From: Hyphomonas sp.
GTDB lineage: Bacteria; Pseudomonadota; Alphaproteobacteria; Caulobacterales; Hyphomonadaceae
Direction of reading: 5' to 3'
NCBI GenBank assembly: GCA_016124495.1
Contig: WGNP01000007.1
Location: 186,001-250,000, forward strand
Length of the DNA stretch: 64,000 nt
Both the position numbers and the translations under genes were made by a program. Positions 1 to 64,000 of the stretch are shown here, piece by piece. The notes below the pieces were generated by a model, which made no database searches, had not been told where the DNA came from, and saw only the letters and a program-made list of their open reading frames with translations. Position 1 is the first letter of the stretch. Each line of letters begins with the position of its first letter.

Positions 1-40
1 CGCCCATGTTGCCGAGGCCGATGAAGGCGATCCTGATCAT
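1..40 (-). CDS. mmsB: 3-hydroxyisobutyrate dehydrogenase, N-terminal end only (cut by window edge)
   Basis: Only the first 13 codons are inside the window. They read MIRIAFIGLGNMG, the start of a Rossmann fold with the GxGxMG dinucleotide signature typical of 3-hydroxyisobutyrate dehydrogenases. The ATG follows the stop codon of the upstream enoyl-CoA hydratase gene with one base between them, so the two are probably translationally coupled. With mmsA further upstream this fits the valine pathway, where the enzyme oxidises 3-hydroxyisobutyrate to methylmalonate semialdehyde. The identification rests on 13 residues plus context; any beta-hydroxyacid dehydrogenase would look alike here. Confidence 0.6.
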   Translation of the reverse strand, partial: MIRIAFIGLGNMG

Positions 41-41
41 C

Positions 42-818
42 TCACTTATCCTCGAATCTGGGGGGGCGCTTTTCGCTGAAGGCGGCCATGCCTTCTTTCT
101 GGTCGGCCGTGCCGAACAGGCCCTGGAACAGGCGGCGTTCGAACTTCACGCCTTCCGTGGTCGGAAGTTCGAGGGCACGGGCCACCATTTCCTTGGCGGC
201 CATCAGCGACGGCACCGAGAAGGATGCGATCTCGTTTGCGGCAGCAAGCGCCGCCTCCATCAGCGTATCATGCGCAACGACGCGCGAAACAAGGCCGATC
301 CGGTCTGCTTCAGCGGCGTCGATCATCCGGCCTGTCAGCACAAGGTCCATCGCCTTGGCCTTGCCGACTGCCTTGGTCAGACGGATGGAGCCGCCCATGC
401 CGGGTGTGACGCCGAGCTTGATTTCCGGCTGGCCGAACTTTGCCTTGTCGGAGGCGATGATCAGATCGCACATCATGGCGAGTTCGCAGCCGCCGCCGAG
501 CGCGAAGCCGTTGACCGCAGCGATCACCGGCTTGCGACTGGCGGCGAATCGGTCCCAGCCGGCGAAATAGTCATCGACATACATGTCCGAGAAGGATTGC
601 GGCTGCATCTCCTTGATGTCGGCGCCTGCGGCAAAGGCCCGGCCCGCACCCGTCAGTATGCTGACGGCAAGACCCGTGTTGCGGTCGATGGCCGCGAAAC
701 ACGCGGCAACCTCAGACATGATTTCCGCATTCAGCGCGTTCAGGCTGTCCGGCCGGTTCAGCGTCACGACCGCAACGCGGCCCTTCTGCTCGAAGGTGAT
801 GGTCTTGTAAGTCGTCAT
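42..818 (-). CDS. enoyl-CoA hydratase/isomerase family protein (crotonase fold)
   Basis: A 258-residue crotonase, the usual family length, starting at MTTYKTITFE. The ORF is open 23 codons further upstream, but that extension has no family character. Visible motifs are the first oxyanion-hole segment AGADIKEM and the second, NGFALGGGCELAMMCD, followed by the catalytic-region GQPEIKLGVTPGMGGSIRL with the active-site glutamate. Crotonases hydrate 2-enoyl-CoAs; next to mmsA and mmsB the likely substrate is methacrylyl-CoA from valine, but this sequence resembles general short-chain enoyl-CoA hydratases as much as a dedicated 3-hydroxyisobutyryl-CoA hydrolase. It is probably in one transcript with its neighbours. 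Confidence 0.9.
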   Translation of the reverse strand: MTTYKTITFEQKGRVAVVTLNRPDSLNALNAEIMSEVAACFAAIDRNTGLAVSILTGAGRAFAAGADIKEMQPQSFSDMYVDDYFAGWDRFAASRKPVIAAVNGFALGGGCELAMMCDLIIASDKAKFGQPEIKLGVTPGMGGSIRLTKAVGKAKAMDLVLTGRMIDAAEADRIGLVSRVVAHDTLMEAALAAANEIASFSVPSLMAAKEMVARALELPTTEGVKFERRLFQGLFGTADQKEGMAAFSEKRPPRFEDK

Positions 819-907
819 TTCAATTGGCCCAGTTTTAAGGTTGTGGCAGCGTGTCTGCGCAGAAGGCTCAACGGACCGGGCAGCCAAAGCCCGCTCTTGA
901 GCGGCAA

Positions 908-1690
908 TTACGTCGCCCCGGGAGGCGGCCCTGGCGGCGGCGGGAAGTCGAGGCCGCTGGTGCCGGCAAGCGGGGTGCCTGCAACGACGGCCTCATAGAC
1001 CGCTTCGCCCACCGGCGAGAACCCGATGACCCGCGCCAGAAGGGTTGCCCCTATCAGGATGCCGATCCCCCAGAACCAGGCCGGGTGTGGCCGTCCGTGG
1101 GTGCGCCAGTCGTAGAGGATGCCGATGACCGGGAAGATCAGCGCGACCAGCGCTGCAATCTCGAAGGCATAAGGTGGCAGCAAAGGCATCGGCAGGAGCC
1201 GTCCGAAACCCGGCCCCATCAGCAGCACGAAGGAACCGATCTGCAGGCGTGCATGCCAGTCGGTCTGCCTGCGCAATATGTAGGCTGCGACGAGCAGGCC
1301 GATCGCGGCATAGAGCAACAATGGATTGGCGATGATGAAATGCTGCGGCTGGAAGAAGAACGGCGTGCGCCCGGTCTGCACCGCCGCGACCGTTATCCAG
1401 GTTCCGAAAACAAGAAGGCCGAGCGCCCAGATGGCCGCCAGCTTGCCGACATTCCGGTGAAGCGCAATGTTGCCCGCTCCGGCGAGCCAGACTTGCGTCA
1501 GTACAATGGCGACCCAGCCCATGAACACAACGGCGTGGGCGTGAACCACCAGCGGCGCGCCGAAGCCCGACCGGCCCATTGCCAGCTGGACGACGAAACC
1601 GGCCACAAGGATGAGGGCCATGCCGGTTGCGAGGTTGCGGATAAAGCGGCGATCGTCCGCCACGGGCGCAGAAGTATGGGCAGTCGTCAT
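908..1690 (-). CDS. polytopic membrane protein of unknown function
   Basis: A 260-residue protein with about seven hydrophobic segments, starting with a short cytoplasmic N-terminus and a first helix near residues 22-38. Histidines sit at helix ends in HAHAVVFMGW (about residues 50-59) and LHRNVGKL (about 77-84), a pattern seen in an uncharacterised family of alphaproteobacterial inner-membrane proteins and reminiscent of haem- or metal-binding membrane proteins. The C-terminal tail is proline-rich. It lies between mmsA and an enoyl-CoA hydratase gene on the same strand, so it may be co-transcribed with valine catabolism, but no role in that pathway is known to me. Function not assigned. Confidence 0.7.
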   Translation of the reverse strand: MTTAHTSAPVADDRRFIRNLATGMALILVAGFVVQLAMGRSGFGAPLVVHAHAVVFMGWVAIVLTQVWLAGAGNIALHRNVGKLAAIWALGLLVFGTWITVAAVQTGRTPFFFQPQHFIIANPLLLYAAIGLLVAAYILRRQTDWHARLQIGSFVLLMGPGFGRLLPMPLLPPYAFEIAALVALIFPVIGILYDWRTHGRPHPAWFWGIGILIGATLLARVIGFSPVGEAVYEAVVAGTPLAGTSGLDFPPPPGPPPGAT

Positions 1691-1782
1691 GAAACTCTCC
1701 CCGGTTTCGACAGAAGCTCGACAACGGAGTAACCCAGGTCCCAGCCGCTCACAAGCGGCCGGAAAGTACGGGGTCGGACAGC

Positions 1783-2031
1783 CTACTTGAAAACCTCCTC
1801 AGGCTCTGCCTTCGGGTTCCGGTCCATGCGCGCCGTCATCAGGCAGGCCTGCCCCACAAGGAGAAAGAGCACAGAAACAACGCCAGCGAGAAGGATTGCG
1901 GGCCCAAAGTAAAGCAAGGTGTCTCCACCCGACATCACCGCCGAACCGATCAGCCAGAAGCCGCTTGCGGCAAAGAATGCGCCAATTGCAAAGGACAAGA
2001 CTGCCATTCCCAGAGCCAACAGCCTGATCAC
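1783..2031 (-). CDS. small two-helix membrane protein, unknown function
   Basis: An 82-residue protein with two hydrophobic segments, roughly residues 3-27 and 40-66, and a charged C-terminus (DRNPKAEPEEVFK). It lies 26 bases downstream of mmsA on the same strand, so it is likely part of that transcript. I do not recognise the family. The regular alternation of two clear transmembrane spans, a basic residue near the N-terminus and the position between same-strand genes argue that it is real, but no function can be read from it. Confidence 0.6.
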   Translation of the reverse strand: MIRLLALGMAVLSFAIGAFFAASGFWLIGSAVMSGGDTLLYFGPAILLAGVVSVLFLLVGQACLMTARMDRNPKAEPEEVFK

Positions 2032-2057
2032 GTTCGGCGTCCCTTTGCCGGCCTGCT

Positions 2058-3554
2058 CTAACCCATTGTCGGGATGACAAACGCCTGATCGCCGACATCG
2101 CCGTCCGGCCAGCGCTGGGTGACGGTCTTGATCTTGGTCCAGAACCTGATGCCTTCCGGGCCGTGCTGGTTGGTGTCACCGAAGGCGGAGCGCTTCCAGC
2201 CGCCAAAGGTGTGATATGCCACCGGCACCGGGATCGGAACGTTGATGCCGACCATGCCGACATTCACCTGCGCCGCAAACTCGCGTGCGGCGCGGCCATT
2301 CGAGGTGAAGATCGCGCACCCGTTCCCGTACTGATGATCCGAGGCATAGCCGGCGGCTTCCTCGAGCGTCTCAGCACGCACGACCTGCAGCACCGGCCCG
2401 AAGATTTCCTCATGATAGGATTTCATGCCGGGCTTCACATGATCGAACAGAGACGGGCCGATGAAGAAGCCCTTCTCGTGACCCTGCAGCGAATGACCCC
2501 GGCCATCAATGACGAGCCTGGCGCCTTCGTCGACACCCATCTGGATATAACTTTCAATCTTCGCCTTGTGCGCGGCGGAGACGACCGGGCCGTAATGCGC
2601 ATCCTTGTCGGTCGAGATGCCGATCTTCAGCTTCTGCGCCTCGGCTGTCATCCGCTCGACGAACTCATCCGCCGTCTTCTTGCCCACCGGCACGGCCACC
2701 GGCAACGCCATGCAGCGTTCGCCGGCCGAGCCATAGGCTGCGCCGACGATGTCTTTCACCGCCTGCTCCATGTCGGCGTCCGGCAGGATGATACCGTGGT
2801 TCTTCGCGCCGCCCATCGCCTGCACGCGTTTTCCGTGGGCGGTGCCCGTCGAATAAACGTATTGTGCGATGTCGGACGACCCGACGAAGCTGACAGCCCT
2901 GATGTCCGGGTGCGTGAGGATGGCGTCGACGGAAACCTTGTCGCCATTGACGACGTTCAGCACGCCCGCCGGGGCGCCGGCCTCGAGCATCAGCTCGGCG
3001 AGGCGCATGGGAACTGAAGGGTCTTTCTCAGAGGGCTTCAGGATGAATGTGTTTCCGCAGGCGATGGAGACGGCGGCCATCCAGCACGGGATCATGGCGG
3101 GGAAGTTGAACGGCGTGATGCCGGCGCAGACGCCGAGCGCCTGGCGCATCGAGTAGACATCGATGCCGGGGCCGGCCCCTTCGGTATACTCCCCCTTCAG
3201 GAGGTGCGGCACGCCGCAGGCAAACTCGACCACATCGAGGCCGCGCTGGATGTCGCCCTTCGAGTCGGCGATGACCTTGCCATGCTCGGACGACAGGAGA
3301 TGCGCGAGGTCGTTCATGTTGGCTTCGACGAGGCGCTTGAACTCGAACATCACGCGGGCGCGGCGCTGCGGGTTGGTGTTCGCCCAGGCCGGGAGGGCTG
3401 CCCTGGCGGCGTCGACAGCCGTGCCAAGTTCCGCGGCGGTGGCGAGCGCCACACGGGCCTGAACTTCGCCGGTGTTCGGATTGTAGATGTCGCCAAACCG
3501 GCCGGATTTACCCGCAACGGCCTTGCCGCCGATGAAATGATGCACTTCGCGCAT
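2058..3554 (-). CDS. mmsA: CoA-acylating methylmalonate-semialdehyde dehydrogenase
   Basis: A 498-residue aldehyde dehydrogenase of normal length. It converts methylmalonate semialdehyde plus CoA and NAD to propionyl-CoA and CO2, a late step of valine degradation. Family-specific stretches are visible: ITPFNFPAMIPCWM near residue 145, FILKPSEKDPSVP, and the nucleophile in GSAGERCMALPVAV (Cys281). The usual ALDH general-base glutamate is replaced by the MMSDH pattern AMGGAKNHGIILPDAD, which distinguishes this subfamily from hydrolytic ALDHs. It is first in a minus-strand series leading through two membrane proteins to an enoyl-CoA hydratase and mmsB. The 235 bases upstream separate it from the divergent efflux genes and should hold its promoter. 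Confidence 0.95.
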   Translation of the reverse strand: MREVHHFIGGKAVAGKSGRFGDIYNPNTGEVQARVALATAAELGTAVDAARAALPAWANTNPQRRARVMFEFKRLVEANMNDLAHLLSSEHGKVIADSKGDIQRGLDVVEFACGVPHLLKGEYTEGAGPGIDVYSMRQALGVCAGITPFNFPAMIPCWMAAVSIACGNTFILKPSEKDPSVPMRLAELMLEAGAPAGVLNVVNGDKVSVDAILTHPDIRAVSFVGSSDIAQYVYSTGTAHGKRVQAMGGAKNHGIILPDADMEQAVKDIVGAAYGSAGERCMALPVAVPVGKKTADEFVERMTAEAQKLKIGISTDKDAHYGPVVSAAHKAKIESYIQMGVDEGARLVIDGRGHSLQGHEKGFFIGPSLFDHVKPGMKSYHEEIFGPVLQVVRAETLEEAAGYASDHQYGNGCAIFTSNGRAAREFAAQVNVGMVGINVPIPVPVAYHTFGGWKRSAFGDTNQHGPEGIRFWTKIKTVTQRWPDGDVGDQAFVIPTMG

Positions 3555-3789
3555 GGCGTGACTCCCTGTTCTCTGGCGGGCGTTATAGGCTTACCCTCGC
3601 CCGAGATACATGACGAAATTCGCCGCCCATACCCTGCCAAAACGGCTTGCCGCAAAATCGAGCTTGCTTGCCTCTGCGTTAGGTTCCGGATCAATGTAGA
3701 CAGGCGGCGAACGCAACGCACAAAGACGCGTCCGCTGGCAGGCCGTCAGGGAGGAGCATACCGGCGTTTTACCATGCCGGAACAGAGCG

Positions 3790-4965
3790 ATGGACGGCGA
3801 TACGCAACTTTTGACCGAAACCAGGCTGACAGTGCGGCAACGCGCCGCCGAACTGCTCAGCTCGCCCCGCAACCGGCAACGAATCGCGATCGCCGCCGGC
3901 CTGCTCCTGCTGCTGCTGACCGCGCGCATCGTGATGGACCGGGCCGCTTACGTCTCCACCTCCGATGCCCGGATTGCAGCCGACATGATCGCCGTCTCAA
4001 CCGACATCTCCGGGCGCATCACCAGCGTTGCTGTCAGCGAAGGCGACCGCGTGGCCGCAGGCGACGTGCTCTACACGATTGACGACCGCGAAGCCGCTTT
4101 CATGCTGGCCCAGTACGAGGCTGAGGCAAATCGGCTGCGCGCCGAGATTGCGCGGGAGGAAGCGCGCGCCGGGCTCGCCACGTCCAAGGCGGGCAGTCAG
4201 GTGGCCGCGCGCCAGGCCAGCACCCGGTCGGCGTCCGCTTCGGTCGAGGCTGCGCGGTCGAACCTCGAAAATGCACAGCAGGAACATGATCGCACCAAAA
4301 ACCTGTTCGAACAGGGACGGATTGCGAAAAGCACTTACGACCAGGCGAAATACGCGCTCGATACGGCCGCGCAGGCTCTGCTGCGTGCGCAGGCAGAGCG
4401 CGAGACCGCAGCCGCCGACCAGCGCACCGCCAGCATCACAGGCCAGGAAGTCCGCCTGATCGACTATGACCTTTCCGTCCTTCAGGCGGAACTCGAACAG
4501 GCTGTCGCGCGGGTGGAGGCGCAGAAGGTCGTGCTGGACCAGCACACCATCCGGGCGCCGGTCGACGGCGTGATCGATGAATTGTTCTATGATGCCGGTG
4601 AGCATTCCCTGCAAGGTTTCCGGATGGCGCTGATGCATGATCCGGGGGCGGTCTGGGTGTCCGCCAATATCAAGGAAACCGACATCCGGAATGTGCACCC
4701 CGGGGCGCTTGTAAAGGTCAAGGCTGACAGCAATCCGTCCGCTGACATACAAGGCCGCGTGACCCGCGTGCGCGAAGCCACACTGTCCGAAGCGGCGATG
4801 ATGCCCAATCCGAATGCCAACGGCGTGTTCACCAAGATCACGCAGCGCATCAAGGTGCGGATCGATCTCGAGCCAACAGATGTGCACTTACGCACGGGCA
4901 CGATGGTCAGCATACGTATACGTAAGTCAGATGGTCCCGCCGCGCGGGCGCCGGCAGCGCCTTGA
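3790..4965 (+). CDS. HlyD/EmrA-type membrane fusion protein
   Basis: 391 residues. A short cytoplasmic N-terminus is followed by one membrane anchor (about residues 31-48), a biotinyl-lipoyl half-domain (DISGRITSVAVSEGDRVAAGDVL), a long alpha-helical hairpin rich in Ala, Glu and Arg (about residues 105-245), the second lipoyl half (IRAPVDGVIDELFYDAGE) and a beta-barrel. This is the periplasmic adaptor of a tripartite export system, linking an inner-membrane pump to an outer-membrane channel. The next gene, which overlaps its stop, encodes the pump. No outer-membrane TolC homologue is nearby. Substrates are unknown. Confidence 0.9.
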   Translation: MDGDTQLLTETRLTVRQRAAELLSSPRNRQRIAIAAGLLLLLLTARIVMDRAAYVSTSDARIAADMIAVSTDISGRITSVAVSEGDRVAAGDVLYTIDDREAAFMLAQYEAEANRLRAEIAREEARAGLATSKAGSQVAARQASTRSASASVEAARSNLENAQQEHDRTKNLFEQGRIAKSTYDQAKYALDTAAQALLRAQAERETAAADQRTASITGQEVRLIDYDLSVLQAELEQAVARVEAQKVVLDQHTIRAPVDGVIDELFYDAGEHSLQGFRMALMHDPGAVWVSANIKETDIRNVHPGALVKVKADSNPSADIQGRVTRVREATLSEAAMMPNPNANGVFTKITQRIKVRIDLEPTDVHLRTGTMVSIRIRKSDGPAARAPAAP

Positions 4966-6608
4966 CAGAGGCGGCGGACCTCGCGGTTCCCGCAAGCAGT
5001 GGCCCGCGCCCCGTCTCGCCGGGCGACATCCCCCCGAATGCCGGCCGCGCGATCCGCGCGCGCTTCACGCAGTTCGGCGCCAACTACCGCTGGTTCCTGC
5101 TGCTGACGATGCTGATGGGCTCGATGGCGACCATGCTTGCGGCAACGACGGTCAACGTCGCACTGCCCGCCATGATCGGCGCGTTCGGGCTGGGCCAGGA
5201 CCAGGCGCAATGGATGTCCACGGCCTTCCTGGCGTCATCAACGCTGGCGATGCTCGCAAACGCCTGGGCCATGGCCACCTATGGCCCGCGCGCAACGTAC
5301 ATCTTCGGCATGGCAACCTTCATCATCGGCTCCCTGCTCGGCGCTGTCAGCACCACTCTGGAAATGCTGATCGTCGCCCGCGCCTTGCAGGGCGTCTCGG
5401 CCGGGCTTCTGCAACCCATGTCGATGTTCCTGATCTTCCAGACCTTTCCGGACCGGTTGCGGGGCACGGCGATGGGCCTGTTCTCGATCGGCGTTGTTCT
5501 GGCGCCCGCCTTCGGTCCTGCCCTCGGCGGCATTGCGGTGGACCTCGCCAGCTGGCGCCTCGTGTTCGTCGCCACGCTGCCGCTGGCCATTATTGCGCTC
5601 GCCATTGCGCCCTTCCTGATGCCGAACGGAGAGCGGCAAAGCCATGAGAGGAAGCCGCCCCTGGACTGGCAGGGGCTCTGCCTGCTGGCGGTCGCCCTCG
5701 TCGGCCTCCTCTCCGCCTTTGCGGGCGGCAACCGCGATGGCTGGGATTCGGATACGACCTTCATCAAGATCGCGGTCGCGCTCGCCGCAGGCGTCGTCTT
5801 CTATTTCTGGGAACGCCGCCATCCCTTTCCGGCGCTCAATCCGGCGATCTTCAGATATCGCCAGTTCTGGTCGGCGGGCCTCATCATCGTCGCTACCGGC
5901 ACAGCCATCTATGGTTCGACCTATCTGATCCCGCTTTTCGTCCAGATCGTCCAGGGCTACTCGCCGACAGCCGCGGGTGTGATGATGATCCCCGCAGGCC
6001 TCGCCATGGTCGTCGGCTTTCCCATTGCAGGGCGCCTGACCGACCGGATGGACCCGCGCTGGCTGCTGACATTCGGCATTCTCTGCTTTGCGATATCCGG
6101 CTTCCTGCTCTCCGGCGTGACGGCGTTGACGCCCTACTGGGTGCTCGTCAGCTGGATCATGCTCAGCCGTGTCGGCATCGCCTTCTGTAATCCGCCCGCG
6201 AACACCACCGCCGTCCGCGCCGTACCGTTGCACCTGCTGGCCTCGGCGACGGGGGGTGTTTCCTTCCTGATGCAGGTGGGCGGCGCGTTCGGTGTCAACC
6301 TGCTCGCCGTGCTGCTGCAACGCCGGACCATCTTTCACGGCGACCATCTCGCCGCCGAGATGACCGAGTCGAACCCCCAGTTCCTCTACCAGCACGCCAT
6401 GCAATCGCAGGCGCTCGAGGCAAGCGGCATGCCGCCGCTGACGGCGTTCACCAGCTCATTCGAAGCCATCGGCGGCCAGATCGCGATGCAAGCTACAATA
6501 CTCGCGTTCCGCGACTGCTTCTTCGTCATCGCGGTCTGGTTCGTCATCATCCTCTCCGCCATCGCCTTCATGCCGAAGCCGCAACTGCAGATGGCCCAGA
6601 GCCGCTGA
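4962..6608 (+). CDS. DHA2 family (EmrB/QacA-like) MFS multidrug efflux transporter
   Basis: 548 residues with 14 predicted membrane spans, the DHA2 hallmark, compared with 12 in other MFS subfamilies. The motif PMSMFLIFQTFPDRLRGTAM and the motif-C-like segment GVVLAPAFGPALGGIAVD are present. The start chosen is a TTG whose last two bases begin the stop codon of the adaptor gene (TTGA overlap), giving tight coupling; a later ATG would remove part of the cytoplasmic N-terminus only. Together with the preceding adaptor it should form a proton-driven EmrAB-like exporter of hydrophobic compounds. No regulator gene adjoins the pair. Confidence 0.9.
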   Translation: MTEAADLAVPASSGPRPVSPGDIPPNAGRAIRARFTQFGANYRWFLLLTMLMGSMATMLAATTVNVALPAMIGAFGLGQDQAQWMSTAFLASSTLAMLANAWAMATYGPRATYIFGMATFIIGSLLGAVSTTLEMLIVARALQGVSAGLLQPMSMFLIFQTFPDRLRGTAMGLFSIGVVLAPAFGPALGGIAVDLASWRLVFVATLPLAIIALAIAPFLMPNGERQSHERKPPLDWQGLCLLAVALVGLLSAFAGGNRDGWDSDTTFIKIAVALAAGVVFYFWERRHPFPALNPAIFRYRQFWSAGLIIVATGTAIYGSTYLIPLFVQIVQGYSPTAAGVMMIPAGLAMVVGFPIAGRLTDRMDPRWLLTFGILCFAISGFLLSGVTALTPYWVLVSWIMLSRVGIAFCNPPANTTAVRAVPLHLLASATGGVSFLMQVGGAFGVNLLAVLLQRRTIFHGDHLAAEMTESNPQFLYQHAMQSQALEASGMPPLTAFTSSFEAIGGQIAMQATILAFRDCFFVIAVWFVIILSAIAFMPKPQLQMAQSR

Positions 6609-6719
6609 TCGCAGCCCCCCCTTGTAGTGACCGTCGCGACCGTTACCCGGGCCGTTGGAACCAGGGCCGGAGATGGGCATTGTGCAGCGGCGCCTTCAGC
6701 CCGGAAATCCAGAGTTCTG

Positions 6720-6935
6720 ATGAAAAAGATGCTGGCCTTCGTGAACCATCATTCGGGTTCGGTGCCTGAAGACGGCAGCGAAGCGCCGGAGCGCGTCCTG
6801 TCCGGTCCGGGCTACACGGCGGACATCATTTCTTCTGAGGAAAGGGACGTGAAGGCGGCACGGCTGCTGCCTCTCAATACGGCGCGCGGCTGGCAATCGC
6901 GTGCGAACTGGGCCGAAGCCCCAGACCCGGGTTAA
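6720..6935 (+). pseudogene. truncated diacylglycerol kinase-like fragment
   Basis: A 71-codon reading frame beginning MKKMLAFVNHHSGSVPEDG. The opening matches the start of the diacylglycerol/lipid kinase catalytic fold (a beta strand, then the N-x-x-S-G nucleotide loop, then a helix ending in a glycine, here SGPGYTADI). After roughly 45 residues the similarity stops and the frame ends without the GGDGT motif that carries the active site. Intact family members are about 290-320 residues. I read it as the N-terminal stump of a deleted lipid kinase gene, lying between the efflux pair and the lactone oxidase gene. A chance similarity of a short frame is possible. Confidence 0.4.
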
Positions 6936-7003
6936 CCGCTCCGCTACGGCCACTTGTTCCGCCGCTCCAAACCGGTGCATGCTCATCCGGGGAGGACAAC
7001 CGG

Positions 7004-8431
7004 ATGAAATTGACGCGGCGCCATATGCTTTTCGCAGCGGCCGGCACAGGCCTCGCCGCCGGGGCCGTCGCGGTGCAGAAAATCGGCTGGGACAGCAAGT
7101 CCTTCACCCGCAAGGGCTATGTCGCAGGCGCCCCGCAGGCCCCGCCCGGCGAAAGCAGCTGGATGAACTGGGCGGGCACCGAGCGCGCCACACCGCAGCA
7201 AATCGCCTTCCCGGAAAGCGTCGAGGCCGTCGCCAATACGATCAGCAACGCCAGGGGCCGCATCCGCCCGGTCGGCAGCGGCCACTCCTTCACGGGCCTT
7301 GCAACCACCGAAGACACGCTGGTCATGGTCAACGCCCTGTCCGGCCTGCTCAGCTATGACGCCGCGACCGGCGAAGCCCGCTTTGGCGCCGGCACACCGC
7401 TCTTCCAGGTCAGCGAAGAACTGGCCGCGAAGGGCCGCGCCTTTGACAACCAGCCCGACATCGACTCGCAAACCCTCGCCGGCGCCTTCGCCACCGCCAC
7501 GCACGGCACCGGCAATGACCTGCCCGCCCTGCACGACAACCTTACCGCCTTCCAGATGGTCACCGCCGACGGCAGCCTCCGTGATGTCACGCGCGCGTCG
7601 GATCCGGACCTGTTCGAAGCGGGAAAGGTCTCCCTCGGCGCGCTCGGCGTGATGACCGCGTTCACGCTGCGCAGCGTGCCCGCCTACCGTCTGAAGCGCA
7701 CCGTCACGGTCGAGGATGCCAGGGACTTCCTCAGCCGCCTGGGGCAGACGGCCAGCGCACACCGCAACTTCGAGTTTTACTATTTCCCCCACACCGGCCT
7801 CGTCGCCAGCATTGTGCACGATCTGACAGATGCACCGCCTACGGAGGCTGGCGCCGGCGATGACGACGAATTCCTGCAAGGCCTGAAGACGCTGCGCGAC
7901 GAACTCGGCTGGGCGCCCTGGCTGCGAAGGACGATTGCGCGGTCGCAGTTCCCAAAGGGCATCGTCGAAGAGCGCGTGAACGAGTCACGCGTCCTCCTCT
8001 CGACCGTCCGGCCGACCCGTTTCATCGAGATGGAATACCACCTGCCGCGCGAGCGCGGGCCGGAGATGGTCGAGCGCGTGATGCGCAAGCTTGACGAGCG
8101 CGGCGAAATTTTCTTCCCGATGGAATATCGCCACATCGCGCCCGACACGGCCTGGCTCAGCCCCTTCAATGCCGGGCCCCGCGCCTCCATCGCCATCCAT
8201 GCAGCCGCCGATGAAGGCTACGACTATTTCTTCTCCGACTTCGAACCGATGTACCGGGAAGCGGGCGGCCGCCCGCACTGGGGCAAGCTGCACTCGCTCG
8301 GCCGCACCGAATTGACGCAGCTTTATCCGGAATACGAACGCTTCCTCGCCTTGCGCCGCGAACTCGACCCCGGCGGAAAGTTCCTGAACGCGCATCTGGC
8401 CAGGCTGTTCGGAGAGAGTTTTGATGGTTGA
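7004..8431 (+). CDS. FAD-linked D-arabinono-1,4-lactone oxidase family protein, exported
   Basis: 475 residues. The N-terminus MKLTRRHMLFAAAGTGLAAG carries paired arginines before a hydrophobic stretch, resembling a Tat signal for export of a folded flavoprotein. The FAD-binding loop IRPVGSGHSFTG follows (His94 lies where related aldonolactone oxidases bind FAD covalently), then TLAGAFATATHGTG, and the C-terminal ALO domain with FFPMEYRHI and the diagnostic HWGKLHSL. Family enzymes oxidise sugar-1,4-lactones or related polyols with O2. The next gene, whose start overlaps this stop, encodes another Tat-type enzyme, so the two probably act together in the periplasm. The substrate cannot be read from sequence. 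Confidence 0.9.
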   Translation: MKLTRRHMLFAAAGTGLAAGAVAVQKIGWDSKSFTRKGYVAGAPQAPPGESSWMNWAGTERATPQQIAFPESVEAVANTISNARGRIRPVGSGHSFTGLATTEDTLVMVNALSGLLSYDAATGEARFGAGTPLFQVSEELAAKGRAFDNQPDIDSQTLAGAFATATHGTGNDLPALHDNLTAFQMVTADGSLRDVTRASDPDLFEAGKVSLGALGVMTAFTLRSVPAYRLKRTVTVEDARDFLSRLGQTASAHRNFEFYYFPHTGLVASIVHDLTDAPPTEAGAGDDDEFLQGLKTLRDELGWAPWLRRTIARSQFPKGIVEERVNESRVLLSTVRPTRFIEMEYHLPRERGPEMVERVMRKLDERGEIFFPMEYRHIAPDTAWLSPFNAGPRASIAIHAAADEGYDYFFSDFEPMYREAGGRPHWGKLHSLGRTELTQLYPEYERFLALRRELDPGGKFLNAHLARLFGESFDG

Positions 8432-9704
8432 GATTTCGCGCCGCACTCTGATGATCGGCGGCGCAGGCCTTGCGGGAGCAGCAGTTCTGATGACGAAACC
8501 CGGCGACGAGAGCGGACCGCGCGATCCCTATTTCCTGGGCCTGCAGGCCGCCCTGGACGAAGCCGGCATCGCCTCGCCGACGCTGGTGGTCGACAAGGCG
8601 CGCCTTGACGCCAATATCGACACGCTGATCAGCCATCTACCCTCCGGGATGGCCTACCGGATCGTCGCAAAATCCCTGCCTTCGCTCGACCTTATCGCCC
8701 ACATCCGCCAGCGCTCCGGATCCGACCGGCTGATGACGTTCAACCAGCCGATGCTCACGGCCTTCAGCAAGGCTATGCCGGACGCCGACCAGCTCCTCGG
8801 CAAGCCCCTGCCGGTGGCCGCCGCGCGCAATTACTTCCAGTCGCTGGCGCCAGAAGACGCTGCAGCCGCGGCGAACATCCAGTGGCTGATCGACACGCCC
8901 GAACGCCTCGGACAGTACCGGGAGCTCGCGCGGGCGGCCGGGCTGACGCTGCGCATCAATCTCGAACTCGATGTCGGCCTGCACCGGGGCGGGCTAGAGG
9001 CCGGCGACACGCTGAAAGCCATGCTGGAGACGCTGCGGGACTCGCCGGAGCTCAGTTTTTCGGGCTTCATGGGCTACGAGCCGCATCTCGCGGCGCTTCC
9101 CGAAGCGCTGGGCTGGCGCGAGCGCGCCAGGTCCGGGGCCTGGCGGCGCTATGGCGAGGCGCTGGCGCTGGCGGCTGAATTTCTGGGCGCCGAAACGGTC
9201 GCGGGCCTCGTCCGCAACGCGGCCGGCAGCCCCACCTACCGGTATTATCAGTCCACGGAAGTAGCCAACGAAATCTCGGCCGGCTCCTGCCTCGTCAAGC
9301 CGACGCATTTCGACACGCCCTTGCTGGAGCCTCACCTGCCCGCCAGCTTCATCGCGACGCCCGTCATCAAGTCCATGCCGCAAACCCGCCTTCCCGGGCT
9401 GGAGTTTGCGGCAGAGGGGCAGCGCGCCTGGGACCCGAACACCTCCCGCACGGTCTTCACCTATGGCGGCAACTGGATGGCCGATCCGGTCGACCCGCCG
9501 GGCCTTTCCTACAACAAGACCTTCGGTCGCTCGTCCAATCAGGAAATGCTCACCGGCGGACACAACCTGGCAATCGCACCGGATGAATTCGTGTTCTTCC
9601 GGCCCCACCAGAGCGAGGCCGTGTTCCTCCAGTTCGGCGACATTGCTGTCTTCGAGGACGGGCGCATTTCGCAGCGCTGGCCAGTGTTTGCTGCCTCGGC
9701 CTGA
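8424..9704 (+). CDS. DSD1/alanine-racemase-fold PLP enzyme, exported
   Basis: 426 residues. The start MVEISRRTLMIGGAGLAGAAV looks like a Tat leader (RR followed by a hydrophobic run). An alanine-racemase-type TIM barrel follows, with SPTLVVDKARLDANID and the presumed PLP lysine Lys83 in YRIVAKSLPSLD. A C-terminal D-serine-dehydratase-like domain ends with FFRPHQSEAVFLQFGDIAVF. In classical D-threonine aldolases and D-serine dehydratases this region supplies a His-x-Cys metal site; here the cysteine is absent, so metal dependence may differ. The ATG overlaps the stop of the lactone oxidase gene by 8 bases. Amino-acid lyase or racemase activity is inferred from fold only. Confidence 0.8.
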   Translation: MVEISRRTLMIGGAGLAGAAVLMTKPGDESGPRDPYFLGLQAALDEAGIASPTLVVDKARLDANIDTLISHLPSGMAYRIVAKSLPSLDLIAHIRQRSGSDRLMTFNQPMLTAFSKAMPDADQLLGKPLPVAAARNYFQSLAPEDAAAAANIQWLIDTPERLGQYRELARAAGLTLRINLELDVGLHRGGLEAGDTLKAMLETLRDSPELSFSGFMGYEPHLAALPEALGWRERARSGAWRRYGEALALAAEFLGAETVAGLVRNAAGSPTYRYYQSTEVANEISAGSCLVKPTHFDTPLLEPHLPASFIATPVIKSMPQTRLPGLEFAAEGQRAWDPNTSRTVFTYGGNWMADPVDPPGLSYNKTFGRSSNQEMLTGGHNLAIAPDEFVFFRPHQSEAVFLQFGDIAVFEDGRISQRWPVFAASA

Positions 9705-9792
9705 GGCCCGCACCACGTAGTTCTCCGGATGGCCGCCCGCCGGGGCGCCTCGCGTATGTCTCGTCCTGCGCCAGGGTCAGGAGGGCCAAAGG

Positions 9793-10935
9793 ATGGATGG
9801 CAGTTTCCGGACGGGCCGGCCAGAGCCGGCGACCGGCCAATGTGCGGACCCCACTTTCAGGCGTGATGTTGAGTCCTTTCTCGATACGGCCCTCACCGAA
9901 GAGTTGCGCGCTGCCGGCCGCGTCACCACCGGTCTCAAATCCGCAGCTGAGGCGTGTGCCGTTTGGCGGGAAAAGCTTTGCGAACGCGGATGGTTTGCGC
10001 CGACCTGGCCCATCGAGCACGGCGGCGCGGGCTGGAGCACGCAGCAGCGCCTCTATTTCGAGAATGCCTGCGCCGCAAGAGACGCGCCGATCCTGCAGTC
10101 ATCCGGCGTGCGCACCATCGGTCCACTGATCATCGCGGAGGGTTCGCCGGAACAACATGCGCGCTACCTGCCGGCTATCCTCAGCGGCGCGCATGAGTGG
10201 TGCCAGGGTTTTTCAGAACCGCAGGCCGGTTCGGACCTGTCGGCGCTGACGCTGCGCGCCGAACGCGACGGCGATGATTTCATCCTCTCCGGCAGCAAGC
10301 TGTGGACAAGCTTTGCCCGGTACGCGACCCACATGTTCCTGCTTGCGCGATGCGATCAGCAAAGCACTGGCGGCGCAGGACTGGTCTTTCTCCTGGTAGA
10401 GATGGACCGGCCCGGCATCACTGTGAAGCCGATACGCTTCATCGACGGCGACTGCGAGACCAACGAGGTGTTCTTCGACCGCGTCCGAACGCCGGTTGCG
10501 GACCGTATCGGGGATATCGGCGCGGGTTGGAAAGCGGCCAGGCGCCTGATGGCGATCGCCCGGGCCAACAACACCACCACCGGCCTCCTGCGCCGGGCGT
10601 TGCGTGCGGCGCAGCGCGGCGTGATGGCCCGGAGCGGCGAAGACGACCCGATGCGCACGAAGCTCGCATCGCTCGCGCGTCAGATCGATGAATTCGAAGC
10701 CTTCGAGATGCATGTCAGTGCGGGCAGGATTGGCGTCGCCGAAGCACCTGCAACTTCCGCCCTGAAGCTCATCGCGACGGAGCTGCATCAGACGATCACG
10801 GAAGCGGGCCTGGAAGCCGCTGCGGACAGCGACTTTGCGCAGGCGAAATATTTTGCGACACGCGCCGCGACCATCTACTCCGGCACCAGCCAGGTGCACC
10901 GGAACATTCTCGCCCAGGCAATCGGCTGTCCTTGA
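9793..10935 (+). CDS. acyl-CoA dehydrogenase family flavoenzyme
   Basis: 380 residues, normal for the family. Order of motifs: N-terminal helical domain with WREKLCERGWFAPTWPIEHGG, the middle beta domain with the flavin-contacting EWCQGFSEPQAGSDL and GSKLWTSFARYATHMFLLAR, and the C-terminal helical domain ending IYSGTSQVHRNILAQAIG, which contacts FAD. The family introduces an alpha-beta double bond into acyl-CoAs and passes electrons to ETF. The ArgTrp-rich opening and GW-APTWP motif resemble the branch of ACADs often linked to pimeloyl, steroid or aromatic acyl-CoA degradation rather than the straight-chain enzymes. No partner subunit is adjacent; downstream is non-coding debris. Confidence 0.9.
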   Translation: MDGSFRTGRPEPATGQCADPTFRRDVESFLDTALTEELRAAGRVTTGLKSAAEACAVWREKLCERGWFAPTWPIEHGGAGWSTQQRLYFENACAARDAPILQSSGVRTIGPLIIAEGSPEQHARYLPAILSGAHEWCQGFSEPQAGSDLSALTLRAERDGDDFILSGSKLWTSFARYATHMFLLARCDQQSTGGAGLVFLLVEMDRPGITVKPIRFIDGDCETNEVFFDRVRTPVADRIGDIGAGWKAARRLMAIARANNTTTGLLRRALRAAQRGVMARSGEDDPMRTKLASLARQIDEFEAFEMHVSAGRIGVAEAPATSALKLIATELHQTITEAGLEAAADSDFAQAKYFATRAATIYSGTSQVHRNILAQAIGCP

Positions 10936-11195
10936 CGTTCCGGCTGCGTCACCCGGCGCTAGAACCATCAACACGATTCCGCATTGTGGCTGGATCAACC
11001 CGGATGAATATGGCCTGCTGGCTCCGGCCCCTGCGCAGGGCGATAACAGCTTGAACCTGAGCGCAGAAAGCGGCCCGGTTGCCATTCCGGGTGCTGAGAC
11101 AATCGTGGACGGACCAGGCGGTGACGCCATCCGTAAAGAGACCTTCTTCACTACGGTTGCGGGTCAGGACGTCTTGATCAAGGCGCCAGAGCCTG

Positions 11196-11310
11196 CATCG
11201 GCATGGGCCGCATTCCGATAACGGGGATATCAACGATGATGGCGCGCTGGATGCGGCCGATTCCAGGACTTTCGCTGCAAGCATGCTTTCGAACGGCAAC
11301 CAGCCTTTTG
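11196..11310 (+). pseudogene. EF-hand-like calcium-binding scrap
   Basis: In one plus-strand frame the bases 11226-11261 read DINDDGALDAAD, a near-perfect EF-hand or dockerin-type loop (Asp1, Asn3, Asp5, Gly6, Leu8, Asp12), followed by a helix-like SRTFAASMLS. The frame is closed by a stop at 11175 just upstream and no start or full domain is present. The preceding region 10936-11195 is open in another frame but is not recognisable. It may be the tail of a decayed secreted calcium-binding protein. The evidence is a single 12-residue motif. Confidence 0.2.
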
Positions 11311-11329
11311 GAAGCCCGCGGCGATCGAA

Positions 11330-12350
11330 TCAGCCAATCCCCCGGGCCTTGACAAAATTACGGCCGGATTTGCGTCCGCCTCGCATGCAGGCGTCAGCCT
11401 GCTCGGTGACCGCGCTGGCGGTCATGCCCGGCTCGCCGCACGCAAGGCCGCAGGACGCCGTGAGCCCGCGCAGCGGCCGGTCTACGCTGGCCACGGACTG
11501 CACGCTTAGATTGCAGACATACTTGATCTTGATCAGCGGGTTGTAGGCAGCCATCAGGTCACGCTCCGGAAGAATGAAGGCAAACTGGTCTCTGGCATAG
11601 CGGGCCACCATATCACCTTCACCGAGGTTGGCTGTAAACAGTGAGGCGAAAACTCCGTGCACGGCGTCGCCAGAGGTCGGACTGTAAGCGTCCATCAGTC
11701 CACGGAATCTGTCGAGCCCGGCAAAGACCACGCTGTAGCCTTCGTTAGTTTTATCCGCGCGGCTGACCTTCTCGTCGAGCCGCTTATCAAAGCCGCACCG
11801 TTTGAATGCGCCGGAGACCGGATCGCGCAGAGCCTGCGCCTGAACTTCTTCAAGCTGCTCGTTCAGCGCACTGGTAAGGGTCTGTGATTTGGCAAGACCT
11901 TGGTTGAGATCGCGGGCCGGTCAGACATGCGCCGGTTCTCTTCGAGCAGCGCAGCGACCATAGCCGGGGGCCCCTCGTCCGAAGTTACCTCCGGAACCTT
12001 CTCGGCAAGGTGTCCAGCGAAGTCGTGAAGGCATCGTTCTGCTTGAGGCCTTTCTCGATGATCTAGAGCACCGCGCCAATCTCGTTGCCGATCGCCAGGC
12101 GAATGCCTTGCGTCGTGAAAGTCGCCGTATGCTCGACCAGGTATTCCTGAAACAGGGAATAGATGTCTTAGGGGCTCAGCGGCTCTTTGAGCTGAAGAAG
12201 GCTGTTGATCGCGGCCACCAGATCTTCATCCGAACCGGTCGGATAGGCAAACAGGACGGCGCAGGCATTCGGGTAGGGTGCCGTGTGATACTTGTTCGTC
12301 ATATTGAAGACGCAGATCGCCGCCTGGCAAACTTCCCGAAACGAGCGCTG
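11330..12350 (-). pseudogene. inactivated diguanylate cyclase (GGDEF) gene, frameshifted
   Basis: Pieces of one protein appear in different minus-strand frames. Around 12170-12350 the translation includes MTNKYHTAPYPNACAVLFAYPTG and a following EDLVAAINSLLQ, the N-terminal domain found before GGDEF domains in many alphaproteobacterial cyclases. Around 12060-12120 a broken frame reads GIRLAIGNEIGAVL. From 11731 to 11330 a GGDEF-like domain reads FAGLDRFRGLMDAYSPTSGDAV and RYARDQFAFILPE, where the catalytic GGDEF signature has become ARDQF, so even this part could not make c-di-GMP. Several frameshifts and stops separate the parts. No plus-strand gene explains the region. Confidence 0.6.
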
Positions 12351-12667
12351 ACCAGCGCTTGCGGGAGAGGTTTCCGGGGTATGGTCGAACTGGCGATTGC
12401 ATGCGTCTAACCTGAGCTGCGCGCCGGACGGCCCTGTAGCGGAATCAGGTCGCAAACTATGTTTTTCTCGCGTTAAAGGTGAAGGTATATCCAGTCTGTT
12501 CACGCGAAAGCAAATGCCCGCTGCGGGCGAAAGCGCCCCGAAATCTGCGCTCTTTCTCCTCACAAAAAGAGATGCACCACCCTTCTGCTACCACAGGCCG
12601 ATCGATTTTGAGCTCGCCCCTTTCGCGGTTTCGGCTCTCGCGGTGGCAAGCCATGAATTGCGAAAAT

Positions 12668-12705
12668 GAGAAAAAATGTGCCCCGGATTTTCTCATCCGG
12701 GGCAC
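12668..12705 (-). terminator. Rho-independent terminator for the minus-strand PepSY gene
   Basis: A perfect 10-bp hairpin, GTGCCCCGGA paired with TCCGGGGCAC around an 8-base loop, lies 13 bases beyond the stop codon of the minus-strand PepSY gene. Read on the minus strand it is followed by A and a run of six T residues. This is a textbook intrinsic terminator. Confidence 0.9.
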
Positions 12706-12717
12706 AATTCGACACGA

Positions 12718-13068
12718 TTAGTCGTCCCAGCGATCGTCGTTGTCGTCGTCGCGGCTGTCACAATCGTCGCCACGTTCGCGGCGCAGTTCCTCGCCGGAAG
12801 CCGGGTGGAAATAGATTTCCATCCATTTTCCCGACGCATCCGTACCCTTCACTTCGATCTTGCGGTCGTCATACTCGACCTCGCGCACATCGAAGCCCTG
12901 CTCGCCGAGACGGGCGCGCACTTGGCTCAGACTGGGGTCGTCGCCCACCTCGAAACGAAACGGCTCCGCCTTGGCGCTGCCGGACTGGGCAAAGCCGAAG
13001 CCTGCCCCCAGAGTGGCTGCGCCAAGAAGCGCGGCGGAAGCGGCGAGTAGTCTTTTTTTGGTGAACAT
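12718..13068 (-). CDS. periplasmic PepSY-domain protein with acidic tail
   Basis: 116 residues. A signal peptide (MFTKKRLLAASAALLGAATLGAGFGFA, cleavage near residue 28) precedes a single PepSY-type domain with the alternating pattern GFDVREVEYDDRKIEVKGTDASGKWMEIYFHPASGE. The C-terminus is strikingly acidic (about 11 Asp in the last 17 residues) and contains one cysteine, suggesting divalent-cation binding. The gene is divergent from a second PepSY gene that leads a two-component operon, with about 150 bases between the starts. Small PepSY proteins beside response-regulator/kinase pairs are known from metal- or polymyxin-responsive systems; a sensory accessory role is inferred. Confidence 0.8.
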   Translation of the reverse strand: MFTKKRLLAASAALLGAATLGAGFGFAQSGSAKAEPFRFEVGDDPSLSQVRARLGEQGFDVREVEYDDRKIEVKGTDASGKWMEIYFHPASGEELRRERGDDCDSRDDDNDDRWDD

Positions 13069-13153
13069 GTTATTGATCCTTTGCTTGCATCAGGTCCGGT
13101 TATCCGGCCCTGATTGCGCTTTTGCCTGACGCTGGCTGACAGCCACTCGCCGG

Positions 13154-13175
13154 TTTCAGTCAGCTTCCAGTCAGG
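13154..13175. promoter_or_regulatory. tandem 11-bp direct repeat, probable OmpR-family operator
   Basis: Two adjacent 11-base units, TTTCAGTCAGC then TTCCAGTCAGG, match at 9 of 11 positions and lie between the divergent PepSY genes. Tandem 11-bp direct repeats are the usual site layout for OmpR/PhoB-family response regulators, and the operon downstream encodes one. Autoregulation of both divergent units is therefore plausible, by inference. Confidence 0.5.
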
Positions 13176-13221
13176 TTGCAAAGGCGATAGGAACAGGCAT
13201 TTCCGGAGTGAAAACAAACCT

Positions 13222-13554
13222 GTGACCCGCAGCTTTTCCGTTGCAGCGATCCTTGCGCTCTGCCTGTCAGTGGGGGCCGGCACGGCGCTGGCAGATCGCG
13301 ATAGCAGCCGTGACCGGGATGATGACCACGAGCGCGTGTGGGAAACCCGCAAGCGCGGCGCGATCCTGCCGCTGGAAACCATTCTCGACGGTGTGCTGAA
13401 ATCCTACCCCGGCGAAGTGATCGAAATTGAGTTTGACGACGATGACGGCCAGCTGATCTACGAGATCAAGGTCCTCACCCGGCGAGGCATTGTGCTGGAA
13501 ATGGATGTCGATGCGGGCAACGGCAGGATTTTAGACCTTGAGGAGGACGACTGA
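13222..13554 (+). CDS. periplasmic PepSY-domain protein, first gene of two-component operon
   Basis: 110 residues from a GTG start (VTRSFSVAAILALCLSVGAG), chosen because it opens directly into a signal peptide; the frame is open 36 codons further upstream without leader-like character. A GGAGTG sequence lies about 11 bases before the GTG. The mature part starts with an Asp/Arg-rich stretch and has a PepSY-like domain: LPLETILDGVLKSYPGEVIEIEFDDDDGQLIYEIKVL and a C-terminal GRILDLEEDD. Its stop overlaps the response-regulator ATG by one base. It probably acts in the periplasm as an accessory of the neighbouring histidine kinase, possibly binding a cation through its acidic runs. Confidence 0.8.
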   Translation: MTRSFSVAAILALCLSVGAGTALADRDSSRDRDDDHERVWETRKRGAILPLETILDGVLKSYPGEVIEIEFDDDDGQLIYEIKVLTRRGIVLEMDVDAGNGRILDLEEDD

Positions 13555-14216
13555 TGCGCGTCCTGCTGGTTGAGGACGAGCCCTTCATCGCGGAAGACGT
13601 GATTACAGCTCTCAAGGAGTCCGGTTTTATCGTAGATCATGCGAAAAACGGCGAGGACGCCTGGTTCATGGGCGACACCGAACCGTATGACGCCGTGGTG
13701 CTCGATCTCGGTCTACCGCAACTCGATGGTCTTTCCGTCCTCAAACGCTGGCGCGCGGCAGGTCAGACCTTTCCCATTCTTATCCTCTCCGCCCGCGGCA
13801 GCTGGATGGAGCGCGTGGATGGCATTGAAGCGGGCGCGGATGACTACTTGCCGAAACCCTTCGAGATGGCCGAACTGATCGCCCGCATGCGGGCCCTCAT
13901 CCGTCGTTCGGCGGGTGTGGCGCAGCCGGTCGTCACGGTCGGCGACCTGATCGTCGATACGCGCCGCATGTCGATCCTGCTCGCAGGTCAGCCCATCCGC
14001 GTGACGCCGCTGGAGTTCCGGCTTGTTGACTATCTCGTGCATAACATGAACCGCGCGGTTTCAACCGGCGAACTTTCCGAACACCTGCACGGCCTTGATG
14101 GTGCGGCAGACACCAATGCCATCGAAGCTATAGTTTCGCGCCTAAGGCGCAAGCTTGGACCGGACGTGATCTCGACCCGGCGGGGCTTTGGTTACGTCAT
14201 CGAATCCGTTTCATGA
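13554..14216 (+). CDS. OmpR/PhoP-family response regulator
   Basis: 220 residues. The receiver domain (1-117) has the acidic pocket Glu7-Asp8, phospho-acceptor Asp51 in VVLDLGLP, and the switch lysine in DDYLPKPF. The C-terminal winged-helix domain (about 128-219) shows TPLEFRLVDYLVHN, VSRLRRKLG and TRRGFGYVIE. It is translationally coupled at both ends (TGATG with the PepSY gene, ATGA with the kinase gene). It should bind the tandem repeat upstream of the operon. By domain layout and neighbours it resembles PhoP- or BqsR-type regulators that respond to envelope or metal stress; the actual signal is unknown. Confidence 0.95.
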   Translation: MRVLLVEDEPFIAEDVITALKESGFIVDHAKNGEDAWFMGDTEPYDAVVLDLGLPQLDGLSVLKRWRAAGQTFPILILSARGSWMERVDGIEAGADDYLPKPFEMAELIARMRALIRRSAGVAQPVVTVGDLIVDTRRMSILLAGQPIRVTPLEFRLVDYLVHNMNRAVSTGELSEHLHGLDGAADTNAIEAIVSRLRRKLGPDVISTRRGFGYVIESVS

Positions 14217-15532
14217 AGCCGATGCGCTCGGTCCGCCTTCGTCTTCTGGCCGGCGCTGCCTGCGCGATCGCCGCAGCGCTTGCGATCAGCTGGCTTGCCC
14301 TCGTGCTTCTCTTCGAAGCGCACCTGCGCCGGAGTGTCGAGGAAGACCTCATCCGGCACGGCCAGCAGATCGTTCGTTCACTGACCGTCACGCCGGACGC
14401 TTTCACCGTCGACCCAGCTGACCCCAGCGACGTGCGCTTCGACCAGCCTGCAAGCGGCCTTTACTGGCAGGTTTCACAGGGAGACACATTGGTCCGCTCC
14501 CGGTCCCTCTGGGACGCCTCACTGCAATTGCCGGAAGGCGCCGCCGAGGAAGACTGGCCGCGCGACAGTGGCACCGGTCCGTTCGGCCAGGATGTGATCC
14601 GCGTGCACCGGCAGGTTCGGATGTCGGAATCCGAACCGCCCTTCAGCATTGTCATCGCGCTCGACCAGTCCGGCGTTGACCGGGCCCGTGAGGAATTCTC
14701 GCTCGAACTCGCCGCCTACCTGCTGCTCCTCTGGGCCGCGCTCAGCGCTGCCGCCTGGCTACAGGTTCGCATTGGCCTCGGCCCCCTGCGCGATGTCGAG
14801 ACGTCCATTGGCGAACTCGCCTCCTCCTCGGCGTCCCGGCTCGATCCGCTGAACTTTCCCACCGAAGTCGAGCCACTGGTCAACCAGATCAACGCGCTGG
14901 CCGAAGCGCGCGAAACCGACCTGCGCAAGGCACGCGACCGCGCGGCAAATCTTGCCCATGCGCTGAAGACGCCCCTTTCAGCCTTGGTTGCGCTCGCCCG
15001 CAAGGTTCGCGCGAGCGGAGACGCCGATCTCGCCGCGGGTTTCGATTCCTCCATTCGCGCCGCCACCGAGACGATCGAGCGCGAACTTGCGAGAGCGCGC
15101 ACAGCGGCCAGCCCTGAGCGCGGCCCCTGCGACGCGGAACCGGTCCTGGAACGTCTCGCCGGCGTGCTGAGACGCACGGAATCCGGCACACGGATTACGA
15201 TCGACATCGCGGCGGCTGGCGTCCGCCTTCCGGTGCATGCGGATCAGTTGGTGGAAATGGCCGGCCCGCTGATGGAAAATGCCGTGCGCTTCGCGCAGTC
15301 CCGGATCATCGTCACGGCGGCAGTGGGCGAACTGCGGGTCGAAGATGACGGCCCTGGCCTTGAAGGGCCAGACCGTGATCTCGCGCTTCTGCGCGGACGG
15401 CGCGCCGACGAGCGCCCGGGCGGCCATGGCCTGGGCCTGTCGATCGCCAGCGATCTCGCGGAAGCCACCGGCGGGCAGCTTGAACTCGGGACATCGCCTC
15501 TCGGCGGACTGCGCGCCCGCATCCGCTGGTGA
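14213..15532 (+). CDS. sensor histidine kinase
   Basis: 439 residues. Membrane helix one spans about residues 9-33, a periplasmic sensor region of about 125 residues follows, then helix two (about 165-185), a linker, and the dimerisation domain with the phosphorylated His249 in NLAHALKTPLSAL. The ATPase domain has the N box VEMAGPLMENAVRFA, the G1 box VEDDGPGL and a G2 box in RPGGHGLGLSIASDL. The HALKTPL form of the H box is typical of the PhoQ-like HPK3 group. Four bases overlap the regulator gene. With the two PepSY proteins it forms one signalling module. Confidence 0.95.
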   Translation: MKPMRSVRLRLLAGAACAIAAALAISWLALVLLFEAHLRRSVEEDLIRHGQQIVRSLTVTPDAFTVDPADPSDVRFDQPASGLYWQVSQGDTLVRSRSLWDASLQLPEGAAEEDWPRDSGTGPFGQDVIRVHRQVRMSESEPPFSIVIALDQSGVDRAREEFSLELAAYLLLLWAALSAAAWLQVRIGLGPLRDVETSIGELASSSASRLDPLNFPTEVEPLVNQINALAEARETDLRKARDRAANLAHALKTPLSALVALARKVRASGDADLAAGFDSSIRAATETIERELARARTAASPERGPCDAEPVLERLAGVLRRTESGTRITIDIAAAGVRLPVHADQLVEMAGPLMENAVRFAQSRIIVTAAVGELRVEDDGPGLEGPDRDLALLRGRRADERPGGHGLGLSIASDLAEATGGQLELGTSPLGGLRARIRW

Positions 15533-15668
15533 TTGCAGCCACCACCTTGCATTTACGCCCTTCGGCTTAACATAACCGCATGAACGCAGCGCCCGCGACC
15601 GGAACGTGCGACGCCGTCAGCGCGTTGTATTTTCTGTCTTTTCAGCGCGGACCCCGGAGGAACAGATC

Positions 15669-16685
15669 ATGTTGGCCAGCCCGAAAACACCGCGCTGGAT
15701 CAAGGCTGAACGCGAAGGCATTCATCTGCCCACGACCGACTGGTGGATCGATCCGTCCCGGCCGGCGGCGAATGCGCTCGTCACCCACGGTCATGCCGAC
15801 CATGCGCGCGGCGGCCATGGCCAGGTCTGGGCGACCGGTGCCACACGAGATATCATTGCGCTGCGCTATGGAACGCTGACGGGCGGGCGCGGTCTCGACT
15901 ATAACGAACCCCTGGACATCGGCGATTGCATCACCGCGACGTTCGTCCCGGCAGGCCATGTGCTCGGTTCTGCGCAGATCCTTCTGGAACGACACGGTGA
16001 GCGCATCATCGTGACCGGTGACTACAAGCGCCGCCCGGATCCGACCTGCGTGCCCTTCCAGCCGACGCCGTGCGACATCCTGATCACCGAAGCGACGTTC
16101 GCCCTGCCGATCTTCACGCACCCGCCGATCGAGCGGGAGATCGCACGCCTCCTGGCCGCCCGGGAGGCCAATCCGCAACGCTCCCTCCTTATCGGCGCCT
16201 ATGCGCTCGGAAAAGCGCAGCGCGTCATAGCTGAGCTTCGCCGGGCCGGGTACCACGAGACGATCTGGCTGCACGGCGCCATGGTCGCGATGTGCGAGCT
16301 GTATGAGCGCTGCGGCATCGAACTCGGGCCGCTTGCACCGGTGAGCGAGGCAAGCCGGGACGTGCTGAAAGGGCAGATTATCGTCTGTCCGCCCTCCTCC
16401 CTCAACTCGGCCTGGGCGCGCCGGCTGCCAGACCCCATCAATGCGATGGCATCCGGCTGGATGCGGGTGAGGCAGAGGGCGGTTCAGCGCAATGTGGAGT
16501 TGCCGCTGATCATTTCTGACCATTGCGACTGGAACGAGTTGACCGGCACGATCCTCGAGCTTTCGCCGGAGGAAACCTGGATCACGCATGGCCGGGAAGA
16601 TGCGCTGCTGCACTGGTGCGCGCTGCATCAGTTGCGCGCGCGCGCGCTCGACCTGGTCGGCCGCGAAGAGGACGACACCGGCTGA
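15669..16685 (+). CDS. ligase-associated DNA exonuclease (metallo-beta-lactamase/beta-CASP fold)
   Basis: 338 residues from the ATG preceded by a strong GGAGG; an upstream in-frame start would add 21 residues lacking character. The metallo-beta-lactamase signature THGHADHARGGH and later HVLGSAQILLE, VTGDYKRRPDPTC and SDHCDWNELTGTI supply the two-metal site. The family, named from its genomic pairing with an ATP-dependent ligase, belongs to the SNM1/mRNA 3'-end processing group and is thought to trim DNA ends during repair. The ligase gene starts within its stop codon, so the pair is made together. The usual third partner, an Lhr helicase, is not in the window. Confidence 0.9.
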   Translation: MLASPKTPRWIKAEREGIHLPTTDWWIDPSRPAANALVTHGHADHARGGHGQVWATGATRDIIALRYGTLTGGRGLDYNEPLDIGDCITATFVPAGHVLGSAQILLERHGERIIVTGDYKRRPDPTCVPFQPTPCDILITEATFALPIFTHPPIEREIARLLAAREANPQRSLLIGAYALGKAQRVIAELRRAGYHETIWLHGAMVAMCELYERCGIELGPLAPVSEASRDVLKGQIIVCPPSSLNSAWARRLPDPINAMASGWMRVRQRAVQRNVELPLIISDHCDWNELTGTILELSPEETWITHGREDALLHWCALHQLRARALDLVGREEDDTG

Positions 16686-18325
16686 TGGAACGTTTCGCCC
16701 GGCTGCTGACCGATCTCATCTATACCCGTTCCCGCAACAGCAAGCTGGCCTTGCTGGCAGATTATCTGCGCACGGCGCCTGATCCCGATCGGGGCTGGGC
16801 ACTCGCCGGCCTCACGGGTCAGCTGAACTTTCCGTCAGTCAAGGCCGGCATCGTTCGTGATCTGATCAAGGAGCGCGTCGATCCGGTCCTCTTTGCCCTG
16901 TCACGGGACTTTGTTGGCGATACCGCGGAAACCGTCAGCCTGCTCTGGCCTGCGCCGCCGGGGCCAGTTCCGCCCTCCCCGACCGTCAGTGAAGCCGTCG
17001 CCTTGCTGAGCGCCGCAACGCGGGCGACGGCAAAGCCGGTCGTTGCCGGCCTGCTTGACCGGCTCGACGAAGATGGCCGCTTTGCGCTGTTGAAACTGGC
17101 AACAGGCGCCTTGCGGATCGGCGTTTCGGCGCGGCTCGCGAAGACAGCTTTCGCGCAGGCCTTCTCCGTGCAGCTTGATGATGTCGAAGAGATCTGGCAC
17201 GCCCTGCGTCCGCCGTATACGGATCTGTTTTCCTGGGCCTCCGGCGCTGCCGCCAAGCCGGATATCACGTCCCGCCCCGTCTTCCGCCCGTTCATGCTGG
17301 CCAATCCCCTTGAGGATGCCGTACTCGATCTGGCGGACTATGCGGCGGAATGGAAATGGGACGGCATCCGCATCCAGATAGTTCATGCAAGCGGTGAAAC
17401 CCGGCTGTTCAGCCGCGGCGGCGAAGACATCACTGCCAGTTTCCCGGACATCGCACGCGTCTTTGCGCATGAAGGCGTGCTCGACGGCGAGCTTCTGGTA
17501 CGCGGAGCCGCGCAGGGCGGCGAGGCGGGCGGCGCGGCAAGCTTCAATGCCCTTCAGCAAAGGCTGGGCCGGAAGGTCGTCACGGCAAACCTGCAGGCGG
17601 AGTATCCGGCCTTCGTGCGTCTCTATGATGTGCTGTTCGACCGCGGTGAAGACCTGCGCCGCCTGCCCTGGTCCGACCGGCGGGTGCGCCTTGAAAACCT
17701 GGTTTCGCAACTGAACCCCGGCGCCTTTGACATTTCCGCACTGATCGAGGCGGGCGACTTCGACGAACTCGCTGACCTGCGCGCCGCTGCGCGCGAAACC
17801 GACATCGAAGGCCTGATGCTGAAGCGCCGCGACAGCCCCTACGAAGCCGGCCGCAAGGCGGGGCTCTGGTACAAATGGAAACGCGAACCGCTCACGGCCG
17901 ATTGCGTGATGATGTATGCGCAGCGCGGCTCCGGAAAACGGTCGAGCTTCTATTCGGATTATACGTTCGGCTGCTGGACGGCGCCGGAAGCCGAAGGCGG
18001 CGTGCTGCTGCCTGTCGGCAAGGCCTATTCCGGATTCAGCGATGAGGAACTGCGCTGGCTGGACGGTTTCGTGCGCAAGCATACGGTCAACCGTTTCGGC
18101 CCTGTCCGCGAAGTCGAAAAGAGCCTCGTGCTCGAAGTCGCCTTTGATGCCGTAAATGCCAGCACCCGCCACAAATCAGGAATCGCGATGCGTTTCCCCC
18201 GCATCAGCCGCATCCGCCGCGACAAACCCGCAAGCGAAGCCGACGAGATCAGAACGCTCCGCGGGATGATCGCATCAGATCCAGGCAGTGCCGCATCGTC
18301 CATCGAGGCCCGGCCCGGCGATTGA
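16685..18325 (+). CDS. ATP-dependent DNA ligase (cisplatin-damage-response type)
   Basis: 546 residues starting at the ATG that overlaps the exonuclease stop. An N-terminal helical domain is followed by the adenylation domain with nucleophile Lys224 in EWKWDGIRIQ, motif III FVRLYDVLFD, motif IV DIEGLMLKRRDSPYE and motif V GLWYKWKREPL, then an OB-fold ending near AMRFPRISRIRRDKP. This is the ligase class found beside the metallo-beta-lactamase exonuclease in proteobacteria and linked to repair of cross-linked DNA. It is a second ligase alongside the essential NAD-dependent LigA. The overlap and shared strand indicate one operon with the exonuclease gene. Confidence 0.95.
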   Translation: MERFARLLTDLIYTRSRNSKLALLADYLRTAPDPDRGWALAGLTGQLNFPSVKAGIVRDLIKERVDPVLFALSRDFVGDTAETVSLLWPAPPGPVPPSPTVSEAVALLSAATRATAKPVVAGLLDRLDEDGRFALLKLATGALRIGVSARLAKTAFAQAFSVQLDDVEEIWHALRPPYTDLFSWASGAAAKPDITSRPVFRPFMLANPLEDAVLDLADYAAEWKWDGIRIQIVHASGETRLFSRGGEDITASFPDIARVFAHEGVLDGELLVRGAAQGGEAGGAASFNALQQRLGRKVVTANLQAEYPAFVRLYDVLFDRGEDLRRLPWSDRRVRLENLVSQLNPGAFDISALIEAGDFDELADLRAAARETDIEGLMLKRRDSPYEAGRKAGLWYKWKREPLTADCVMMYAQRGSGKRSSFYSDYTFGCWTAPEAEGGVLLPVGKAYSGFSDEELRWLDGFVRKHTVNRFGPVREVEKSLVLEVAFDAVNASTRHKSGIAMRFPRISRIRRDKPASEADEIRTLRGMIASDPGSAASSIEARPGD

Positions 18326-18369
18326 GCACCCAGGCCTTCGAAACCAGCCGCCAGGGACTGGCACAGGGA

Positions 18370-21300
18370 TCAGTACGCGTCTGCCGGCTCTACCGGGTGC
18401 TTCGGCTCTGCGAGCTCTTTTGGCGTCAGCAGCATGTACATGGCAGGCGTCACGATCCGTGCAAGGATGGTCGAGCTGACCAGTCCACCGATGATGACGA
18501 CTGCAAGCGGCGAGACCAGCGGTGACTGCTCGAGGACCAGCGGGATCATCCCGCCAATCGCGGTCGCGCTGGTGAGCAGGACAGGCAGGAAGCGGATTTC
18601 GCCGGCCTGAACCACAGCCTCGCGCAGCGGCACGCCTTCGCGCCTCAGCCGGTTCGCAAAATCCACGAGCAGGATTGAGTTCTTGATCTCTATTCCTATG
18701 AGCGCGATGAAGCCGATCATCGCGATGAAGGAGAGGGGGTATTGTGCGATATACAGGGCCACGAAGCCGCCCATCACACCAAAGGGGATCACGAAGGCGA
18801 CGACCGCCATTTGCGCAAAACTGCCAAACTCGAGGAGCAGGACCGCCAGCACGCCGAACAGTGCAATCAATACGGCGGCGCCGAGACCGGAAAAGCTCTC
18901 GCTCGCCGCTTCAGCCTGACCGCCAAACGTGATCCGGTATCCGGGCGGCAGGTTGATCGCATTGATCTTGGACGCAACATCGGCCGTTACATCCGCGGCC
19001 AGATAGTCCGGCGAAACGTAGGAGAGAACGGTCACCACACGCTCCTGCTGAACGCGGTTCACTGCGGTGGGGCCGGAGGAGAACTCGACCGCCGCAATCT
19101 CAGACAAGGGAATGCCGCCTCCCTGCCCGTTCCACAGATACATTCTCTGCAACGCATCCGCATCCGGAGGCGATCCGGCATCCATCCGCACCCGGATCGG
19201 ATAAGCTTCGCCGGTCGGATCACGCACCTGCGCCACCGTCGCGCCGCCCACGGCGATGCGCAGCGTCTGGTCTATCGCGCCGGGCGGAATACCGAGCAAT
19301 GCAGCCTTGGCTGTATCAACGTTGAGTTCAAGATCCACCTGTCGGGCAGCCGCCGGGTTGGACACGTCGCGCGTGCCGGGGGTGGCGCGCAAGATCAGTT
19401 CGACATCGCCGGCGATCTGGCTCAGCGCATCATTGTCCTTGCCCCAGATGCGCACGGCGATGGGGGCTTCAACGGGTGGGCCGTTCTCGAAACGGCGGAA
19501 TGTCAGTTTGGCGGCGGGATATTTCGCAAGCTCGGCGCGAATTTCGGAAACTACGGCCGGGCCTTCTTCAGGATGCCAGTGCCTGAACGCCCCGTAGACC
19601 TGACCATAATCCGGAACACCGATCGTCTCAAAGACGTTGTAGTAAACCTGCGGATTGCCCGACCCGCTGTTTGCGAACCGGAAAGCGATGTCTTCGCGTT
19701 TCGCAAGGACGCTTTCGACATACCGGACGGCTTTGTCCGTCTCGTCAATCGACACGCCCTGGGGCAGCTCCACATCCACAAGGAAATACGGGCTGTCATT
19801 TTCGGGAAAGAGCGAAAAGCCGAGCCGCGGCACGAGCGCGAACGAAGACAGCGCGATCGCCAGCGAGACGACGACGGTCGAGACCGGGAAGCGTAGGGCC
19901 AGGCGCAGGATAGGGCGGTAGATTGCATGGATGCCGCCCATGACAGTGTCCAGGAAGACGTTCGACTTCCCGTGCCCGTCACGCGGCAGCAATTGTCCCG
20001 CAAGAAAGGGGATGATCGTCAGTGAAACAATCAGCGAAGCGATGATCGTCGTCAGCACGGCAACAGGCAGCGACCGGGTGAAATCGCCCGCGCCTTCCGG
20101 CAAGGCGATCAGTGGCAGGAAAGCAAAGATGAGGGTGGCGGTGCAACCGATGACCGCAACGTTGATTTCCGACACGCCGGCAATTGCCGCCTCGCGCCTC
20201 GGCAAACCGTTTCGCAAATGCCGCGCGATATTCTCAGTGACCACAATCGAGTCGTCGACCAGCAATCCGAGCGCGATGACGAAGCCCGAAATCGACAGCT
20301 GGTTCATCGTGTAGCCCAGCTGGCCGATCCAGAACACGCCGATCGCCAGCGACAACGGGATCGCCATCATCACAACGATGGCGGCGCGAAACCCCAGAGG
20401 CAGGAGCGTGAGCAGCACGAGCAGCACGGCAATTCCGAAATCCCGCCCGAGATTTGTGAGCCGGTGTGCCACGGTCTTGGACTGGTCGAAGCCGAGTTCG
20501 AGCCGGATGCCCTCGGGCAGGCTGCTCCGGTAGGCTTCGATCTGCTTGTACAGATTGTTACGCACCACAAACACATCGACGCCGAGCTTGCCCTTGGCGC
20601 TGACGAGCACGGCGCGTTCGCCATTGAACCGCGTGAAATGGCGCGGCTCGTCATTGTCCCATTCGACCTTTGCGATATCGCCAACCGTCAGCGTGCTGCC
20701 GGATGCCGAGCGCAGTACCGTGTTCCTGATCTCGTCGAGACTGTCGAACGGACCCGTGGCCGTAACGTTGAAGCGCCGGCCACCTGACTGAACGGCGCCG
20801 ATCGGCACGTCTGCACCTTCGCGCTGCAGCGCATCCACGACGGCGAGCGGCGATAGCTGAAAGGTCGAGAGCCGGTCGAGATCGAGCGATACACGCACCT
20901 CTGATTCAGGCGCGCCCCAGATCTGAGATTGCTGAACACCGCCGGCGCGTTCCAGCATGTCGCGCAAGTCGCGCGCGGCCGCTTCCATCTGGCGCGCCGG
21001 CGCAGTTTCGCTGACCAGCGCCACAACCACGACGTTCGCATTGGCCGTGTTGGCCTTGAAAGTGCGCACGTCTACCACGCCCGGCGGAAAATCCGGCCGC
21101 GCCACGTTCAGTTCACGGACCAGTTCATCAAACTTGCGCTCCGGGTCAGCCCCATAGGTGAACTCGACCGTGACGCTGCCCACACCCGAAGTCGCACTCG
21201 ACCTGACTTCCTTGACGTCTTCAATCCGGTTGAAGGCCTGCTCGAGCGGCACAACAATAAGCTTCTCGATTTGTTCGGCATCGGCGCCCGGCAGGACGAC

Positions 21301-21447
21301 CGTAACGCCGGCAATGGGAAAACGGACGGTCGGGTCTTCGGATTTCGGAATGGACACCATCGCACTGGCGCCGAGGGCAACGAGCATGGCGAACAGCACC
21401 AGCGAGAATTGCCAGCGGTCGACAAAAAAGCGGACGATGTTCTGCAT
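18370..21447 (-). CDS. RND efflux permease (HAE1/AcrB-like)
   Basis: 1025 residues, normal for a trimeric inner-membrane RND pump. Twelve membrane spans flank two large periplasmic loops. TM4 contains the proton-relay aspartates in ALGLLVDDSIVVTENI. The sequence PGADAEQIEKLIVVPLEQAFNRIEDVKEV marks the porter domain, with the short inter-helix ends characteristic of the MdtB/AcrB-like export branch rather than CusA-type metal pumps. It is 5 bases downstream of its adaptor gene and probably exports drugs or toxic metabolites, together with an unlinked TolC-like channel. Confidence 0.92.
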   Translation of the reverse strand: MQNIVRFFVDRWQFSLVLFAMLVALGASAMVSIPKSEDPTVRFPIAGVTVVLPGADAEQIEKLIVVPLEQAFNRIEDVKEVRSSATSGVGSVTVEFTYGADPERKFDELVRELNVARPDFPPGVVDVRTFKANTANANVVVVALVSETAPARQMEAAARDLRDMLERAGGVQQSQIWGAPESEVRVSLDLDRLSTFQLSPLAVVDALQREGADVPIGAVQSGGRRFNVTATGPFDSLDEIRNTVLRSASGSTLTVGDIAKVEWDNDEPRHFTRFNGERAVLVSAKGKLGVDVFVVRNNLYKQIEAYRSSLPEGIRLELGFDQSKTVAHRLTNLGRDFGIAVLLVLLTLLPLGFRAAIVVMMAIPLSLAIGVFWIGQLGYTMNQLSISGFVIALGLLVDDSIVVTENIARHLRNGLPRREAAIAGVSEINVAVIGCTATLIFAFLPLIALPEGAGDFTRSLPVAVLTTIIASLIVSLTIIPFLAGQLLPRDGHGKSNVFLDTVMGGIHAIYRPILRLALRFPVSTVVVSLAIALSSFALVPRLGFSLFPENDSPYFLVDVELPQGVSIDETDKAVRYVESVLAKREDIAFRFANSGSGNPQVYYNVFETIGVPDYGQVYGAFRHWHPEEGPAVVSEIRAELAKYPAAKLTFRRFENGPPVEAPIAVRIWGKDNDALSQIAGDVELILRATPGTRDVSNPAAARQVDLELNVDTAKAALLGIPPGAIDQTLRIAVGGATVAQVRDPTGEAYPIRVRMDAGSPPDADALQRMYLWNGQGGGIPLSEIAAVEFSSGPTAVNRVQQERVVTVLSYVSPDYLAADVTADVASKINAINLPPGYRITFGGQAEAASESFSGLGAAVLIALFGVLAVLLLEFGSFAQMAVVAFVIPFGVMGGFVALYIAQYPLSFIAMIGFIALIGIEIKNSILLVDFANRLRREGVPLREAVVQAGEIRFLPVLLTSATAIGGMIPLVLEQSPLVSPLAVVIIGGLVSSTILARIVTPAMYMLLTPKELAEPKHPVEPADAY

Positions 21448-21452
21448 AAGGC

Positions 21453-22541
21453 TCAGGGCCTGTCTGCAATGACGACGGCCTCACCGTCGCGGACATAGGC
21501 AGCGCCCTCGGCGATCACGCGCTCCCCGGCCTCAAGCCCGCTCAGGACAAGTACAGCTCCCTTGTCGATACCGGACGTGGAGACCGCCCGGCGGTGGGCG
21601 ACATTCTGGTCGTCGATGACGTATACATAACCGCGGTCCGCACGGGCATCGATCAGCGCCAGGGTCGGAATACGGACCGAAGTGGATTTGCCCCCGGTGG
21701 CGGCGGACGAGGTGATCCGGGCACTGCCGATCAGGCCACTCCGAAGGAGCGCGGGATCACCGGCGCTGATATCAACATCGAAGTTGCCAGTGGCATCATT
21801 GCTCTTTGCCGCAATTCGGATGATCGCGCCGGCGCGCGGCGGGCCGGCAAGCCCGGCAACCGAAATCTCGGCCTTGTCCCCTAATTTAAGGCGGGCGGCC
21901 TGCTCGGCCGATACTGGAACACGCAGCAGCAAGCCTGATCTTGTATCCCCGATCTGCAGTACGGGCGCCCCGGGCGCGAGGGTCTGGCCGGGCTCTGCCA
22001 GGCGGCGCAGAACCACGCCGTCGCTGGGCGAATTCATGAACCCGAGATTGCGATTGAACGACACGGCCGACAGACCGGCGCGTGCCTGGTCCCGGGCCAG
22101 TGCCGCATCGTCCAGGCGTGCCTGCGCGACATGGCCTTTCTCGACGAGATCGCGGGTGCGCTCATATTGCAGGTCGGCGTTCACGACAGCGGCTTCGGCC
22201 TGGGCGACGCTGGCGGCCAGTTCTGTCAGGTCGAGCCGGGCGAGGCGCTGTTTCGCCTTTACGATGTCGCCTTCATCCACGGTCAATTCGGTCAGGACCC
22301 CGCCCGTCTTGAACGAAAGGGTTGTCTCCTGCGAATAGACAATTGTGCCGGTTGCCGCGACAAGCGCGGCCGGTTCGGCTGGCAGAACCTCAGCTGCGAC
22401 CACCACCGGCTGGGCGACTTTCGGGACGGTCGCCGACTGCGCGGTGTCTTTGGTAGCGGCGCCACATCCGGTGGCTGCAAGCACGGCGAGTGCCGCTACG
22501 GCACCGAGGATCTTGCGCTGGGTCACTCCGCTTAGGGGCAT
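21453..22541 (-). CDS. RND efflux periplasmic adaptor lipoprotein
   Basis: 362 residues from ATG (MPLSGVTQRKILGAVAALAV). A TTG 21 bases upstream is an alternative start. The leader ends in a lipobox LAATGC, so the mature protein should be anchored to the membrane by a lipid. The sequence then shows the lipoyl/hairpin/barrel order of AcrA-type adaptors: a first lipoyl half (GGVLTELTVDEGDIVKAKQ), a short coiled coil (about 105-170), a second lipoyl half (NSPSDGVVLRRLAEPGQTL) and a C-terminal barrel and membrane-proximal domain. It is the first gene of a two-gene operon with the pump. No local repressor gene was seen, but 450 bases upstream are free for regulation. Confidence 0.88.
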   Translation of the reverse strand: MPLSGVTQRKILGAVAALAVLAATGCGAATKDTAQSATVPKVAQPVVVAAEVLPAEPAALVAATGTIVYSQETTLSFKTGGVLTELTVDEGDIVKAKQRLARLDLTELAASVAQAEAAVVNADLQYERTRDLVEKGHVAQARLDDAALARDQARAGLSAVSFNRNLGFMNSPSDGVVLRRLAEPGQTLAPGAPVLQIGDTRSGLLLRVPVSAEQAARLKLGDKAEISVAGLAGPPRAGAIIRIAAKSNDATGNFDVDISAGDPALLRSGLIGSARITSSAATGGKSTSVRIPTLALIDARADRGYVYVIDDQNVAHRRAVSTSGIDKGAVLVLSGLEAGERVIAEGAAYVRDGEAVVIADRP

Positions 22542-22816
22542 GGGTTTCAGCTTCTGGGTCAAACGCCTGGGGAAAACGCTAAACGAAACATAAATTGTTC
22601 AGGGGCGAAGTCCAGAGCGTATTCGGGGGATTTTTATATCTTTGCCCGAACTTTGCCTGCGCCGTCTTAATGGTGCTTTGCGACAGGCGTCCGGTATAGC
22701 GCGCTCCATCGGCGATGAAGCCTGTCCGCGGCCGCACATTCAAGTCGCCGTCAGACATCAGCGATCTGTTCCAATTCACAAGATAGCGGCACAGGAGAGC
22801 CTTCGCTGGCTCAAAT
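22542..22816. other. intergenic region between RND operon and SOS operon
   Basis: About 275 bases separate the divergent efflux and imuA transcription units up to the SOS box. No credible gene is present. The part next to the adaptor gene is AT-richer than its surroundings and probably holds the RND promoter. I found no clear repressor palindrome by eye. Confidence 0.5.
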
Positions 22817-22831
22817 GTTCTTGATTTGTTC
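22817..22831 (+). promoter_or_regulatory. LexA (SOS) box upstream of imuA
   Basis: The bases read GTTC, seven bases (TTGATTT), GTTC: an exact match to the GTTC-N7-GTTC operator bound by alphaproteobacterial LexA. It sits about 180 bases before the chosen imuA ATG and 30 before an in-frame GTG, and faces the imuA-imuB-dnaE2 operon, which is LexA-controlled in Caulobacter and relatives. This strongly implies DNA-damage induction. Confidence 0.9.
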
Positions 22832-22995
22832 TTTGTCCCGTGCCTTCTTGAGGCAACGCCGTGACGGAGCTGCGGGGAACAATGCCATTGCCGGACGCAT
22901 CGTCTGAACGCCTGGGCAGGGTTGGCCGGCGGCAGGTTGCGCGTCCGTCAGCACCGGCACCCGCCCCTCCTGCGCCCCTTAGAGAACACCAGAAC

Positions 22996-23721
22996 ATGGA
23001 CTTCGCCAACCTCAAAGCAAAAGGTCTCGTCCGGACAGCGATGGCCCCGCCCGCAGTCCGGGCGGAGTTTCCATTCGGCCTCGGTGAGCCGGGCCTGCAT
23101 GAAATTGCGGAGAGCGCCTACGGGGACCGGGCTGCGGCAACCGGCTTCCTGCTGGCCGCGATCGGACAGGGCGTATGCGGCGCATGGGTCTGGGTGCGGC
23201 AGACATCGATTGTGCTGGACACGGGCGAGGTGCCGGAGGCGGCGCTGCCCGGCTTGTCCTCACGCCTGCGCCTGACGGTGCAGGCACGCACGGCGCAAGC
23301 CGGGCTGTGGGCGGCGGAGGAAGCGGTTGTTTCCGGAGCCGCAAACCTCGTGATTGCCGAAGTGGAGCAGTCTGACTTCACGTCCAGCCGGCGTCTGACA
23401 CTCGCGTCCACGCGGCACGGCGTTCCGGTTGTGCTGGTGTTGCCCTACAGCTGTGAAGGCGCAACAGCAGCAGCCAGCCGCTGGCGCCTTGCCTCACGAC
23501 CGTCCGCCCCCAATCGCCATGATCCGCACGCCCCCGGCCATCCCCGCTGGCGGGCAGTGATCGAACGCTGCCGCGCAGTGCCTTCCGCGACCGGGCAGGC
23601 CTTTGACCTCGAGTGGAATGATGAAACGCTATCTCTCAGTGTGGTTTCCGGACTGGCCGCTGGACCGGCTGCGCCGCCTGCGGCGACAGACGCAAACCGG
23701 TTCCGCCTCCGGGCCGGTTAA
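22996..23721 (+). CDS. imuA: ImuA, RecA-fold accessory protein of translesion synthesis
   Basis: 241 residues from the ATG at MDFANLKAKG; a GTG start 45 codons upstream (22861) is possible and would place the start close to the SOS box. The protein has the RecA-like core: FPFGLGEPGLHEIAESAYGDRAAATGFLLAAIGQ, in which the P-loop is degenerate, then WVWVRQTSIVLDTGEVPEAALP and VVLVLPYS. ImuA links ImuB and DnaE2 into an error-prone mutasome. The gene is first in the SOS operon and its 3' end overlaps imuB by about 100 bases in another frame, an unusually long overlap. Confidence 0.85.
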   Translation: MDFANLKAKGLVRTAMAPPAVRAEFPFGLGEPGLHEIAESAYGDRAAATGFLLAAIGQGVCGAWVWVRQTSIVLDTGEVPEAALPGLSSRLRLTVQARTAQAGLWAAEEAVVSGAANLVIAEVEQSDFTSSRRLTLASTRHGVPVVLVLPYSCEGATAAASRWRLASRPSAPNRHDPHAPGHPRWRAVIERCRAVPSATGQAFDLEWNDETLSLSVVSGLAAGPAAPPAATDANRFRLRAG

Positions 23722-25213
23722 GCTGCGCGCATTTGTCCTCCACGAAAAATCCGCTCACGGACTAAGTGTCGTGGCCGCGAATGCGCCTGCGCGTGCCGTG
23801 GGCATCGAACCGGGCCTGCGCCTCACCGATGCAAAAGCAACCCTGCCGGACCTCCTCTGCGAGGAAATCGACCGCGCGGCAGATCTGAAGGCCTTGACGG
23901 CCCTTGCCGCCTGGATGGTGCGTTTCTCCCCTCTCGTTGCCCTGGACGGTGAAGACGGGCTGATGATGGAGACAACCGGTTGCGACCACCTGTTCGGCGG
24001 CGAGGCGGCGCTCGTGTCCGGGATGTCCGACCGCCTTGTACAGGCAGGCCATGGCCACCGTATTGCGATGGGCGGCACACCGGGCGCCGCCCATGCCCTG
24101 GCGCGGGCCACCGGCCCGGGCGAGCATCCCGTGCTGCCCTCCGGCCGGGAAGCCGAGGGGCTCGCGCACCTGCCGATGGCCACCCTTCGTCTCTCGCCGG
24201 AGGCGCTGATCCTGCTGCGCCGTTTCGGCCTGACACGGATCGGCCAGCTCTATGACATTGACCGCAAAGCGCTCACGCGCCGCTTCCGGTCGCGCCAGGC
24301 TGGCGATGCGGTATGCCTGCGTCTCGATCAGGCGCTGGGGCGGCGGGCCGAGCCTTTTGCCCCGCTTCGTCCGCCGCCGGAGCATGTCGAATACCTGCCC
24401 TGCCCCGAGCCCCTGACCAGCAGCGAAGGCATAAGTGACGGACTGCAGCAATTGACGGAAAGGTTGTGCAGCGCCCTCGCCGTTCAGGGGCTCGGCGCGC
24501 AGGGTTTCATGTTCAGCGCCTTCCGCTCGGATGGCGCAACAAGCGCCGTCACCGTCAACGCCGCCCGCCCCGTGCGTACGCCAGCCCATATACTGCGTCT
24601 CTTCCGGGAAAAGATCAGCCGGATCGATGCCGGCTTCGGCATTGACCTGTTGATGCTGGAAGCCAGCCGTACAGGATCCATGGCTTCCGGCAGCCGCCCC
24701 CTGTCAGGCGATCTTGCCGGCACCGGATTCGATGCGCAGGCGGTTTCCGGGCTTGCCGACCGGATCACCGCACGCCTTGGCGAAGGCTCCGTGATGCTGA
24801 CCGTCAGGCACGCGCGCCGCCCTCCTGACAAGGCAGAGCGCCAGGTCGCCTATGCCGGCCAGGTACCGGAGGTGGAGGCGGCGCCGATCCTCGGGCCGAG
24901 GCCCGTGCGCATGCTGAACCGGCCAGAGCAGGTCTCGGTGATGGCGCAGGTCCCGGACGGCCCGCCGCTGCAGTTCATCTGGCGCCGGCGCCTGCGCAAG
25001 GTTTTGCGGGCTGACGGCCCCGAAAGGATTGCCCCGGAATGGTGGACTTACCTCCCCCCCGCACCGGGCGAGCGCGGCCGGCTGCCCCGCACGCGTGACT
25101 ATTACCGTATCGAAGACAGTGACGGCCGGCGCTACTGGGTTTTCCGCGAAGGCCTCTACGGCGATGACCGGGGCATGGATCCGGAATGGTTCGTACAGGG
25201 ATTGTTCGCATGA
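23618..25213 (+). CDS. imuB: ImuB, inactive Y-family polymerase-like mutasome protein
   Basis: 531 residues. The opening [20 protein letters not shown] is the ImuB signature, in which the metal-binding aspartate of true Y-family polymerases is lost. Fingers/palm-like segments ([24 protein letters not shown]) and a little-finger-like region follow, then a long C-terminal part with an OB-like segment and beta-clamp contacts. ImuB has no polymerase activity; it recruits DnaE2 to the clamp. Tandem ATGs at 23618 and 23621 leave the exact start undecided. The stop overlaps the dnaE2 ATG (ATGA). Confidence 0.9.
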
Positions 25214-28200
25214 CCGGATATGCCGAACTTGCGGTGACGACCAACTTCTCCTTCCTTCGCGGCGCAAGCCATGCGGAGGAACTGGTGCAATGCGCCGCCT
25301 CTCTGGGCCTGCGCGCCATCGGCGTGGCGGATCGTAACACGCTTGCAGGGGTCGTACGTGCGCACGTGGCGGCAAAGGCGGCCGGCCTGAAGCTGCTGGT
25401 GGGCGCCCGGCTCGCACCGGAGGACGGACCGGATATTCTCGCCTACCCGGTGGACCGGCCAGCTTACGGACGCCTCTCCCGCCTCATTTCCGGAGGCAAG
25501 CTCAGGGCGGAGAAAGGCAGCTGCCGGATCCTGATGGAAGATATCCTTGCGGCCAGTCAGGGGCAGATGCTGATCGTGCTGCCGCCGGAGCCCCTGACGT
25601 CCGCCTTCAGGGAAGCGCTCGAACGGGTTGCCGCTGCGGCGCCAGGGCACGCCTGGCTCGGCGCACGCTACACCTATTCGGGCCGCAACCGGGAACACCT
25701 CGGCCGGCTTTCAGAACTCTCGGCCGGGACGGGCGCGCCGCTGGTGGCGATCAATGACGTGCTCTACCACGCGCCGGAACGCCGTCCCCTGCAGGACGTG
25801 ATGACCTGCATTCGCGAGCACTGCACCATCGATACGGCAGGCTACCGGCTTGAGGCGAATGCCGAGCGGCATCTGAAGTCCCCGAAAGAAATGGCGCGCC
25901 TGTTCAGCGGCTTCGAGCCGGCTCTGAGGCGTACGCTCGAGATTGCCGAGCGCTGCACCTTCAGCCTCGATGAGCTCTCTTATGAATATCCGGATGAGCC
26001 CGTGCCCCATGGCTCCACGCCGCAGGCGCATCTTGAACGTCTCGCCCGGGAGGGCGCAGCCTGGCGCTATCCGGAGGGGATCCCGGAGAAGGTCTCCGCC
26101 CAGATCCGCAAGGAACTCCGCATCATCGCCCAGCTGAACTATGCCCCCTACTTCCTGACGGTTCACGACATCGTCTCCTGGGCACGCGGGCAAGGTATCC
26201 TCTGCCAGGGACGCGGCTCGGCAGCGAACTCGGCCGTCTGCTACTGCCTCGGCGTCACCAGTGTTGATCCGGCACTGTCCAATCTCCTGTTCGAGCGCTT
26301 CCTCTCGCCGGAGCGCAGGGAACCGCCGGACATTGATGTCGATTTCGAGCATGAGCGGCGCGAGGAGGTCATACAGTATGTATACGAACGATATGGCCGC
26401 CACCGGGCTGCCCTGACCGGGACTGTCATATCCTACCGCTCCCGTTCGGCGATCCGGGAAGTGTGCAAGGCGCTTGGCCTCAGCGAGGAGATTTCGTCCG
26501 CCCTGGCAAGCAGCGTCTGGGGTAGCTGGAGCGACGGCCTGCCCGGCAAGCGGATCGCTGAAGCCGGCCTCGATCCGGCAAACCCGCTGATCCGCCGCGC
26601 CGTGCAGCTTGCCCGCCAGCTGCTCGGCTTCCCGCGCCACCTCTCACAGCATGTCGGCGGCTTCGTGCTGACACGCGGCCCCCTGATCGAGACCGTGCCC
26701 ATTGGCAATGCGGCGATGAAGGACCGTACCTTCATCGAATGGGACAAGGATGACATCGACGCGCTCGGCATCATGAAGGTGGATGTGCTCGCCCTCGGCA
26801 TGCTGACCTGTATCCGCAAGGCCTTCGACATGCTCGAAAGCCACAAGGGTATCCGGCACAGTCTCGCCAGCATCCCGCAGGACGATACCGCTACCTATGA
26901 CATGCTCTGCCGGGCCGACAGCCTGGGCGTGTTCCAGGTCGAGAGCCGGGCACAGATGGCCATGCTGCCGCGGCTCAGACCCCGGACCTTCTATGACCTC
27001 GTCATCGAGGTTGCAATTGTCCGGCCTGGCCCGATCCAGGGCAACATGGTGCACCCTTATCTGCGCCGGCGGAAGAAACTGGAGCCGATCATTTTTCCGA
27101 GCCCTTCGCCGGATCACGGGCCGCCGGACGAACTGAAGGCCATCCTTGCCCGGACGGAAGGGGTGCCTCTGTTCCAGGAACAGGCAATGCAGATTTCCAT
27201 CGACGCCGCCAGGTTCACGCCGGAAGAGGCCAATGGACTGCGCCGCGCGATGGCTACCTTCCGCAATGTCGGCACGATCCACAATTACGAGCACATGTTC
27301 GTCTCGCGGATGATCACGCGCGGCTATGATCCGGCCTTTGCGAAAGCCTGTTTCGACCAGATCAGGGGATTCGGCGAATATGGCTTCCCGGAAAGCCATG
27401 CCGCCTCCTTCGCGCTGCTCGTCTACGTCTCGTCCTGGATCAAATGCCATCATCCCGATGTGTTCTGCGCCGCGCTGCTGAACAGCCAGCCGATGGGGTT
27501 CTACGCCCCGGCACAGATCGTGCGCGACGCGCAGGAGCACGGCGTAGACGTGCGCCCCGTGGACGTGAACCATTCGGACTGGGACAATACGCTGGAGCCT
27601 GCGGGTGCCGGTGGCAGCACCTTCAGGGTGCAACTCGGATTCCGGCAGGTCACCGGCCTGCGGCAGGATGAGATGGAACAGCTGATGGCGGCGCGCGGCG
27701 CAGGTTATGAAACGCCGGAGTCCCTCATGCGGCGCGCAGGCCTGTCCCGTCCGGTTCTGGAACGCCTGGCGGCGGCCGATGCGTTTGGATCGATGGGTCT
27801 TTCGCGGCGCAGCGCGCTCTGGAAAGTTCGCGGCGAGGCGGCGGGACGTACGCTCCCCCTCTTCGCGGCGGCCGGCCTTGCCGAGCAGGGGGGCGAGGCG
27901 GGCGTTACCTTGCCCCTTATTCCGCGCTCGGAGGAAGTGATCCAGGATTACCAGACGGCGAGGCTGTCCCTGAAGGATCATCCGATGCATTTCCTGCGTG
28001 AGGTGCATGCCCGGCGCGGCATCATCCCGACCCACGAGGCCGCGCAGTCCCGCAACGGAAGGCGGGTCCAGACCTCCGGGCTCGTGCTGGTCCGCCAGCA
28101 GCCGGGCACCGCCAGCGGTGTGGTTTTCATCACCCTCGAAGACGAGACCGGCATCGCCAACCTCGTCGTCTGGCCGCGCGTCAAGGAACGCTTCCGGCCC

Positions 28201-28473
28201 GTCATCATGCGCGCGCGCATCCTGCATGTGCGGGGCCGCGTGCAGACGGCAGACAACGTGACCCACATCGTGGCGGAAGAACTGATCGACTGCTCGGGCG
28301 ACCTTTCGCTTCTGACGGAGGATACGCTGCGCGACCCGATCAGGGGCGTCCTCGCCCGCCCGGACGAAGTCGCCCGCCCTCCGAACGAGAACCGCGGACC
28401 CGGCGGACGGCGCGATACGGCGCGTCACCCCCGGAACGTTCGCATCATCCCCCCAAGCCGGGATTTTCATTAG
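25210..28473 (+). CDS. dnaE2: error-prone DNA polymerase III alpha subunit DnaE2
   Basis: 1087 residues, shorter than replicative DnaE1 (about 1150) as usual for DnaE2. The N-terminal PHP domain begins [26 protein letters not shown]. The polymerase core contains [19 protein letters not shown], the catalytic aspartates in [19 protein letters not shown], and [23 protein letters not shown]. Helix-hairpin-helix and OB domains ([20 protein letters not shown]) are near the C-terminus. It performs mutagenic lesion bypass with ImuA and ImuB. The start chosen overlaps the imuB stop; an ORF opening 8 codons earlier is ignored. Confidence 0.95.
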
Positions 28474-28484
28474 CCATGGATCCG

Positions 28485-29190
28485 GAAACAGGTTGCAGCG
28501 CAGCGGAACGACGCTCGTCGACCGTATCCTCTCCAGTCATCCGGATCCGCCGGAGAGCGCACAGAGCTCAGAACCTGCCTTCGCCAGGGCGCCGCCGAAG
28601 CAGGTCCGTACATGCCCGGCGTCCGCATCCTGCCTGGTGCAGCGGCGGTGGGCCTTTCCGCCGCGGGCCTGCGCTACATGGAAAGCTTGCCTGCGATTTT
28701 GAGCAGCCCTTCGCGCCTCACGGACAAGATGCCGATCAACGTGCTTTTGTCCCCGCGATCCTCGCTGCCCTTCCTGAAGCCCGCATGATCCGCTTGCGCC
28801 GCCACCCGCCGGACAGTGTACTGAGCATTTACCGGCAACTGTTTCCGGCAGGCGCAGGGTGTTGTCGTGTTGCCCCGTGACCTGGAAAGCCTCGCCGGAT
28901 AGGTTGCCGAGGTCTTGCCTGCCTCACGGTTCACGGTGATCGATTATCAAAGCCTCATCGGCAATCCTGGCTCCGGGATCAGGCGGCTACTGGACTTCAG
29001 CGGGCCCGCATCCGGACCGGCCTGTCTGGAATTCCGGAACGATCCCGCCCCTGTGGCCACCGACAGTGTCGCGCAAGTCCGCCAGCCGGTGTTGGCAACA
29101 GCCGGCAGGCGACAGAGGCGGCATCAGGCTTACCTTGAGCCCGCGCTCAGGATTCTCCAGGATCGCAGAACGTTGAATTCGGCGGCTTAA
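28485..29190 (+). pseudogene. decayed TPR-type sulfotransferase
   Basis: Three frames hold colinear pieces of one sulfotransferase. Near 28493: MQRSGTTLVDRILSSHPD, the 5'-phosphosulfate-binding loop. Near 28770-28860 in another frame: LPEARMIRLRRHPPDSVLSI and then YRQLFPAG, the 3'-phosphate-binding segment. Near 28920-29160 in the third: VIDYQSLIGNPGSGIRRLLDF, CLEFRNDP and SVAQVRQPV, the conserved C-terminus. Distances between the motifs are shorter than in intact enzymes, so internal deletions are likely as well as frameshifts. The region follows dnaE2 directly and precedes an intact flavoprotein gene. Confidence 0.7.
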
Positions 29191-29334
29191 ACCCTGACCG
29201 GGACACGCAAGCCGGTCCGGCATCCGCTCACGGAACGCGCTGCAGGGGTTCTGCGGCGTGTCTTAAGTGACCGGTCGCCCAGGTTAACGCAGCCCCCGGG
29301 TGCACGGCACTGCCTGAAGTGCTAAAGGGCGTCC

Positions 29335-30969
29335 ATGCTGCGGATTTCCGAACTCAAGCTTCCTCTCGACCATGCCCCGGCAGAGCTGCCCGCGGCGATC
29401 GCGGCCCGGCTTGGCGTCGGCGCCGATGAGCTGCTGCACTGGTCAGTCTGGAAACGGGCCCACGACGCCCGGCGCAAGTCGGCCATCCTGAAAACCTATA
29501 TCGTGGACGTCGTGCTGCGCGACGAACCTTCTGCTCTCCGGCGGATGAGCGGCGATCCCCACGTGCGCCCCACACCCGACACGGCCTATCGCCCCCCCGC
29601 GGCGCCGCCGCGCCCTTCCCGGCTGCGTCCGGTCGTCATCGGCGCGGGCCCCTGCGGCCTGTTCGCAGGCCTGATTCTGGCCGAGCTGGGCCTGCGCCCG
29701 ATCATCCTCGACCGCGGCAAGGTGGTCCGGGAGCGGACCCAGGATACCTGGGGCCTCTGGCGCCGCAGCCAACTCGATCCGGAGTCCAACGTCCAGTACG
29801 GCGAAGGCGGCGCCGGCACATTCTCAGACGGCAAGCTCTACAGCCAGATCAAGGACCCGCGCTTTCTCGGCCGGAAGGTGCTCACCGAATTTGTGGCCGC
29901 CGGTGCCCCTCCGGAGATCCTCACCGATGCCCACCCGCATATCGGCACCTTCCGGCTGGTGACCATGGTCGAAAGCCTGCGCGCCAAGATCGAGGCGCTC
30001 GGCGGGGAATACCGTTTCCAGCAACGCGTGACCGATGTGGAACTCAGCCGCAGCCCGGACGGGACGCATGTGCTGCGCGGCGTACACCTGCACACGGGCG
30101 AATTCCTTGAAGCCGCGCAGGTCGTTCTGGCCGTCGGGCATTCGTCACGCGACACGTTCGAGGCCCTCTACAATCGCGGGGTCCATATCGAGGCCAAGCC
30201 GTTCTCAATCGGCTTCCGCATCGAGCATCCGCAGTCCTGGATCGACAAGGCGATGTTCGGCGCCTGCGCCGGTCATCCTGATCTCGGCGCGGCGGCCTAT
30301 TCGCTGTCCCATCATGCCGCCAATGGCCGGACCGCCTACAGCTTCTGCATGTGCCCGGGCGGCACCGTGGTGGCCGCCGCGTCGGAGCCCGGCCGCCTCG
30401 TCACCAACGGCATGAGCCAGTACTCACGCAACGAGCGCAACGCCAATGCCGGCTTCGTCGTCGGCATTTCACCCGCCGACTATCCCGGCGATCATCCGCT
30501 CGCCGGAATCGCGCTTCAGCGCGATCTTGAAGCCCGTGCCTTTGCTGCCGGCGGGCGTGATTACTTCGCGCCCGGCCAGCGCGTCGCCGACTTTCTGGCA
30601 GGCCGCGCCTCTACCGCCCTGGGCCCGGTCACGCCAAGCTACCGGCCCGGCGTCCGCCCGGCGGACCTGGCGGCGCTGATGCCGGACTATGTGATCGAGG
30701 CGATGCGCGAAGCGCTGCCGGTCTTCGGCCGGAAAATTCCGCGCTACGATGATCCGGACGCCTTGCTGACGGGCGTCGAAACCCGCACCTCTTCCCCCGT
30801 CCGCATTACGCGCCGAGCGGATTTCCAGAGCCTCAACGTGCGCGGCCTCTACCCCGCCGGCGAAGGTGCAGGCTATGCGGGCGGCATCCTGTCCGCCGCT
30901 GTGGACGGCATAAAAGTCGCCGAAGCCGTCGTCCGCGCCATGGCGAGCGAAGCGGCTTTTCAGTCTTGA
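29335..30969 (+). CDS. COG2509-type FAD-dependent dehydrogenase
   Basis: 544 residues. An N-terminal domain of about 85 residues (ISELKLPLDHAPAELPAAI, SVWKRAHDARRK) typical of this family precedes the dinucleotide fold VVIGAGPCGLFAGLILAELGL. Further family blocks are NVQYGEGGAGTFSDGKLYSQI, AHPHIGTFRLVTMVESLR and the C-terminal GLYPAGEGAGYAGGILSAA, which binds FAD. The family is widespread but its substrate is not established. It stands alone, 230 bases upstream of selA; no functional link to selenium is evident. Confidence 0.85.
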   Translation: MLRISELKLPLDHAPAELPAAIAARLGVGADELLHWSVWKRAHDARRKSAILKTYIVDVVLRDEPSALRRMSGDPHVRPTPDTAYRPPAAPPRPSRLRPVVIGAGPCGLFAGLILAELGLRPIILDRGKVVRERTQDTWGLWRRSQLDPESNVQYGEGGAGTFSDGKLYSQIKDPRFLGRKVLTEFVAAGAPPEILTDAHPHIGTFRLVTMVESLRAKIEALGGEYRFQQRVTDVELSRSPDGTHVLRGVHLHTGEFLEAAQVVLAVGHSSRDTFEALYNRGVHIEAKPFSIGFRIEHPQSWIDKAMFGACAGHPDLGAAAYSLSHHAANGRTAYSFCMCPGGTVVAAASEPGRLVTNGMSQYSRNERNANAGFVVGISPADYPGDHPLAGIALQRDLEARAFAAGGRDYFAPGQRVADFLAGRASTALGPVTPSYRPGVRPADLAALMPDYVIEAMREALPVFGRKIPRYDDPDALLTGVETRTSSPVRITRRADFQSLNVRGLYPAGEGAGYAGGILSAAVDGIKVAEAVVRAMASEAAFQS

Positions 30970-31200
30970 AACCGGAAAAGTCCGGGGCGTCCCTATCGGC
31001 CGGGCAAGAGCGATCTGCCCGGAACCGAAATCGTCACGCCATGCTGTGGCTGAGGAGGCTGTAAAACCCGCTTCGGCCGGACAGGTCCCTGCGCCGACGA
31101 AGGGCCCGCGAGAGAAACGTCTGCCAACCGCCGCGCGCTGCGCCTTGATCCGCCCGGATCTGCCCCTACAGTCAGCCCGGTCGTAAGCCAGGGATCGCGG

Positions 31201-32592
31201 ATGAGCACTCTCTTGAGACAGTTGCCTCAGGTGGACGCGCTGCTCGCAACCCCGGGCATGGCCGGGTTGCTGAGCGCCTATTCGCGCCAGGAAGTGGCCG
31301 ATACCCTTCGCTCAGCGCTGCAGGCTCTTCGCGCAGACCTGAAAGCTGGCCACCTGAAGCAGCTTCCGGACTTTGAAAGCGAAGCTTTTGCGCGAAGCCT
31401 TGGTGACAGGATTGAAGCGGAGCGTCAGCCGAATCTAAGGCCTGCGATCAACGCGACCGGAATCATCGTTCACACCAACCTCGGGCGCGCCCGCCTTGCA
31501 CCTGAGGCGCTCGCCGCAATACAGGCTGTCGGCGCCGATCATTCAAATCTCGAACTGGATCTGGACACAGGACGGCGCGGCTCGCGCCACACGCATGTCG
31601 AGCGTCTCATCTGCGAGCTTACCGGTGCTGAAGCGGCCCTGGTTGTGAACAATTGCGCCGCGGCGGTCCTCCTCAGCCTTATGGCCACCGCGCAGGGCCG
31701 GAAAGTGGTCGCTTCACGAGGTGAACTGATCGAGATCGGCGGAGCGTTCCGTCTGCCCGATGTCATTCAGCAAAGCGGCGCGATCCTCAGGGAAGTCGGC
31801 GCGACAAACAAGACACGTGCGAAGGACTACGCAGAGGCCATCGATCCGGACACGGCCGTCCTTCTGAAAAGCCATACGAGCAATTACCAGATTGTCGGTT
31901 TCACCCATACGCCAGGACGTGACGAACTCGCGGCGCTGGCGCACGCCACCGGCACGATCCTGATGGAAGACCTTGGCAGCGGCGTCCTTGTCGATCTGTC
32001 TCCTTACGGCCTGCGCAATGAGCCTGTTGTGTCCGATGTCCTGGCATCTGGCGTCGATATCGTGATGTTCTCAGGCGACAAGCTTCTCGGCGGCCCTCAG
32101 TGCGGCATCATCGCAGGACGCGCTGAACTCATCCGGGGTCTGAAGACCCATCCGCTCAGCCGGGCCGTCCGCATCGACAAGCTCTCGCTCGCCGCACTCG
32201 AGGCGACACTCCGCCTCTACCGCGCGCCGCATGATCCTTTTTGCAGCGTGCCCGTGCTGCGCGCAATTTCCCAGCCCATCGCCGACGTGCGTGCGCGCGC
32301 GGAAAAGCTTGCCGCAGCGCTGAACGGGTCTGGATTTGAGGATGTCAGTTCCATTCCGAGTGAGGCGTTTGTAGGTGGCGGCTCGCTTCCGCAACAGCAC
32401 CTGAAAAGCTATGCTGTCTCGATCGGTATTCCGCCTTATACGCCGGACGCGCTGGCCGCCGCCTTGCGCAAGGCGCGCCCGCCCGTAATCGGCATGATCC
32501 GAAACGACCGGTTTCTGATGGACGCGCGTACCCTGACAGACGGCGAAGTCACTGCGGTTGTCGAGGCCTTTCGCGGGTTGCGATCCCGGTGA
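31201..32592 (+). CDS. selA: L-seryl-tRNA(Sec) selenium transferase
   Basis: 463 residues, the family's normal length. SelA uses PLP to convert seryl-tRNA(Sec) and selenophosphate to selenocysteinyl-tRNA(Sec). Hallmarks: N-terminal tRNA-binding helices, RPAINATGIIVHTNLGRARL, the glycine-rich ALVVNNCAAAVLLSL, SRGELIEIGGAFRLPDV and the PLP lysine Lys294 in MFSGDKLLGGPQCGII. selB begins in its stop codon and the tRNA-Sec gene follows selB, so the whole decoding set is clustered except selD, which must be elsewhere. Confidence 0.97.
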   Translation: MSTLLRQLPQVDALLATPGMAGLLSAYSRQEVADTLRSALQALRADLKAGHLKQLPDFESEAFARSLGDRIEAERQPNLRPAINATGIIVHTNLGRARLAPEALAAIQAVGADHSNLELDLDTGRRGSRHTHVERLICELTGAEAALVVNNCAAAVLLSLMATAQGRKVVASRGELIEIGGAFRLPDVIQQSGAILREVGATNKTRAKDYAEAIDPDTAVLLKSHTSNYQIVGFTHTPGRDELAALAHATGTILMEDLGSGVLVDLSPYGLRNEPVVSDVLASGVDIVMFSGDKLLGGPQCGIIAGRAELIRGLKTHPLSRAVRIDKLSLAALEATLRLYRAPHDPFCSVPVLRAISQPIADVRARAEKLAAALNGSGFEDVSSIPSEAFVGGGSLPQQHLKSYAVSIGIPPYTPDALAAALRKARPPVIGMIRNDRFLMDARTLTDGEVTAVVEAFRGLRSR

Positions 32593-34460
32593 CGCCGTGT
32601 CCTGTCGTCGTGATCGGGCATGTCGATCATGGCAAGACCACACTCGTGCGTGCGCTGACGGGTATCGACACTGACAGGTTGCCTGAGGAGAAGGCCCGGG
32701 GTCTCTCCATCACCGCAGGGTTTGCCTATCGCCGGTATGGGGACGCCGTAATCGACCTGATCGATGCACCAGGACATGAGAATTTCATCCGCGCGATGGT
32801 GTCCGGTGCCTCGGGCGCCCGGGCAGCCTTGCTCGTCCTGTCTGCCACCGACGGCGTCCAGCCGCAAACACGCGAACACATCCAGATCGTTGACGCCCTC
32901 GGAATATATCCAGGCTTGATTGCGCTGACTAAGGCAGATCTGGTCGCCAGCGCAGAACGGGAGAAGCGCACAGCTGACCTGCGCGCGGCGCTTGCCGGAA
33001 CCTCATTCCGGGACGCACCGATGATCCTTTGCTCGGCAGTAACCGGCGAAGGACTGGAGAACCTCCACGGGGCGCTCGAAGGCCTGTCCGGATTGCCTGT
33101 GGCGCCCGGGCCGCCAGGCGTCTTCCTGGCGATAGACCGCGTCTTCGTCTCCGAGGGGCACGGCGTAGTCGTGACCGGAACCCTGTTGGGTGGTTCACTG
33201 AGACCCGAAGACGAACTCGTGCTCGCTTCCAGCGCTCAGGTTGTGACCATCCGCCGGATTCAGGTCCGGGGCTGCGATGTTCCGGAAGCTCAGGCGGGGG
33301 AGCGTACGGCGCTGAACCTGCGGGCCATTGCATCCGGCGAAGTCAAACCGGGCGACATTCTCTGCTCACCGGGCACCTGCTCTGCGTCGCTGAATACAGA
33401 TGTAGTGATCGAAATTCCGCTGTCGGCCAGCCGTGCTCTTCGGCATATGGAAGACGTCCGTATACTGTACGCGACGGCCCACGCTGCTGCGACCGTCCGT
33501 TTGCTGGACGCAAAGCAGATCGGGCCCGGTGAGAAGGGATTTGCCCAGCTGCGTTTCGCAGCGCCCGTCACTGCATTTGCCGGGCAACGCGCGATCCTGC
33601 GCAGCTTCTCGCCTCAGCAGACCCTGGGCGGCGCCGTCGTTCTCGATCCGGCGGCTGCGCCGGTGAAGGCTGGCAGGGCTTTGCGGCTGGCGACCCTCAG
33701 GGCCGCCGAGCCTGGAGACGTACCGGCGCTGGCCGGCGCGCTGGCTGAGGAACATGGCGGCTGCGTGCGTCTGGAGGACATCTCGCGGTTGGCGCGCGCC
33801 CCGGTCAGCCAGGTCAGGGCAAGACTGGGCGACGGGTTTATCGAGATCGCTGAGGGGGTTGCTGCGACAGCGGCGGCCGGCGGGCTTGCAGTGGAAGGCT
33901 ACCGGGCACGCCTTTCGGCCTTTCACCGGGCGAACCCTTTGAAGCTGCGTGCTCTGCGGTCAGATATCACAGATGCCCGGCTGCCCCCTGCTCTGGCGCA
34001 ACATGCCGAAACAGCGCTCGCCGCGGCCGGGACGGTTCGCCTTTCTGGTGCGTATGCGGCGCTGGCAGGACATGATCCTTCAGATCACCTGACACCGGAA
34101 AACGCGGCGCGCATGGAAGCCTTGACCCGCGAACTCGCATCGGCCGGTCTCGCGCCTGCAGGGATCGATGTGCTGATGCGGGCGCCCGGCGATGAAGACC
34201 TGATCGCGCTGCTGATCGAAGCCGGAACGGTCATCCGGCTGTATAATGTCTCGTTGAAACAGACGATCCTCTTCCATGCCGACGCAGTGCGAGACGCTGC
34301 GCGGATCCTGAGGGAGAGCTTTCCGGGCGAAGCGGCGTTTACAACCGGGGAGGCGCGCATAGCCCTGCGCACCAGCCGGAAATACATTGTTCCGCTGCTC
34401 GAACATTTCGACGCGGCCGGCATAACCCGGCGGAAGGGTGACACACGCTACACGGTCTGA
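32589..34460 (+). CDS. selB: selenocysteine-specific elongation factor SelB
   Basis: 623 residues from a GTG that overlaps the selA stop (GTGA). The EF-Tu-like GTPase domain has G1 GHVDHGKTTLV, the G3 segment DAPGHENFI and G4 TKAD. Beta-barrel domains II-III follow, then a C-terminal set of winged helices (about residues 375-623) ending FTTGEARIALRTSRKYIVPLL and EHFDAAGITRRKGDTRYTV, which binds the SECIS hairpin in the mRNA. SelB delivers Sec-tRNA(Sec) to UGA codons next to a SECIS. A client gene with in-frame TGA lies 1.9 kb downstream. Confidence 0.97.
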   Translation: MTPCPVVVIGHVDHGKTTLVRALTGIDTDRLPEEKARGLSITAGFAYRRYGDAVIDLIDAPGHENFIRAMVSGASGARAALLVLSATDGVQPQTREHIQIVDALGIYPGLIALTKADLVASAEREKRTADLRAALAGTSFRDAPMILCSAVTGEGLENLHGALEGLSGLPVAPGPPGVFLAIDRVFVSEGHGVVVTGTLLGGSLRPEDELVLASSAQVVTIRRIQVRGCDVPEAQAGERTALNLRAIASGEVKPGDILCSPGTCSASLNTDVVIEIPLSASRALRHMEDVRILYATAHAAATVRLLDAKQIGPGEKGFAQLRFAAPVTAFAGQRAILRSFSPQQTLGGAVVLDPAAAPVKAGRALRLATLRAAEPGDVPALAGALAEEHGGCVRLEDISRLARAPVSQVRARLGDGFIEIAEGVAATAAAGGLAVEGYRARLSAFHRANPLKLRALRSDITDARLPPALAQHAETALAAAGTVRLSGAYAALAGHDPSDHLTPENAARMEALTRELASAGLAPAGIDVLMRAPGDEDLIALLIEAGTVIRLYNVSLKQTILFHADAVRDAARILRESFPGEAAFTTGEARIALRTSRKYIVPLLEHFDAAGITRRKGDTRYTV

Positions 34461-34501
34461 GTTTGACGCAGGCCCCGGCCGCGTTACTGTGGCCATGTCT
34501 T

Positions 34502-34593
34502 GGAGGTGACTGGAGTCTGGTGGCTTCCCTGGTCTTCAAAACCACGGACACGCCAACACGGCGTGTGGTGGGTTCGATTCCCATCCACCTCCG
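34502..34593 (+). tRNA. selC: tRNA-Sec (UCA anticodon)
   Basis: A 92-base tRNA with the features of bacterial tRNA-Sec. The long acceptor stem is GGAGGTG with CACCTCC (an eighth pair would be A-C), discriminator G. The anticodon loop CTTCAAA has anticodon TCA reading UGA. The variable arm is very long, ACACGCC paired with GGCGTGT, and the T arm is GTGGG-TTCGATT-CCCAT. The 3' CCA is not encoded (CCG follows). It starts 41 bases after the selB stop and ends 75 bases before the thioredoxin-fusion gene. One anticodon-stem pair is C-C mismatched. Confidence 0.95.
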
Positions 34594-34668
34594 CCGCGGG
34601 CGGCCCCTCTCTGGACAAAGCCATTGGCCTGCCCCCAATAAGTTGACACGAGACCACGGAGATATCCC

Positions 34669-36258
34669 ATGACCGAACCGAAGCCGGGTTTCTCCCTGAA
34701 ATCGCTGGCCGGAGGTACTCACGCGTTTCCGGCCGGCGGACCGTCCCTCGTCGTATTCGTCAAGGAAGACTGCGAAACCTGCAACACAGCAGCCCCCGTC
34801 ATCGAGGCCTTTCATCGGGCGTATGGCGAAAAACTACAGGTACTGATGCCGTCCCAGTCGGGCGAAGCCAGCGCCTTGTTTGCGGCGCGTCACAGTCTGA
34901 CGTTTCCGGTTCTTGACGATACGGGCTGCAAAACCTCCTTCGACTGGGACATAGAAATCGTGCCGTCCGTTTTCTGGCTGAACCCCGATGGCTCGCTCCA
35001 GCAGCATTTCGAAGGGTTTGTCCGGGCCGAATGGCAGGCGCTCAGCGCCGAAATTGCGGCAAGCCTTTCCCTGCCGCAGGCCCAGATAGACTGGGACGCG
35101 CTTCCGGCCTGGCGACCTGGCTGCGGCTCCCGCCACCTGTATCCGGAAATCTTTGCGCGTCTCAGCGCCGAGGCGAATGGCGAGCTGTTGCGCGCCCGCC
35201 GCATCGAGATTGGTGAAGCCGATGACGTCGCCGAGTTCATGTTTGACCAGGGCTTTTCCGATGGCCTGCCGCTCGTTCCGCCGACGCCTGAACGCGTGCT
35301 CAGGATGTTGGGGGGCACACACCGCGCGCCGCAGGACCTGATCGCGGTCGTACCGCCCAACATGGGAGAGGCTACCACCGAAAAGGTCGCGATCAATGCC
35401 GTCATGGCCGGCTGCAAACCGGAATACATGCCGGTCCTTATCGCCGCACTGGAAGCGGTGTGTACCGACGCATTCAACATCCACGGCGTGACAGCCACGA
35501 CAATGGGCGCGGCGCCGGTGATTGTGGTCAATGGTCCGATCCGGGACCGCATCGGCATGAACAAGGGCCTGGGCGCGCTCGGATCGGGCAACCGCGCCAA
35601 TGCCACGATCGGGCGTGCCCTGCGCCTGATCGTCGGCAATGTCGGCGGCGGCAAGCCGGGCGGTGTCGAGCGGTCCACACTCGGCAATCCGATGAAGTAC
35701 ACGATGTGCTTTGCAGAAAACGAAGAGCGCTCGCCCTGGCCGCCCCTGCATGTCGAACGGGGATTCAACAAGGATGATTCGGTCGTCACCGTATTTGCGA
35801 TGACCGGCGGGCCAGTGCACATTGTTGACCAGGAATCGCGTGAACCACGCCAGGTCGCAGGCTCCATTGGCCTTGGACTCGAAGGTGTCTTTCTTCCGAA
35901 ACTGCGAAACTTACCCGTCGACGCCCTGCTGGTCGTTTGCCCCGAACACATCGACACCCTGATGAGCCAGGGCCACTATACGAAGGCTGAGCTGCGCGCG
36001 CGGATCCAGGAGGTGACGTCGCGCCCGCTGAGCGAGATGGTCGCGAGCGACACATCGGGCGCCGGAATACCAAAGGCGACTGCGGAGAAGATGGGGGCGG
36101 AGAAACTCAGGGCGTCAGCGCCGAAGTTTGCGGGTGAGGAATACATTCATATCGTGGTCGCCGGATCCGACGCCGGCAAGTTCAGTTCGGCCTTTCACGG
36201 CTGGGCAACGGGCGAGATCGGATCGCAGTCGGTCTCGCGAAAGATCGATTTGGGCTAG
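34669..36258 (+). CDS. thioredoxin-fold fusion protein of the selenoprotein locus
   Basis: 529 residues. The first 125 or so form a thioredoxin/TlpA-like domain: LVVFVKEDCETCNTAAPVI carries the redox pair Cys35-x-x-Cys38, and VPSVFWLNPDG has the cis-proline-type region. A linker has PGCGSRHLYPEI (Cys152-Gly-Ser), which resembles the UGSC motif of the next gene with Cys in place of Sec. The remaining 350 residues are a large conserved-looking domain (FDQGFSDGLPLVPPTPERV, GGGKPGGVERSTLGNP, LVVCPEHIDTLMSQGHYTK) that I cannot assign. No signal peptide. It lies between tRNA-Sec and the selenoprotein gene, suggesting a redox partner for it. Confidence 0.75.
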   Translation: MTEPKPGFSLKSLAGGTHAFPAGGPSLVVFVKEDCETCNTAAPVIEAFHRAYGEKLQVLMPSQSGEASALFAARHSLTFPVLDDTGCKTSFDWDIEIVPSVFWLNPDGSLQQHFEGFVRAEWQALSAEIAASLSLPQAQIDWDALPAWRPGCGSRHLYPEIFARLSAEANGELLRARRIEIGEADDVAEFMFDQGFSDGLPLVPPTPERVLRMLGGTHRAPQDLIAVVPPNMGEATTEKVAINAVMAGCKPEYMPVLIAALEAVCTDAFNIHGVTATTMGAAPVIVVNGPIRDRIGMNKGLGALGSGNRANATIGRALRLIVGNVGGGKPGGVERSTLGNPMKYTMCFAENEERSPWPPLHVERGFNKDDSVVTVFAMTGGPVHIVDQESREPRQVAGSIGLGLEGVFLPKLRNLPVDALLVVCPEHIDTLMSQGHYTKAELRARIQEVTSRPLSEMVASDTSGAGIPKATAEKMGAEKLRASAPKFAGEEYIHIVVAGSDAGKFSSAFHGWATGEIGSQSVSRKIDLG

Positions 36259-36315
36259 AGACTTTGCCGGGACCGGGTATGATCAGTCGAAGTATAAGCA
36301 GAATGAGGATGTAAG

Positions 36316-36834
36316 ATGACAACAATCCTTGATCCGACCGATGAACGAAAACCCGTAGCCCGGCAGATAACGGCCAGATCCGGAACCCTGAGCGGCACAA
36401 TCGGGCTTCTGGATATCCGAAAGCCGCGCGGGAATGTGCTTCTCGATGAGCTGGAGCGCCAGATCAGGGCTGCGGCGCCAGATGTCACCGTCAAACGGTT
36501 CACCAAGCCAACGTTCACCAAGCCGTGCCCGGACGATATCCGGCGCGATATTGCGGCCCAGGTGGATTATCTGGTCGAGGCGCTGGCTGACTGAGGTTCC
36601 TGTACGACGTGCAGTCTGCACGACACAGTCTGGTTTGAAATCCAGGGAATCCCATCGGTCTCGATAGCGTCGTCAGAGTTTGATGAAGCGGCAGATTTCC
36701 AGCGCAACGCACTCGGCATGCCGGAGGCGCGGTATATTCTCGTGCCGCATCCGATTCAGGATGCAACGGACGATGAAATGCGCTCAAAGGCACAGGACGC
36801 GCTGCCTGCAATCCTGGAAGCGCTTACCCGCTGA
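36316..36834 (+). CDS. UGSC-family selenoprotein with in-frame TGA (Sec93)
   Basis: 172 residues if the TGA at 36592-36594 is read as selenocysteine. The upstream part (92 codons, good GAGGAT ribosome site) and the downstream part are in the same frame, and together read ...VEALAD-U-GSCTTCSLHD... with Sec93, Cys96 and Cys99, then LGMPEARYILVPHPIQDATD and a terminal TGA at 36832. This matches the family named after its U-G-S-C motif, described from marine metagenomes. A SECIS-like hairpin follows the TGA, and selA, selB and selC lie just upstream. Standard gene callers would stop at residue 92. The biochemical function of the family is unknown; a redox role is inferred from the Sec/Cys cluster. 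Confidence 0.9.
36595..36627 (+). promoter_or_regulatory. bacterial SECIS-like hairpin after the UGA codon
   Basis: Directly 3' of the in-frame TGA the mRNA can form a stem with arms CGTGCA (36608-36613) and TGCACG (36617-36622) around a GTC loop, with a lower TGT/ACA stem and an internal loop. The apex GCAGTCTGC closely resembles the E. coli fdhF SECIS apex GCAGGTCTGC, including the bulge/loop G and U needed by SelB. The loop is about 20 bases from the UGA, within the known range. Confidence 0.8.
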
Positions 36835-36975
36835 ATTCCTGTACATCTGACAGCGGCGCGAAGCGCTTAGGGGTTGCCCGGGCGCAGCGCTATCAGGCGG
36901 CCGAAGAAACAGGATGAGCCAGGCTTTTCAAGTGCGTTTCCATTACCGGGGCCAAGAACAAGCAAAGAGAACAAG

Positions 36976-38265
36976 ATGCCTGCCATCTCCATGACACCCA
37001 CTGAAGTTTCCGACTACATTGCCCAGGCCGGGCGCGATGCATGGATCATCCCGGATGTTCCCGCCAGCACGCCGCGGCGCAAAATTGCGAAAGTCGGCGT
37101 GATCGGCGCAGGCACGATGGGCGGCGGCATCTCCATGAACTTTGCGTCTGCAGGTATTCCGGTCCTGATTCTGGAACAAAAGCCGGAGGCGCTTGATCGC
37201 GGTCTGAACGTGGTACGCGTCAATTACCAGCGCAGCGCCGACAATGGCCGATTTCCTCAGACCGAAGTGGCCGAACGTATGGGTCGCCTCACCGGTACAA
37301 TGGAGATGGAGGCCCTGGCCGACTGCGACCTGGTGATCGAAGCTGTGTTCGAAGACATGGCATTGAAGAAGCAGATATTCGCTGATCTTGACCGGATTAT
37401 GAAGCCCGGGGCCATCCTCGCGACCAATACCTCGGCGCTCAATATCGATGAGATCGCGAGCGTTACAAAGCGCGCGCAGGATGTGATCGGGCTGCATTTT
37501 TTCTCGCCCGCGAATGTGATGAAACTGCTCGAAATTGTTCGCGCTGATCACACGGCCAGTGACGTGATCGCGACATGTATGGATCTGGCCAGGACGATCA
37601 ACAAGATTGCGGTGCTGGTGGGCGTCTGTCCGGGGTTCGTTGGTAACCGCATCCTGTTTGCACGCCAGGCGCAGGCGCAGAGACTTGTCGCGCAGGGCGC
37701 TATGCCCTGGGACGTGGACGCCGCACTGAACACGTTCGGGTTTCGAATGGGGCCATATCAGATGTCCGATCTGGCCGGTCTCGATATCGGCTGGAAGAAA
37801 GGCGCCAGGACGGCAAACTCGATCCGCGACGCCCTGTGCGAACTGGACCGACGGGGCCAGAAAACGGGCGCAGGCTATTACGATTATGATGAGAGCCGCC
37901 GCCCGGTTCCATCCGACGTCACCGCGAAGATCATCGCGGAAATCACAGGTGTTTCGGCCGGCAGCGCGCCCGGCCCTGACGAGATCATTGCCGACTGCAT
38001 CCATCCGATGATCAACGAAGGTCTCAGGATACTCGAAGAGAAGAAGGCGCAGCGCGCCTCCGACATCGATATCGTGTGGCTGAATGGTTATGGCTGGCCG
38101 GCCGACAAAGGCGGACCGATGCTCTACGGCGACATGGTCGGCGCCGGGACGGTTCTGGCAACCATGGAGCGCCTCGGGGCGGCAGACGAACGGTTTGCCC
38201 CGTCCGCAACGCTCAGGCGCCTCGCCAGGGACGGCGGCCGCTTCACTGACGTGCAGCCTGGTTGA
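36976..38265 (+). CDS. 3-hydroxyacyl-CoA dehydrogenase
   Basis: 429 residues from MPAISMTPTEV; a longer frame upstream is ignored because this ATG is close to an AAGAGAA ribosome site and the homology starts after it. A Rossmann domain VGVIGAGTMGGGISMNFASAG binds NAD; catalytic residues are in LHFFSPANVMKLLEIV (His) and CPGFVGNRIL (Asn region). Two C-terminal helical domains follow, the second with LNGYGWPADKGGPMLYGD as in FadB/FadJ. An N-terminal extension of about 37 residues precedes the fold, and no hydratase domain is fused. It belongs to the run of genes after the selenoprotein and overlaps the GMC gene by one base. Confidence 0.9.
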   Translation: MPAISMTPTEVSDYIAQAGRDAWIIPDVPASTPRRKIAKVGVIGAGTMGGGISMNFASAGIPVLILEQKPEALDRGLNVVRVNYQRSADNGRFPQTEVAERMGRLTGTMEMEALADCDLVIEAVFEDMALKKQIFADLDRIMKPGAILATNTSALNIDEIASVTKRAQDVIGLHFFSPANVMKLLEIVRADHTASDVIATCMDLARTINKIAVLVGVCPGFVGNRILFARQAQAQRLVAQGAMPWDVDAALNTFGFRMGPYQMSDLAGLDIGWKKGARTANSIRDALCELDRRGQKTGAGYYDYDESRRPVPSDVTAKIIAEITGVSAGSAPGPDEIIADCIHPMINEGLRILEEKKAQRASDIDIVWLNGYGWPADKGGPMLYGDMVGAGTVLATMERLGAADERFAPSATLRRLARDGGRFTDVQPG

Positions 38266-39872
38266 TGAACGAGGCGCTGCGGCCGTTCGCCGGTGAGTAC
38301 GACTACATTGTTGCCGGCGCCGGATCGGCCGGTTGTGTGGTTGCCAACCGGCTGTCGGCTGATCCTTCAAAAAAGGTGCTGCTGCTTGAAGCGGGCGGGC
38401 AGGACAACTGGATCTGGTATCATGTGCCGGTCGGCTATCTGTTTGCGATCGGCAACCCGCGGTCCGACTGGATGTTTGAAACCAAGCCGCAGCCTGGCCT
38501 GAACGGGCGGGCCCTGGCCTACCCGCGCGGGAAGGTGATCGGCGGTTCATCAGCAATCAACGCCATGATCACGATGCGCGGCCAGGCCGCGGACTATGAC
38601 GCGTGGCGCGATAGTGGGCTGCCAGGCTGGGGGTGGGACGATGTATTGCCCGTGTTTCGGGACATCGAAGACCATTTCCTCGGTGAAAGCGAGGTGCACG
38701 GCGCAGGCGGGGAATGGCGCGTTGAGGCGCCCCGCGTGCAGTGGCAGATCCTGGACGCCGTTCGCGACGCAGCGTTGGAACTGGGGATCGCGAAAACGCC
38801 GGACTTCAACACAGGCGACAATGAAGGCTCAGGCTATTTCCACGTCAACCAGAAGGCCGGACGCCGCTGGTCTGCCGCGCGGGGCTTTCTGAAGCCCGCA
38901 CAGGGGCGAAGAAACCTCCGTCTGGAAACAGGCGCTCTGATCGAGCGTGTCATGGTCACTGACGGCCGGGCATCGGGACTGATCTTCAGGCAAAACGGCC
39001 AGCGTTTCACAGTTGCCGCGCGTGCACAGATCATCTTGAGCGCGGGGGCAATCGGCAGCCCGCAAATTCTGCAGCGCTCTGGAATCGGCCCCGCGCCTGT
39101 TCTGGCGCAAGCGGGCATAGAGCCGATCCTGGATTTACGCGGCGTGGGCGCAAATCTTCAGGACCATCTCCAGCAGCGTGCCATCTACAAGGTCTCTGGC
39201 GCCGAAACGCTGAACCAGATCTATTACTCGCTGTCCGGCAAAGTTAAGATGGGGCTGGACTATGCCTTGCGCCGGCGCGGCCCGTTGACCATGGCGCCGT
39301 CACAGCTCGGCATTTTCGCGCGCTCTGATGAAAGGCACGCGCGGGCAAACGTCCAGTTTCACGTTCAGCCCTTGTCGCTCGACAAATTTGGCGAGCCCTT
39401 GCACCGGTTTCCGGCCATTACGGTGGCGGCCTGCAACCTGCGCCCCACCTCGCGGGGATCGGTCAGGATCGCGTCCGGCGATCCCGGCGCCGCCCCGGTG
39501 ATCGACCCGAACTATCTTGACACGGACGAAGACAGACAGGTTGCAGCCCAGGCAATTCAGTTGACGCGGCGGCTCATGCAACAGCCTGCACTCGCGCGGT
39601 TCAGCCCTGAGGAATACGTCCCCGGCCCCTCTTCACTCGGCAAGGATTTGTCTCAGGTCGCCGGCGATATCGGCACCACGATATTCCACCCTGTGGGCAC
39701 CGCGAAGATGGGGCGCGTCGATGATCCCATGGCAGTCGTCGACGCCAGGCTGCGCGTGAAGGGGCTCGATGGGCTCAGGGTGATCGATGCGTCGGTCATG
39801 CCGCAGATTACGTCCGGCAACACGAACACGCCGACCATCATGATCGCAGCCAAAGGCGCAGCAATGATCTAG
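38265..39872 (+). CDS. GMC-family FAD oxidoreductase (choline dehydrogenase-like)
   Basis: 535 residues. FAD fold DYIVAGAGSAGCVVANRLS at the N-terminus, GMC signature 1 in YPRGKVIGGSSAINAMI, signature 2 in LSAGAIGSPQILQRSGIG, and the C-terminal active site with the conserved histidine in TTIFHPVGTAKMG and asparagine in ITSGNTNTPTIMIA. The family oxidises primary or secondary alcohols. Its ATG overlaps the stop of the 3-hydroxyacyl-CoA dehydrogenase gene (TGATG), so the two are probably coupled in a catabolic sequence of alcohol and acyl-CoA oxidation. Substrate unknown; choline is not implied. Confidence 0.92.
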   Translation: MNEALRPFAGEYDYIVAGAGSAGCVVANRLSADPSKKVLLLEAGGQDNWIWYHVPVGYLFAIGNPRSDWMFETKPQPGLNGRALAYPRGKVIGGSSAINAMITMRGQAADYDAWRDSGLPGWGWDDVLPVFRDIEDHFLGESEVHGAGGEWRVEAPRVQWQILDAVRDAALELGIAKTPDFNTGDNEGSGYFHVNQKAGRRWSAARGFLKPAQGRRNLRLETGALIERVMVTDGRASGLIFRQNGQRFTVAARAQIILSAGAIGSPQILQRSGIGPAPVLAQAGIEPILDLRGVGANLQDHLQQRAIYKVSGAETLNQIYYSLSGKVKMGLDYALRRRGPLTMAPSQLGIFARSDERHARANVQFHVQPLSLDKFGEPLHRFPAITVAACNLRPTSRGSVRIASGDPGAAPVIDPNYLDTDEDRQVAAQAIQLTRRLMQQPALARFSPEEYVPGPSSLGKDLSQVAGDIGTTIFHPVGTAKMGRVDDPMAVVDARLRVKGLDGLRVIDASVMPQITSGNTNTPTIMIAAKGAAMI

Positions 39873-40051
39873 GCGGCCTCAGCGCTCCCCGTTCAACCAG
39901 ACCGTTCAACCAGGAATCCCCCGTGGCAAGGTGCTGAAACACGCCTTGAGGGAGGGTTTATTTCAGGCAAAAAGTCGCCGCGCCATGAGAGCGGAAAAAT
40001 GCCAGTAATGGCAAACATGTGCACGAAAGAATTGCACCGGGAGGATAAGAG

Positions 40052-41422
40052 TTGACAGCCCAAACCAACCAGCCAGCTGGCATTGCCGAAGAGCCGAAGG
40101 CCGGCTTCTATGCCTGGTACGCAGTGCTCGTCCTGATGCTGGCACAGACGTGCTCTTTCATTGATCGAATGATCATGGGCCTGCTGGTCGGCCCTATCCG
40201 CACCTCTTTCAACATCTCTGATACGGAGTTCAGCCTCCTGGCAGGACTGGCGTTTGCCATCTTTTATTCGGTGATGGGACTTCCGCTGGCCCGGATCGCC
40301 GATCGGAAAAGCCGCCGTGTGCTTATCGCTGTGGGCATCACTGTATGGAGCGCCATGACCGCGCTGTGCGGGCTCGCGCAGGGCTTCTGGTCGCTCTTCG
40401 CCGCGCGCGTTGGTGTCGGCGTCGGCGAGGCAGCCCTGTCTCCGGCGGCCTATTCCATGATCACAGACTACTTCCCAAAGAAGTCTCTCGCCCGCGCGCT
40501 GAGCGTCTATACGATTGGCGTCACGATCGGGTCAGGTCTGGCTTATGTTATCGGAGGCAAGGTCGTTCAGTTTGCCCTGGACATCGGGTCGGTCGATCTG
40601 CCGATCGTCGGAGCCACCGAAGGGTGGCAGCTGACCTTTTTTGCTGTGGGCATTCCGGGCCTCCTGATTGCAATGCTGATGATGACGGTACGCGAGCCGG
40701 CGCGTCGCGGACGGCTTCAGGCCAGCGAAGCGAGCAGCGCAAGCGAAGCGCCGCAGATCTCGGTCAAGGAGGTCGTCTCCTTCATCCTGGCACGCAAGGT
40801 CGCTTTCCTGAGCCATATCTTCGGAGTGTCGATATTCATCATGGCGGTGTTCAGCCTGAATATCTGGGGGCCGGAATACCTGATCCGCACGTTCGGTATG
40901 GCCCGCGCTGAAGCGGGTCTCCAGTTTGGCATTGTCATGATCGTCATGGGCACCAGCGGACTGATGTGCGGCGGCCTGCTGGCAGACAGATGGTTTTCAA
41001 AATCCACCTTCGATGCCTATAGCCGCGTCATCCTGCTCTCGATGGCCTGCATGCTGCCGTTTGCGGCCATGCTCGCATTCGCCAATACAGTTGCGCTTGG
41101 ACTCGCCTGTCTCGCCGGAGCCATTTTCTTTTCGGCATTCCAGGGGGGCATTGCCGGAGGCGTGATCCAGTTGATGGTGCCCAATGAAATGCGCGGTCAG
41201 GCGGTTGCGCTCTATTTCCTTGCGGCGAACCTGATCGGCCTTGGCTTCGGTCCGACTGTAGTTGCAGCAATCACAGATTATGTCTTCAAGAATGATGCAG
41301 CGCTCAACAAGTCTCTGGCACTCACGTCCGTAACACTTATTCCAATCGCGGCCATCATCATGCTCAGCGGTTTAGGGAAAGTTCGGGAAGCGGTTCGTTC
41401 GGCTCAGGCCTGGACCTCCTGA
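40052..41422 (+). CDS. MFS transporter (spinster-like)
   Basis: 456 residues with 12 membrane spans. The start is a TTG preceded by a strong GGGAGGA ribosome site. MFS motif A-like GLPLARIADRKSRRVLIAVG and RVGVGVGEAALSPAAYSMITDYFPKKSLARAL identify the spinster/hexuronate-like branch abundant in alphaproteobacteria that degrade aromatic or lipid-like compounds. A central cytoplasmic loop rich in Ser, Glu and Ala divides the halves. It follows the GMC gene after 179 bases on the same strand and may carry the substrate of the preceding enzymes. The same family recurs at the far right of the window. Confidence 0.85.
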   Translation: MTAQTNQPAGIAEEPKAGFYAWYAVLVLMLAQTCSFIDRMIMGLLVGPIRTSFNISDTEFSLLAGLAFAIFYSVMGLPLARIADRKSRRVLIAVGITVWSAMTALCGLAQGFWSLFAARVGVGVGEAALSPAAYSMITDYFPKKSLARALSVYTIGVTIGSGLAYVIGGKVVQFALDIGSVDLPIVGATEGWQLTFFAVGIPGLLIAMLMMTVREPARRGRLQASEASSASEAPQISVKEVVSFILARKVAFLSHIFGVSIFIMAVFSLNIWGPEYLIRTFGMARAEAGLQFGIVMIVMGTSGLMCGGLLADRWFSKSTFDAYSRVILLSMACMLPFAAMLAFANTVALGLACLAGAIFFSAFQGGIAGGVIQLMVPNEMRGQAVALYFLAANLIGLGFGPTVVAAITDYVFKNDAALNKSLALTSVTLIPIAAIIMLSGLGKVREAVRSAQAWTS

Positions 41423-42233
41423 ACTGAGCCGGCGGAGAACGCGGGTCAGAGGTGGCTTCTGTAACGGGCGATGATCGGTCAATCCCTTTTTTGCAAAGTT
41501 CATATCGCCGGCGTCATACCTTCTGTCCCCAGTCGGCGCATGAGGCCGCTGAATGATGGCGTCCTCAACAGCATCGGCCGGACAAACGCGGAATGCGCAG
41601 TCACCTTTTGAGCTGCCGCCACCTCAGCGTCCTGACCAAATCCTTACGTCCTGGCGACGGGACTTTGCTTTCGGGAAGGCGATGGTGTCGTCCCGCCCGA
41701 AATCCTTGTTCTGTCTCCTTAAGCCGCAATCACTGGACGCGCCGGCCTGGCTTTCAACATCGACCATTCAGCGGGACACCTGGCTGCGCATTTATAACCG
41801 CTCCCTGCATAAGGGGTCTTTCCGCGGAAGGCAGCCTGCGTCTGCTCACGCCAGACGACCTCTACCAGGGCAGCGCAGTGATCACGGTCAGAGCGCCGAG
41901 CCTTGGACTGAGGCGCCGACACGGTCCGGCCGACCACCATCGCAACATCAAACCTCGCCCACCTCCGGCACGACAGGTTTGAGTGCCTGAGGATCACACC
42001 AGGGATGGCGTGGGCTTCATGTGCCGGCCGGGCTGCTGGTGAGGGGTGTCCGGCGCGGGATCTTCTGAAGGCTCGTATTCACTGCAGAGCGCCGGAAATC
42101 TATGGCCGTGCTGTCACCCTAATTCGAACTGGTCTCTCCTGTCCGGGAGCGGGCAAATTCAGGAGAACGAGAATATTCCCTGGTTCCGAAAACCCGTCCT
42201 GTCGTGAACGTAAGCATACGGTACAATGCACAG
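41423..42233. other. 811-base region without a recognisable gene
   Basis: Between the convergent MFS and GH3 genes. Open frames of up to 145 codons exist on the plus strand (41553-41990), but their composition (mixed Ser, Arg, Pro) and lack of motifs argue against coding. I could not match any frame on either strand to a family, nor find an intact terminator. It may be old degraded sequence at the border between the selenium block and the glucan locus. Confidence 0.4.
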
Positions 42234-44462
42234 CTATTGCGCGCTGAGCGAAAACTCGGCTTTCAGGCCGCCATCTGACCGGGTTGCAACCCAGAGACAG
42301 AACTTGCCTGGTTCCGGTCCAAACGAACCATCCCGCCGGTAAAAGGACAGATCAGCAGCACCGAGATCAAATTCAACTAGCCCGGATTGACCCGGCTGCA
42401 GGCTAACACGCTTGAACGCCTTCAGTTCCTTCACCGGGCGCGTCAGGCTACCCGCTATATCCCTGACATAGAGTTGAACGGTCTCGAAACCGGAACATGC
42501 GCCAGTATTTCTGACTGTTGCTCGTACTTTCAGCCGGTCGCACAAACCAATTATCTGTTGGCTCAGTTCAAGACCTCCGAGTTCGAATTTGCCATAGGAT
42601 AGTCCGAAGCCGAACGGAAAGAGAGGCTCGGAGCCGTCGTCCAGATAGAATGCCGACATACCAAGTGAGGTCTGTCGTGCGCCGACTTCAATATCGTCGA
42701 TGAGGATCATTTCCGAGGGGTTGGGCGGACGTCCGGTATTCTTGTGATTGTAGTAGATCGGAATCTGCCCGACGGATTTCGGGAAGGTGACGGGCAATTT
42801 GCCTCGCGGCGCCTCATCACCAAACAGGACCGCCGCAATGGCGGGTCCGCCCATCGTGCCGGGATGCCATGCATAGAGGAGAGAATCCGTATGCGGCAGG
42901 TTTTCGGACAGCACCAACGGGCGCCCCGCAAGCACCACTGTGACAACCGGCTTACCAAGAGCCCGGATCCGCGCCAGCAGTTCGGACTGGGCTCCGGGGA
43001 GCGTGATGTCGGCGCGGCTGTGGGCTTCTCCCGAAAGGATAGATTCTTCCCCGAGGAAGACCAGCGCGACATCACTGTTTCGGACCGCTGTCTCAGCTTC
43101 CCCAAACAGTGCATGCGATCTTGAGCGGGACGTCTCGAGTCCTGGCGCGTAGTTTACGTCAATCTTGCCGCCGAACTGCCGGCGAAGCGCCTGAAGTGGA
43201 GTGGCCGTATCGGTCTTCTGCCCATCGAACACCCACGTACCCATCTGCTCGTGCGGGGCATCAGCGAGCGGTCCGATCACGGCAATGGAACCAAGGCCGG
43301 CCACACGCAGCGGAAGCACAGCGCCGTCATTCTTGAGAAGCACCAAGCTCTCGAGGGCGGCCTGATAGGCAACGTCCAGGGCCTTGTCTGAAACGAGCGG
43401 GTCAAAGCCTGCAGGATCGGTATATGGCCGCTCGAACAGGCCAAGCTTCTGTTTGAGCCGGAGCACGCGAACGACCATGGCATCAATCTGGCTGACGGAA
43501 AGGACGCGTTCCTCGACGAGCTTCGCGAGGTTGCTGGCATAGGCGTCGCCTGCCATCTCCATATCAACACCGGCAAGCGCCGCTTCGGTTGCCGCGCTCC
43601 GGGAATCTTCGCACAGGCCGTGCACGATCAGCTCGTTGATTGCATTCCAGTCACTGACAACCAGCCCGTCGAAGCCCCAATCACCGCGAAGGACGCCGTT
43701 CAGGAGCGCGCCGTTTGCGGTTGCCGGGATCCCGTCGAGGTCGCTGAACGATGTCATCAGCGTTGCAGCGCCGGCCTCGACGACCCTACGGAAGGGTTCG
43801 AGGTATACGTTGCGCAGTTCGTTGGCAGGAATGTTCGTGGCACTGTAGTCGCGTCCGCTCTCCGAAGCGCCGTAACCTACAAAGTGTTTGGCGCACGCAA
43901 GGATCGCTCCGTGTCCGGAGAGATCTGCTGTTTGGAATCCTTCGACCATCGCGCTTCCGAGCAGGCCGGTGAGATGGGGATCCTCACCAAAGCTCTCCGC
44001 GATCCTTCCCCAGCGCGGATCGCGCGAAATGTCGATCATGGGAGCAAAAGTCCAGTGTATGCCCTGCGAACGCGCTTCCAGGGCCGCGATCCTGGCGGCC
44101 TTGCGGACAAGCTCAGGGTTCCATGCGGCCGCCTGCCCGAGCGGTATCGGAAATATGGTACGGAACCCGTGAATAACATCCCGCCCCATCAATAGCGGAA
44201 TTGAAAGGCGGGATTCTTCAACGGCCACCCGCTGGAGACGGTTGCAGGCATCGGTGTTTGCAAGATTGATCACCGATCCGATCCGGCCGGCGCGCACACC
44301 TTCGATGAGGTGGTCGGGAAGCGGATCTGCGCTTGCATCGACCTGCTGAAGCTGGCCGATCTTTTCTTCAAGCGTCATCTTCGACAGGAGGACGTCAACC
44401 AGGTCCTCGGCAGACGGAGGGCCGGCACTGTTAGCGGTAAGGGTCAGGGTCGGTGTGTTCAT
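42234..44462 (-). CDS. glycoside hydrolase family 3 beta-glucosidase
   Basis: 742 residues from ATG at MNTPTLTLTA, chosen over an upstream frame that overlaps the transporter gene. GH3 N-terminal barrel with ALEARSQGIHWTFAPMIDISRDPRWGRIAESFGEDPHLT, the catalytic nucleophile Asp271 in GLVVSDWNAI, an alpha/beta sandwich (RPLVLSENLPHTDSLLYAW), and a C-terminal fibronectin-III-like domain (VKELKAFKRVSLQPGQ). No signal peptide is seen, so it probably acts in the cytoplasm on imported oligosaccharides. It is the last gene of a minus-strand locus with a GPH symporter, GH16 and TonB receptor, fitting hydrolysis of beta-glucan oligomers to glucose. Confidence 0.93.
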   Translation of the reverse strand: MNTPTLTLTANSAGPPSAEDLVDVLLSKMTLEEKIGQLQQVDASADPLPDHLIEGVRAGRIGSVINLANTDACNRLQRVAVEESRLSIPLLMGRDVIHGFRTIFPIPLGQAAAWNPELVRKAARIAALEARSQGIHWTFAPMIDISRDPRWGRIAESFGEDPHLTGLLGSAMVEGFQTADLSGHGAILACAKHFVGYGASESGRDYSATNIPANELRNVYLEPFRRVVEAGAATLMTSFSDLDGIPATANGALLNGVLRGDWGFDGLVVSDWNAINELIVHGLCEDSRSAATEAALAGVDMEMAGDAYASNLAKLVEERVLSVSQIDAMVVRVLRLKQKLGLFERPYTDPAGFDPLVSDKALDVAYQAALESLVLLKNDGAVLPLRVAGLGSIAVIGPLADAPHEQMGTWVFDGQKTDTATPLQALRRQFGGKIDVNYAPGLETSRSRSHALFGEAETAVRNSDVALVFLGEESILSGEAHSRADITLPGAQSELLARIRALGKPVVTVVLAGRPLVLSENLPHTDSLLYAWHPGTMGGPAIAAVLFGDEAPRGKLPVTFPKSVGQIPIYYNHKNTGRPPNPSEMILIDDIEVGARQTSLGMSAFYLDDGSEPLFPFGFGLSYGKFELGGLELSQQIIGLCDRLKVRATVRNTGACSGFETVQLYVRDIAGSLTRPVKELKAFKRVSLQPGQSGLVEFDLGAADLSFYRRDGSFGPEPGKFCLWVATRSDGGLKAEFSLSAQ

Positions 44463-44484
44463 GGGTCTTCGTTGGCAGTTAAGG

Positions 44485-45954
44485 TCAGGCTGCAACAGGA
44501 TCAGGCTTGTGTCGCCTCGCGTCGAGCGCCTTACGTGTCTTCTCGGCGGCTTGCTGGTCGATGCCCAGTGTCGCGACAGCCCAGATAGCAATTGCCGAAG
44601 CAATGACCGGAATGAAGGCATCGCACAAACGAAGCAGATTGATCGTAGATCCGGCCTGCGCGCCGCCCAGTTCAACCTTGAAACCGGTCGCGTTCAGCAG
44701 GAAGCCGCCGCCGGCAAGCGCAGCGGTCATTCCGAGCTTCACCACCCACCAGTAGATTGAACCGTACATGCCCTCTCTCCGCTCGTGGGTTTCAAGTTCA
44801 TCGAGATCGACAATATCTGCCATCATGGAAGGCATGAGCGTAAAGAGGCCGCCCAGCCCGAAAGCCAGTAGCGGGGCTGGCAGTACGACCAGCCAGGGAT
44901 TGTCCGGCTGGTAGCAGAACCATTTGAGGACATAGCCCAGCATCGAGATGCTGGTCGAGATCGCAAAAGTCAGCCGTTTGCCGATGCGGGTAGCGAGCCA
45001 GGTCACGAACGCGATGACGACGAAAGTGGAAAGGGTTCCGAGCGTGCCAGCATAGGCTGCATATTCTGCTCCCTTCAGGGTGTCTCCGGCGCACACGTAG
45101 TAGATGATCACATAAGTCGAAAAGGATGCGACCAGGATGAAGCCGTTGAAGACGAGGAATGTCGCAAGGCAGAGTTTGAGGAAGGGCTTGAAACTCAGAG
45201 CCTTGGCGAAGCCCTCGAAAAAGTCCCGGACACGGTGCGCCGCCGTCTGAAAGATCGACCAACCTGGCTGGCGGGCTGACATCGGCATTTCGGCCATCGC
45301 AATGATGCGAGCGCGTTCGCGCAGGAAGATGGCGGGAAGGACGCCTCCGGCGATCATCAGGACGCCAAGTGCAATCGCAAGGCCGCCCGCGCCATCGACC
45401 ATATTGTCGAAGTAGCGCGTATCCTGCATCAGCGGCAGGAGCCATGGGGGAATGAAATAGGCCAGCTGGCCTATGAAGTTCTGGGTACCCATGAGCCGAG
45501 TGCGCTCATGATAGTCCGGCGTGATCTCATACCCGAGCGCGACCCATGGTGTCGCGAAGATCGTGTAAGCCGTGTAGAAGACGAGTGATCCCAACAGGAA
45601 GAACCAGAAATAGAACATCTCGCTCTGACCGTCGGGCAATTGCCAGATCGCCATGAATACGATCCCGACGGCGATAGCCCCGACGAAGATGTAAGGCCGG
45701 CGCCGGCCCCAGCGGCTGCGGGTATTGTCCGAGATGTATCCCATGACGGGATCGGTCAGGGCGTCGAAGAAGCGCGGGATCGAGGCGACCAGGCCTACCA
45801 GCGCGGGATCCATCCCGAGCCCGAGATTCAGGATGATCATCATCGCGCCGAACGCACCCGCGAGGAGATTGTTCACAAATGCGCCAGCCCCATAGATCAG
45901 CATATGGCTGAAAGGTACCCGGTCTTCGCTACGTGTCGGCGAGGCGGTGGTCAT
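44485..45954 (-). CDS. GPH family (MelB-like) glycoside:cation symporter
   Basis: 489 residues, 12 membrane spans. Start at ATG; a GTG one codon earlier is equally possible. Sequence near residues 45-75, FFDALTDPVMGYISDNTRSRWGRRRPYIFVGA, is the GPH hallmark, with the cation-site aspartates. The central loop and second half (LPSMMADIVDLDELETHERREGMYGSIYWW) are also typical. It should import oligosaccharides released in the periplasm. It lies between the GH16 and GH3 genes with short gaps (a few bases and 22 bases), so operon membership is clear. Confidence 0.92.
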   Translation of the reverse strand: MTTASPTRSEDRVPFSHMLIYGAGAFVNNLLAGAFGAMMIILNLGLGMDPALVGLVASIPRFFDALTDPVMGYISDNTRSRWGRRRPYIFVGAIAVGIVFMAIWQLPDGQSEMFYFWFFLLGSLVFYTAYTIFATPWVALGYEITPDYHERTRLMGTQNFIGQLAYFIPPWLLPLMQDTRYFDNMVDGAGGLAIALGVLMIAGGVLPAIFLRERARIIAMAEMPMSARQPGWSIFQTAAHRVRDFFEGFAKALSFKPFLKLCLATFLVFNGFILVASFSTYVIIYYVCAGDTLKGAEYAAYAGTLGTLSTFVVIAFVTWLATRIGKRLTFAISTSISMLGYVLKWFCYQPDNPWLVVLPAPLLAFGLGGLFTLMPSMMADIVDLDELETHERREGMYGSIYWWVVKLGMTAALAGGGFLLNATGFKVELGGAQAGSTINLLRLCDAFIPVIASAIAIWAVATLGIDQQAAEKTRKALDARRHKPDPVAA

Positions 45955-45957
45955 CAC

Positions 45958-46902
45958 CTAGTGCCCTGTCTCGTCGCGGGGCTTCTGGTAGACACGGACC
46001 CAGTCGATCTCGAATGTCTTCGGGAAACCTTCGAGTGACACACCGCCTTCGTTCGTATCTTCGGCGAGATTGCCGCCGATCGCGAGATTCAGGATGAGAT
46101 AGAATGGCTGGTCAAATGGTGCGCTCCTGGGAAGCTTTGAAAACACCGCCTTGGATCCCCAGTCTTTCCGGGTCAGAGTTGAGTAGAGTTGTCCGTCCAC
46201 GAACCAGCGAATCTCGCCTTCCTGCCATTCAACCGCGTAGACGTTGAACCTGTCATCCGTCGAGGGCAGCGGAGTGTCCTTGCCCTTGTATCTGTTGCGT
46301 GGCCATTCGCCGCCATAGTGAATGGTGCCGAACACCCGGTTTTCCCTGCCGTCTTCGCAGGATTTGCATTCGGTGCCCTGGTTGACGAGTTCGAGGATGT
46401 CGATTTCACCCGACGCAGCCCAGGCGCCGTAACGCTCCTCGCTCGGCAGCATCCATGCAGCTGCCCAGGCACCCTGCCCCTCCGGCGCGCGGGCGCGCAC
46501 TTCAAACCGTCCATAGGTCCAGTCTGCCTTCCCCTTCGTCGTCAACCGCGCGGAGGTGAAGGGCTTTGCGGCAAGCTTGCCACGTTCCGTTTCCGGCAAA
46601 GCGTCGTCGAGATGGACGGGCAGAGCTGGCCCCACTGCATTTTCGCGCCGGGCCACGATCTGGAGACGGCCGTCCTGGACGAAGGCATTTTCCGGACGCG
46701 CAGTATAGCACTGGCGTTCCTCATTGCCGCCGCCCCAGCAGTCGACCTCAAAGTCCCATTTCGACGGATCGATCCCGCTGCCGTCGAACTCGTCGGACCA
46801 GACAAGGGCCCAGCTGTCGGCAGGCCGGGTCTGCGCCCAAGCCGGATCGGTGAGCACCGCTGCCACAATCAACCCGGCAACGCAGTTGGCTAGGCGGGTC
46901 AT
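45958..46902 (-). CDS. secreted GH16 endo-beta-1,3(4)-glucanase (laminarinase-like)
   Basis: 314 residues from ATG preceded by GAGGAGA. A signal peptide (MTRLANCVAGLIVAAVLTDPAWA) leads to a GH16 jelly roll: WSDEFDGSGIDPSKWDFE at the start, NEERQCYTARPENAFVQDG, and the catalytic motif GEIDILEL with Glu166 nucleophile, Asp168 and Glu171 acid/base, without the extra Met that marks some other GH16 groups. The C-terminus has FYLILNLAIGGN and FEIDWVRVYQ. Cysteines near ECKSCEDG may form a disulfide. It should cut beta-1,3-glucans such as laminarin outside the cell or in the periplasm for uptake by the neighbouring transporters. Confidence 0.93.
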   Translation of the reverse strand: MTRLANCVAGLIVAAVLTDPAWAQTRPADSWALVWSDEFDGSGIDPSKWDFEVDCWGGGNEERQCYTARPENAFVQDGRLQIVARRENAVGPALPVHLDDALPETERGKLAAKPFTSARLTTKGKADWTYGRFEVRARAPEGQGAWAAAWMLPSEERYGAWAASGEIDILELVNQGTECKSCEDGRENRVFGTIHYGGEWPRNRYKGKDTPLPSTDDRFNVYAVEWQEGEIRWFVDGQLYSTLTRKDWGSKAVFSKLPRSAPFDQPFYLILNLAIGGNLAEDTNEGGVSLEGFPKTFEIDWVRVYQKPRDETGH

Positions 46903-47007
46903 GCGATCGTCTCCTCTGCCGGCCCGTACCGCGCGTGCCACTGGCACGTCTGACTTCCGTTGCCAGCAGGAGGCCTGCCTGAGCTGCCTCCCGCCGGCTA
47001 CGGGTGA

Positions 47008-49779
47008 TCAGAAGTTAACCCGGACCCGCGCTCCAAACGTCCGCGGACGGTTGAAGAAGCGTGTGTTGTCGAACTGCGTGATGATCAAGCCCTGCGGCTC
47101 TGTCACATCTGTGAGGTTTGCCGCATAGACTTCAAGACGCCAGTTGCCCTTTTCGGGACTGAAGCCTGCACCCGCATCAAATGTCCAATAGCCATCGACC
47201 TCGTCATCGAGCCTGAGGGCCGGATTGGTCCGATTAGCATAGTCAACGCCGTTGAAAATGGTGAGGTGCTGAGAAGACCGGTAGCCAAAGGAAACGATCC
47301 CGTCGAAGCTGCCGAAATCAGTATCAACCACTTTTGAAACCGAGCCGTTCAGCTGGATTTCAGGCGTGCGAGGCAGGCGATTGCCTTCGATTGACCGGTT
47401 GACCGAGTTGACCGGATCGACATCTGCCTGGAAGCGCGCATCCTGCACCAGAACAGAATTCGTCACTTTTGCCGTCGGCATCAGGAGGAGCGTTCCTTTC
47501 AGGCTCCATTGGTTCGGCAGGTCGAGTTCGCCTTCCAGCTGGGCGCCGAAGATTTCGGCATCCGAAGCATTGAAATTGAACCCGACAACCTGGCCGCCAA
47601 GCTGGGCGAGCTGGTCAGGGGTCAGCTCGATTCCTTCGAACTGCAGGACCTGCGCCGTCGACAACAGGGTGAAGAGCTGCAGGTCATTGTAGTCATAGTA
47701 GAAGGCTGATGCGTTGAGGACGGCGGGCATGCCACCGATCTCGAAGCTGTTTTTTGAGCCGATCTCGAAAAGGGTCAGGGTTTCAGGATCGTAGACCGGC
47801 GCAAGCGTATCGGTATCAAAGGCTGCCGGCGCGCTTCCGGAAGGGCTGGCGAGGCCGAAACCTTCCGTTCCCGGAATATTATCATTGAAACCACCGGACT
47901 TGTTGCCGGTCGAGACCAGGCCGTAGACGAGGTTGTTTTCAGTCAGGTCGTATTCCGTTCGCAGGCGCCAGTCGACAAAGTCATTGTCGAGGGAGCCGTT
48001 CTGTAGCGCGATTGCATTGCCGCCGAGCACGGCGAACGAGATGCGCCCATCGAGCGCCGGGACAAAAGTGTTGAAGCATTCACCGGTGAAGGCAAAGCCC
48101 TGGCACTGCGGGTGGTCGGCAGGCAGCGCGTCGCCCGTCACGATACCATTGCCGTAGATGTCATCAAGGCCGTCGCGCGCCCCAAAGCTCCTGACGCCGT
48201 TGAAGAAGAATGCCAGGACTTCACGGTCGCTGAGCGTGCCGCTGCCATCCGCATCGGGATTGAAAATGGTCCGGTCCAGACCTGCAAACTGGAAACCTTC
48301 CGTGCCATGGCCGGTGCCGAAGCAGCATGAGAAGTTCCCTCCTCCGATGATAAACTGGTAGCGCGCGTTGACGCCGAAGCGGTCTTTAGAATCTTCGGTA
48401 TGACGCACGCCACCCGTCACACGAAACTTGTCAGTGACATTAAAGGTCGCATCCCCATACACCGAGAAACTTTCGGTGTCGGTCGTCTGGTTAAATTCGA
48501 CGCCGGTGAAGAAGGGGTTCCGGTCGCCAGTGGTGCCGAGAAAGGTGCGCTGCGCTTCGGTGAAGTAGAAGGCGCCCGCCGACCACATCAGGCGCGCGTC
48601 CTCTTCTGAGAAAAGTCGGGCCTCGTGAACAGTCGACTCCGAATCGGTAATGAAGCGGACCCGGGAGAAGTTGTCGATATCGAGCGGCCCGAGCGTGTCG
48701 AATACGCCGTCATAATACGGACCGGCCGGTGTCACGAACTCATAGTCGTAAACGAGATCGCGGATCGAGCCGATGTATTCGGCATTGATACCGTCACCGT
48801 CATATTCGACATGACCCTTGAAGCCCCAGTGTTCGGTGTCTTCGCGGGGAGTAAAGGCGCGGCCGATGACTTCCCGCGGATTGTCGATGTCTTCGGGGCG
48901 CACGCCATTGCCGAGCGGGTTTGCAAAGTTGACGCCGGTGTACCCAGATCCCTTCTGCTGGATCTGATCGTAAGTGAGCGTTACCGTCAGGTCATCGAGC
49001 GGTTCGATCAGGTAGGACGCGCGGAACCCGAAATCATCAGCGGCTTCGGCGACGCCGACGCCTTCGGCTTCGGACGTCGGCACAGTGAGGCCGAGCTCGG
49101 AGCTGCGAGGCGTCACGTTTTCGAGGTAGCTGTCATGCTGCATCGCAAAGCCGGCGATGCGGAATGCGGAATTCTCAGTCACCGCGATGTTCGCGACGCC
49201 TTCGAGGCGCCATTCATCGTAGTTGCCGATCGAGCCTTCGATCATGCCGTCGGTGGCGCCGATGCCCGGCTTCCAGGGAATGATGTCAACTGAACCTGCA
49301 GTCGCGTTGCGTCCGCGCAGCGTACCTTGCGGCCCGATATTGACCTCGACGCGCTGGATATCAAAGAAGGCAGCGCCAAAGCCGGACGGGCGCGGCACGT
49401 AGACGCCGTTCAGATGGGTCGCGGCCGCCGGATCACCAAGTTCCGTGTTATTGGATGAACCAACGCCGCGGATATAGACTTCGATATTGCCCTGGTTGTT
49501 GGAGACCGAGAGGCCGGCGATCTTGCCGTCGAGGTCATTGAAATCCTGCAGCCCGAGCAGCTTGAGGTCCTCGCCGCTGATGGTGGCCGCGGTGCCGGCA
49601 TAGTCCTGAAGCGACTGTTCGCGACGGTCGACGGTGATGACGACCACATCCTGCCGGCTTTCTTCCTCTTCGCTGGGCGCAGCGGCGCCTTCCTGGGCAA
49701 AAGCAGCGCTGGCCTGTGCTGCCAGCACGCTGATCGATGCGCCCAAAAGAATCGTTCTCAGGCCTTGTTTACGAAACAT
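47008..49779 (-). CDS. TonB-dependent outer-membrane receptor
   Basis: 923 residues from an ATG with GGGAGGA upstream. Signal peptide to about residue 28 (ASAAFAQ), a TonB-box-like DVVVITVDRREQ, then the plug (TAATISGEDLKLLGLQDFNDLDGKIAGLSV, VYIRGVGSSNNTELGDPAAATHLNGVYV) and a 22-strand barrel ending in aromatic FGARVRVNF. It is the first gene of a run with GH16, GPH and GH3 genes, so it most likely imports beta-glucan oligomers across the outer membrane, by context. No SusD homologue is present, as usual in proteobacteria. A good promoter lies just upstream. Confidence 0.93.
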   Translation of the reverse strand: MFRKQGLRTILLGASISVLAAQASAAFAQEGAAAPSEEEESRQDVVVITVDRREQSLQDYAGTAATISGEDLKLLGLQDFNDLDGKIAGLSVSNNQGNIEVYIRGVGSSNNTELGDPAAATHLNGVYVPRPSGFGAAFFDIQRVEVNIGPQGTLRGRNATAGSVDIIPWKPGIGATDGMIEGSIGNYDEWRLEGVANIAVTENSAFRIAGFAMQHDSYLENVTPRSSELGLTVPTSEAEGVGVAEAADDFGFRASYLIEPLDDLTVTLTYDQIQQKGSGYTGVNFANPLGNGVRPEDIDNPREVIGRAFTPREDTEHWGFKGHVEYDGDGINAEYIGSIRDLVYDYEFVTPAGPYYDGVFDTLGPLDIDNFSRVRFITDSESTVHEARLFSEEDARLMWSAGAFYFTEAQRTFLGTTGDRNPFFTGVEFNQTTDTESFSVYGDATFNVTDKFRVTGGVRHTEDSKDRFGVNARYQFIIGGGNFSCCFGTGHGTEGFQFAGLDRTIFNPDADGSGTLSDREVLAFFFNGVRSFGARDGLDDIYGNGIVTGDALPADHPQCQGFAFTGECFNTFVPALDGRISFAVLGGNAIALQNGSLDNDFVDWRLRTEYDLTENNLVYGLVSTGNKSGGFNDNIPGTEGFGLASPSGSAPAAFDTDTLAPVYDPETLTLFEIGSKNSFEIGGMPAVLNASAFYYDYNDLQLFTLLSTAQVLQFEGIELTPDQLAQLGGQVVGFNFNASDAEIFGAQLEGELDLPNQWSLKGTLLLMPTAKVTNSVLVQDARFQADVDPVNSVNRSIEGNRLPRTPEIQLNGSVSKVVDTDFGSFDGIVSFGYRSSQHLTIFNGVDYANRTNPALRLDDEVDGYWTFDAGAGFSPEKGNWRLEVYAANLTDVTEPQGLIITQFDNTRFFNRPRTFGARVRVNF

Positions 49780-49830
49780 GTGTTCCTCCCGTTTCCTCCG
49801 GCCGCTCCGTTGGCGGACTGGCATGGGCCG

Positions 49831-49859
49831 GATAATCCACGATTGTCTATCGATGTCAA
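49831..49859 (-). promoter_or_regulatory. promoter of the glucan-utilisation operon
   Basis: On the minus strand, TTGACA (49859-49854) is followed after 17 bases by ATTATC (49836-49831), near the sigma-70 consensus, 52 bases upstream of the TonB receptor ATG. An ATCGAT core, common in LacI-family operators, lies between the boxes. An inverted repeat CGATTGTC (49840-49847) and GACAATCG (49878-49885) brackets the -35 region. The LacI-family gene is immediately upstream on the same strand. Confidence 0.6.
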
Positions 49860-49912
49860 CAACACCTGTCCAAATACGACAATCGGGCGCCGCATCCGGA
49901 AAAATCTGTTGT

Positions 49913-50926
49913 CTAGTCTGGCGCTGGTCCCGTGGAGCCGCGGGCGATCAAAGCGTGCGGGAGGATATGGATTTCAGAGGCGGTCGCCGGGCCGGCGCGG
50001 TTAACGGCCAGCAGCGAGACGGCCGTTTCGCTGATTTGATCGAAGGGCTGGGCAACAGTCGTCAAAGGGGGCCAGATCGAACGCCCCATGGGGGTGTCAT
50101 CAAAGCCGGCGACGGACAGGTCTTCCGGCACAGACAGGCCCATCTTGTGCGCGGTCATCATCACGGCGACGGCCATATGGTCATTGGCGGCGAAGATCGC
50201 GGTCGGACGCGCGGGCCTTTGCAACAGATCTTCCGCGCAGTCGAGCGCCTGCCTGAAGGAAAAGTTACCTTTCACGACCAGTCCGTCGCAGGCGCCTGCC
50301 AGGCCAGCAGCCTGGATCGCATCCTGGTAGCCGAGACGACGAAGGACTGTCACGACATGCTCGTCGCGCCCGGTGATATGCGCGATCCTTCGGTGACCGT
50401 ACGATATCAGATGCTCCGTGACTTCTCGTGCGGCTCGCCGGTCATCCATGGCCACCGCGCTGGCGCCCGCTACCGGGCCGGTCGGCGAGACGAGCACGAA
50501 GCGCACTTCGCGCTCGCGCAAGAGGCCGTGAAGGTCGTGAGAGTCGCAGATGGGCGGCACAAGGATCATGTTGGCGACCTTCGTGCGATCCAGGAACTGC
50601 ACCACCTGCCCGCGCCAGTCGGGATTCTCCTCGTCAAATAACTCAACGGCGAGGTAGCGATGGGCCTTCGAACAGGCCTTGAGCAATGAATGATTGAGCT
50701 GGGACTGGTAGCCGCTGCTCGGGTCCGCGAGCAGGACACCGATACTGAGAATGTCCCCCAGACGCATCTGCCGGGCGATCGCCGACGGGGCATAGTTGAG
50801 CTCCCGCATCGCCTTTTCGACCTTCTCGCGCGTTTTTGGCGAGATATGCTCATACCGGTTCATGACCCTTGAGACGGTCTTGACAGACACCTGCGCCTTG
50901 CGGGCAACGTCCTGGATCGTGGCCAT
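49913..50926 (-). CDS. LacI-family transcriptional regulator
   Basis: 337 residues from MATIQDVARKAQVSVKTVSRVMN; six residues upstream are in frame but the helix-turn-helix begins here and an AGGAA lies at a suitable distance. The HTH is followed by the hinge (YAPSAIARQMRLGD) and a periplasmic-binding-protein-like sensor domain (SIGVLLADPSSGYQSQ, PTAIFAANDHMAVAVM, VAGFDDTPMGRSIWPPLTTV). It should repress the downstream TonB-receptor operon until a glucan-derived sugar binds. It probably binds near the operon promoter 54-82 bases beyond its own stop. Confidence 0.92.
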   Translation of the reverse strand: MATIQDVARKAQVSVKTVSRVMNRYEHISPKTREKVEKAMRELNYAPSAIARQMRLGDILSIGVLLADPSSGYQSQLNHSLLKACSKAHRYLAVELFDEENPDWRGQVVQFLDRTKVANMILVPPICDSHDLHGLLREREVRFVLVSPTGPVAGASAVAMDDRRAAREVTEHLISYGHRRIAHITGRDEHVVTVLRRLGYQDAIQAAGLAGACDGLVVKGNFSFRQALDCAEDLLQRPARPTAIFAANDHMAVAVMMTAHKMGLSVPEDLSVAGFDDTPMGRSIWPPLTTVAQPFDQISETAVSLLAVNRAGPATASEIHILPHALIARGSTGPAPD

Positions 50927-51008
50927 TTTTTGGGTTTCCTGCAAATTGTCCTTCAGGACAATCTGTTAAGGTCGTTCGGGCACCAAAGTCAAAGCCTTAC
51001 GCATGATA

Positions 51009-51320
51009 TCAATTGCATACTCCGGTCGCATGCCTGACCGGCAGATCGCGTGACGAAGTCCCGTCGTGAAGGACGTAAGTGCCAGGCGTCGTGACCCACC
51101 CGTTATGGTCGGGATCGAAACAGGAAGAGGCGCGAGGCCGGATGCGCAGTTCCACCGTCCTGTTCTCGCCCGGGTCCAGTTCGACTTTCTGGAACGCGGC
51201 GAGCTGGCGACCCTTGCGCGCAAGAGACCAGGGGGCTGCAACGAAACGGTCCGTGCCGATGCGAAACACCTGGGATGCCTCGCAGAACCGGACCTGCGCC
51301 TTATTGAAGAAAAAGCGCAC
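51009..51320 (-). pseudogene. C-terminal scrap of a GH3 beta-glucosidase
   Basis: A 103-codon frame reads WSLARKGRQLAAFQKVELDPG and ENRTVELRIRPRASSCFDPDH, then GWVTTPGTYVLHDGTSS. This is the fibronectin-III-like C-terminal domain of GH3 enzymes (compare ELKAFKRVSLQPGQ in the intact GH3 gene of this window). The catalytic domains are absent, and the N-terminal residues of the frame do not fit. It is therefore the remainder of a second GH3 gene, sitting upstream of the LacI gene at the edge of the glucan locus. Sequence divergence from the intact copy shows it is not a recent duplicate. Confidence 0.65.
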
Positions 51321-51451
51321 GGTCCGGAAAACACGAATGCATCAGGGGTCATTTCGAAAAGAAAAAACAATCAAAATATTTTGTGATGGCGGTGAGCGAG
51401 AACCTGCGGACAAACTCTCTCATCGTCTCGCTGCCCTATGGGCTGAAAAGC

Positions 51452-52066
51452 TCAGGACATCAACTTACGCAGGCTCTCTGGGGTCCATGGCCTGCCCGAT
51501 AAGCTGCGAACCCCTTCTTCATTAAGGGTCTTTGCAATTGCGGGATATTTCATGCCTGAAAGTTTCAAACTGCGGGCCCGGGCGAGTGCTTTATCCCTTC
51601 GGTCCTGCTTGCCGGCTGACCACTCCCACTGCCTTTCCCGCCACTCCCCGAAATGCGCATGGGGATCGAACATTCCGCCGTCCATCATGACGGGGACGGC
51701 TTCAATGGGCAGGCTGTCAACTTCCGCGTCTTTTAGCCAGTCCATCATCGGCTGGTGACTGCGCCAGCCCTGAACCGCGGCGAAGTCGACGAAGATCAGG
51801 GTTGCTGCATTTTTCCGGCAAATAGCTGCCGCCTTGTTCAATGCGTCACGAATGGTCTCGCTACCCCGATCTGGATTTATCTCCAGAAAGGCCTCCTCGT
51901 GAAACAGCTCCAAGCCATGGCGCCGGACGTAATCCTGGATCAGGCATCGCTGGAAGCGGATGGTGCGGCTGACCCTGGCTGCCTCGTCAATCGCTGCCGG
52001 CAACCGGGTGAACCCGGCCCAGGGCACAGGCAAAGTCCAGAAAAACGCGACGGCCTTTTGCTTCAT
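51452..52066 (-). CDS. small serine-recombinase-like protein
   Basis: 204 residues from ATG with an AGGGA ribosome site (MKQKAVAFFWTLPVPWAG). The first 110 residues have the layout of a resolvase N-terminal domain (RFQRCLIQDYVRRHGLELFHEE, where serine recombinases read a SIEAQ-type helix) but the catalytic serine and arginine pattern is not obvious. The C-terminal ARSLKLSGMKYPAIAKTLNEEG and SLSGRPWTPESLRKLM match the DNA-binding recombinase motif. It lacks the long zinc-ribbon/coiled-coil part of large serine recombinases. It is either a degenerate integrase or a repurposed DNA-binding protein. It is divergent from the phosphatase/ADP-ribosylglycohydrolase gene by 118 bases. Confidence 0.55.
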   Translation of the reverse strand: MKQKAVAFFWTLPVPWAGFTRLPAAIDEAARVSRTIRFQRCLIQDYVRRHGLELFHEEAFLEINPDRGSETIRDALNKAAAICRKNAATLIFVDFAAVQGWRSHQPMMDWLKDAEVDSLPIEAVPVMMDGGMFDPHAHFGEWRERQWEWSAGKQDRRDKALARARSLKLSGMKYPAIAKTLNEEGVRSLSGRPWTPESLRKLMS

Positions 52067-52184
52067 TCTTCCCTGCTCCTCCCCAGAACCCGGAAAATCC
52101 CGAGCGCAACTCAATGCCTCCCTGCGTGGTGGTAGCACACAGCCATCCCGATCCGAACCATGATCGACCACAATCCGAAGGCAC

Positions 52185-54560
52185 ATGAGCATGCGCACCA
52201 GTATTACTGACCCCCTGTTGATTGCAGAAATCCAGCCGTTCCGAAGCTATGGCAAGATCGGCGTCACGTTCTGCCCCGGTAAGGTTCAGCTGCGATCTGC
52301 CTCTGGCCCCTGGGCGCGCGACCTGGCCATCGATCTCGATGAAGTGGCGCGATGGAATGCAGCCGCGGTGGTCACGCTGATCGAAGAGCACGAGATGCGC
52401 GCCATCAAGGTGACCGACCTTGGTGCCGAGGTCGCCGCCCGGCACATGTCATGGGTTCATCTGCCCATTGTTGACGTCTCGACACCCGATGAAGCGTTCG
52501 AGGCCGCATGGCGGACCATCGGCGAAGAAATCCGTGTCCTGCTGCGCTGCGGAGCCAATGTGCTGCTGCATTGCCGGGGCGGACTAGGGCGGGCAGGCAC
52601 GATTGCCGCGCGTTTGCTGGTGGAATTGGGCTGGCAAGCCGATGCCGCCATTGACGCAGTGCGCAAGGTGCGTCCCGGCGCTATCGAAACACGGGCGCAG
52701 GAGCAGCATGTGCGGAGCATTCTCCCCGTGCCAGAGCCCTGGCCGGACACATCCGAAAAGGCGCAGCGCGACAGGGCTCTCGGCGCTATGCTGGGGCTTG
52801 CTGTCGGCGACGCGGTGGGCACCACGCTGGAATTTGCCGCACGCGACAGCCATCCCCGGCTTACCGACATGGTGGGCGGCGGCCCCTTCCGGCTGGAAGC
52901 CGGCTGCTGGACCGATGACACGTCCCTTGCTCTCGCGCTCATGGACAGTCTTTCCGGCAACCCGCTGCTCGATGAAGGCGATCTGATGCAGCGTTTTGTC
53001 AGCTGGCACGAGGATGGTGAGTATTCAGTGACCGGATGCTGTTTCGATATCGGCATCACCACGCGGCAGGCCCTTGCTCGCTGGAAGCAGACTGGCAATC
53101 CGATTGCGGGCTCGACCGATCCTGGCACAGCTGGAAACGGCAGCCTTATGCGCCTGGCTCCGGTATCCATCCGTCACTGGCATGACCGTGAGCGGTTGCC
53201 GGATGTGGCTGCCCGGCAAAGCAGGATCACCCACGGAGCGCCCGAGGCTGTTGATGCATGTGTCGCTTACGCGGATATTCTGGGGGACGCCATCGCCGGG
53301 AAGCCCCGCTCGCACGTGATGCAGGCGCGAGCAGGCGATTACACGGGTGCAATCGCAACGATCATAGCCGGTTCGTGGCGCGGTAAGCACCGCAAGGCGA
53401 TCCGCTCGTCTGGTTACGTAACCCATTCGCTGGAAGCGGCGCTGTGGTGTGTCGGGCGTACCGCCAGCTTTGAAGAAGCGGTTCTGTTGGCAGCAAACCT
53501 TGCGGAAGACGCCGATACCACTGCCGCCATAACCGGACAGCTTGCCGGGGCACTCTATGGGGCTTCCGGCATCCCCGAGCGCTGGCGCAGGAAACTGGCT
53601 TGGGAAGACCGGATCACCCGGATGGCGGTCCACCTGTTTGATGCCGGTGTAGCCGCCTCAGCCGGGATGGCCCGGGAGGACATTGCCACCAGGTCTTCCT
53701 GGAGCGATCTTCAGCCGCTGCCCGGTCAGTATACGACGATCCCGCTCGATATCCGTCTCGGCGCGCGCCAGGCGGCTCGGCTGCGGCAAGGATTCATCCC
53801 CCGCATGCAGGAGGAAAAGTGGTTTGCCTTCTTCGAGAACGACGTTCTGTATCAGCACCGAAGCTGGAGCGGCCTCTGCATCGATCAGGTGCATTTTGTA
53901 CCCGATGGAGCCGGACTGCGCGCGACCCATGCCGAGGTGAACCGCGATCCTGATCAGTATGGCGCAAGTGATGACGCAGCGGATGCAGCACGGATCGAAG
54001 AGATGGTCATCGGGCTTGCTGACCTTTCGCCAGGAGCGACATCGAAGGCGGTCGATCCGATGCTGGCGGCGCTGGAACAGGCGATGAAGCCCAACTACCT
54101 TGGCTCACCGCAGGTGGTCAGCGCGCTCCTGCTGCCATGGGTGGATGCGATGATCGGGCTGTGGCGGAGCCGGACCGATCCGTCCGCGCCGGCTGTTACC
54201 ACCGCCGACATGCAGGCTGCAGAGTCACGTCTTGTCTTAGCTTTCAGTGGGCAGGACCCAGCTTACACCACGATGCCATGGCACTCGGCCGAACAGCTCG
54301 GCCGGAGCCTGATCTCCGCCATGGGTCTGGATACCAGCTACTGCGCGGGTGAAGCGCTGGAGTTTATCCTGCTCGAGGCTGTGGCGGCATTCAGCATCAG
54401 GGCCAATGCACTGATGCGGGACTATGTATATGCTCCCGATATGGATTGGCAGCAGGACGTCGAACCAAAGTTACTTCGACTCACGCAGTTTTTTGAAGCG
54501 ACACTCCTTGGCACCAATTCCCTCAGTTTTCCTGGGCTCACAATTGCCGAGCTGGATTGA
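52185..54560 (+). CDS. dual-specificity-phosphatase / ADP-ribosylglycohydrolase fusion with uncharacterised C-terminal domain
   Basis: 791 residues; ATGs at 52185 and 52191 are both possible. Domain one (about 1-180) is a tyrosine/dual-specificity phosphatase of the CDKN3-like group, with catalytic Cys130 and Arg136 in HCRGGLGRAG. Domain two (about 195-500) is a DraG-type ADP-ribosylglycohydrolase: GAMLGLAVGDAVG, metal ligands in the TDDT at 243-246, EDADT at 441-445 and GQLAGALYG. Domain three (about 515-791) is unassigned; it has WFAFFENDVLYQHRSWSG, a pattern I have seen only in related ARH fusions. The protein may remove ADP-ribose and phosphate from targets in NAD-linked signalling or defence; that is inference. 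Confidence 0.85.
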   Translation: MSMRTSITDPLLIAEIQPFRSYGKIGVTFCPGKVQLRSASGPWARDLAIDLDEVARWNAAAVVTLIEEHEMRAIKVTDLGAEVAARHMSWVHLPIVDVSTPDEAFEAAWRTIGEEIRVLLRCGANVLLHCRGGLGRAGTIAARLLVELGWQADAAIDAVRKVRPGAIETRAQEQHVRSILPVPEPWPDTSEKAQRDRALGAMLGLAVGDAVGTTLEFAARDSHPRLTDMVGGGPFRLEAGCWTDDTSLALALMDSLSGNPLLDEGDLMQRFVSWHEDGEYSVTGCCFDIGITTRQALARWKQTGNPIAGSTDPGTAGNGSLMRLAPVSIRHWHDRERLPDVAARQSRITHGAPEAVDACVAYADILGDAIAGKPRSHVMQARAGDYTGAIATIIAGSWRGKHRKAIRSSGYVTHSLEAALWCVGRTASFEEAVLLAANLAEDADTTAAITGQLAGALYGASGIPERWRRKLAWEDRITRMAVHLFDAGVAASAGMAREDIATRSSWSDLQPLPGQYTTIPLDIRLGARQAARLRQGFIPRMQEEKWFAFFENDVLYQHRSWSGLCIDQVHFVPDGAGLRATHAEVNRDPDQYGASDDAADAARIEEMVIGLADLSPGATSKAVDPMLAALEQAMKPNYLGSPQVVSALLLPWVDAMIGLWRSRTDPSAPAVTTADMQAAESRLVLAFSGQDPAYTTMPWHSAEQLGRSLISAMGLDTSYCAGEALEFILLEAVAAFSIRANALMRDYVYAPDMDWQQDVEPKLLRLTQFFEATLLGTNSLSFPGLTIAELD

Positions 54561-54697
54561 AATGGCGGTACTGTCAGTCTAATGCGAACCCGTCTCCGCT
54601 ATTCGCAGGTCGGCAGGTGCTAACCGCCCTGCTCGGCCGCCTCAAGACCCGGTTCCGCTAACATCACCCAAGTGACAATTAGCAAAAAACATCTGGG

Positions 54698-56557
54698 CTA
54701 GCCGGGCACGGGGTCGTATTTCCGAGTTGGCGGATGTTGATGCATATCGTGATCGTTGCCGGTCAGTTGGTCGACCAGTGCTTTCAGTTCCACCAGTCGG
54801 ATCTGACCGAGCTCCCTTGGCGTCACACCATGCCGGTTGCAGAGTACGGCCGCGGCGGCTGCAGCGACACCATGCTGCGCTCCATTCCCCATCAACTTGG
54901 TTGATGAACCTGCAACGTGCGTGACGCTGATGTGCTTACCCGCGGCCAGGAGGTTGCTGATGTTCCGGGAATAGAGGCAGCGGAACGGGATCGCATAGGC
55001 CTGCTTGTCCCTGCCGTCGAATATCCAGTCCTTGAGCCGGAAGTCGTACTTTCCTTCTCCAGGTTCCCATGCACAATGAATACAGAAGGAGCCATCATTT
55101 GCGATCAGCGCATCCTCAAAGTGTGCGTGGTTTCGGATATCGTTCTCGGTCAGGATATGGTCGCCCTTGTACCGCCTGAACTCGCCTTGCGCTGCGACAT
55201 AGGCCATCCACTCGAACTCCAGGTTGGCGTAGTCGGTCGGCTCAAGCCTCTTGACGTTCGAAAACGTCCCGAAAAGGGCACGCATGAGATAGTCCCTAAT
55301 CCGCTCTCCATTCGTGTACGGATCAAGCCACTGGCCATATTCCCAGAAATGCGTGGCCGGAAAGTCCGTAAGAGCCCGGCTGTACTGGAACTCAGGCGTA
55401 TTGGGGTTATTGCCTGCTTTCGGGCCCGGGCCGTTTTCGAGGCCGGGCACAACCAACTGGCCGCTTAGGTTTGCATAGTCCTTTGAAACTTCGGTCGCCC
55501 AGGGCACTTCAGGAAATCCAACGGGCGCTTCTGCCATGCGCGTCCGGAAGAACAGCGTATTGCCATGATGCATCTCGTCGGCGGTTTCCGGTGCGTAGGG
55601 CTCATTGAACTCAGAGCGCGCCTCGCGCCCGAACAAGGTCTCGGCGCCCGCAAGAACGCCGAGAATGGCCACGCCGCTCGCGTCGACCCAGATCGCGCCT
55701 CGGATCTGGCGCTCCAAGCCGGTCCTCGCTTCCACGGCGTCGATACTGTCGATCCGGTCACCGCGGCGAACCGCTGAGATCACCCGGTGTTCAAGAAAGA
55801 GCGTTGCGGTCGGCTCTGCCTCAAGGAGGAACTGAGCCTTGAGCTCTCCTGCCGCGTTGCGCTCGGAGAGTTCTTTCAGAATCGCGCCTTGAGTGCCCCG
55901 CGGCATGAGCCCGATCTCTGTGCTGGCGTTTCCGCCGAGGACAGGACGGTCGTGGATGAGCGCCACCTTCTGACCGAGGCGTGCGGCCGCGAGCGCTGCA
56001 GCGCAGCCTGAGATCCCGCCCCCCACAACCACAACATCGTACTGGCCCGCGTCCACCGGTTCAGCTGGCAGCCCCCTCAACCGACGGCGCCAGGCGCGGC
56101 TCTGCTCACCCGCATCATTCGGCGGCTCGCCGCCTTCCCTGCCAAGAAACACGGCATCGCACCGGCCGTTAAAGCCGGTCAGGTCGTGGAGGGCCAGCGA
56201 GACCTCTCCGGCCGGAAGCGCTACCTTCCCGGCCGATTGCCACGACCAGTCCTGATCGTTTGCTCCGAATATCGTCTCGAGCCTCGTCCCGTTAATCGAA
56301 AGCGCAAACTGGCCTGGATGGTAACCCGGAACCCAATCCTTGGCGCGGACCCAGACTTCATACTCACCGGCTTCGTCGATGACGACAGCTGTCGTCGCGT
56401 CTTCAACCGGCCGGCCGAGCCCATGCGCCATGAGGTAAGGCGAGCCCATCTGGACTTCGAACTGCGAGTCGAGAACCCAGCCTCCATAAGACGCAAAATC
56501 TTCTGCCTCGATCAGGATCCCGTCGGGCAATTTGCCTGTAGCTATAGCCGGGGACAT
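54698..56557 (-). CDS. FAD-dependent oxidoreductase with N-terminal carbohydrate-module-like domain
   Basis: 619 residues. The first 150 form a beta-rich module (IEAEDFASYGGWVLDSQFE, EYEVWVRAKDWVPGYHPGQF, FALSINGTRL) resembling carbohydrate-binding modules of glycan enzymes. The FAD fold follows (DVVVVGGGISGCAAALAAARLG, GGNASTEIGL), then WVDASGVAILGVLAGAET and a C-terminal LLAAGKHISVTHVAGSSTKLMGN. This architecture belongs to FAD oxidoreductases found near polysaccharide-degradation genes. There is no signal peptide. It overlaps the HxlR gene at its start (4 bases), so the two are coupled. Substrate probably a sugar derivative, by inference. Confidence 0.8.
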   Translation of the reverse strand: MSPAIATGKLPDGILIEAEDFASYGGWVLDSQFEVQMGSPYLMAHGLGRPVEDATTAVVIDEAGEYEVWVRAKDWVPGYHPGQFALSINGTRLETIFGANDQDWSWQSAGKVALPAGEVSLALHDLTGFNGRCDAVFLGREGGEPPNDAGEQSRAWRRRLRGLPAEPVDAGQYDVVVVGGGISGCAAALAAARLGQKVALIHDRPVLGGNASTEIGLMPRGTQGAILKELSERNAAGELKAQFLLEAEPTATLFLEHRVISAVRRGDRIDSIDAVEARTGLERQIRGAIWVDASGVAILGVLAGAETLFGREARSEFNEPYAPETADEMHHGNTLFFRTRMAEAPVGFPEVPWATEVSKDYANLSGQLVVPGLENGPGPKAGNNPNTPEFQYSRALTDFPATHFWEYGQWLDPYTNGERIRDYLMRALFGTFSNVKRLEPTDYANLEFEWMAYVAAQGEFRRYKGDHILTENDIRNHAHFEDALIANDGSFCIHCAWEPGEGKYDFRLKDWIFDGRDKQAYAIPFRCLYSRNISNLLAAGKHISVTHVAGSSTKLMGNGAQHGVAAAAAAVLCNRHGVTPRELGQIRLVELKALVDQLTGNDHDMHQHPPTRKYDPVPG

Positions 56558-57039
56558 CAGCTTGATTTCCTTCGGCTGTTGTGTGCTTCGCGTCGCGTAC
56601 GTTCGCGGGTCAGCTTGTTGCTAAGGGTTGTTTGAACATCGAGCCCGATCGGCTCACGACACTCCGAACAGGCAAGGACCGGCTCGAAGATATGTCCGCA
56701 GGCGGTATGGACATGTTCGGTATGGTGCACTTTCCCGCCGCGCCAGTCATTGCCCCACTTAGCGAGACTCAGGATCACGGGTAGCAGCGCCCGGCCTGAT
56801 GCCGTGAAATGGTAACTCCCCCGGACACCCTCGCGGCGCTTCAGGATGCCTTCGGCAACCAGGCGCTTCAGGCGTACCGACAAAAGGTGAGGCGAAAGAC
56901 CAATACGGGCCTGGAACGTATCGAACGACACTGCGCCGAGGAACGCCTCGCGCAGTATCAATAGCGTCCAGCGATCACCCACAATCGCAGACGTCTGCGC
57001 AACAGGGCACAGAGAGTCCGAAGCCTCGACCCATTTCAT
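56557..57039 (-). CDS. HxlR-family transcriptional regulator with cysteine cluster
   Basis: 160 residues. Winged-helix HxlR domain: CPVAQTSAIVGDRWTLLILREAFLG near the N-terminus (Cys11 is the usual redox/ligand residue), FDTFQARIGLSPHLLSVRLKRLVAEGILKRR, and GRALLPVILSLAKWGNDW. A C-terminal extension has HTACGHIFEPVLACSECREP, a likely zinc site absent from minimal HxlR proteins but found in a subset. It overlaps and probably controls the FAD oxidoreductase gene downstream. Confidence 0.88.
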   Translation of the reverse strand: MKWVEASDSLCPVAQTSAIVGDRWTLLILREAFLGAVSFDTFQARIGLSPHLLSVRLKRLVAEGILKRREGVRGSYHFTASGRALLPVILSLAKWGNDWRGGKVHHTEHVHTACGHIFEPVLACSECREPIGLDVQTTLSNKLTRERTRREAHNSRRKSS

Positions 57040-57381
57040 CCTATGACCTCTGAGGCAATTGCAACCAATCTTTTTGCTTCAATTACGGAAGCGAATGATT
57101 ACGGCTGATACCGCAGACAAAGCCAAGTCTCAACCACATCGATGGCATTGTCGTCGTGACCACGTGGAAAACGAGCTTTGGGATGAAGACACCTCTCTGG
57201 TCCACAGCGCCAACGCATCCACGGGTTTAGATTGAGAGCCTGAAAGACGTGCTCACTCTGAATGCGCCAGCATCGTTAGGTGAGCTATGAGACCCGCGCA
57301 CTGCTTCTGTCCTTTTCCTGCTTTTCAAAAACCCAGATCCATCTCTCGAAGGCGGCGTCGAAAGGGCCGCGCAAACAAATC
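57040..57381. other. 342-base intergenic region
   Basis: No gene is visible between the HxlR start and the stop of the enoyl-CoA hydratase gene. The first 70 bases next to HxlR are AT-rich with TTGCAACCAATC and should contain the HxlR promoter. A 74-codon plus-strand frame at 57280-57504 overlaps the hydratase gene and has no features. No terminator with a T-run was found. Confidence 0.5.
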
Positions 57382-58185
57382 TCATTCGCCTTTGAACACA
57401 GGTTTCCGCTTCTCTCTGAATGCGCGGACTGCTTCCTTGTAGTCCTCCGTCACAAGAAGATGCGATTGCAGATCAGCTTCGAGATCAAGTTGATCTTCCA
57501 ATGACAGCCTGGTTGCCGAATCCATAGCTTGGCGAACTGCAGCATACGCGCGGGTCGGCCCGGCAGATAACATCAGGGCTGTACTGTCCACTGTCTCAGC
57601 AAATGCTGACTGCGGCACAGCTTTCCAAATCAGACCCAGGTCCGCCGCAGTTTCAGCCGACATGCGATCTCCAAAAAAAGCGCTTGCTATGGCGCGGGCC
57701 CGGCCAAGGTTGCGAGCCGCATGCCAAGTCGACCCCATGTCGGGGATGAGCCCAAGCTGAGGCGTGAAGACCAGTACAAAGGAAGCCGTATCGACGGCTA
57801 TCACTAAGTCGCACGTCAGCGCGAGCCCGTATCCCCCACCTGCCGCCACGCCATTCACTGCGGCAATTGTCGGCACCGGCAAGTTCCGCAGTTTCCGGAT
57901 GACGACGTTAAACTCATCACTGACTGACTGACGCCAGTCTTCCCTCGTCCTGGCAGAAAGCTGCTTCGCTGCATCTGCTTCACTTAAATCCGCACCGGCA
58001 CAAAACCCGCGGCCTGCGCCGGTCAGGACGACCACCCGCGTTTCGGGATCCAGAGCACATTCATCAAGCGCAGCTTCCAGCTCCAGAAGCACCTGCCGGC
58101 TCAAAGCGTTGAGTTTTCGGGGAGCATTGAGAGTGATTGTCCTTATCGCGCCTTGTCTGTCTGAAAGAACCGCCTGATCACTCAT
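57382..58185 (-). CDS. enoyl-CoA hydratase/isomerase family protein
   Basis: 267 residues, a standard crotonase. Oxyanion-hole segments FCAGADLSEAD and AAVNGVAAGGGYGLALTCDLVIA are present, and VFTPQLGLIPDMGSTWHAARNLG holds the position of the second catalytic acid (here Asp in PDMG). Such acids differ between hydratases and isomerases of the PaaG type, which this resembles. It lies downstream of the thiolase operon on the same strand, separated by 205 bases from the MFS gene stop, so it may be the end of that operon or a separate unit. Confidence 0.9.
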   Translation of the reverse strand: MSDQAVLSDRQGAIRTITLNAPRKLNALSRQVLLELEAALDECALDPETRVVVLTGAGRGFCAGADLSEADAAKQLSARTREDWRQSVSDEFNVVIRKLRNLPVPTIAAVNGVAAGGGYGLALTCDLVIAVDTASFVLVFTPQLGLIPDMGSTWHAARNLGRARAIASAFFGDRMSAETAADLGLIWKAVPQSAFAETVDSTALMLSAGPTRAYAAVRQAMDSATRLSLEDQLDLEADLQSHLLVTEDYKEAVRAFREKRKPVFKGE

Positions 58186-58390
58186 ATCCCACTCTCCCGC
58201 TCATCGATTGTGTTTCAGGTCGAACTTCTGCGCGCTGCATCTGTCGGAAATCGTCCGGTCTTTGGCAGCTCCCGATCCAGGGCGGACTGCGCAGAGATGC
58301 TCTTTCTTCCAGCTTCGTCAGCGACGGAGCCCGAACACAAACTCCCACCAACAGGTCTGTTGGTCTCAACATGGCGGACCTGTCGATTGG

Positions 58391-59692
58391 CTAGGCATGA
58401 GCGTCAGATTTCATGAATCGCGCTGCGCGATAGAAGTGAAAGGCGGCCCACGGCATCAGGAACAAGAGCGCGATGATCGCGGCCTGCAACGAAGCTTCGC
58501 CAAAGACAGGTTGGAGCGTATCGGACAGAATGCCTGTCAACACAGGCCCTGCCCCCATACCCACAAGGTTCGACACGAGCAGGATGAACGCCATGACCAT
58601 CGCCCGGTGTCCTGCGTCTATGACAAGATGGATCGCTGCATAGGCCGGCGAGGCGAGGAGCAGAAGCACCAGGTGTGCGATGCCTGCAAGTATCAGGAAG
58701 TGCTGAAAATTGTCGGTCGAGAATTTGAGCAGGTAGAACGGAAAACTGACCAGAAGCGCCGCCACACAGATCCAGCAGAGCCACCTGATGTCCCGGCGTA
58801 TCAGCCGGTTTCCGAGCCAGCCGCTGAGGGGAATTGCGATCAGCCCCATCGCGGCCTGGATCAGCGACATTGGAACCGCAATCGAGGGGAGTTCTTCGAC
58901 AGAAATGTCGTAGTGGCGCATCGCAAAGGGCAGCGTCCAGATGAACGCGCCATAGAGCAGGAACCCGTTCAGCGTGAACCCGATCAGGAGGTGCACAAAA
59001 GCCGGCTTGCGCATTGCTGGCCTGAGCGCCGACATCATGTCGGGCCAGAGCTTCGAAAGATCCGGCATCGCCGGCGCGCGGCGTGGTTCCTTCAGGAACA
59101 CATAGGCGAGCAGGCCGATCACGATGCCGGGCAGCCCCATCCAGATCATCGTCTCCCGCCAGCCAATCAGGGCAACGAGAACGCTTCCGCCGATACCTGC
59201 AACCAGCGAGCCGATCACGGGGCCCAGGTTGAACACCGAAAGCGCGCCGGTTCGCTCCGCCGGCGGATAATAATCCGCGATCAAAGAATGCGACGGCGGC
59301 GTCGCGCCAGCTTCGCCGACGCCGACGCCCACCCTGAACAGGAAGAGCTGGACCACATTGCCCGCCATCCCGCAGAGCACGGTCATGAGGCTCCATAAGG
59401 AGACGCAGGCCGAGATCAGTACGCGCCGGTTCCAGCTGTCGGCAATCCGGGCGAGCGGGATGCCGACAAGTGCATAGAATATCGCAAAGGCGGGCCCGGT
59501 CAGCAGGCCGACCATCGTGTCGGACAGGCCGAATTCGGCCTTGATGGGTTCGATCAGGACCGAGAAGATCCAGCGGTCCGCATAGTTGACGACGGCAATC
59601 AGGAAAATCAGGACCATTGCCCAGCGACGGGCCCATCCGGTGACCGGCAGGCTCTCCGGCGCGCTGGAGGCGGTCGTGACGCCCTCCGACAT
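58391..59692 (-). CDS. MFS transporter (spinster-like)
   Basis: 433 residues from ATG at MSEGVTTASS, one base after the SDR stop; a longer frame would overlap the SDR gene. Twelve spans with AIFYALVGIPLARIADSWNRRVLISA and RVGVGVGEAGATPPSHSLIADYYPPAERTGAL, the same signature as the transporter at 40.0 kb. As the fifth gene of the thiolase operon it may import the acyl substrate or export a product. Confidence 0.9.
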   Translation of the reverse strand: MSEGVTTASSAPESLPVTGWARRWAMVLIFLIAVVNYADRWIFSVLIEPIKAEFGLSDTMVGLLTGPAFAIFYALVGIPLARIADSWNRRVLISACVSLWSLMTVLCGMAGNVVQLFLFRVGVGVGEAGATPPSHSLIADYYPPAERTGALSVFNLGPVIGSLVAGIGGSVLVALIGWRETMIWMGLPGIVIGLLAYVFLKEPRRAPAMPDLSKLWPDMMSALRPAMRKPAFVHLLIGFTLNGFLLYGAFIWTLPFAMRHYDISVEELPSIAVPMSLIQAAMGLIAIPLSGWLGNRLIRRDIRWLCWICVAALLVSFPFYLLKFSTDNFQHFLILAGIAHLVLLLLASPAYAAIHLVIDAGHRAMVMAFILLVSNLVGMGAGPVLTGILSDTLQPVFGEASLQAAIIALLFLMPWAAFHFYRAARFMKSDAHA

Positions 59693-59693
59693 C

Positions 59694-60629
59694 CTATCCG
59701 GTTGCTTTCGGCGCCAGCGAAACACCTGCGGCTTGCGCGGCCTTGGTTATGAATTTGGTCACCTGCTGCCCGCCATTGGCATAGGCTGACTGGCCTGCCT
59801 CATCCGAGATTTCACCGAAGCGCGCCGCGATGTTCTCGGCGGATTGGTCTGCCGGGTCGAGATAGATGCCATCGGTTTCGTGGATGATGGTTCGCGAATA
59901 ACCGCCGGCGGTCGCATTCAGGATCGTGCGGCGCGGCGCATCCTCGCTGACGAGGTAGATGGCGGCGGGCGTGACCGATTCCGGGGTCATCAGGGCGACG
60001 ACGGGCGCAGGCAGCAGGCTTTCCGTCATGCGGGTCGCTGCACCTGGCCCGAGCGCGTTGATGCGGATGTTGTTCTTTTCGCCTTCAATCTGCAGCGTGT
60101 TCATTAGCCCGATCAGTGCCATCTTGGCTGCGCCGTAGTTGGATTGCCCGAAGTTGCCATAGAGCCCCGACGAGGACGTCGTCATCAGGATGCGGCCATA
60201 ACCTGCGTCGCGCATATGCCCCCAGACCGCCTTCGTGCAGATGACCGAGCCCATCAGGTGGACATCCAGCACCTTCTGGAAATCCGCGATTGTCATCTTG
60301 GCGAAGCTGGCATCACGCAGGATGCCGGCATTATTAATCAGGATATCGACCCTGCCCCATTCTTCCATGGTACCGGCAACCATGTTCTCGACCTGCTCGC
60401 GGTTCGTGATATCCGCGCCGTTCGAGATGGCCTGCCCGCCCGCCGCGCGGATTTCACCGGCGACTTTATCAGCAGGACCAGAGGAGCCGCCGGTTCCGTC
60501 GACGCCGCCGCCAAAGTCGTTAACGACGACCTTTGCGCCGCGGCGGCCAAGTTCCAGAGCGTGCGCACGGCCGAGCCCGGCGCCTGCGCCCGTGACGATG
60601 GCGACACGTCCCTCAAATCGAATCGACAT
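59694..60629 (-). CDS. short-chain dehydrogenase (MFE-2-like 3-hydroxyacyl-CoA dehydrogenase type)
   Basis: 311 residues. SDR motif VAIVTGAGAGLGRAHALELGRRGAKVVVNDFGG, NNAGILRDASFAKM, and the catalytic Ser with YxxxK in TSSSGLYGNFGQSNYGAAKMAL. The length and the GGGVDGTGGSSGPADKV insertion resemble the dehydrogenase part of peroxisomal multifunctional enzyme 2, usually acting on (3R)-hydroxyacyl-CoAs. A MaoC-type hydratase gene just upstream supplies the matching (R)-specific hydratase, so hydratase and dehydrogenase steps are paired. Confidence 0.92.
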   Translation of the reverse strand: MSIRFEGRVAIVTGAGAGLGRAHALELGRRGAKVVVNDFGGGVDGTGGSSGPADKVAGEIRAAGGQAISNGADITNREQVENMVAGTMEEWGRVDILINNAGILRDASFAKMTIADFQKVLDVHLMGSVICTKAVWGHMRDAGYGRILMTTSSSGLYGNFGQSNYGAAKMALIGLMNTLQIEGEKNNIRINALGPGAATRMTESLLPAPVVALMTPESVTPAAIYLVSEDAPRRTILNATAGGYSRTIIHETDGIYLDPADQSAENIAARFGEISDEAGQSAYANGGQQVTKFITKAAQAAGVSLAPKATG

Positions 60630-60647
60630 GATACTTCCGTCTCCTGA

Positions 60648-61112
60648 TTATCTTACAAACTGAAGGGACAGCCACTCGGCTTTGACGGCCGGCTTGTCCT
60701 CGCCTTCGATTTCAATGGTACAGTCGAGTGTTGCCATCCACTGGCCGGGCGAACGCTCATTCATGTCCTTCAGCGCGAAGCGTCCGCGGATGCGCTTGCC
60801 GGACCGAACGGGCGCCATGATGCGCACTTTGTCGAACCCGTAATTGACCCCCATGTAGATGCCCTGCATCGCAAAGCTTGCCGCCTTGCCCATGCTGGCG
60901 AGCATCGACAGGATGAGGAACCCATGAGCAATCGTACCGCCGAAAGGTGTTTTGGCGGCAGCCTCCGGATCGATGTGGATGAACTGGTGATCATCGGTGA
61001 GGTCGGCAAAGCGGTTGATCATGTCCTGATCGATCATCATCCAGTCGGAGACGCCGATTTCGGTCCCGATCTTCGCGCGGATTTCTTCCGCTGTATGCAG
61101 CTTGATGGTCAT
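60648..61112 (-). CDS. MaoC-like (R)-specific enoyl-CoA hydratase
   Basis: 154 residues, the hot-dog fold of hydratase 2 enzymes. The motif FADLTDDHQFIHIDPEAA with Asp and His, followed by PFGGTIAHGFLILSML, is the catalytic signature. It would hydrate 2-enoyl-CoA to (3R)-hydroxyacyl-CoA for the adjacent SDR. It sits 18 bases before the SDR gene and 4 bases after the crotonase gene. Confidence 0.92.
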   Translation of the reverse strand: MTIKLHTAEEIRAKIGTEIGVSDWMMIDQDMINRFADLTDDHQFIHIDPEAAAKTPFGGTIAHGFLILSMLASMGKAASFAMQGIYMGVNYGFDKVRIMAPVRSGKRIRGRFALKDMNERSPGQWMATLDCTIEIEGEDKPAVKAEWLSLQFVR

Positions 61113-61116
61113 GGGA

Positions 61117-61932
61117 TCACTTCCCCTTGAAGTCTGGTTTGCGTTTTTCGAAGAAGGCTTTGACCCCTTCCTGGAAGTCCTCTGAGAGGAAGGTCAGCAG
61201 GTACTGATCGCGGTCCATGAAAGTTGAGGCGTGATGCAGGGCGTTGGCTGCTGCGTTGATCGCCTCTTTCGTCATCCGGACCGGGATCGGCGGCAGCGCG
61301 GCGAGCTTCTGCGCCCAGGCGAAGGCTTCGGCATAGGCGCCGCCTGAGGGGGCCACCTCATCGACCATGCCCCACGCGTGCAGCGTGGCCGCCTTTGTGG
61401 GCTCGCCAAACATCGTGAACCGCTTGGCGCGCGACGGGCCGGCGATCGTTGCAAGTCGCGGCAGGGTGCGCCAGCTCATGTTGATGCCCAGCGGCACTTC
61501 CGGAAGCCGCATCATGGCCCCTTCGCCCGCGATCCTGAAATCGCAGCAGAGGACGAGCGCGGCGGCGCCGCCAACGCAGTAGCCTTCTATGGCCGCGATC
61601 GTGACGGGCTCGATCTCTTCCCAGGCCTTGCACATGTCGGGGCCTGACAGGACCGCTTCTCGCAGGGCCAGGAGGCCCGGCTTTTCCGCGGGCTCAGAGG
61701 GCACGCCCCGGTCCTCGCCGAAACTGCCAAGATCGGCGCCCGCCGAGAAGAAAGTGTCGGCGCCCCGGAGGATAATTGCCCGGACATGCGGCGCTGTACG
61801 ATATTCGCGCGCGAAATCCGTCAGTTCCTTCATAAGCTTCCGGTTGAGCGTGTTGCGCAACGGTTCGCGATTGAGGCGGACGGTTACGATACCGTCTGCT
61901 TCCTCGACGATCAGATGTTCGTAGTCGGACAT
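61117..61932 (-). CDS. enoyl-CoA hydratase/isomerase family protein
   Basis: 271 residues from MSDYEHLIVEEADG, whose ATG overlaps the thiolase stop by one base. Crotonase motifs: FFSAGADLGSFG, AAIEGYCVGGAAALVLCCDFRIA, and LPEVPLGINMSWRTLPRLATIAG. The catalytic glutamate appears to be in the PEVPLG segment. Two hydratases of opposite fold in one operon suggest two different enoyl-CoA steps or substrates. Confidence 0.9.
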   Translation of the reverse strand: MSDYEHLIVEEADGIVTVRLNREPLRNTLNRKLMKELTDFAREYRTAPHVRAIILRGADTFFSAGADLGSFGEDRGVPSEPAEKPGLLALREAVLSGPDMCKAWEEIEPVTIAAIEGYCVGGAAALVLCCDFRIAGEGAMMRLPEVPLGINMSWRTLPRLATIAGPSRAKRFTMFGEPTKAATLHAWGMVDEVAPSGGAYAEAFAWAQKLAALPPIPVRMTKEAINAAANALHHASTFMDRDQYLLTFLSEDFQEGVKAFFEKRKPDFKGK

Positions 61933-63137
61933 CAGGCTACCTCGAACAGACCTGCCGCGCCCATCCCGGCGCCGACGCACATGGTAACAACCGCATATTT
62001 TTCTCCCCGGCGCTTGGCCTCGATGAGCGCATGCCCGGTCGAGCGCGAGCCCGTCATACCATAGGGATGGCCGATCGAAATCGCGCCGCCATTGATGTTG
62101 TATCTGGCCGGATCAATTCCGAGTTCGTCGCGGCAGTAGAGGCATTGGCTGGCAAAGGCCTCGTTGAGTTCCCAGACACCGATATCGGAAACCTTAAGGC
62201 CTGCGCGTTTCAGGAGTTTCGGAACCGCATAAACGGGACCGATTCCCATTTCGTCGGGTTCGCAGCCGGCGACGGCAAAGCCGCGGAAGATGCCGAGCGG
62301 TTTGAGGCCCCGGCGTTCGGCTTCCTTGCCTTCCACGAGAATACAGACACTGGCGCCGTCGGACTGCTGGGAGGCGTTGCCCGCCGTGACATACTTGCCT
62401 TCCTTCACGATCATACCACTGCGATAGACCGGCTTCAGCGCCGCAAGCGATTCCAGCGTCGTCTCGGGCCGGTTACACTCGTCCCGGTCAACCCGGACAT
62501 TGATGAGTTCGGGCTCGCCTGTTTCCTTGTTCGGGCGTTTCCAGACAACATCCAGCGGAACAATCTCGTCCGCAAACTTCCCGTTACGCTGGCCGGCCGC
62601 TGTGCGCTGCTGGGACTGAAACGCGTATTCGTCCTGGGCTTCCCGCGAGATTCCATAGCGTTCGGCAACAATTTCAGCGGTCTCAATCATTGGCATCCAG
62701 AGCGAAGGCCTGGCGGCGAAGAGGGTCTCTTCGACCGCGCCCGTCATGTTCATTTTGCCGGAGAGCTGCACCATCGAGATCGACTCAACCCCACCGCCTG
62801 CGACGACGGTGTCACCTTCATTGATGATGCGCCCGGCCGCCATCGCAATCGCCTGGAGACCGGAGGAGCAATAGCGGTTGACGGTTACGCCGGAGGTCGT
62901 CACCGGGCAGCCCGCCTTGATTGCGGCATTGCGCGCGATGTTGAAGCCGGTTGCGCCTTCCGGCATGCCGGAGCCGAGCACCACGTCTTCGACTTCGCCG
63001 GGGTCGATCCCCGCGCGTTCGATCGCTGCCTTCAGGGCGTGGCCGGTAAAGGCGATAGGATGGGTGTTGTTGAAGCTGCCTTTGACAGCCTTCGGCATAC
63101 CCGTCCGGGCTGTAGAGACAATGACGGCTTCGCGCAT
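61932..63137 (-). CDS. acetyl-CoA C-acyltransferase (thiolase)
   Basis: 401 residues, standard thiolase. Nucleophile Cys90 in VNRYCSSGLQA, the GHPYGMTGSRSTGHAL histidine loop and the second cysteine in VVTMCVGAGMGAA. It is the first gene of a tightly packed operon with two hydratases, SDR and transporter, for beta-oxidation of a specific acyl-CoA. Its promoter region contains the palindrome shared with the divergent TetR gene. Confidence 0.95.
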   Translation of the reverse strand: MREAVIVSTARTGMPKAVKGSFNNTHPIAFTGHALKAAIERAGIDPGEVEDVVLGSGMPEGATGFNIARNAAIKAGCPVTTSGVTVNRYCSSGLQAIAMAAGRIINEGDTVVAGGGVESISMVQLSGKMNMTGAVEETLFAARPSLWMPMIETAEIVAERYGISREAQDEYAFQSQQRTAAGQRNGKFADEIVPLDVVWKRPNKETGEPELINVRVDRDECNRPETTLESLAALKPVYRSGMIVKEGKYVTAGNASQQSDGASVCILVEGKEAERRGLKPLGIFRGFAVAGCEPDEMGIGPVYAVPKLLKRAGLKVSDIGVWELNEAFASQCLYCRDELGIDPARYNINGGAISIGHPYGMTGSRSTGHALIEAKRRGEKYAVVTMCVGAGMGAAGLFEVA

Positions 63138-63214
63138 AAGGTGCTCCCTGATTTTGCTTTGTTTTGCGGCCCCGGCGGCTGAACAGTCCCGATCAGCGAA
63201 GCAGCGCTTTCCAT

Positions 63215-63250
63215 GATCTAAAGACTGAACAATAGTTCAGTCTTTAGATC
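63215..63250. promoter_or_regulatory. perfect 16-bp inverted repeat, TetR operator
   Basis: Arms GATCTAAAGACTGAAC (63215-63230) and its exact reverse complement (63235-63250) flank four bases AATA. It lies between the divergent thiolase and TetR genes, 78 bases before the thiolase ATG. A further half-site GGACTGAACAA occurs at 63296-63306, closer to the TetR start. Length, symmetry and place make this the likely binding site of the adjacent regulator, controlling both directions. Confidence 0.8.
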
Positions 63251-63346
63251 AAGTCCCGGCTCAAAATTGACCATTTTCGTAATTTCTGGCGTTTAGGACT
63301 GAACAAAAGCTTCGCGTTCGATCGTCAGTCCGTTAGGGTCCAAGTC

Positions 63347-63985
63347 ATGCCTGACAACATTCCGCCCCCAGCCCTGGAACCCGAACGACCTGCCCTGAAG
63401 GGCCGCGACCGGCTGATTATGGTCGCCATGCAACTGTTCGCAGAACGCGGGTTTGACGGGGTAACGGTCCGCGACATTGCCAAGGAGGCTGGCGTCTCTA
63501 TCGGCCTTATCAACCATCATTTTGATTCGAAGGAAGGCTTGCGCGCCGCTGTCGATGCGCACTTTCTTGAACGCACTTCAAAGGCAATCGCACGTGGTGC
63601 CCGCGAGATGGCCAGCACCGATCTGGAGAAAATGGCCGAGTACCAGCGCAACTGGATCAGGCAATATGCAGACGAATGGCCAAGCTTTGCCGCCTACCTG
63701 CGCCGGGCCATTACCGAGAACAGCGAATGGGGCGAGCATCTCTTCCGGGAGTACTACGACTCGATTTCCAAGATGATCATGCGGTTTGACGCAGAGGGAC
63801 GCGTCTCAGATGATGCCGACCGCCTGTGGCTGCCACTGCTCTACATGTTCATGCTCATCGGGCCGCTCATGCTGGACCCTTACGTCAAGGCGATGATGGG
63901 CAAGTCAACGTATGACCCTGAGATGTGGGGCCGGTTCCAGAAAGCGATGAAGCACCTCTTCTGGAACGGCGCGGCTCCCAGATAA
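63347..63985 (+). CDS. TetR/AcrR-family transcriptional regulator
   Basis: 212 residues. N-terminal HTH: DRLIMVAMQLFAERGFDGVTVRDIAKEAGVSIGLINHHFDSKEGLRAAV. The ligand domain is helical with aromatic residues (YQRNWIRQYADEWPSFAAYL). It is divergent from the thiolase operon and should repress it, releasing on an acyl-CoA or related ligand, as FadR/PsrA-like TetR proteins do. The inverted repeat between them is the candidate site. Confidence 0.93.
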   Translation: MPDNIPPPALEPERPALKGRDRLIMVAMQLFAERGFDGVTVRDIAKEAGVSIGLINHHFDSKEGLRAAVDAHFLERTSKAIARGAREMASTDLEKMAEYQRNWIRQYADEWPSFAAYLRRAITENSEWGEHLFREYYDSISKMIMRFDAEGRVSDDADRLWLPLLYMFMLIGPLMLDPYVKAMMGKSTYDPEMWGRFQKAMKHLFWNGAAPR

Positions 63986-64000
63986 AAATGGGCCGCCTCA

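Follow-up and report, generated by a model that had tools for sequence, protein, structure and literature searches.

The window, a stretch of 64,000 nucleotides from Hyphomonas sp., carries a selenocysteine (Sec) cassette at positions 31201–36834, in which selA, selB, the tRNA-Sec gene, a gene for a thioredoxin fusion, and a UGSC gene interrupted by TGA follow one another in one direction (Table 1). The overlap between selA and selB is GTGA. A sequence-only reading of the window had proposed this order, overlap, and direction, and the profile, ARAGORN, and Rfam matches agreed with it. A second RF01852 match above the gathering score in the genome was a tRNA-Ser, not another tRNA-Sec.

Table 1. 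Features of the Sec cassette in the window
Feature	Position	Strand	Evidence
selA, L-seryl-tRNA(Sec) selenium transferase, 463 aa	31201..32592	+	TIGR00474 579.8 bits (cut-off 267.9), PF03841
selB, Sec-specific elongation factor, 623 aa, C-terminal winged helix	32589..34460	+	TIGR00475 288.2 bits (cut-off 242.25), PF09107
selC, tRNA-Sec, anticodon TCA	34502..34595	+	ARAGORN; Rfam RF01852 at 34502-34592, 73.5 bits
Thioredoxin/partner fusion, 529 aa	34669..36258	+	PF00578 aa 6-112; ResA/StoA structure matches
UGSC family selenoprotein, 172 residues, Sec93	36316..36834	+	PF24696 170.3 bits (cut-off 25), NF041046 165.9 bits (cut-off 125)
Sec codon TGA	36592..36594	+	TGA in 80/80 named relatives
SECIS apical stem-loop (CGUGCA-GUC-UGCACG)	36608..36622	+	240/240 cells paired, one pair GC/GU/AU

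The full bacterial Sec-decoding trait (selA, selB, selC, and selD) was found in the genome. As the sequence-only reading had anticipated, selD was absent from the window and lay elsewhere, on a different contig; its product has no in-frame stop (Cys form). The SelD gene was inside the fetched stretch in 20 of the 80 named relatives, which are the best 80 of 248 confirmed. The island had also been called self-contained. The selA, selB, and selC genes and the client do adjoin, but the label is a loose one because selD is outside the cassette. The locus is a selABC cassette, with selD in trans, whose one known client is the UGSC selenoprotein. The GC content dipped over the island and remained low downstream, and therefore says little.

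Sec codon and SECIS element of the UGSC gene

Reading through the TGA gave a protein with the motif U93-G-S-C96-T-T-C99, which includes the [U/C]-G-S-C residues required of the UGSC family, and its scores exceeded both curated cut-offs. Among 15 distant relatives, the Sec site was occupied by a Cys codon in 10 and by TGA in five. The UGSC family was present in 35 related genomes, the window's own counted, and TGA was seen in 33 of them; one of the other two had a Cys codon (G173), and the other yielded two pieces, neither covering the site (G103).

Synonymous conservation at codons +1 to +13 after the TGA did not differ significantly from that of the remainder (p = 0.11); in a sliding window, the peak of which was read after that test, synonymous sites were frozen at codons +4 to +10. 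The Ser codon in the hairpin was AGT in 81 of 81 sequences; elsewhere in these genes, AGT made up 4% of Ser codons. Pair counts were made on 40 distinct stretches of the 81. The covariation score and the number of cells paired were equalled by 1 of 500 shuffles; for the counts of pair types and of pairs with changes on either side of the stem, 231 of 500 shuffles did as well. With its in-frame TGA and a SECIS element just downstream, this is, as judged from the sequence, a bacterial selenoprotein gene, and selenium incorporation is predicted.

That the TGA is a true stop, leaving a pseudogene or two genes, can be dismissed: the mechanical ORF list closes the frame there, but the TGA and the downstream protein are kept in 80 of 80 relatives, the hairpin is frozen, and 10 of the 15 distant homologues have Cys at the site. 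The 172-residue Sec-Gly-Ser-Cys protein and the hairpin described in the sequence-only reading were thus both recovered; no ordinary stop occurred at the site in relatives, the sequence after it was conserved, and selD was present.

Phylogeny of the cassette

Quick trees of SelA, SelB, and the client pair were built from the 56 of 81 sequences in which all four proteins were present, with more than 400 residues in SelA and more than 500 in SelB. In each of them Hyphomonas grouped with Rhodobacterales, apart from the other Hyphomonadaceae (SH-aLRT 98, 99, and 98, respectively). The AU test gave p = 0.002 for the client pair, 0.070 for SelA, and 0.073 for SelB, a value below 0.05 for the client pair only; it was run with seven of the eight rows of other Hyphomonadaceae (L065 omitted), a group defined after the trees had been seen. 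Transfer of the entire cassette would be expected to give such agreement between trees. The earlier suggestion that the island moves as a unit fits the three trees, with AU significance for the client pair only.

The cassette may instead be ancestral in Alphaproteobacteria and have been lost many times without transfer, its patchiness and odd tree position reflecting loss and poor resolution. Hyphomonas sp. CY54-11-8, which lacks SelA and retains just UGSC and the 3′ end portion of the partner gene, would then represent loss in progress. The AU values of SelA and SelB are compatible with such a history, as are the use of quick trees with SH-aLRT support only and the fact that a clean empty site was not found. 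Against it stand the agreement of three separate trees and the AU value of the client pair, and we consider it a serious but rather unlikely alternative to transfer of the cassette. At the loci that have the upstream FAD gene with no island beside it (L135–L138), the fetched flank of up to 1.5 kb contained none of the other window genes queried.

Partner domain, predicted fold, and proposed enzyme

The fusion protein begins with a ResA-like thioredoxin domain bearing CETC at aa 35–38. Its C-terminal part, from about aa 140 (aligned as 35086–36255), is an unnamed partner domain that belongs to no family in Pfam or NCBIfam. A profile of this domain found no credible relative in the PDB, and the top 50 Foldseek matches of the 529-aa model were of the thioredoxin type only. 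A second Sec in the thioredoxin domain was rejected, the motif being CxxC wherever that stretch is present. The alignments comprised 38 rows (A1) and 32 rows (A2), picked for spread from those available.

The partner domain was found at 15 of 15 distant UGSC loci, and at two of them it was fused to UGSC itself (L129, with Cys, and L130, with TGA). The Arthrobacter order trxB-trxA-partner-UGSC matches that of the window, with trxA unfused. A trxB-like gene lay nearby at seven of the 15 distant loci, and none was present at the other eight within the 12–18 kb read. The association of UGSC with the partner domain, the two fusions, and the trxB-like neighbors are newly seen here, and the thioredoxin-fusion gene looks like a part of the client system rather than a bystander. 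The UGSC/Unknown_1 fusion described by Zhang and Gladyshev in 2008 (PMC2398784) is possibly the same arrangement as in the L129 and L130 proteins; the window instead has the partner domain joined to thioredoxin.

In the AF2 model of UGSC (pLDDT 90.8), residue 93, modelled as Cys, was located between a strand (85–91) and a helix (94–109). The best Foldseek matches included azoreductases, flavodiiron proteins, and lumazine synthases, and the fold is predicted to be flavodoxin-like. A thioredoxin fold, as guessed for the family in the literature, was rejected on the model and the Foldseek matches. The sequence profile of UGSC found no credible relative in the PDB. To the known family (PF24696/NF041046), for which the consulted parts of the cited literature give no function, our analysis adds the partner domain, the thioredoxin coupling, and the predicted fold. 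UGSC proteins were reportedly found in a Sec-recoding study, and ABI76733.1 is a Hyphomonas protein. A report of this kind is mentioned in PMC5330540, and ABI76733.1 is the accession given for the family in a 2026 review (PMC13188914).

Weak NCBIfam matches to GrdB, GrdF, GrdH, or PrdB models appeared in six of 10 distant UGSC members (best E 0.0012), and 12 of the 13 non-UGSC matches of these six were to such models. Controls gave no GrdB-type match, either with the 17-residue motif kept and the rest shuffled once (0/6) or with reversed sequences (0/4). The matches were singly weak (0.0012 to 0.16) and far below the model cut-offs, and chance matches reached like strength (kinesin with one distant member, 0.0025; an unrelated enzyme with a shuffled control, 0.0052). 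No GrdB-type NCBIfam match was obtained for the other four distant members, the window's own UGSC protein, or ten near members scanned singly; among 38 near members, two matched GrdF, one GrdB, and three an unrelated allantoicase model. PF07355 (GrdB) matched none of the 48 proteins scanned. Comparison of the partner domain with GrdE/PrdA-like models gave 0 of 22 matches, and at the sequence level it has no detectable relation to that kind of subunit. Formal membership of the GrdB/PrdB selenoprotein B family was rejected on these three grounds, namely PF07355, the NCBIfam cut-offs, and the partner.

GrdB/F/H carry UxxCxxC, and trxB/trxA sit in grd clusters (PMC6778437). Component B of glycine/betaine/sarcosine reductase (GrdB/F/H) and PrdB resemble UGSC in the UxxCxxC Sec motif, present in the window and all 38 A1 rows, in the linkage to thioredoxin or trxB, in weak profile similarity, and probably in forming a two-part enzyme. 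UGSC differs in the missing PF07355 match, the other partner, its length (172 residues versus a 431-position GrdB profile), and the third Cys, which only 4 of 15 distant members have. UGSC is possibly a distant relative of the GrdB/PrdB subunit by descent.

We propose, giving it about an even chance, that the cassette (with selD in trans) serves UGSC and the partner domain as a single thioredoxin-fed two-component reductase with a GrdB/PrdB-like mode of action. Electrons would pass from NADPH through thioredoxin reductase to thioredoxin, which is fused to the partner domain here and encoded by a separate gene elsewhere. Reduced thioredoxin would reduce the Sec93/Cys96 center of UGSC, and the selenolate would attack a small substrate held in a putative pocket of the flavodoxin-like fold, on the model of the UxxCxxC subunit GrdB/PrdB in glycine, betaine, sarcosine, or D-proline reductase. 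No substrate is implied by the flanking genes of UGSC loci, since these vary between lineages.

The UxxC motif and the adjoining thioredoxin domain would also suit a generic thiol/selenol redox protein that the fusion merely recycles; the literature places UGSC in this group of antioxidants and disulfide reductases. We judge this unlikely, because the predicted fold is flavodoxin-like rather than thioredoxin-like, and because the near-invariance of K36, K64, D103, F122, and P146 besides UxxC, together with a constant partner of ~350 aa, suggests a dedicated enzyme. The annotated neighbors of distant members, which include many organic-acid catabolism genes, also speak against it.

Clients of the Sec machinery

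SelA was present in 33 of 200 related genomes, and UGSC in all 33 of these; no related genome without UGSC had SelA above the cut-off. FdhA-like matches in related genomes (E 1e-100 or better) had an in-frame stop in 0 of 53 cases and occurred in only two of the 33 SelA genomes. The present genome contained no FdhA above the cut-off, which excluded Sec-FdhA as a hidden client, and no Rdx match; none of its AhpC/TSA matches had a stop. Of the families searched there (UGSC, SelD, FdhA, Rdx, and AhpC/TSA), UGSC alone turned up as a client. These findings support the earlier view that the island serves mainly UGSC, and the formate dehydrogenase with TGA that it had suggested looking for was not found above the cut-off. 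The machinery could be kept for other selenoproteins, with UGSC merely the nearest client, given that the search covered these five families only and the assembly is 94% complete. The co-occurrence of SelA and UGSC and the stop-free FdhA-like matches make this quite improbable.

We tentatively suggest, at somewhat below an even chance, that UGSC forms a branch of the GrdB/PrdB selenoenzyme superfamily working in aerobic bacteria with a new partner subunit and a built-in thioredoxin, that it, and not formate dehydrogenase or SelD, is the sole keeper of the Sec trait in this Alphaproteobacterial group, and that the entire trait moves together with it as a single cassette. The selABC-fdhA islands of Proteobacteria (PMC1794560) likewise combine a selA-selB-selC cluster, one adjoining selenoprotein gene, and signs of whole-unit horizontal transfer, whereas their client is FdhA. 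The same source states that FdhA or SelD is present in every selenoproteome; with UGSC as client and SelD in the Cys form, the present genome is an exception to the rule, as given there, that one of the two keeps Sec use.

If UGSC proteins are thioredoxin-fed reductases akin to glycine/proline reductase, common aquatic Alphaproteobacteria would share a chemistry described from anaerobes, and UGSC substrates would be directly testable. In the GOS aquatic survey, UGSC proteins ranked with the most abundant selenoproteins (255 sequences; PMC2398784). Phage records and, with two conserved peptide patterns, IMG/VR contigs held no UGSC relative; nine plasmid records matched UGSC, distantly and all at <60% identity.

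Selenocysteine island and its neighbours

Curated profiles, Rfam and the read-through product confirmed the gene order and the in-frame-TGA gene described in a sequence-only reading, whose inferences also mostly held. The genes selA, selB, tRNA-Sec (selC), a 529-residue thioredoxin fusion and the TGA-interrupted UGSC gene follow in one direction; selA and selB overlap by four bases (GTGA), and gaps of 42, 74 and 58 bases separate selB from selC, selC from the fusion gene, and the fusion gene from UGSC. SelA and SelB both scored above curated family cut-offs, tRNA-Sec scored 73.5 bits in Rfam, and the 172-residue read-through product exceeded the PF24696 and NF041046 cut-offs. selD, predicted to lie elsewhere in the genome, was found on another contig (TIGR00476, 285 bits), and the genome thus carries a full selA-selD set. 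Its 725-residue frame contains no in-frame stop and therefore encodes the Cys form of SelD. By reading rather than by family profile, the N-terminal half of the frame resembles the Ndh part of known Ndh-SelD fusions, and the adjoining gene resembles selU. A SelD gene lay within the fetched stretch in 20 of the 80 named loci, accompanied by SelU in 8. In a divergent group (loci L066, L072, L077 and L084), the island was rearranged, with SelA and SelB in the opposite direction and a SelD-like gene lacking the Ndh part inside the stretch.

Coordinates of the island, its parts and compared loci (window positions unless a locus is named)
Feature	Coordinates	Family
Selenocysteine island	31201-36834	
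Thioredoxin-partner fusion gene	34669-36258	
UGSC gene	36316-36834	PF24696, NF041046
Sec codon TGA of UGSC gene	starts 36592	
FAD-dependent protein gene, upstream of island	29335-30969	PF21688
L043, broken island	9301-10513	
L092, FAD-dependent protein gene	10551-12179	
L146, UGSC and partner gene	around 8001-9458	
L150, two partner-domain copies and UGSC	4932-7366	
L152, two partner-domain copies and UGSC	4924-7386	

The neighbouring genes encode a hydroxyacyl-CoA dehydrogenase, a GMC oxidoreductase and an FAD protein, and are common mainly to L034-L036; these loci and L038 were the closest to the window by tblastn. The dehydrogenase also occurs in L043. The FAD protein also occurs in L092 (Caulobacteraceae), directly after UGSC and with 73% identity. 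Annotated plasmid neighbours of UGSC were CoA transferases, TRAP/TTT binding proteins and isocitrate-lyase family members, which point to organic-acid catabolism.

UGSC as the apparent client of the decoding machinery

TGA occupied the same site in all 80 named relatives (the best 80 of 248 confirmed in a genome scan), none of which had an ordinary stop there. Conservation continued beyond the codon, with 37 of 79 downstream and 29 of 92 upstream columns invariant in 38 aligned rows. Across 81 genes, codons +4 to +10 after the TGA were synonymously frozen; the top six-codon window reached 0.70, against a mean of 0.12 elsewhere (SD 0.08, maximum 0.33), and codons +1 to +13 taken as one block gave no significance (p 0.11). 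Ser +7 was AGT in 81/81 genes, a codon accounting for 4% of their other serines. The stem following the TGA was paired in 240/240 cells over 40 distinct sequences; its one variable pair (GC, GU or AU) was the sole covarying pair, and two of five stem measures were no better than shuffles. Among 15 distant relatives, the site held a Cys codon in 10 and TGA in 5.

Of 200 related genomes (the window's own included), 35 carried UGSC and 33 carried SelA over the cut-off, while 3 others matched SelA weakly below it. All 33 SelA genomes had UGSC; the two further UGSC genomes were G173, with a Cys form, and G006, with a broken island. At E 1e-100 or better, 53 FdhA-like matches occurred in 51 of the 200 genomes. 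All 53 lacked an in-frame stop, and only 2 of the 33 SelA genomes had such a protein. The window's genome showed no FdhA over the cut-off, no Rdx/SelW match, and no in-frame stop in 8 AhpC/TSA matches. Since the client search covered these families, UGSC is at most the only client found.

According to Zhang and colleagues (2006), every selenoproteome contained FdhA or SelD, and Sec-decoding Alphaproteobacteria carried selABC with an adjacent fdhA as their sole selenoprotein (PMC1794560). The present group is an exception to that rule, in which UGSC apparently keeps the Sec trait. The UGSC family was already known, as were the Sec machinery and islands that combine selABC with a client; within the excerpts of open-licence literature searched, we found no earlier mention of UGSC as keeper, and its constant partner with thioredoxin coupling, the fold correction and the possible GrdB/PrdB link likewise appeared new.

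Partner domain, fold and likeness to GrdB/PrdB

The C-terminal portion of the fusion protein (about residues 140-529) matched no Pfam or NCBIfam family. This partner domain was beside or fused to UGSC in 15/15 distant loci (nine bacterial or haloarchaeal plasmids and six genome loci). Among the 80 near loci it was missing only from L056 and L109, where UGSC starts at most 5 bases from the contig end, and it was truncated in L043 and where contigs end, for example in L106 and L089. In L129 and L130, partner domain and UGSC were joined in one frame. The order was trxB-trxA-partner-UGSC in Arthrobacter and partner-UGSC-trxB in Roseovarius, and trxB lay two genes upstream of the pair in Variovorax. 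A trxB-like gene was within the stretch read in 7/15 distant loci; three of these genes, represented by partial sequences, scored below the cut-off of their family, and the one near L124 was 2.6 kb away. Given these arrangements, the window's fusion looks like trxA joined to the partner gene. In the haloarchaeal plasmids L150 and L152, two partner-domain copies flank a Cys-type UGSC gene, which suggests a three-part enzyme.

A confident UGSC model with Cys for Sec (pLDDT 90.8, pTM 0.87) predicted a fold in which alpha helices and beta strands alternate, and placed residue 93 between the end of a strand and the beginning of a helix. The 50 PDB matches listed by Foldseek were weak (query TM 0.35 to 0.51) and of various kinds, including azoreductases, flavodiiron proteins, lumazine synthases and TIR domains; thioredoxin was absent among them. 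The model and these matches speak against the thioredoxin-like fold guessed in 2008 (PMC2398784).

Six of 10 distant UGSC members matched models of GrdB, GrdF, GrdH or PrdB, the selenocysteine subunits of glycine, betaine, sarcosine and D-proline reductases (E 0.0012 to 0.16), and these made up 12 of their 13 non-UGSC matches. In the GrdB-type profiles, which are 431-435 positions long, the matches lay at 326-420; in the PrdB profile of 238 positions they lay at 128-194. Among 38 near members, two matched GrdF and one GrdB, alongside chance matches such as allantoicase in three. None of 6 sequences shuffled once with the 17-residue motif kept, and none of 4 reversed copies, matched these models, and the matches can therefore not be put down to the motif alone; one shuffled control matched an unrelated model at 0.0052. 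The Pfam GrdB model was matched by 0/48 proteins scanned, and by the usual membership tests UGSC is outside the GrdB/PrdB family. According to PMC6778437, GrdB/F/H carry UxxCxxC and grd clusters include trxB and trxA; the window has UGSCTTC, whereas only 4/15 distant members keep the third Cys. Judged by sequence likeness, UGSC may be a remote homologue of the GrdB/PrdB subunit. From the model matches, the motif and the trx genes of grd clusters we propose a component-B-like reductase: the UGSC system would be fed by thioredoxin and act like component B of glycine/proline reductase.

Probable joint transfer, and loss, of the cassette

Quick trees of SelA, SelB and the client pair (partner domain plus UGSC) were built separately from 56 of 81 sequences. 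In all three, 11 Hyphomonas rows grouped with 20 Rhodobacterales rows (SH-aLRT 98, 99 and 98), apart from other Hyphomonadaceae. Forcing Hyphomonas together with 7 of 8 other Hyphomonadaceae rows, a group chosen after the trees were seen, was rejected by the AU test for the client pair (p 0.002) and marginal for SelA (p 0.070) and SelB (p 0.073). The shared tree signal of machinery and client favours joint transfer of the island as a unit, in either direction.

In Hyphomonas sp. CY54-11-8 (L043), the fusion gene is reduced to its 3' part, next to which the UGSC gene remains with both its TGA and its hairpin. SelA gave no match in this genome, and the downstream dehydrogenase gene is still present 7.5 kb on. 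This broken island is a loss caught in progress. On the IncP plasmid of Acidovorax sp. T1 (L146), typed as conjugative, no selA or selB was detected in the stretch by tblastn. The UGSC gene there has TGA as its Sec codon, and it and the partner gene have IS1071 and IS91-like transposases nearby.
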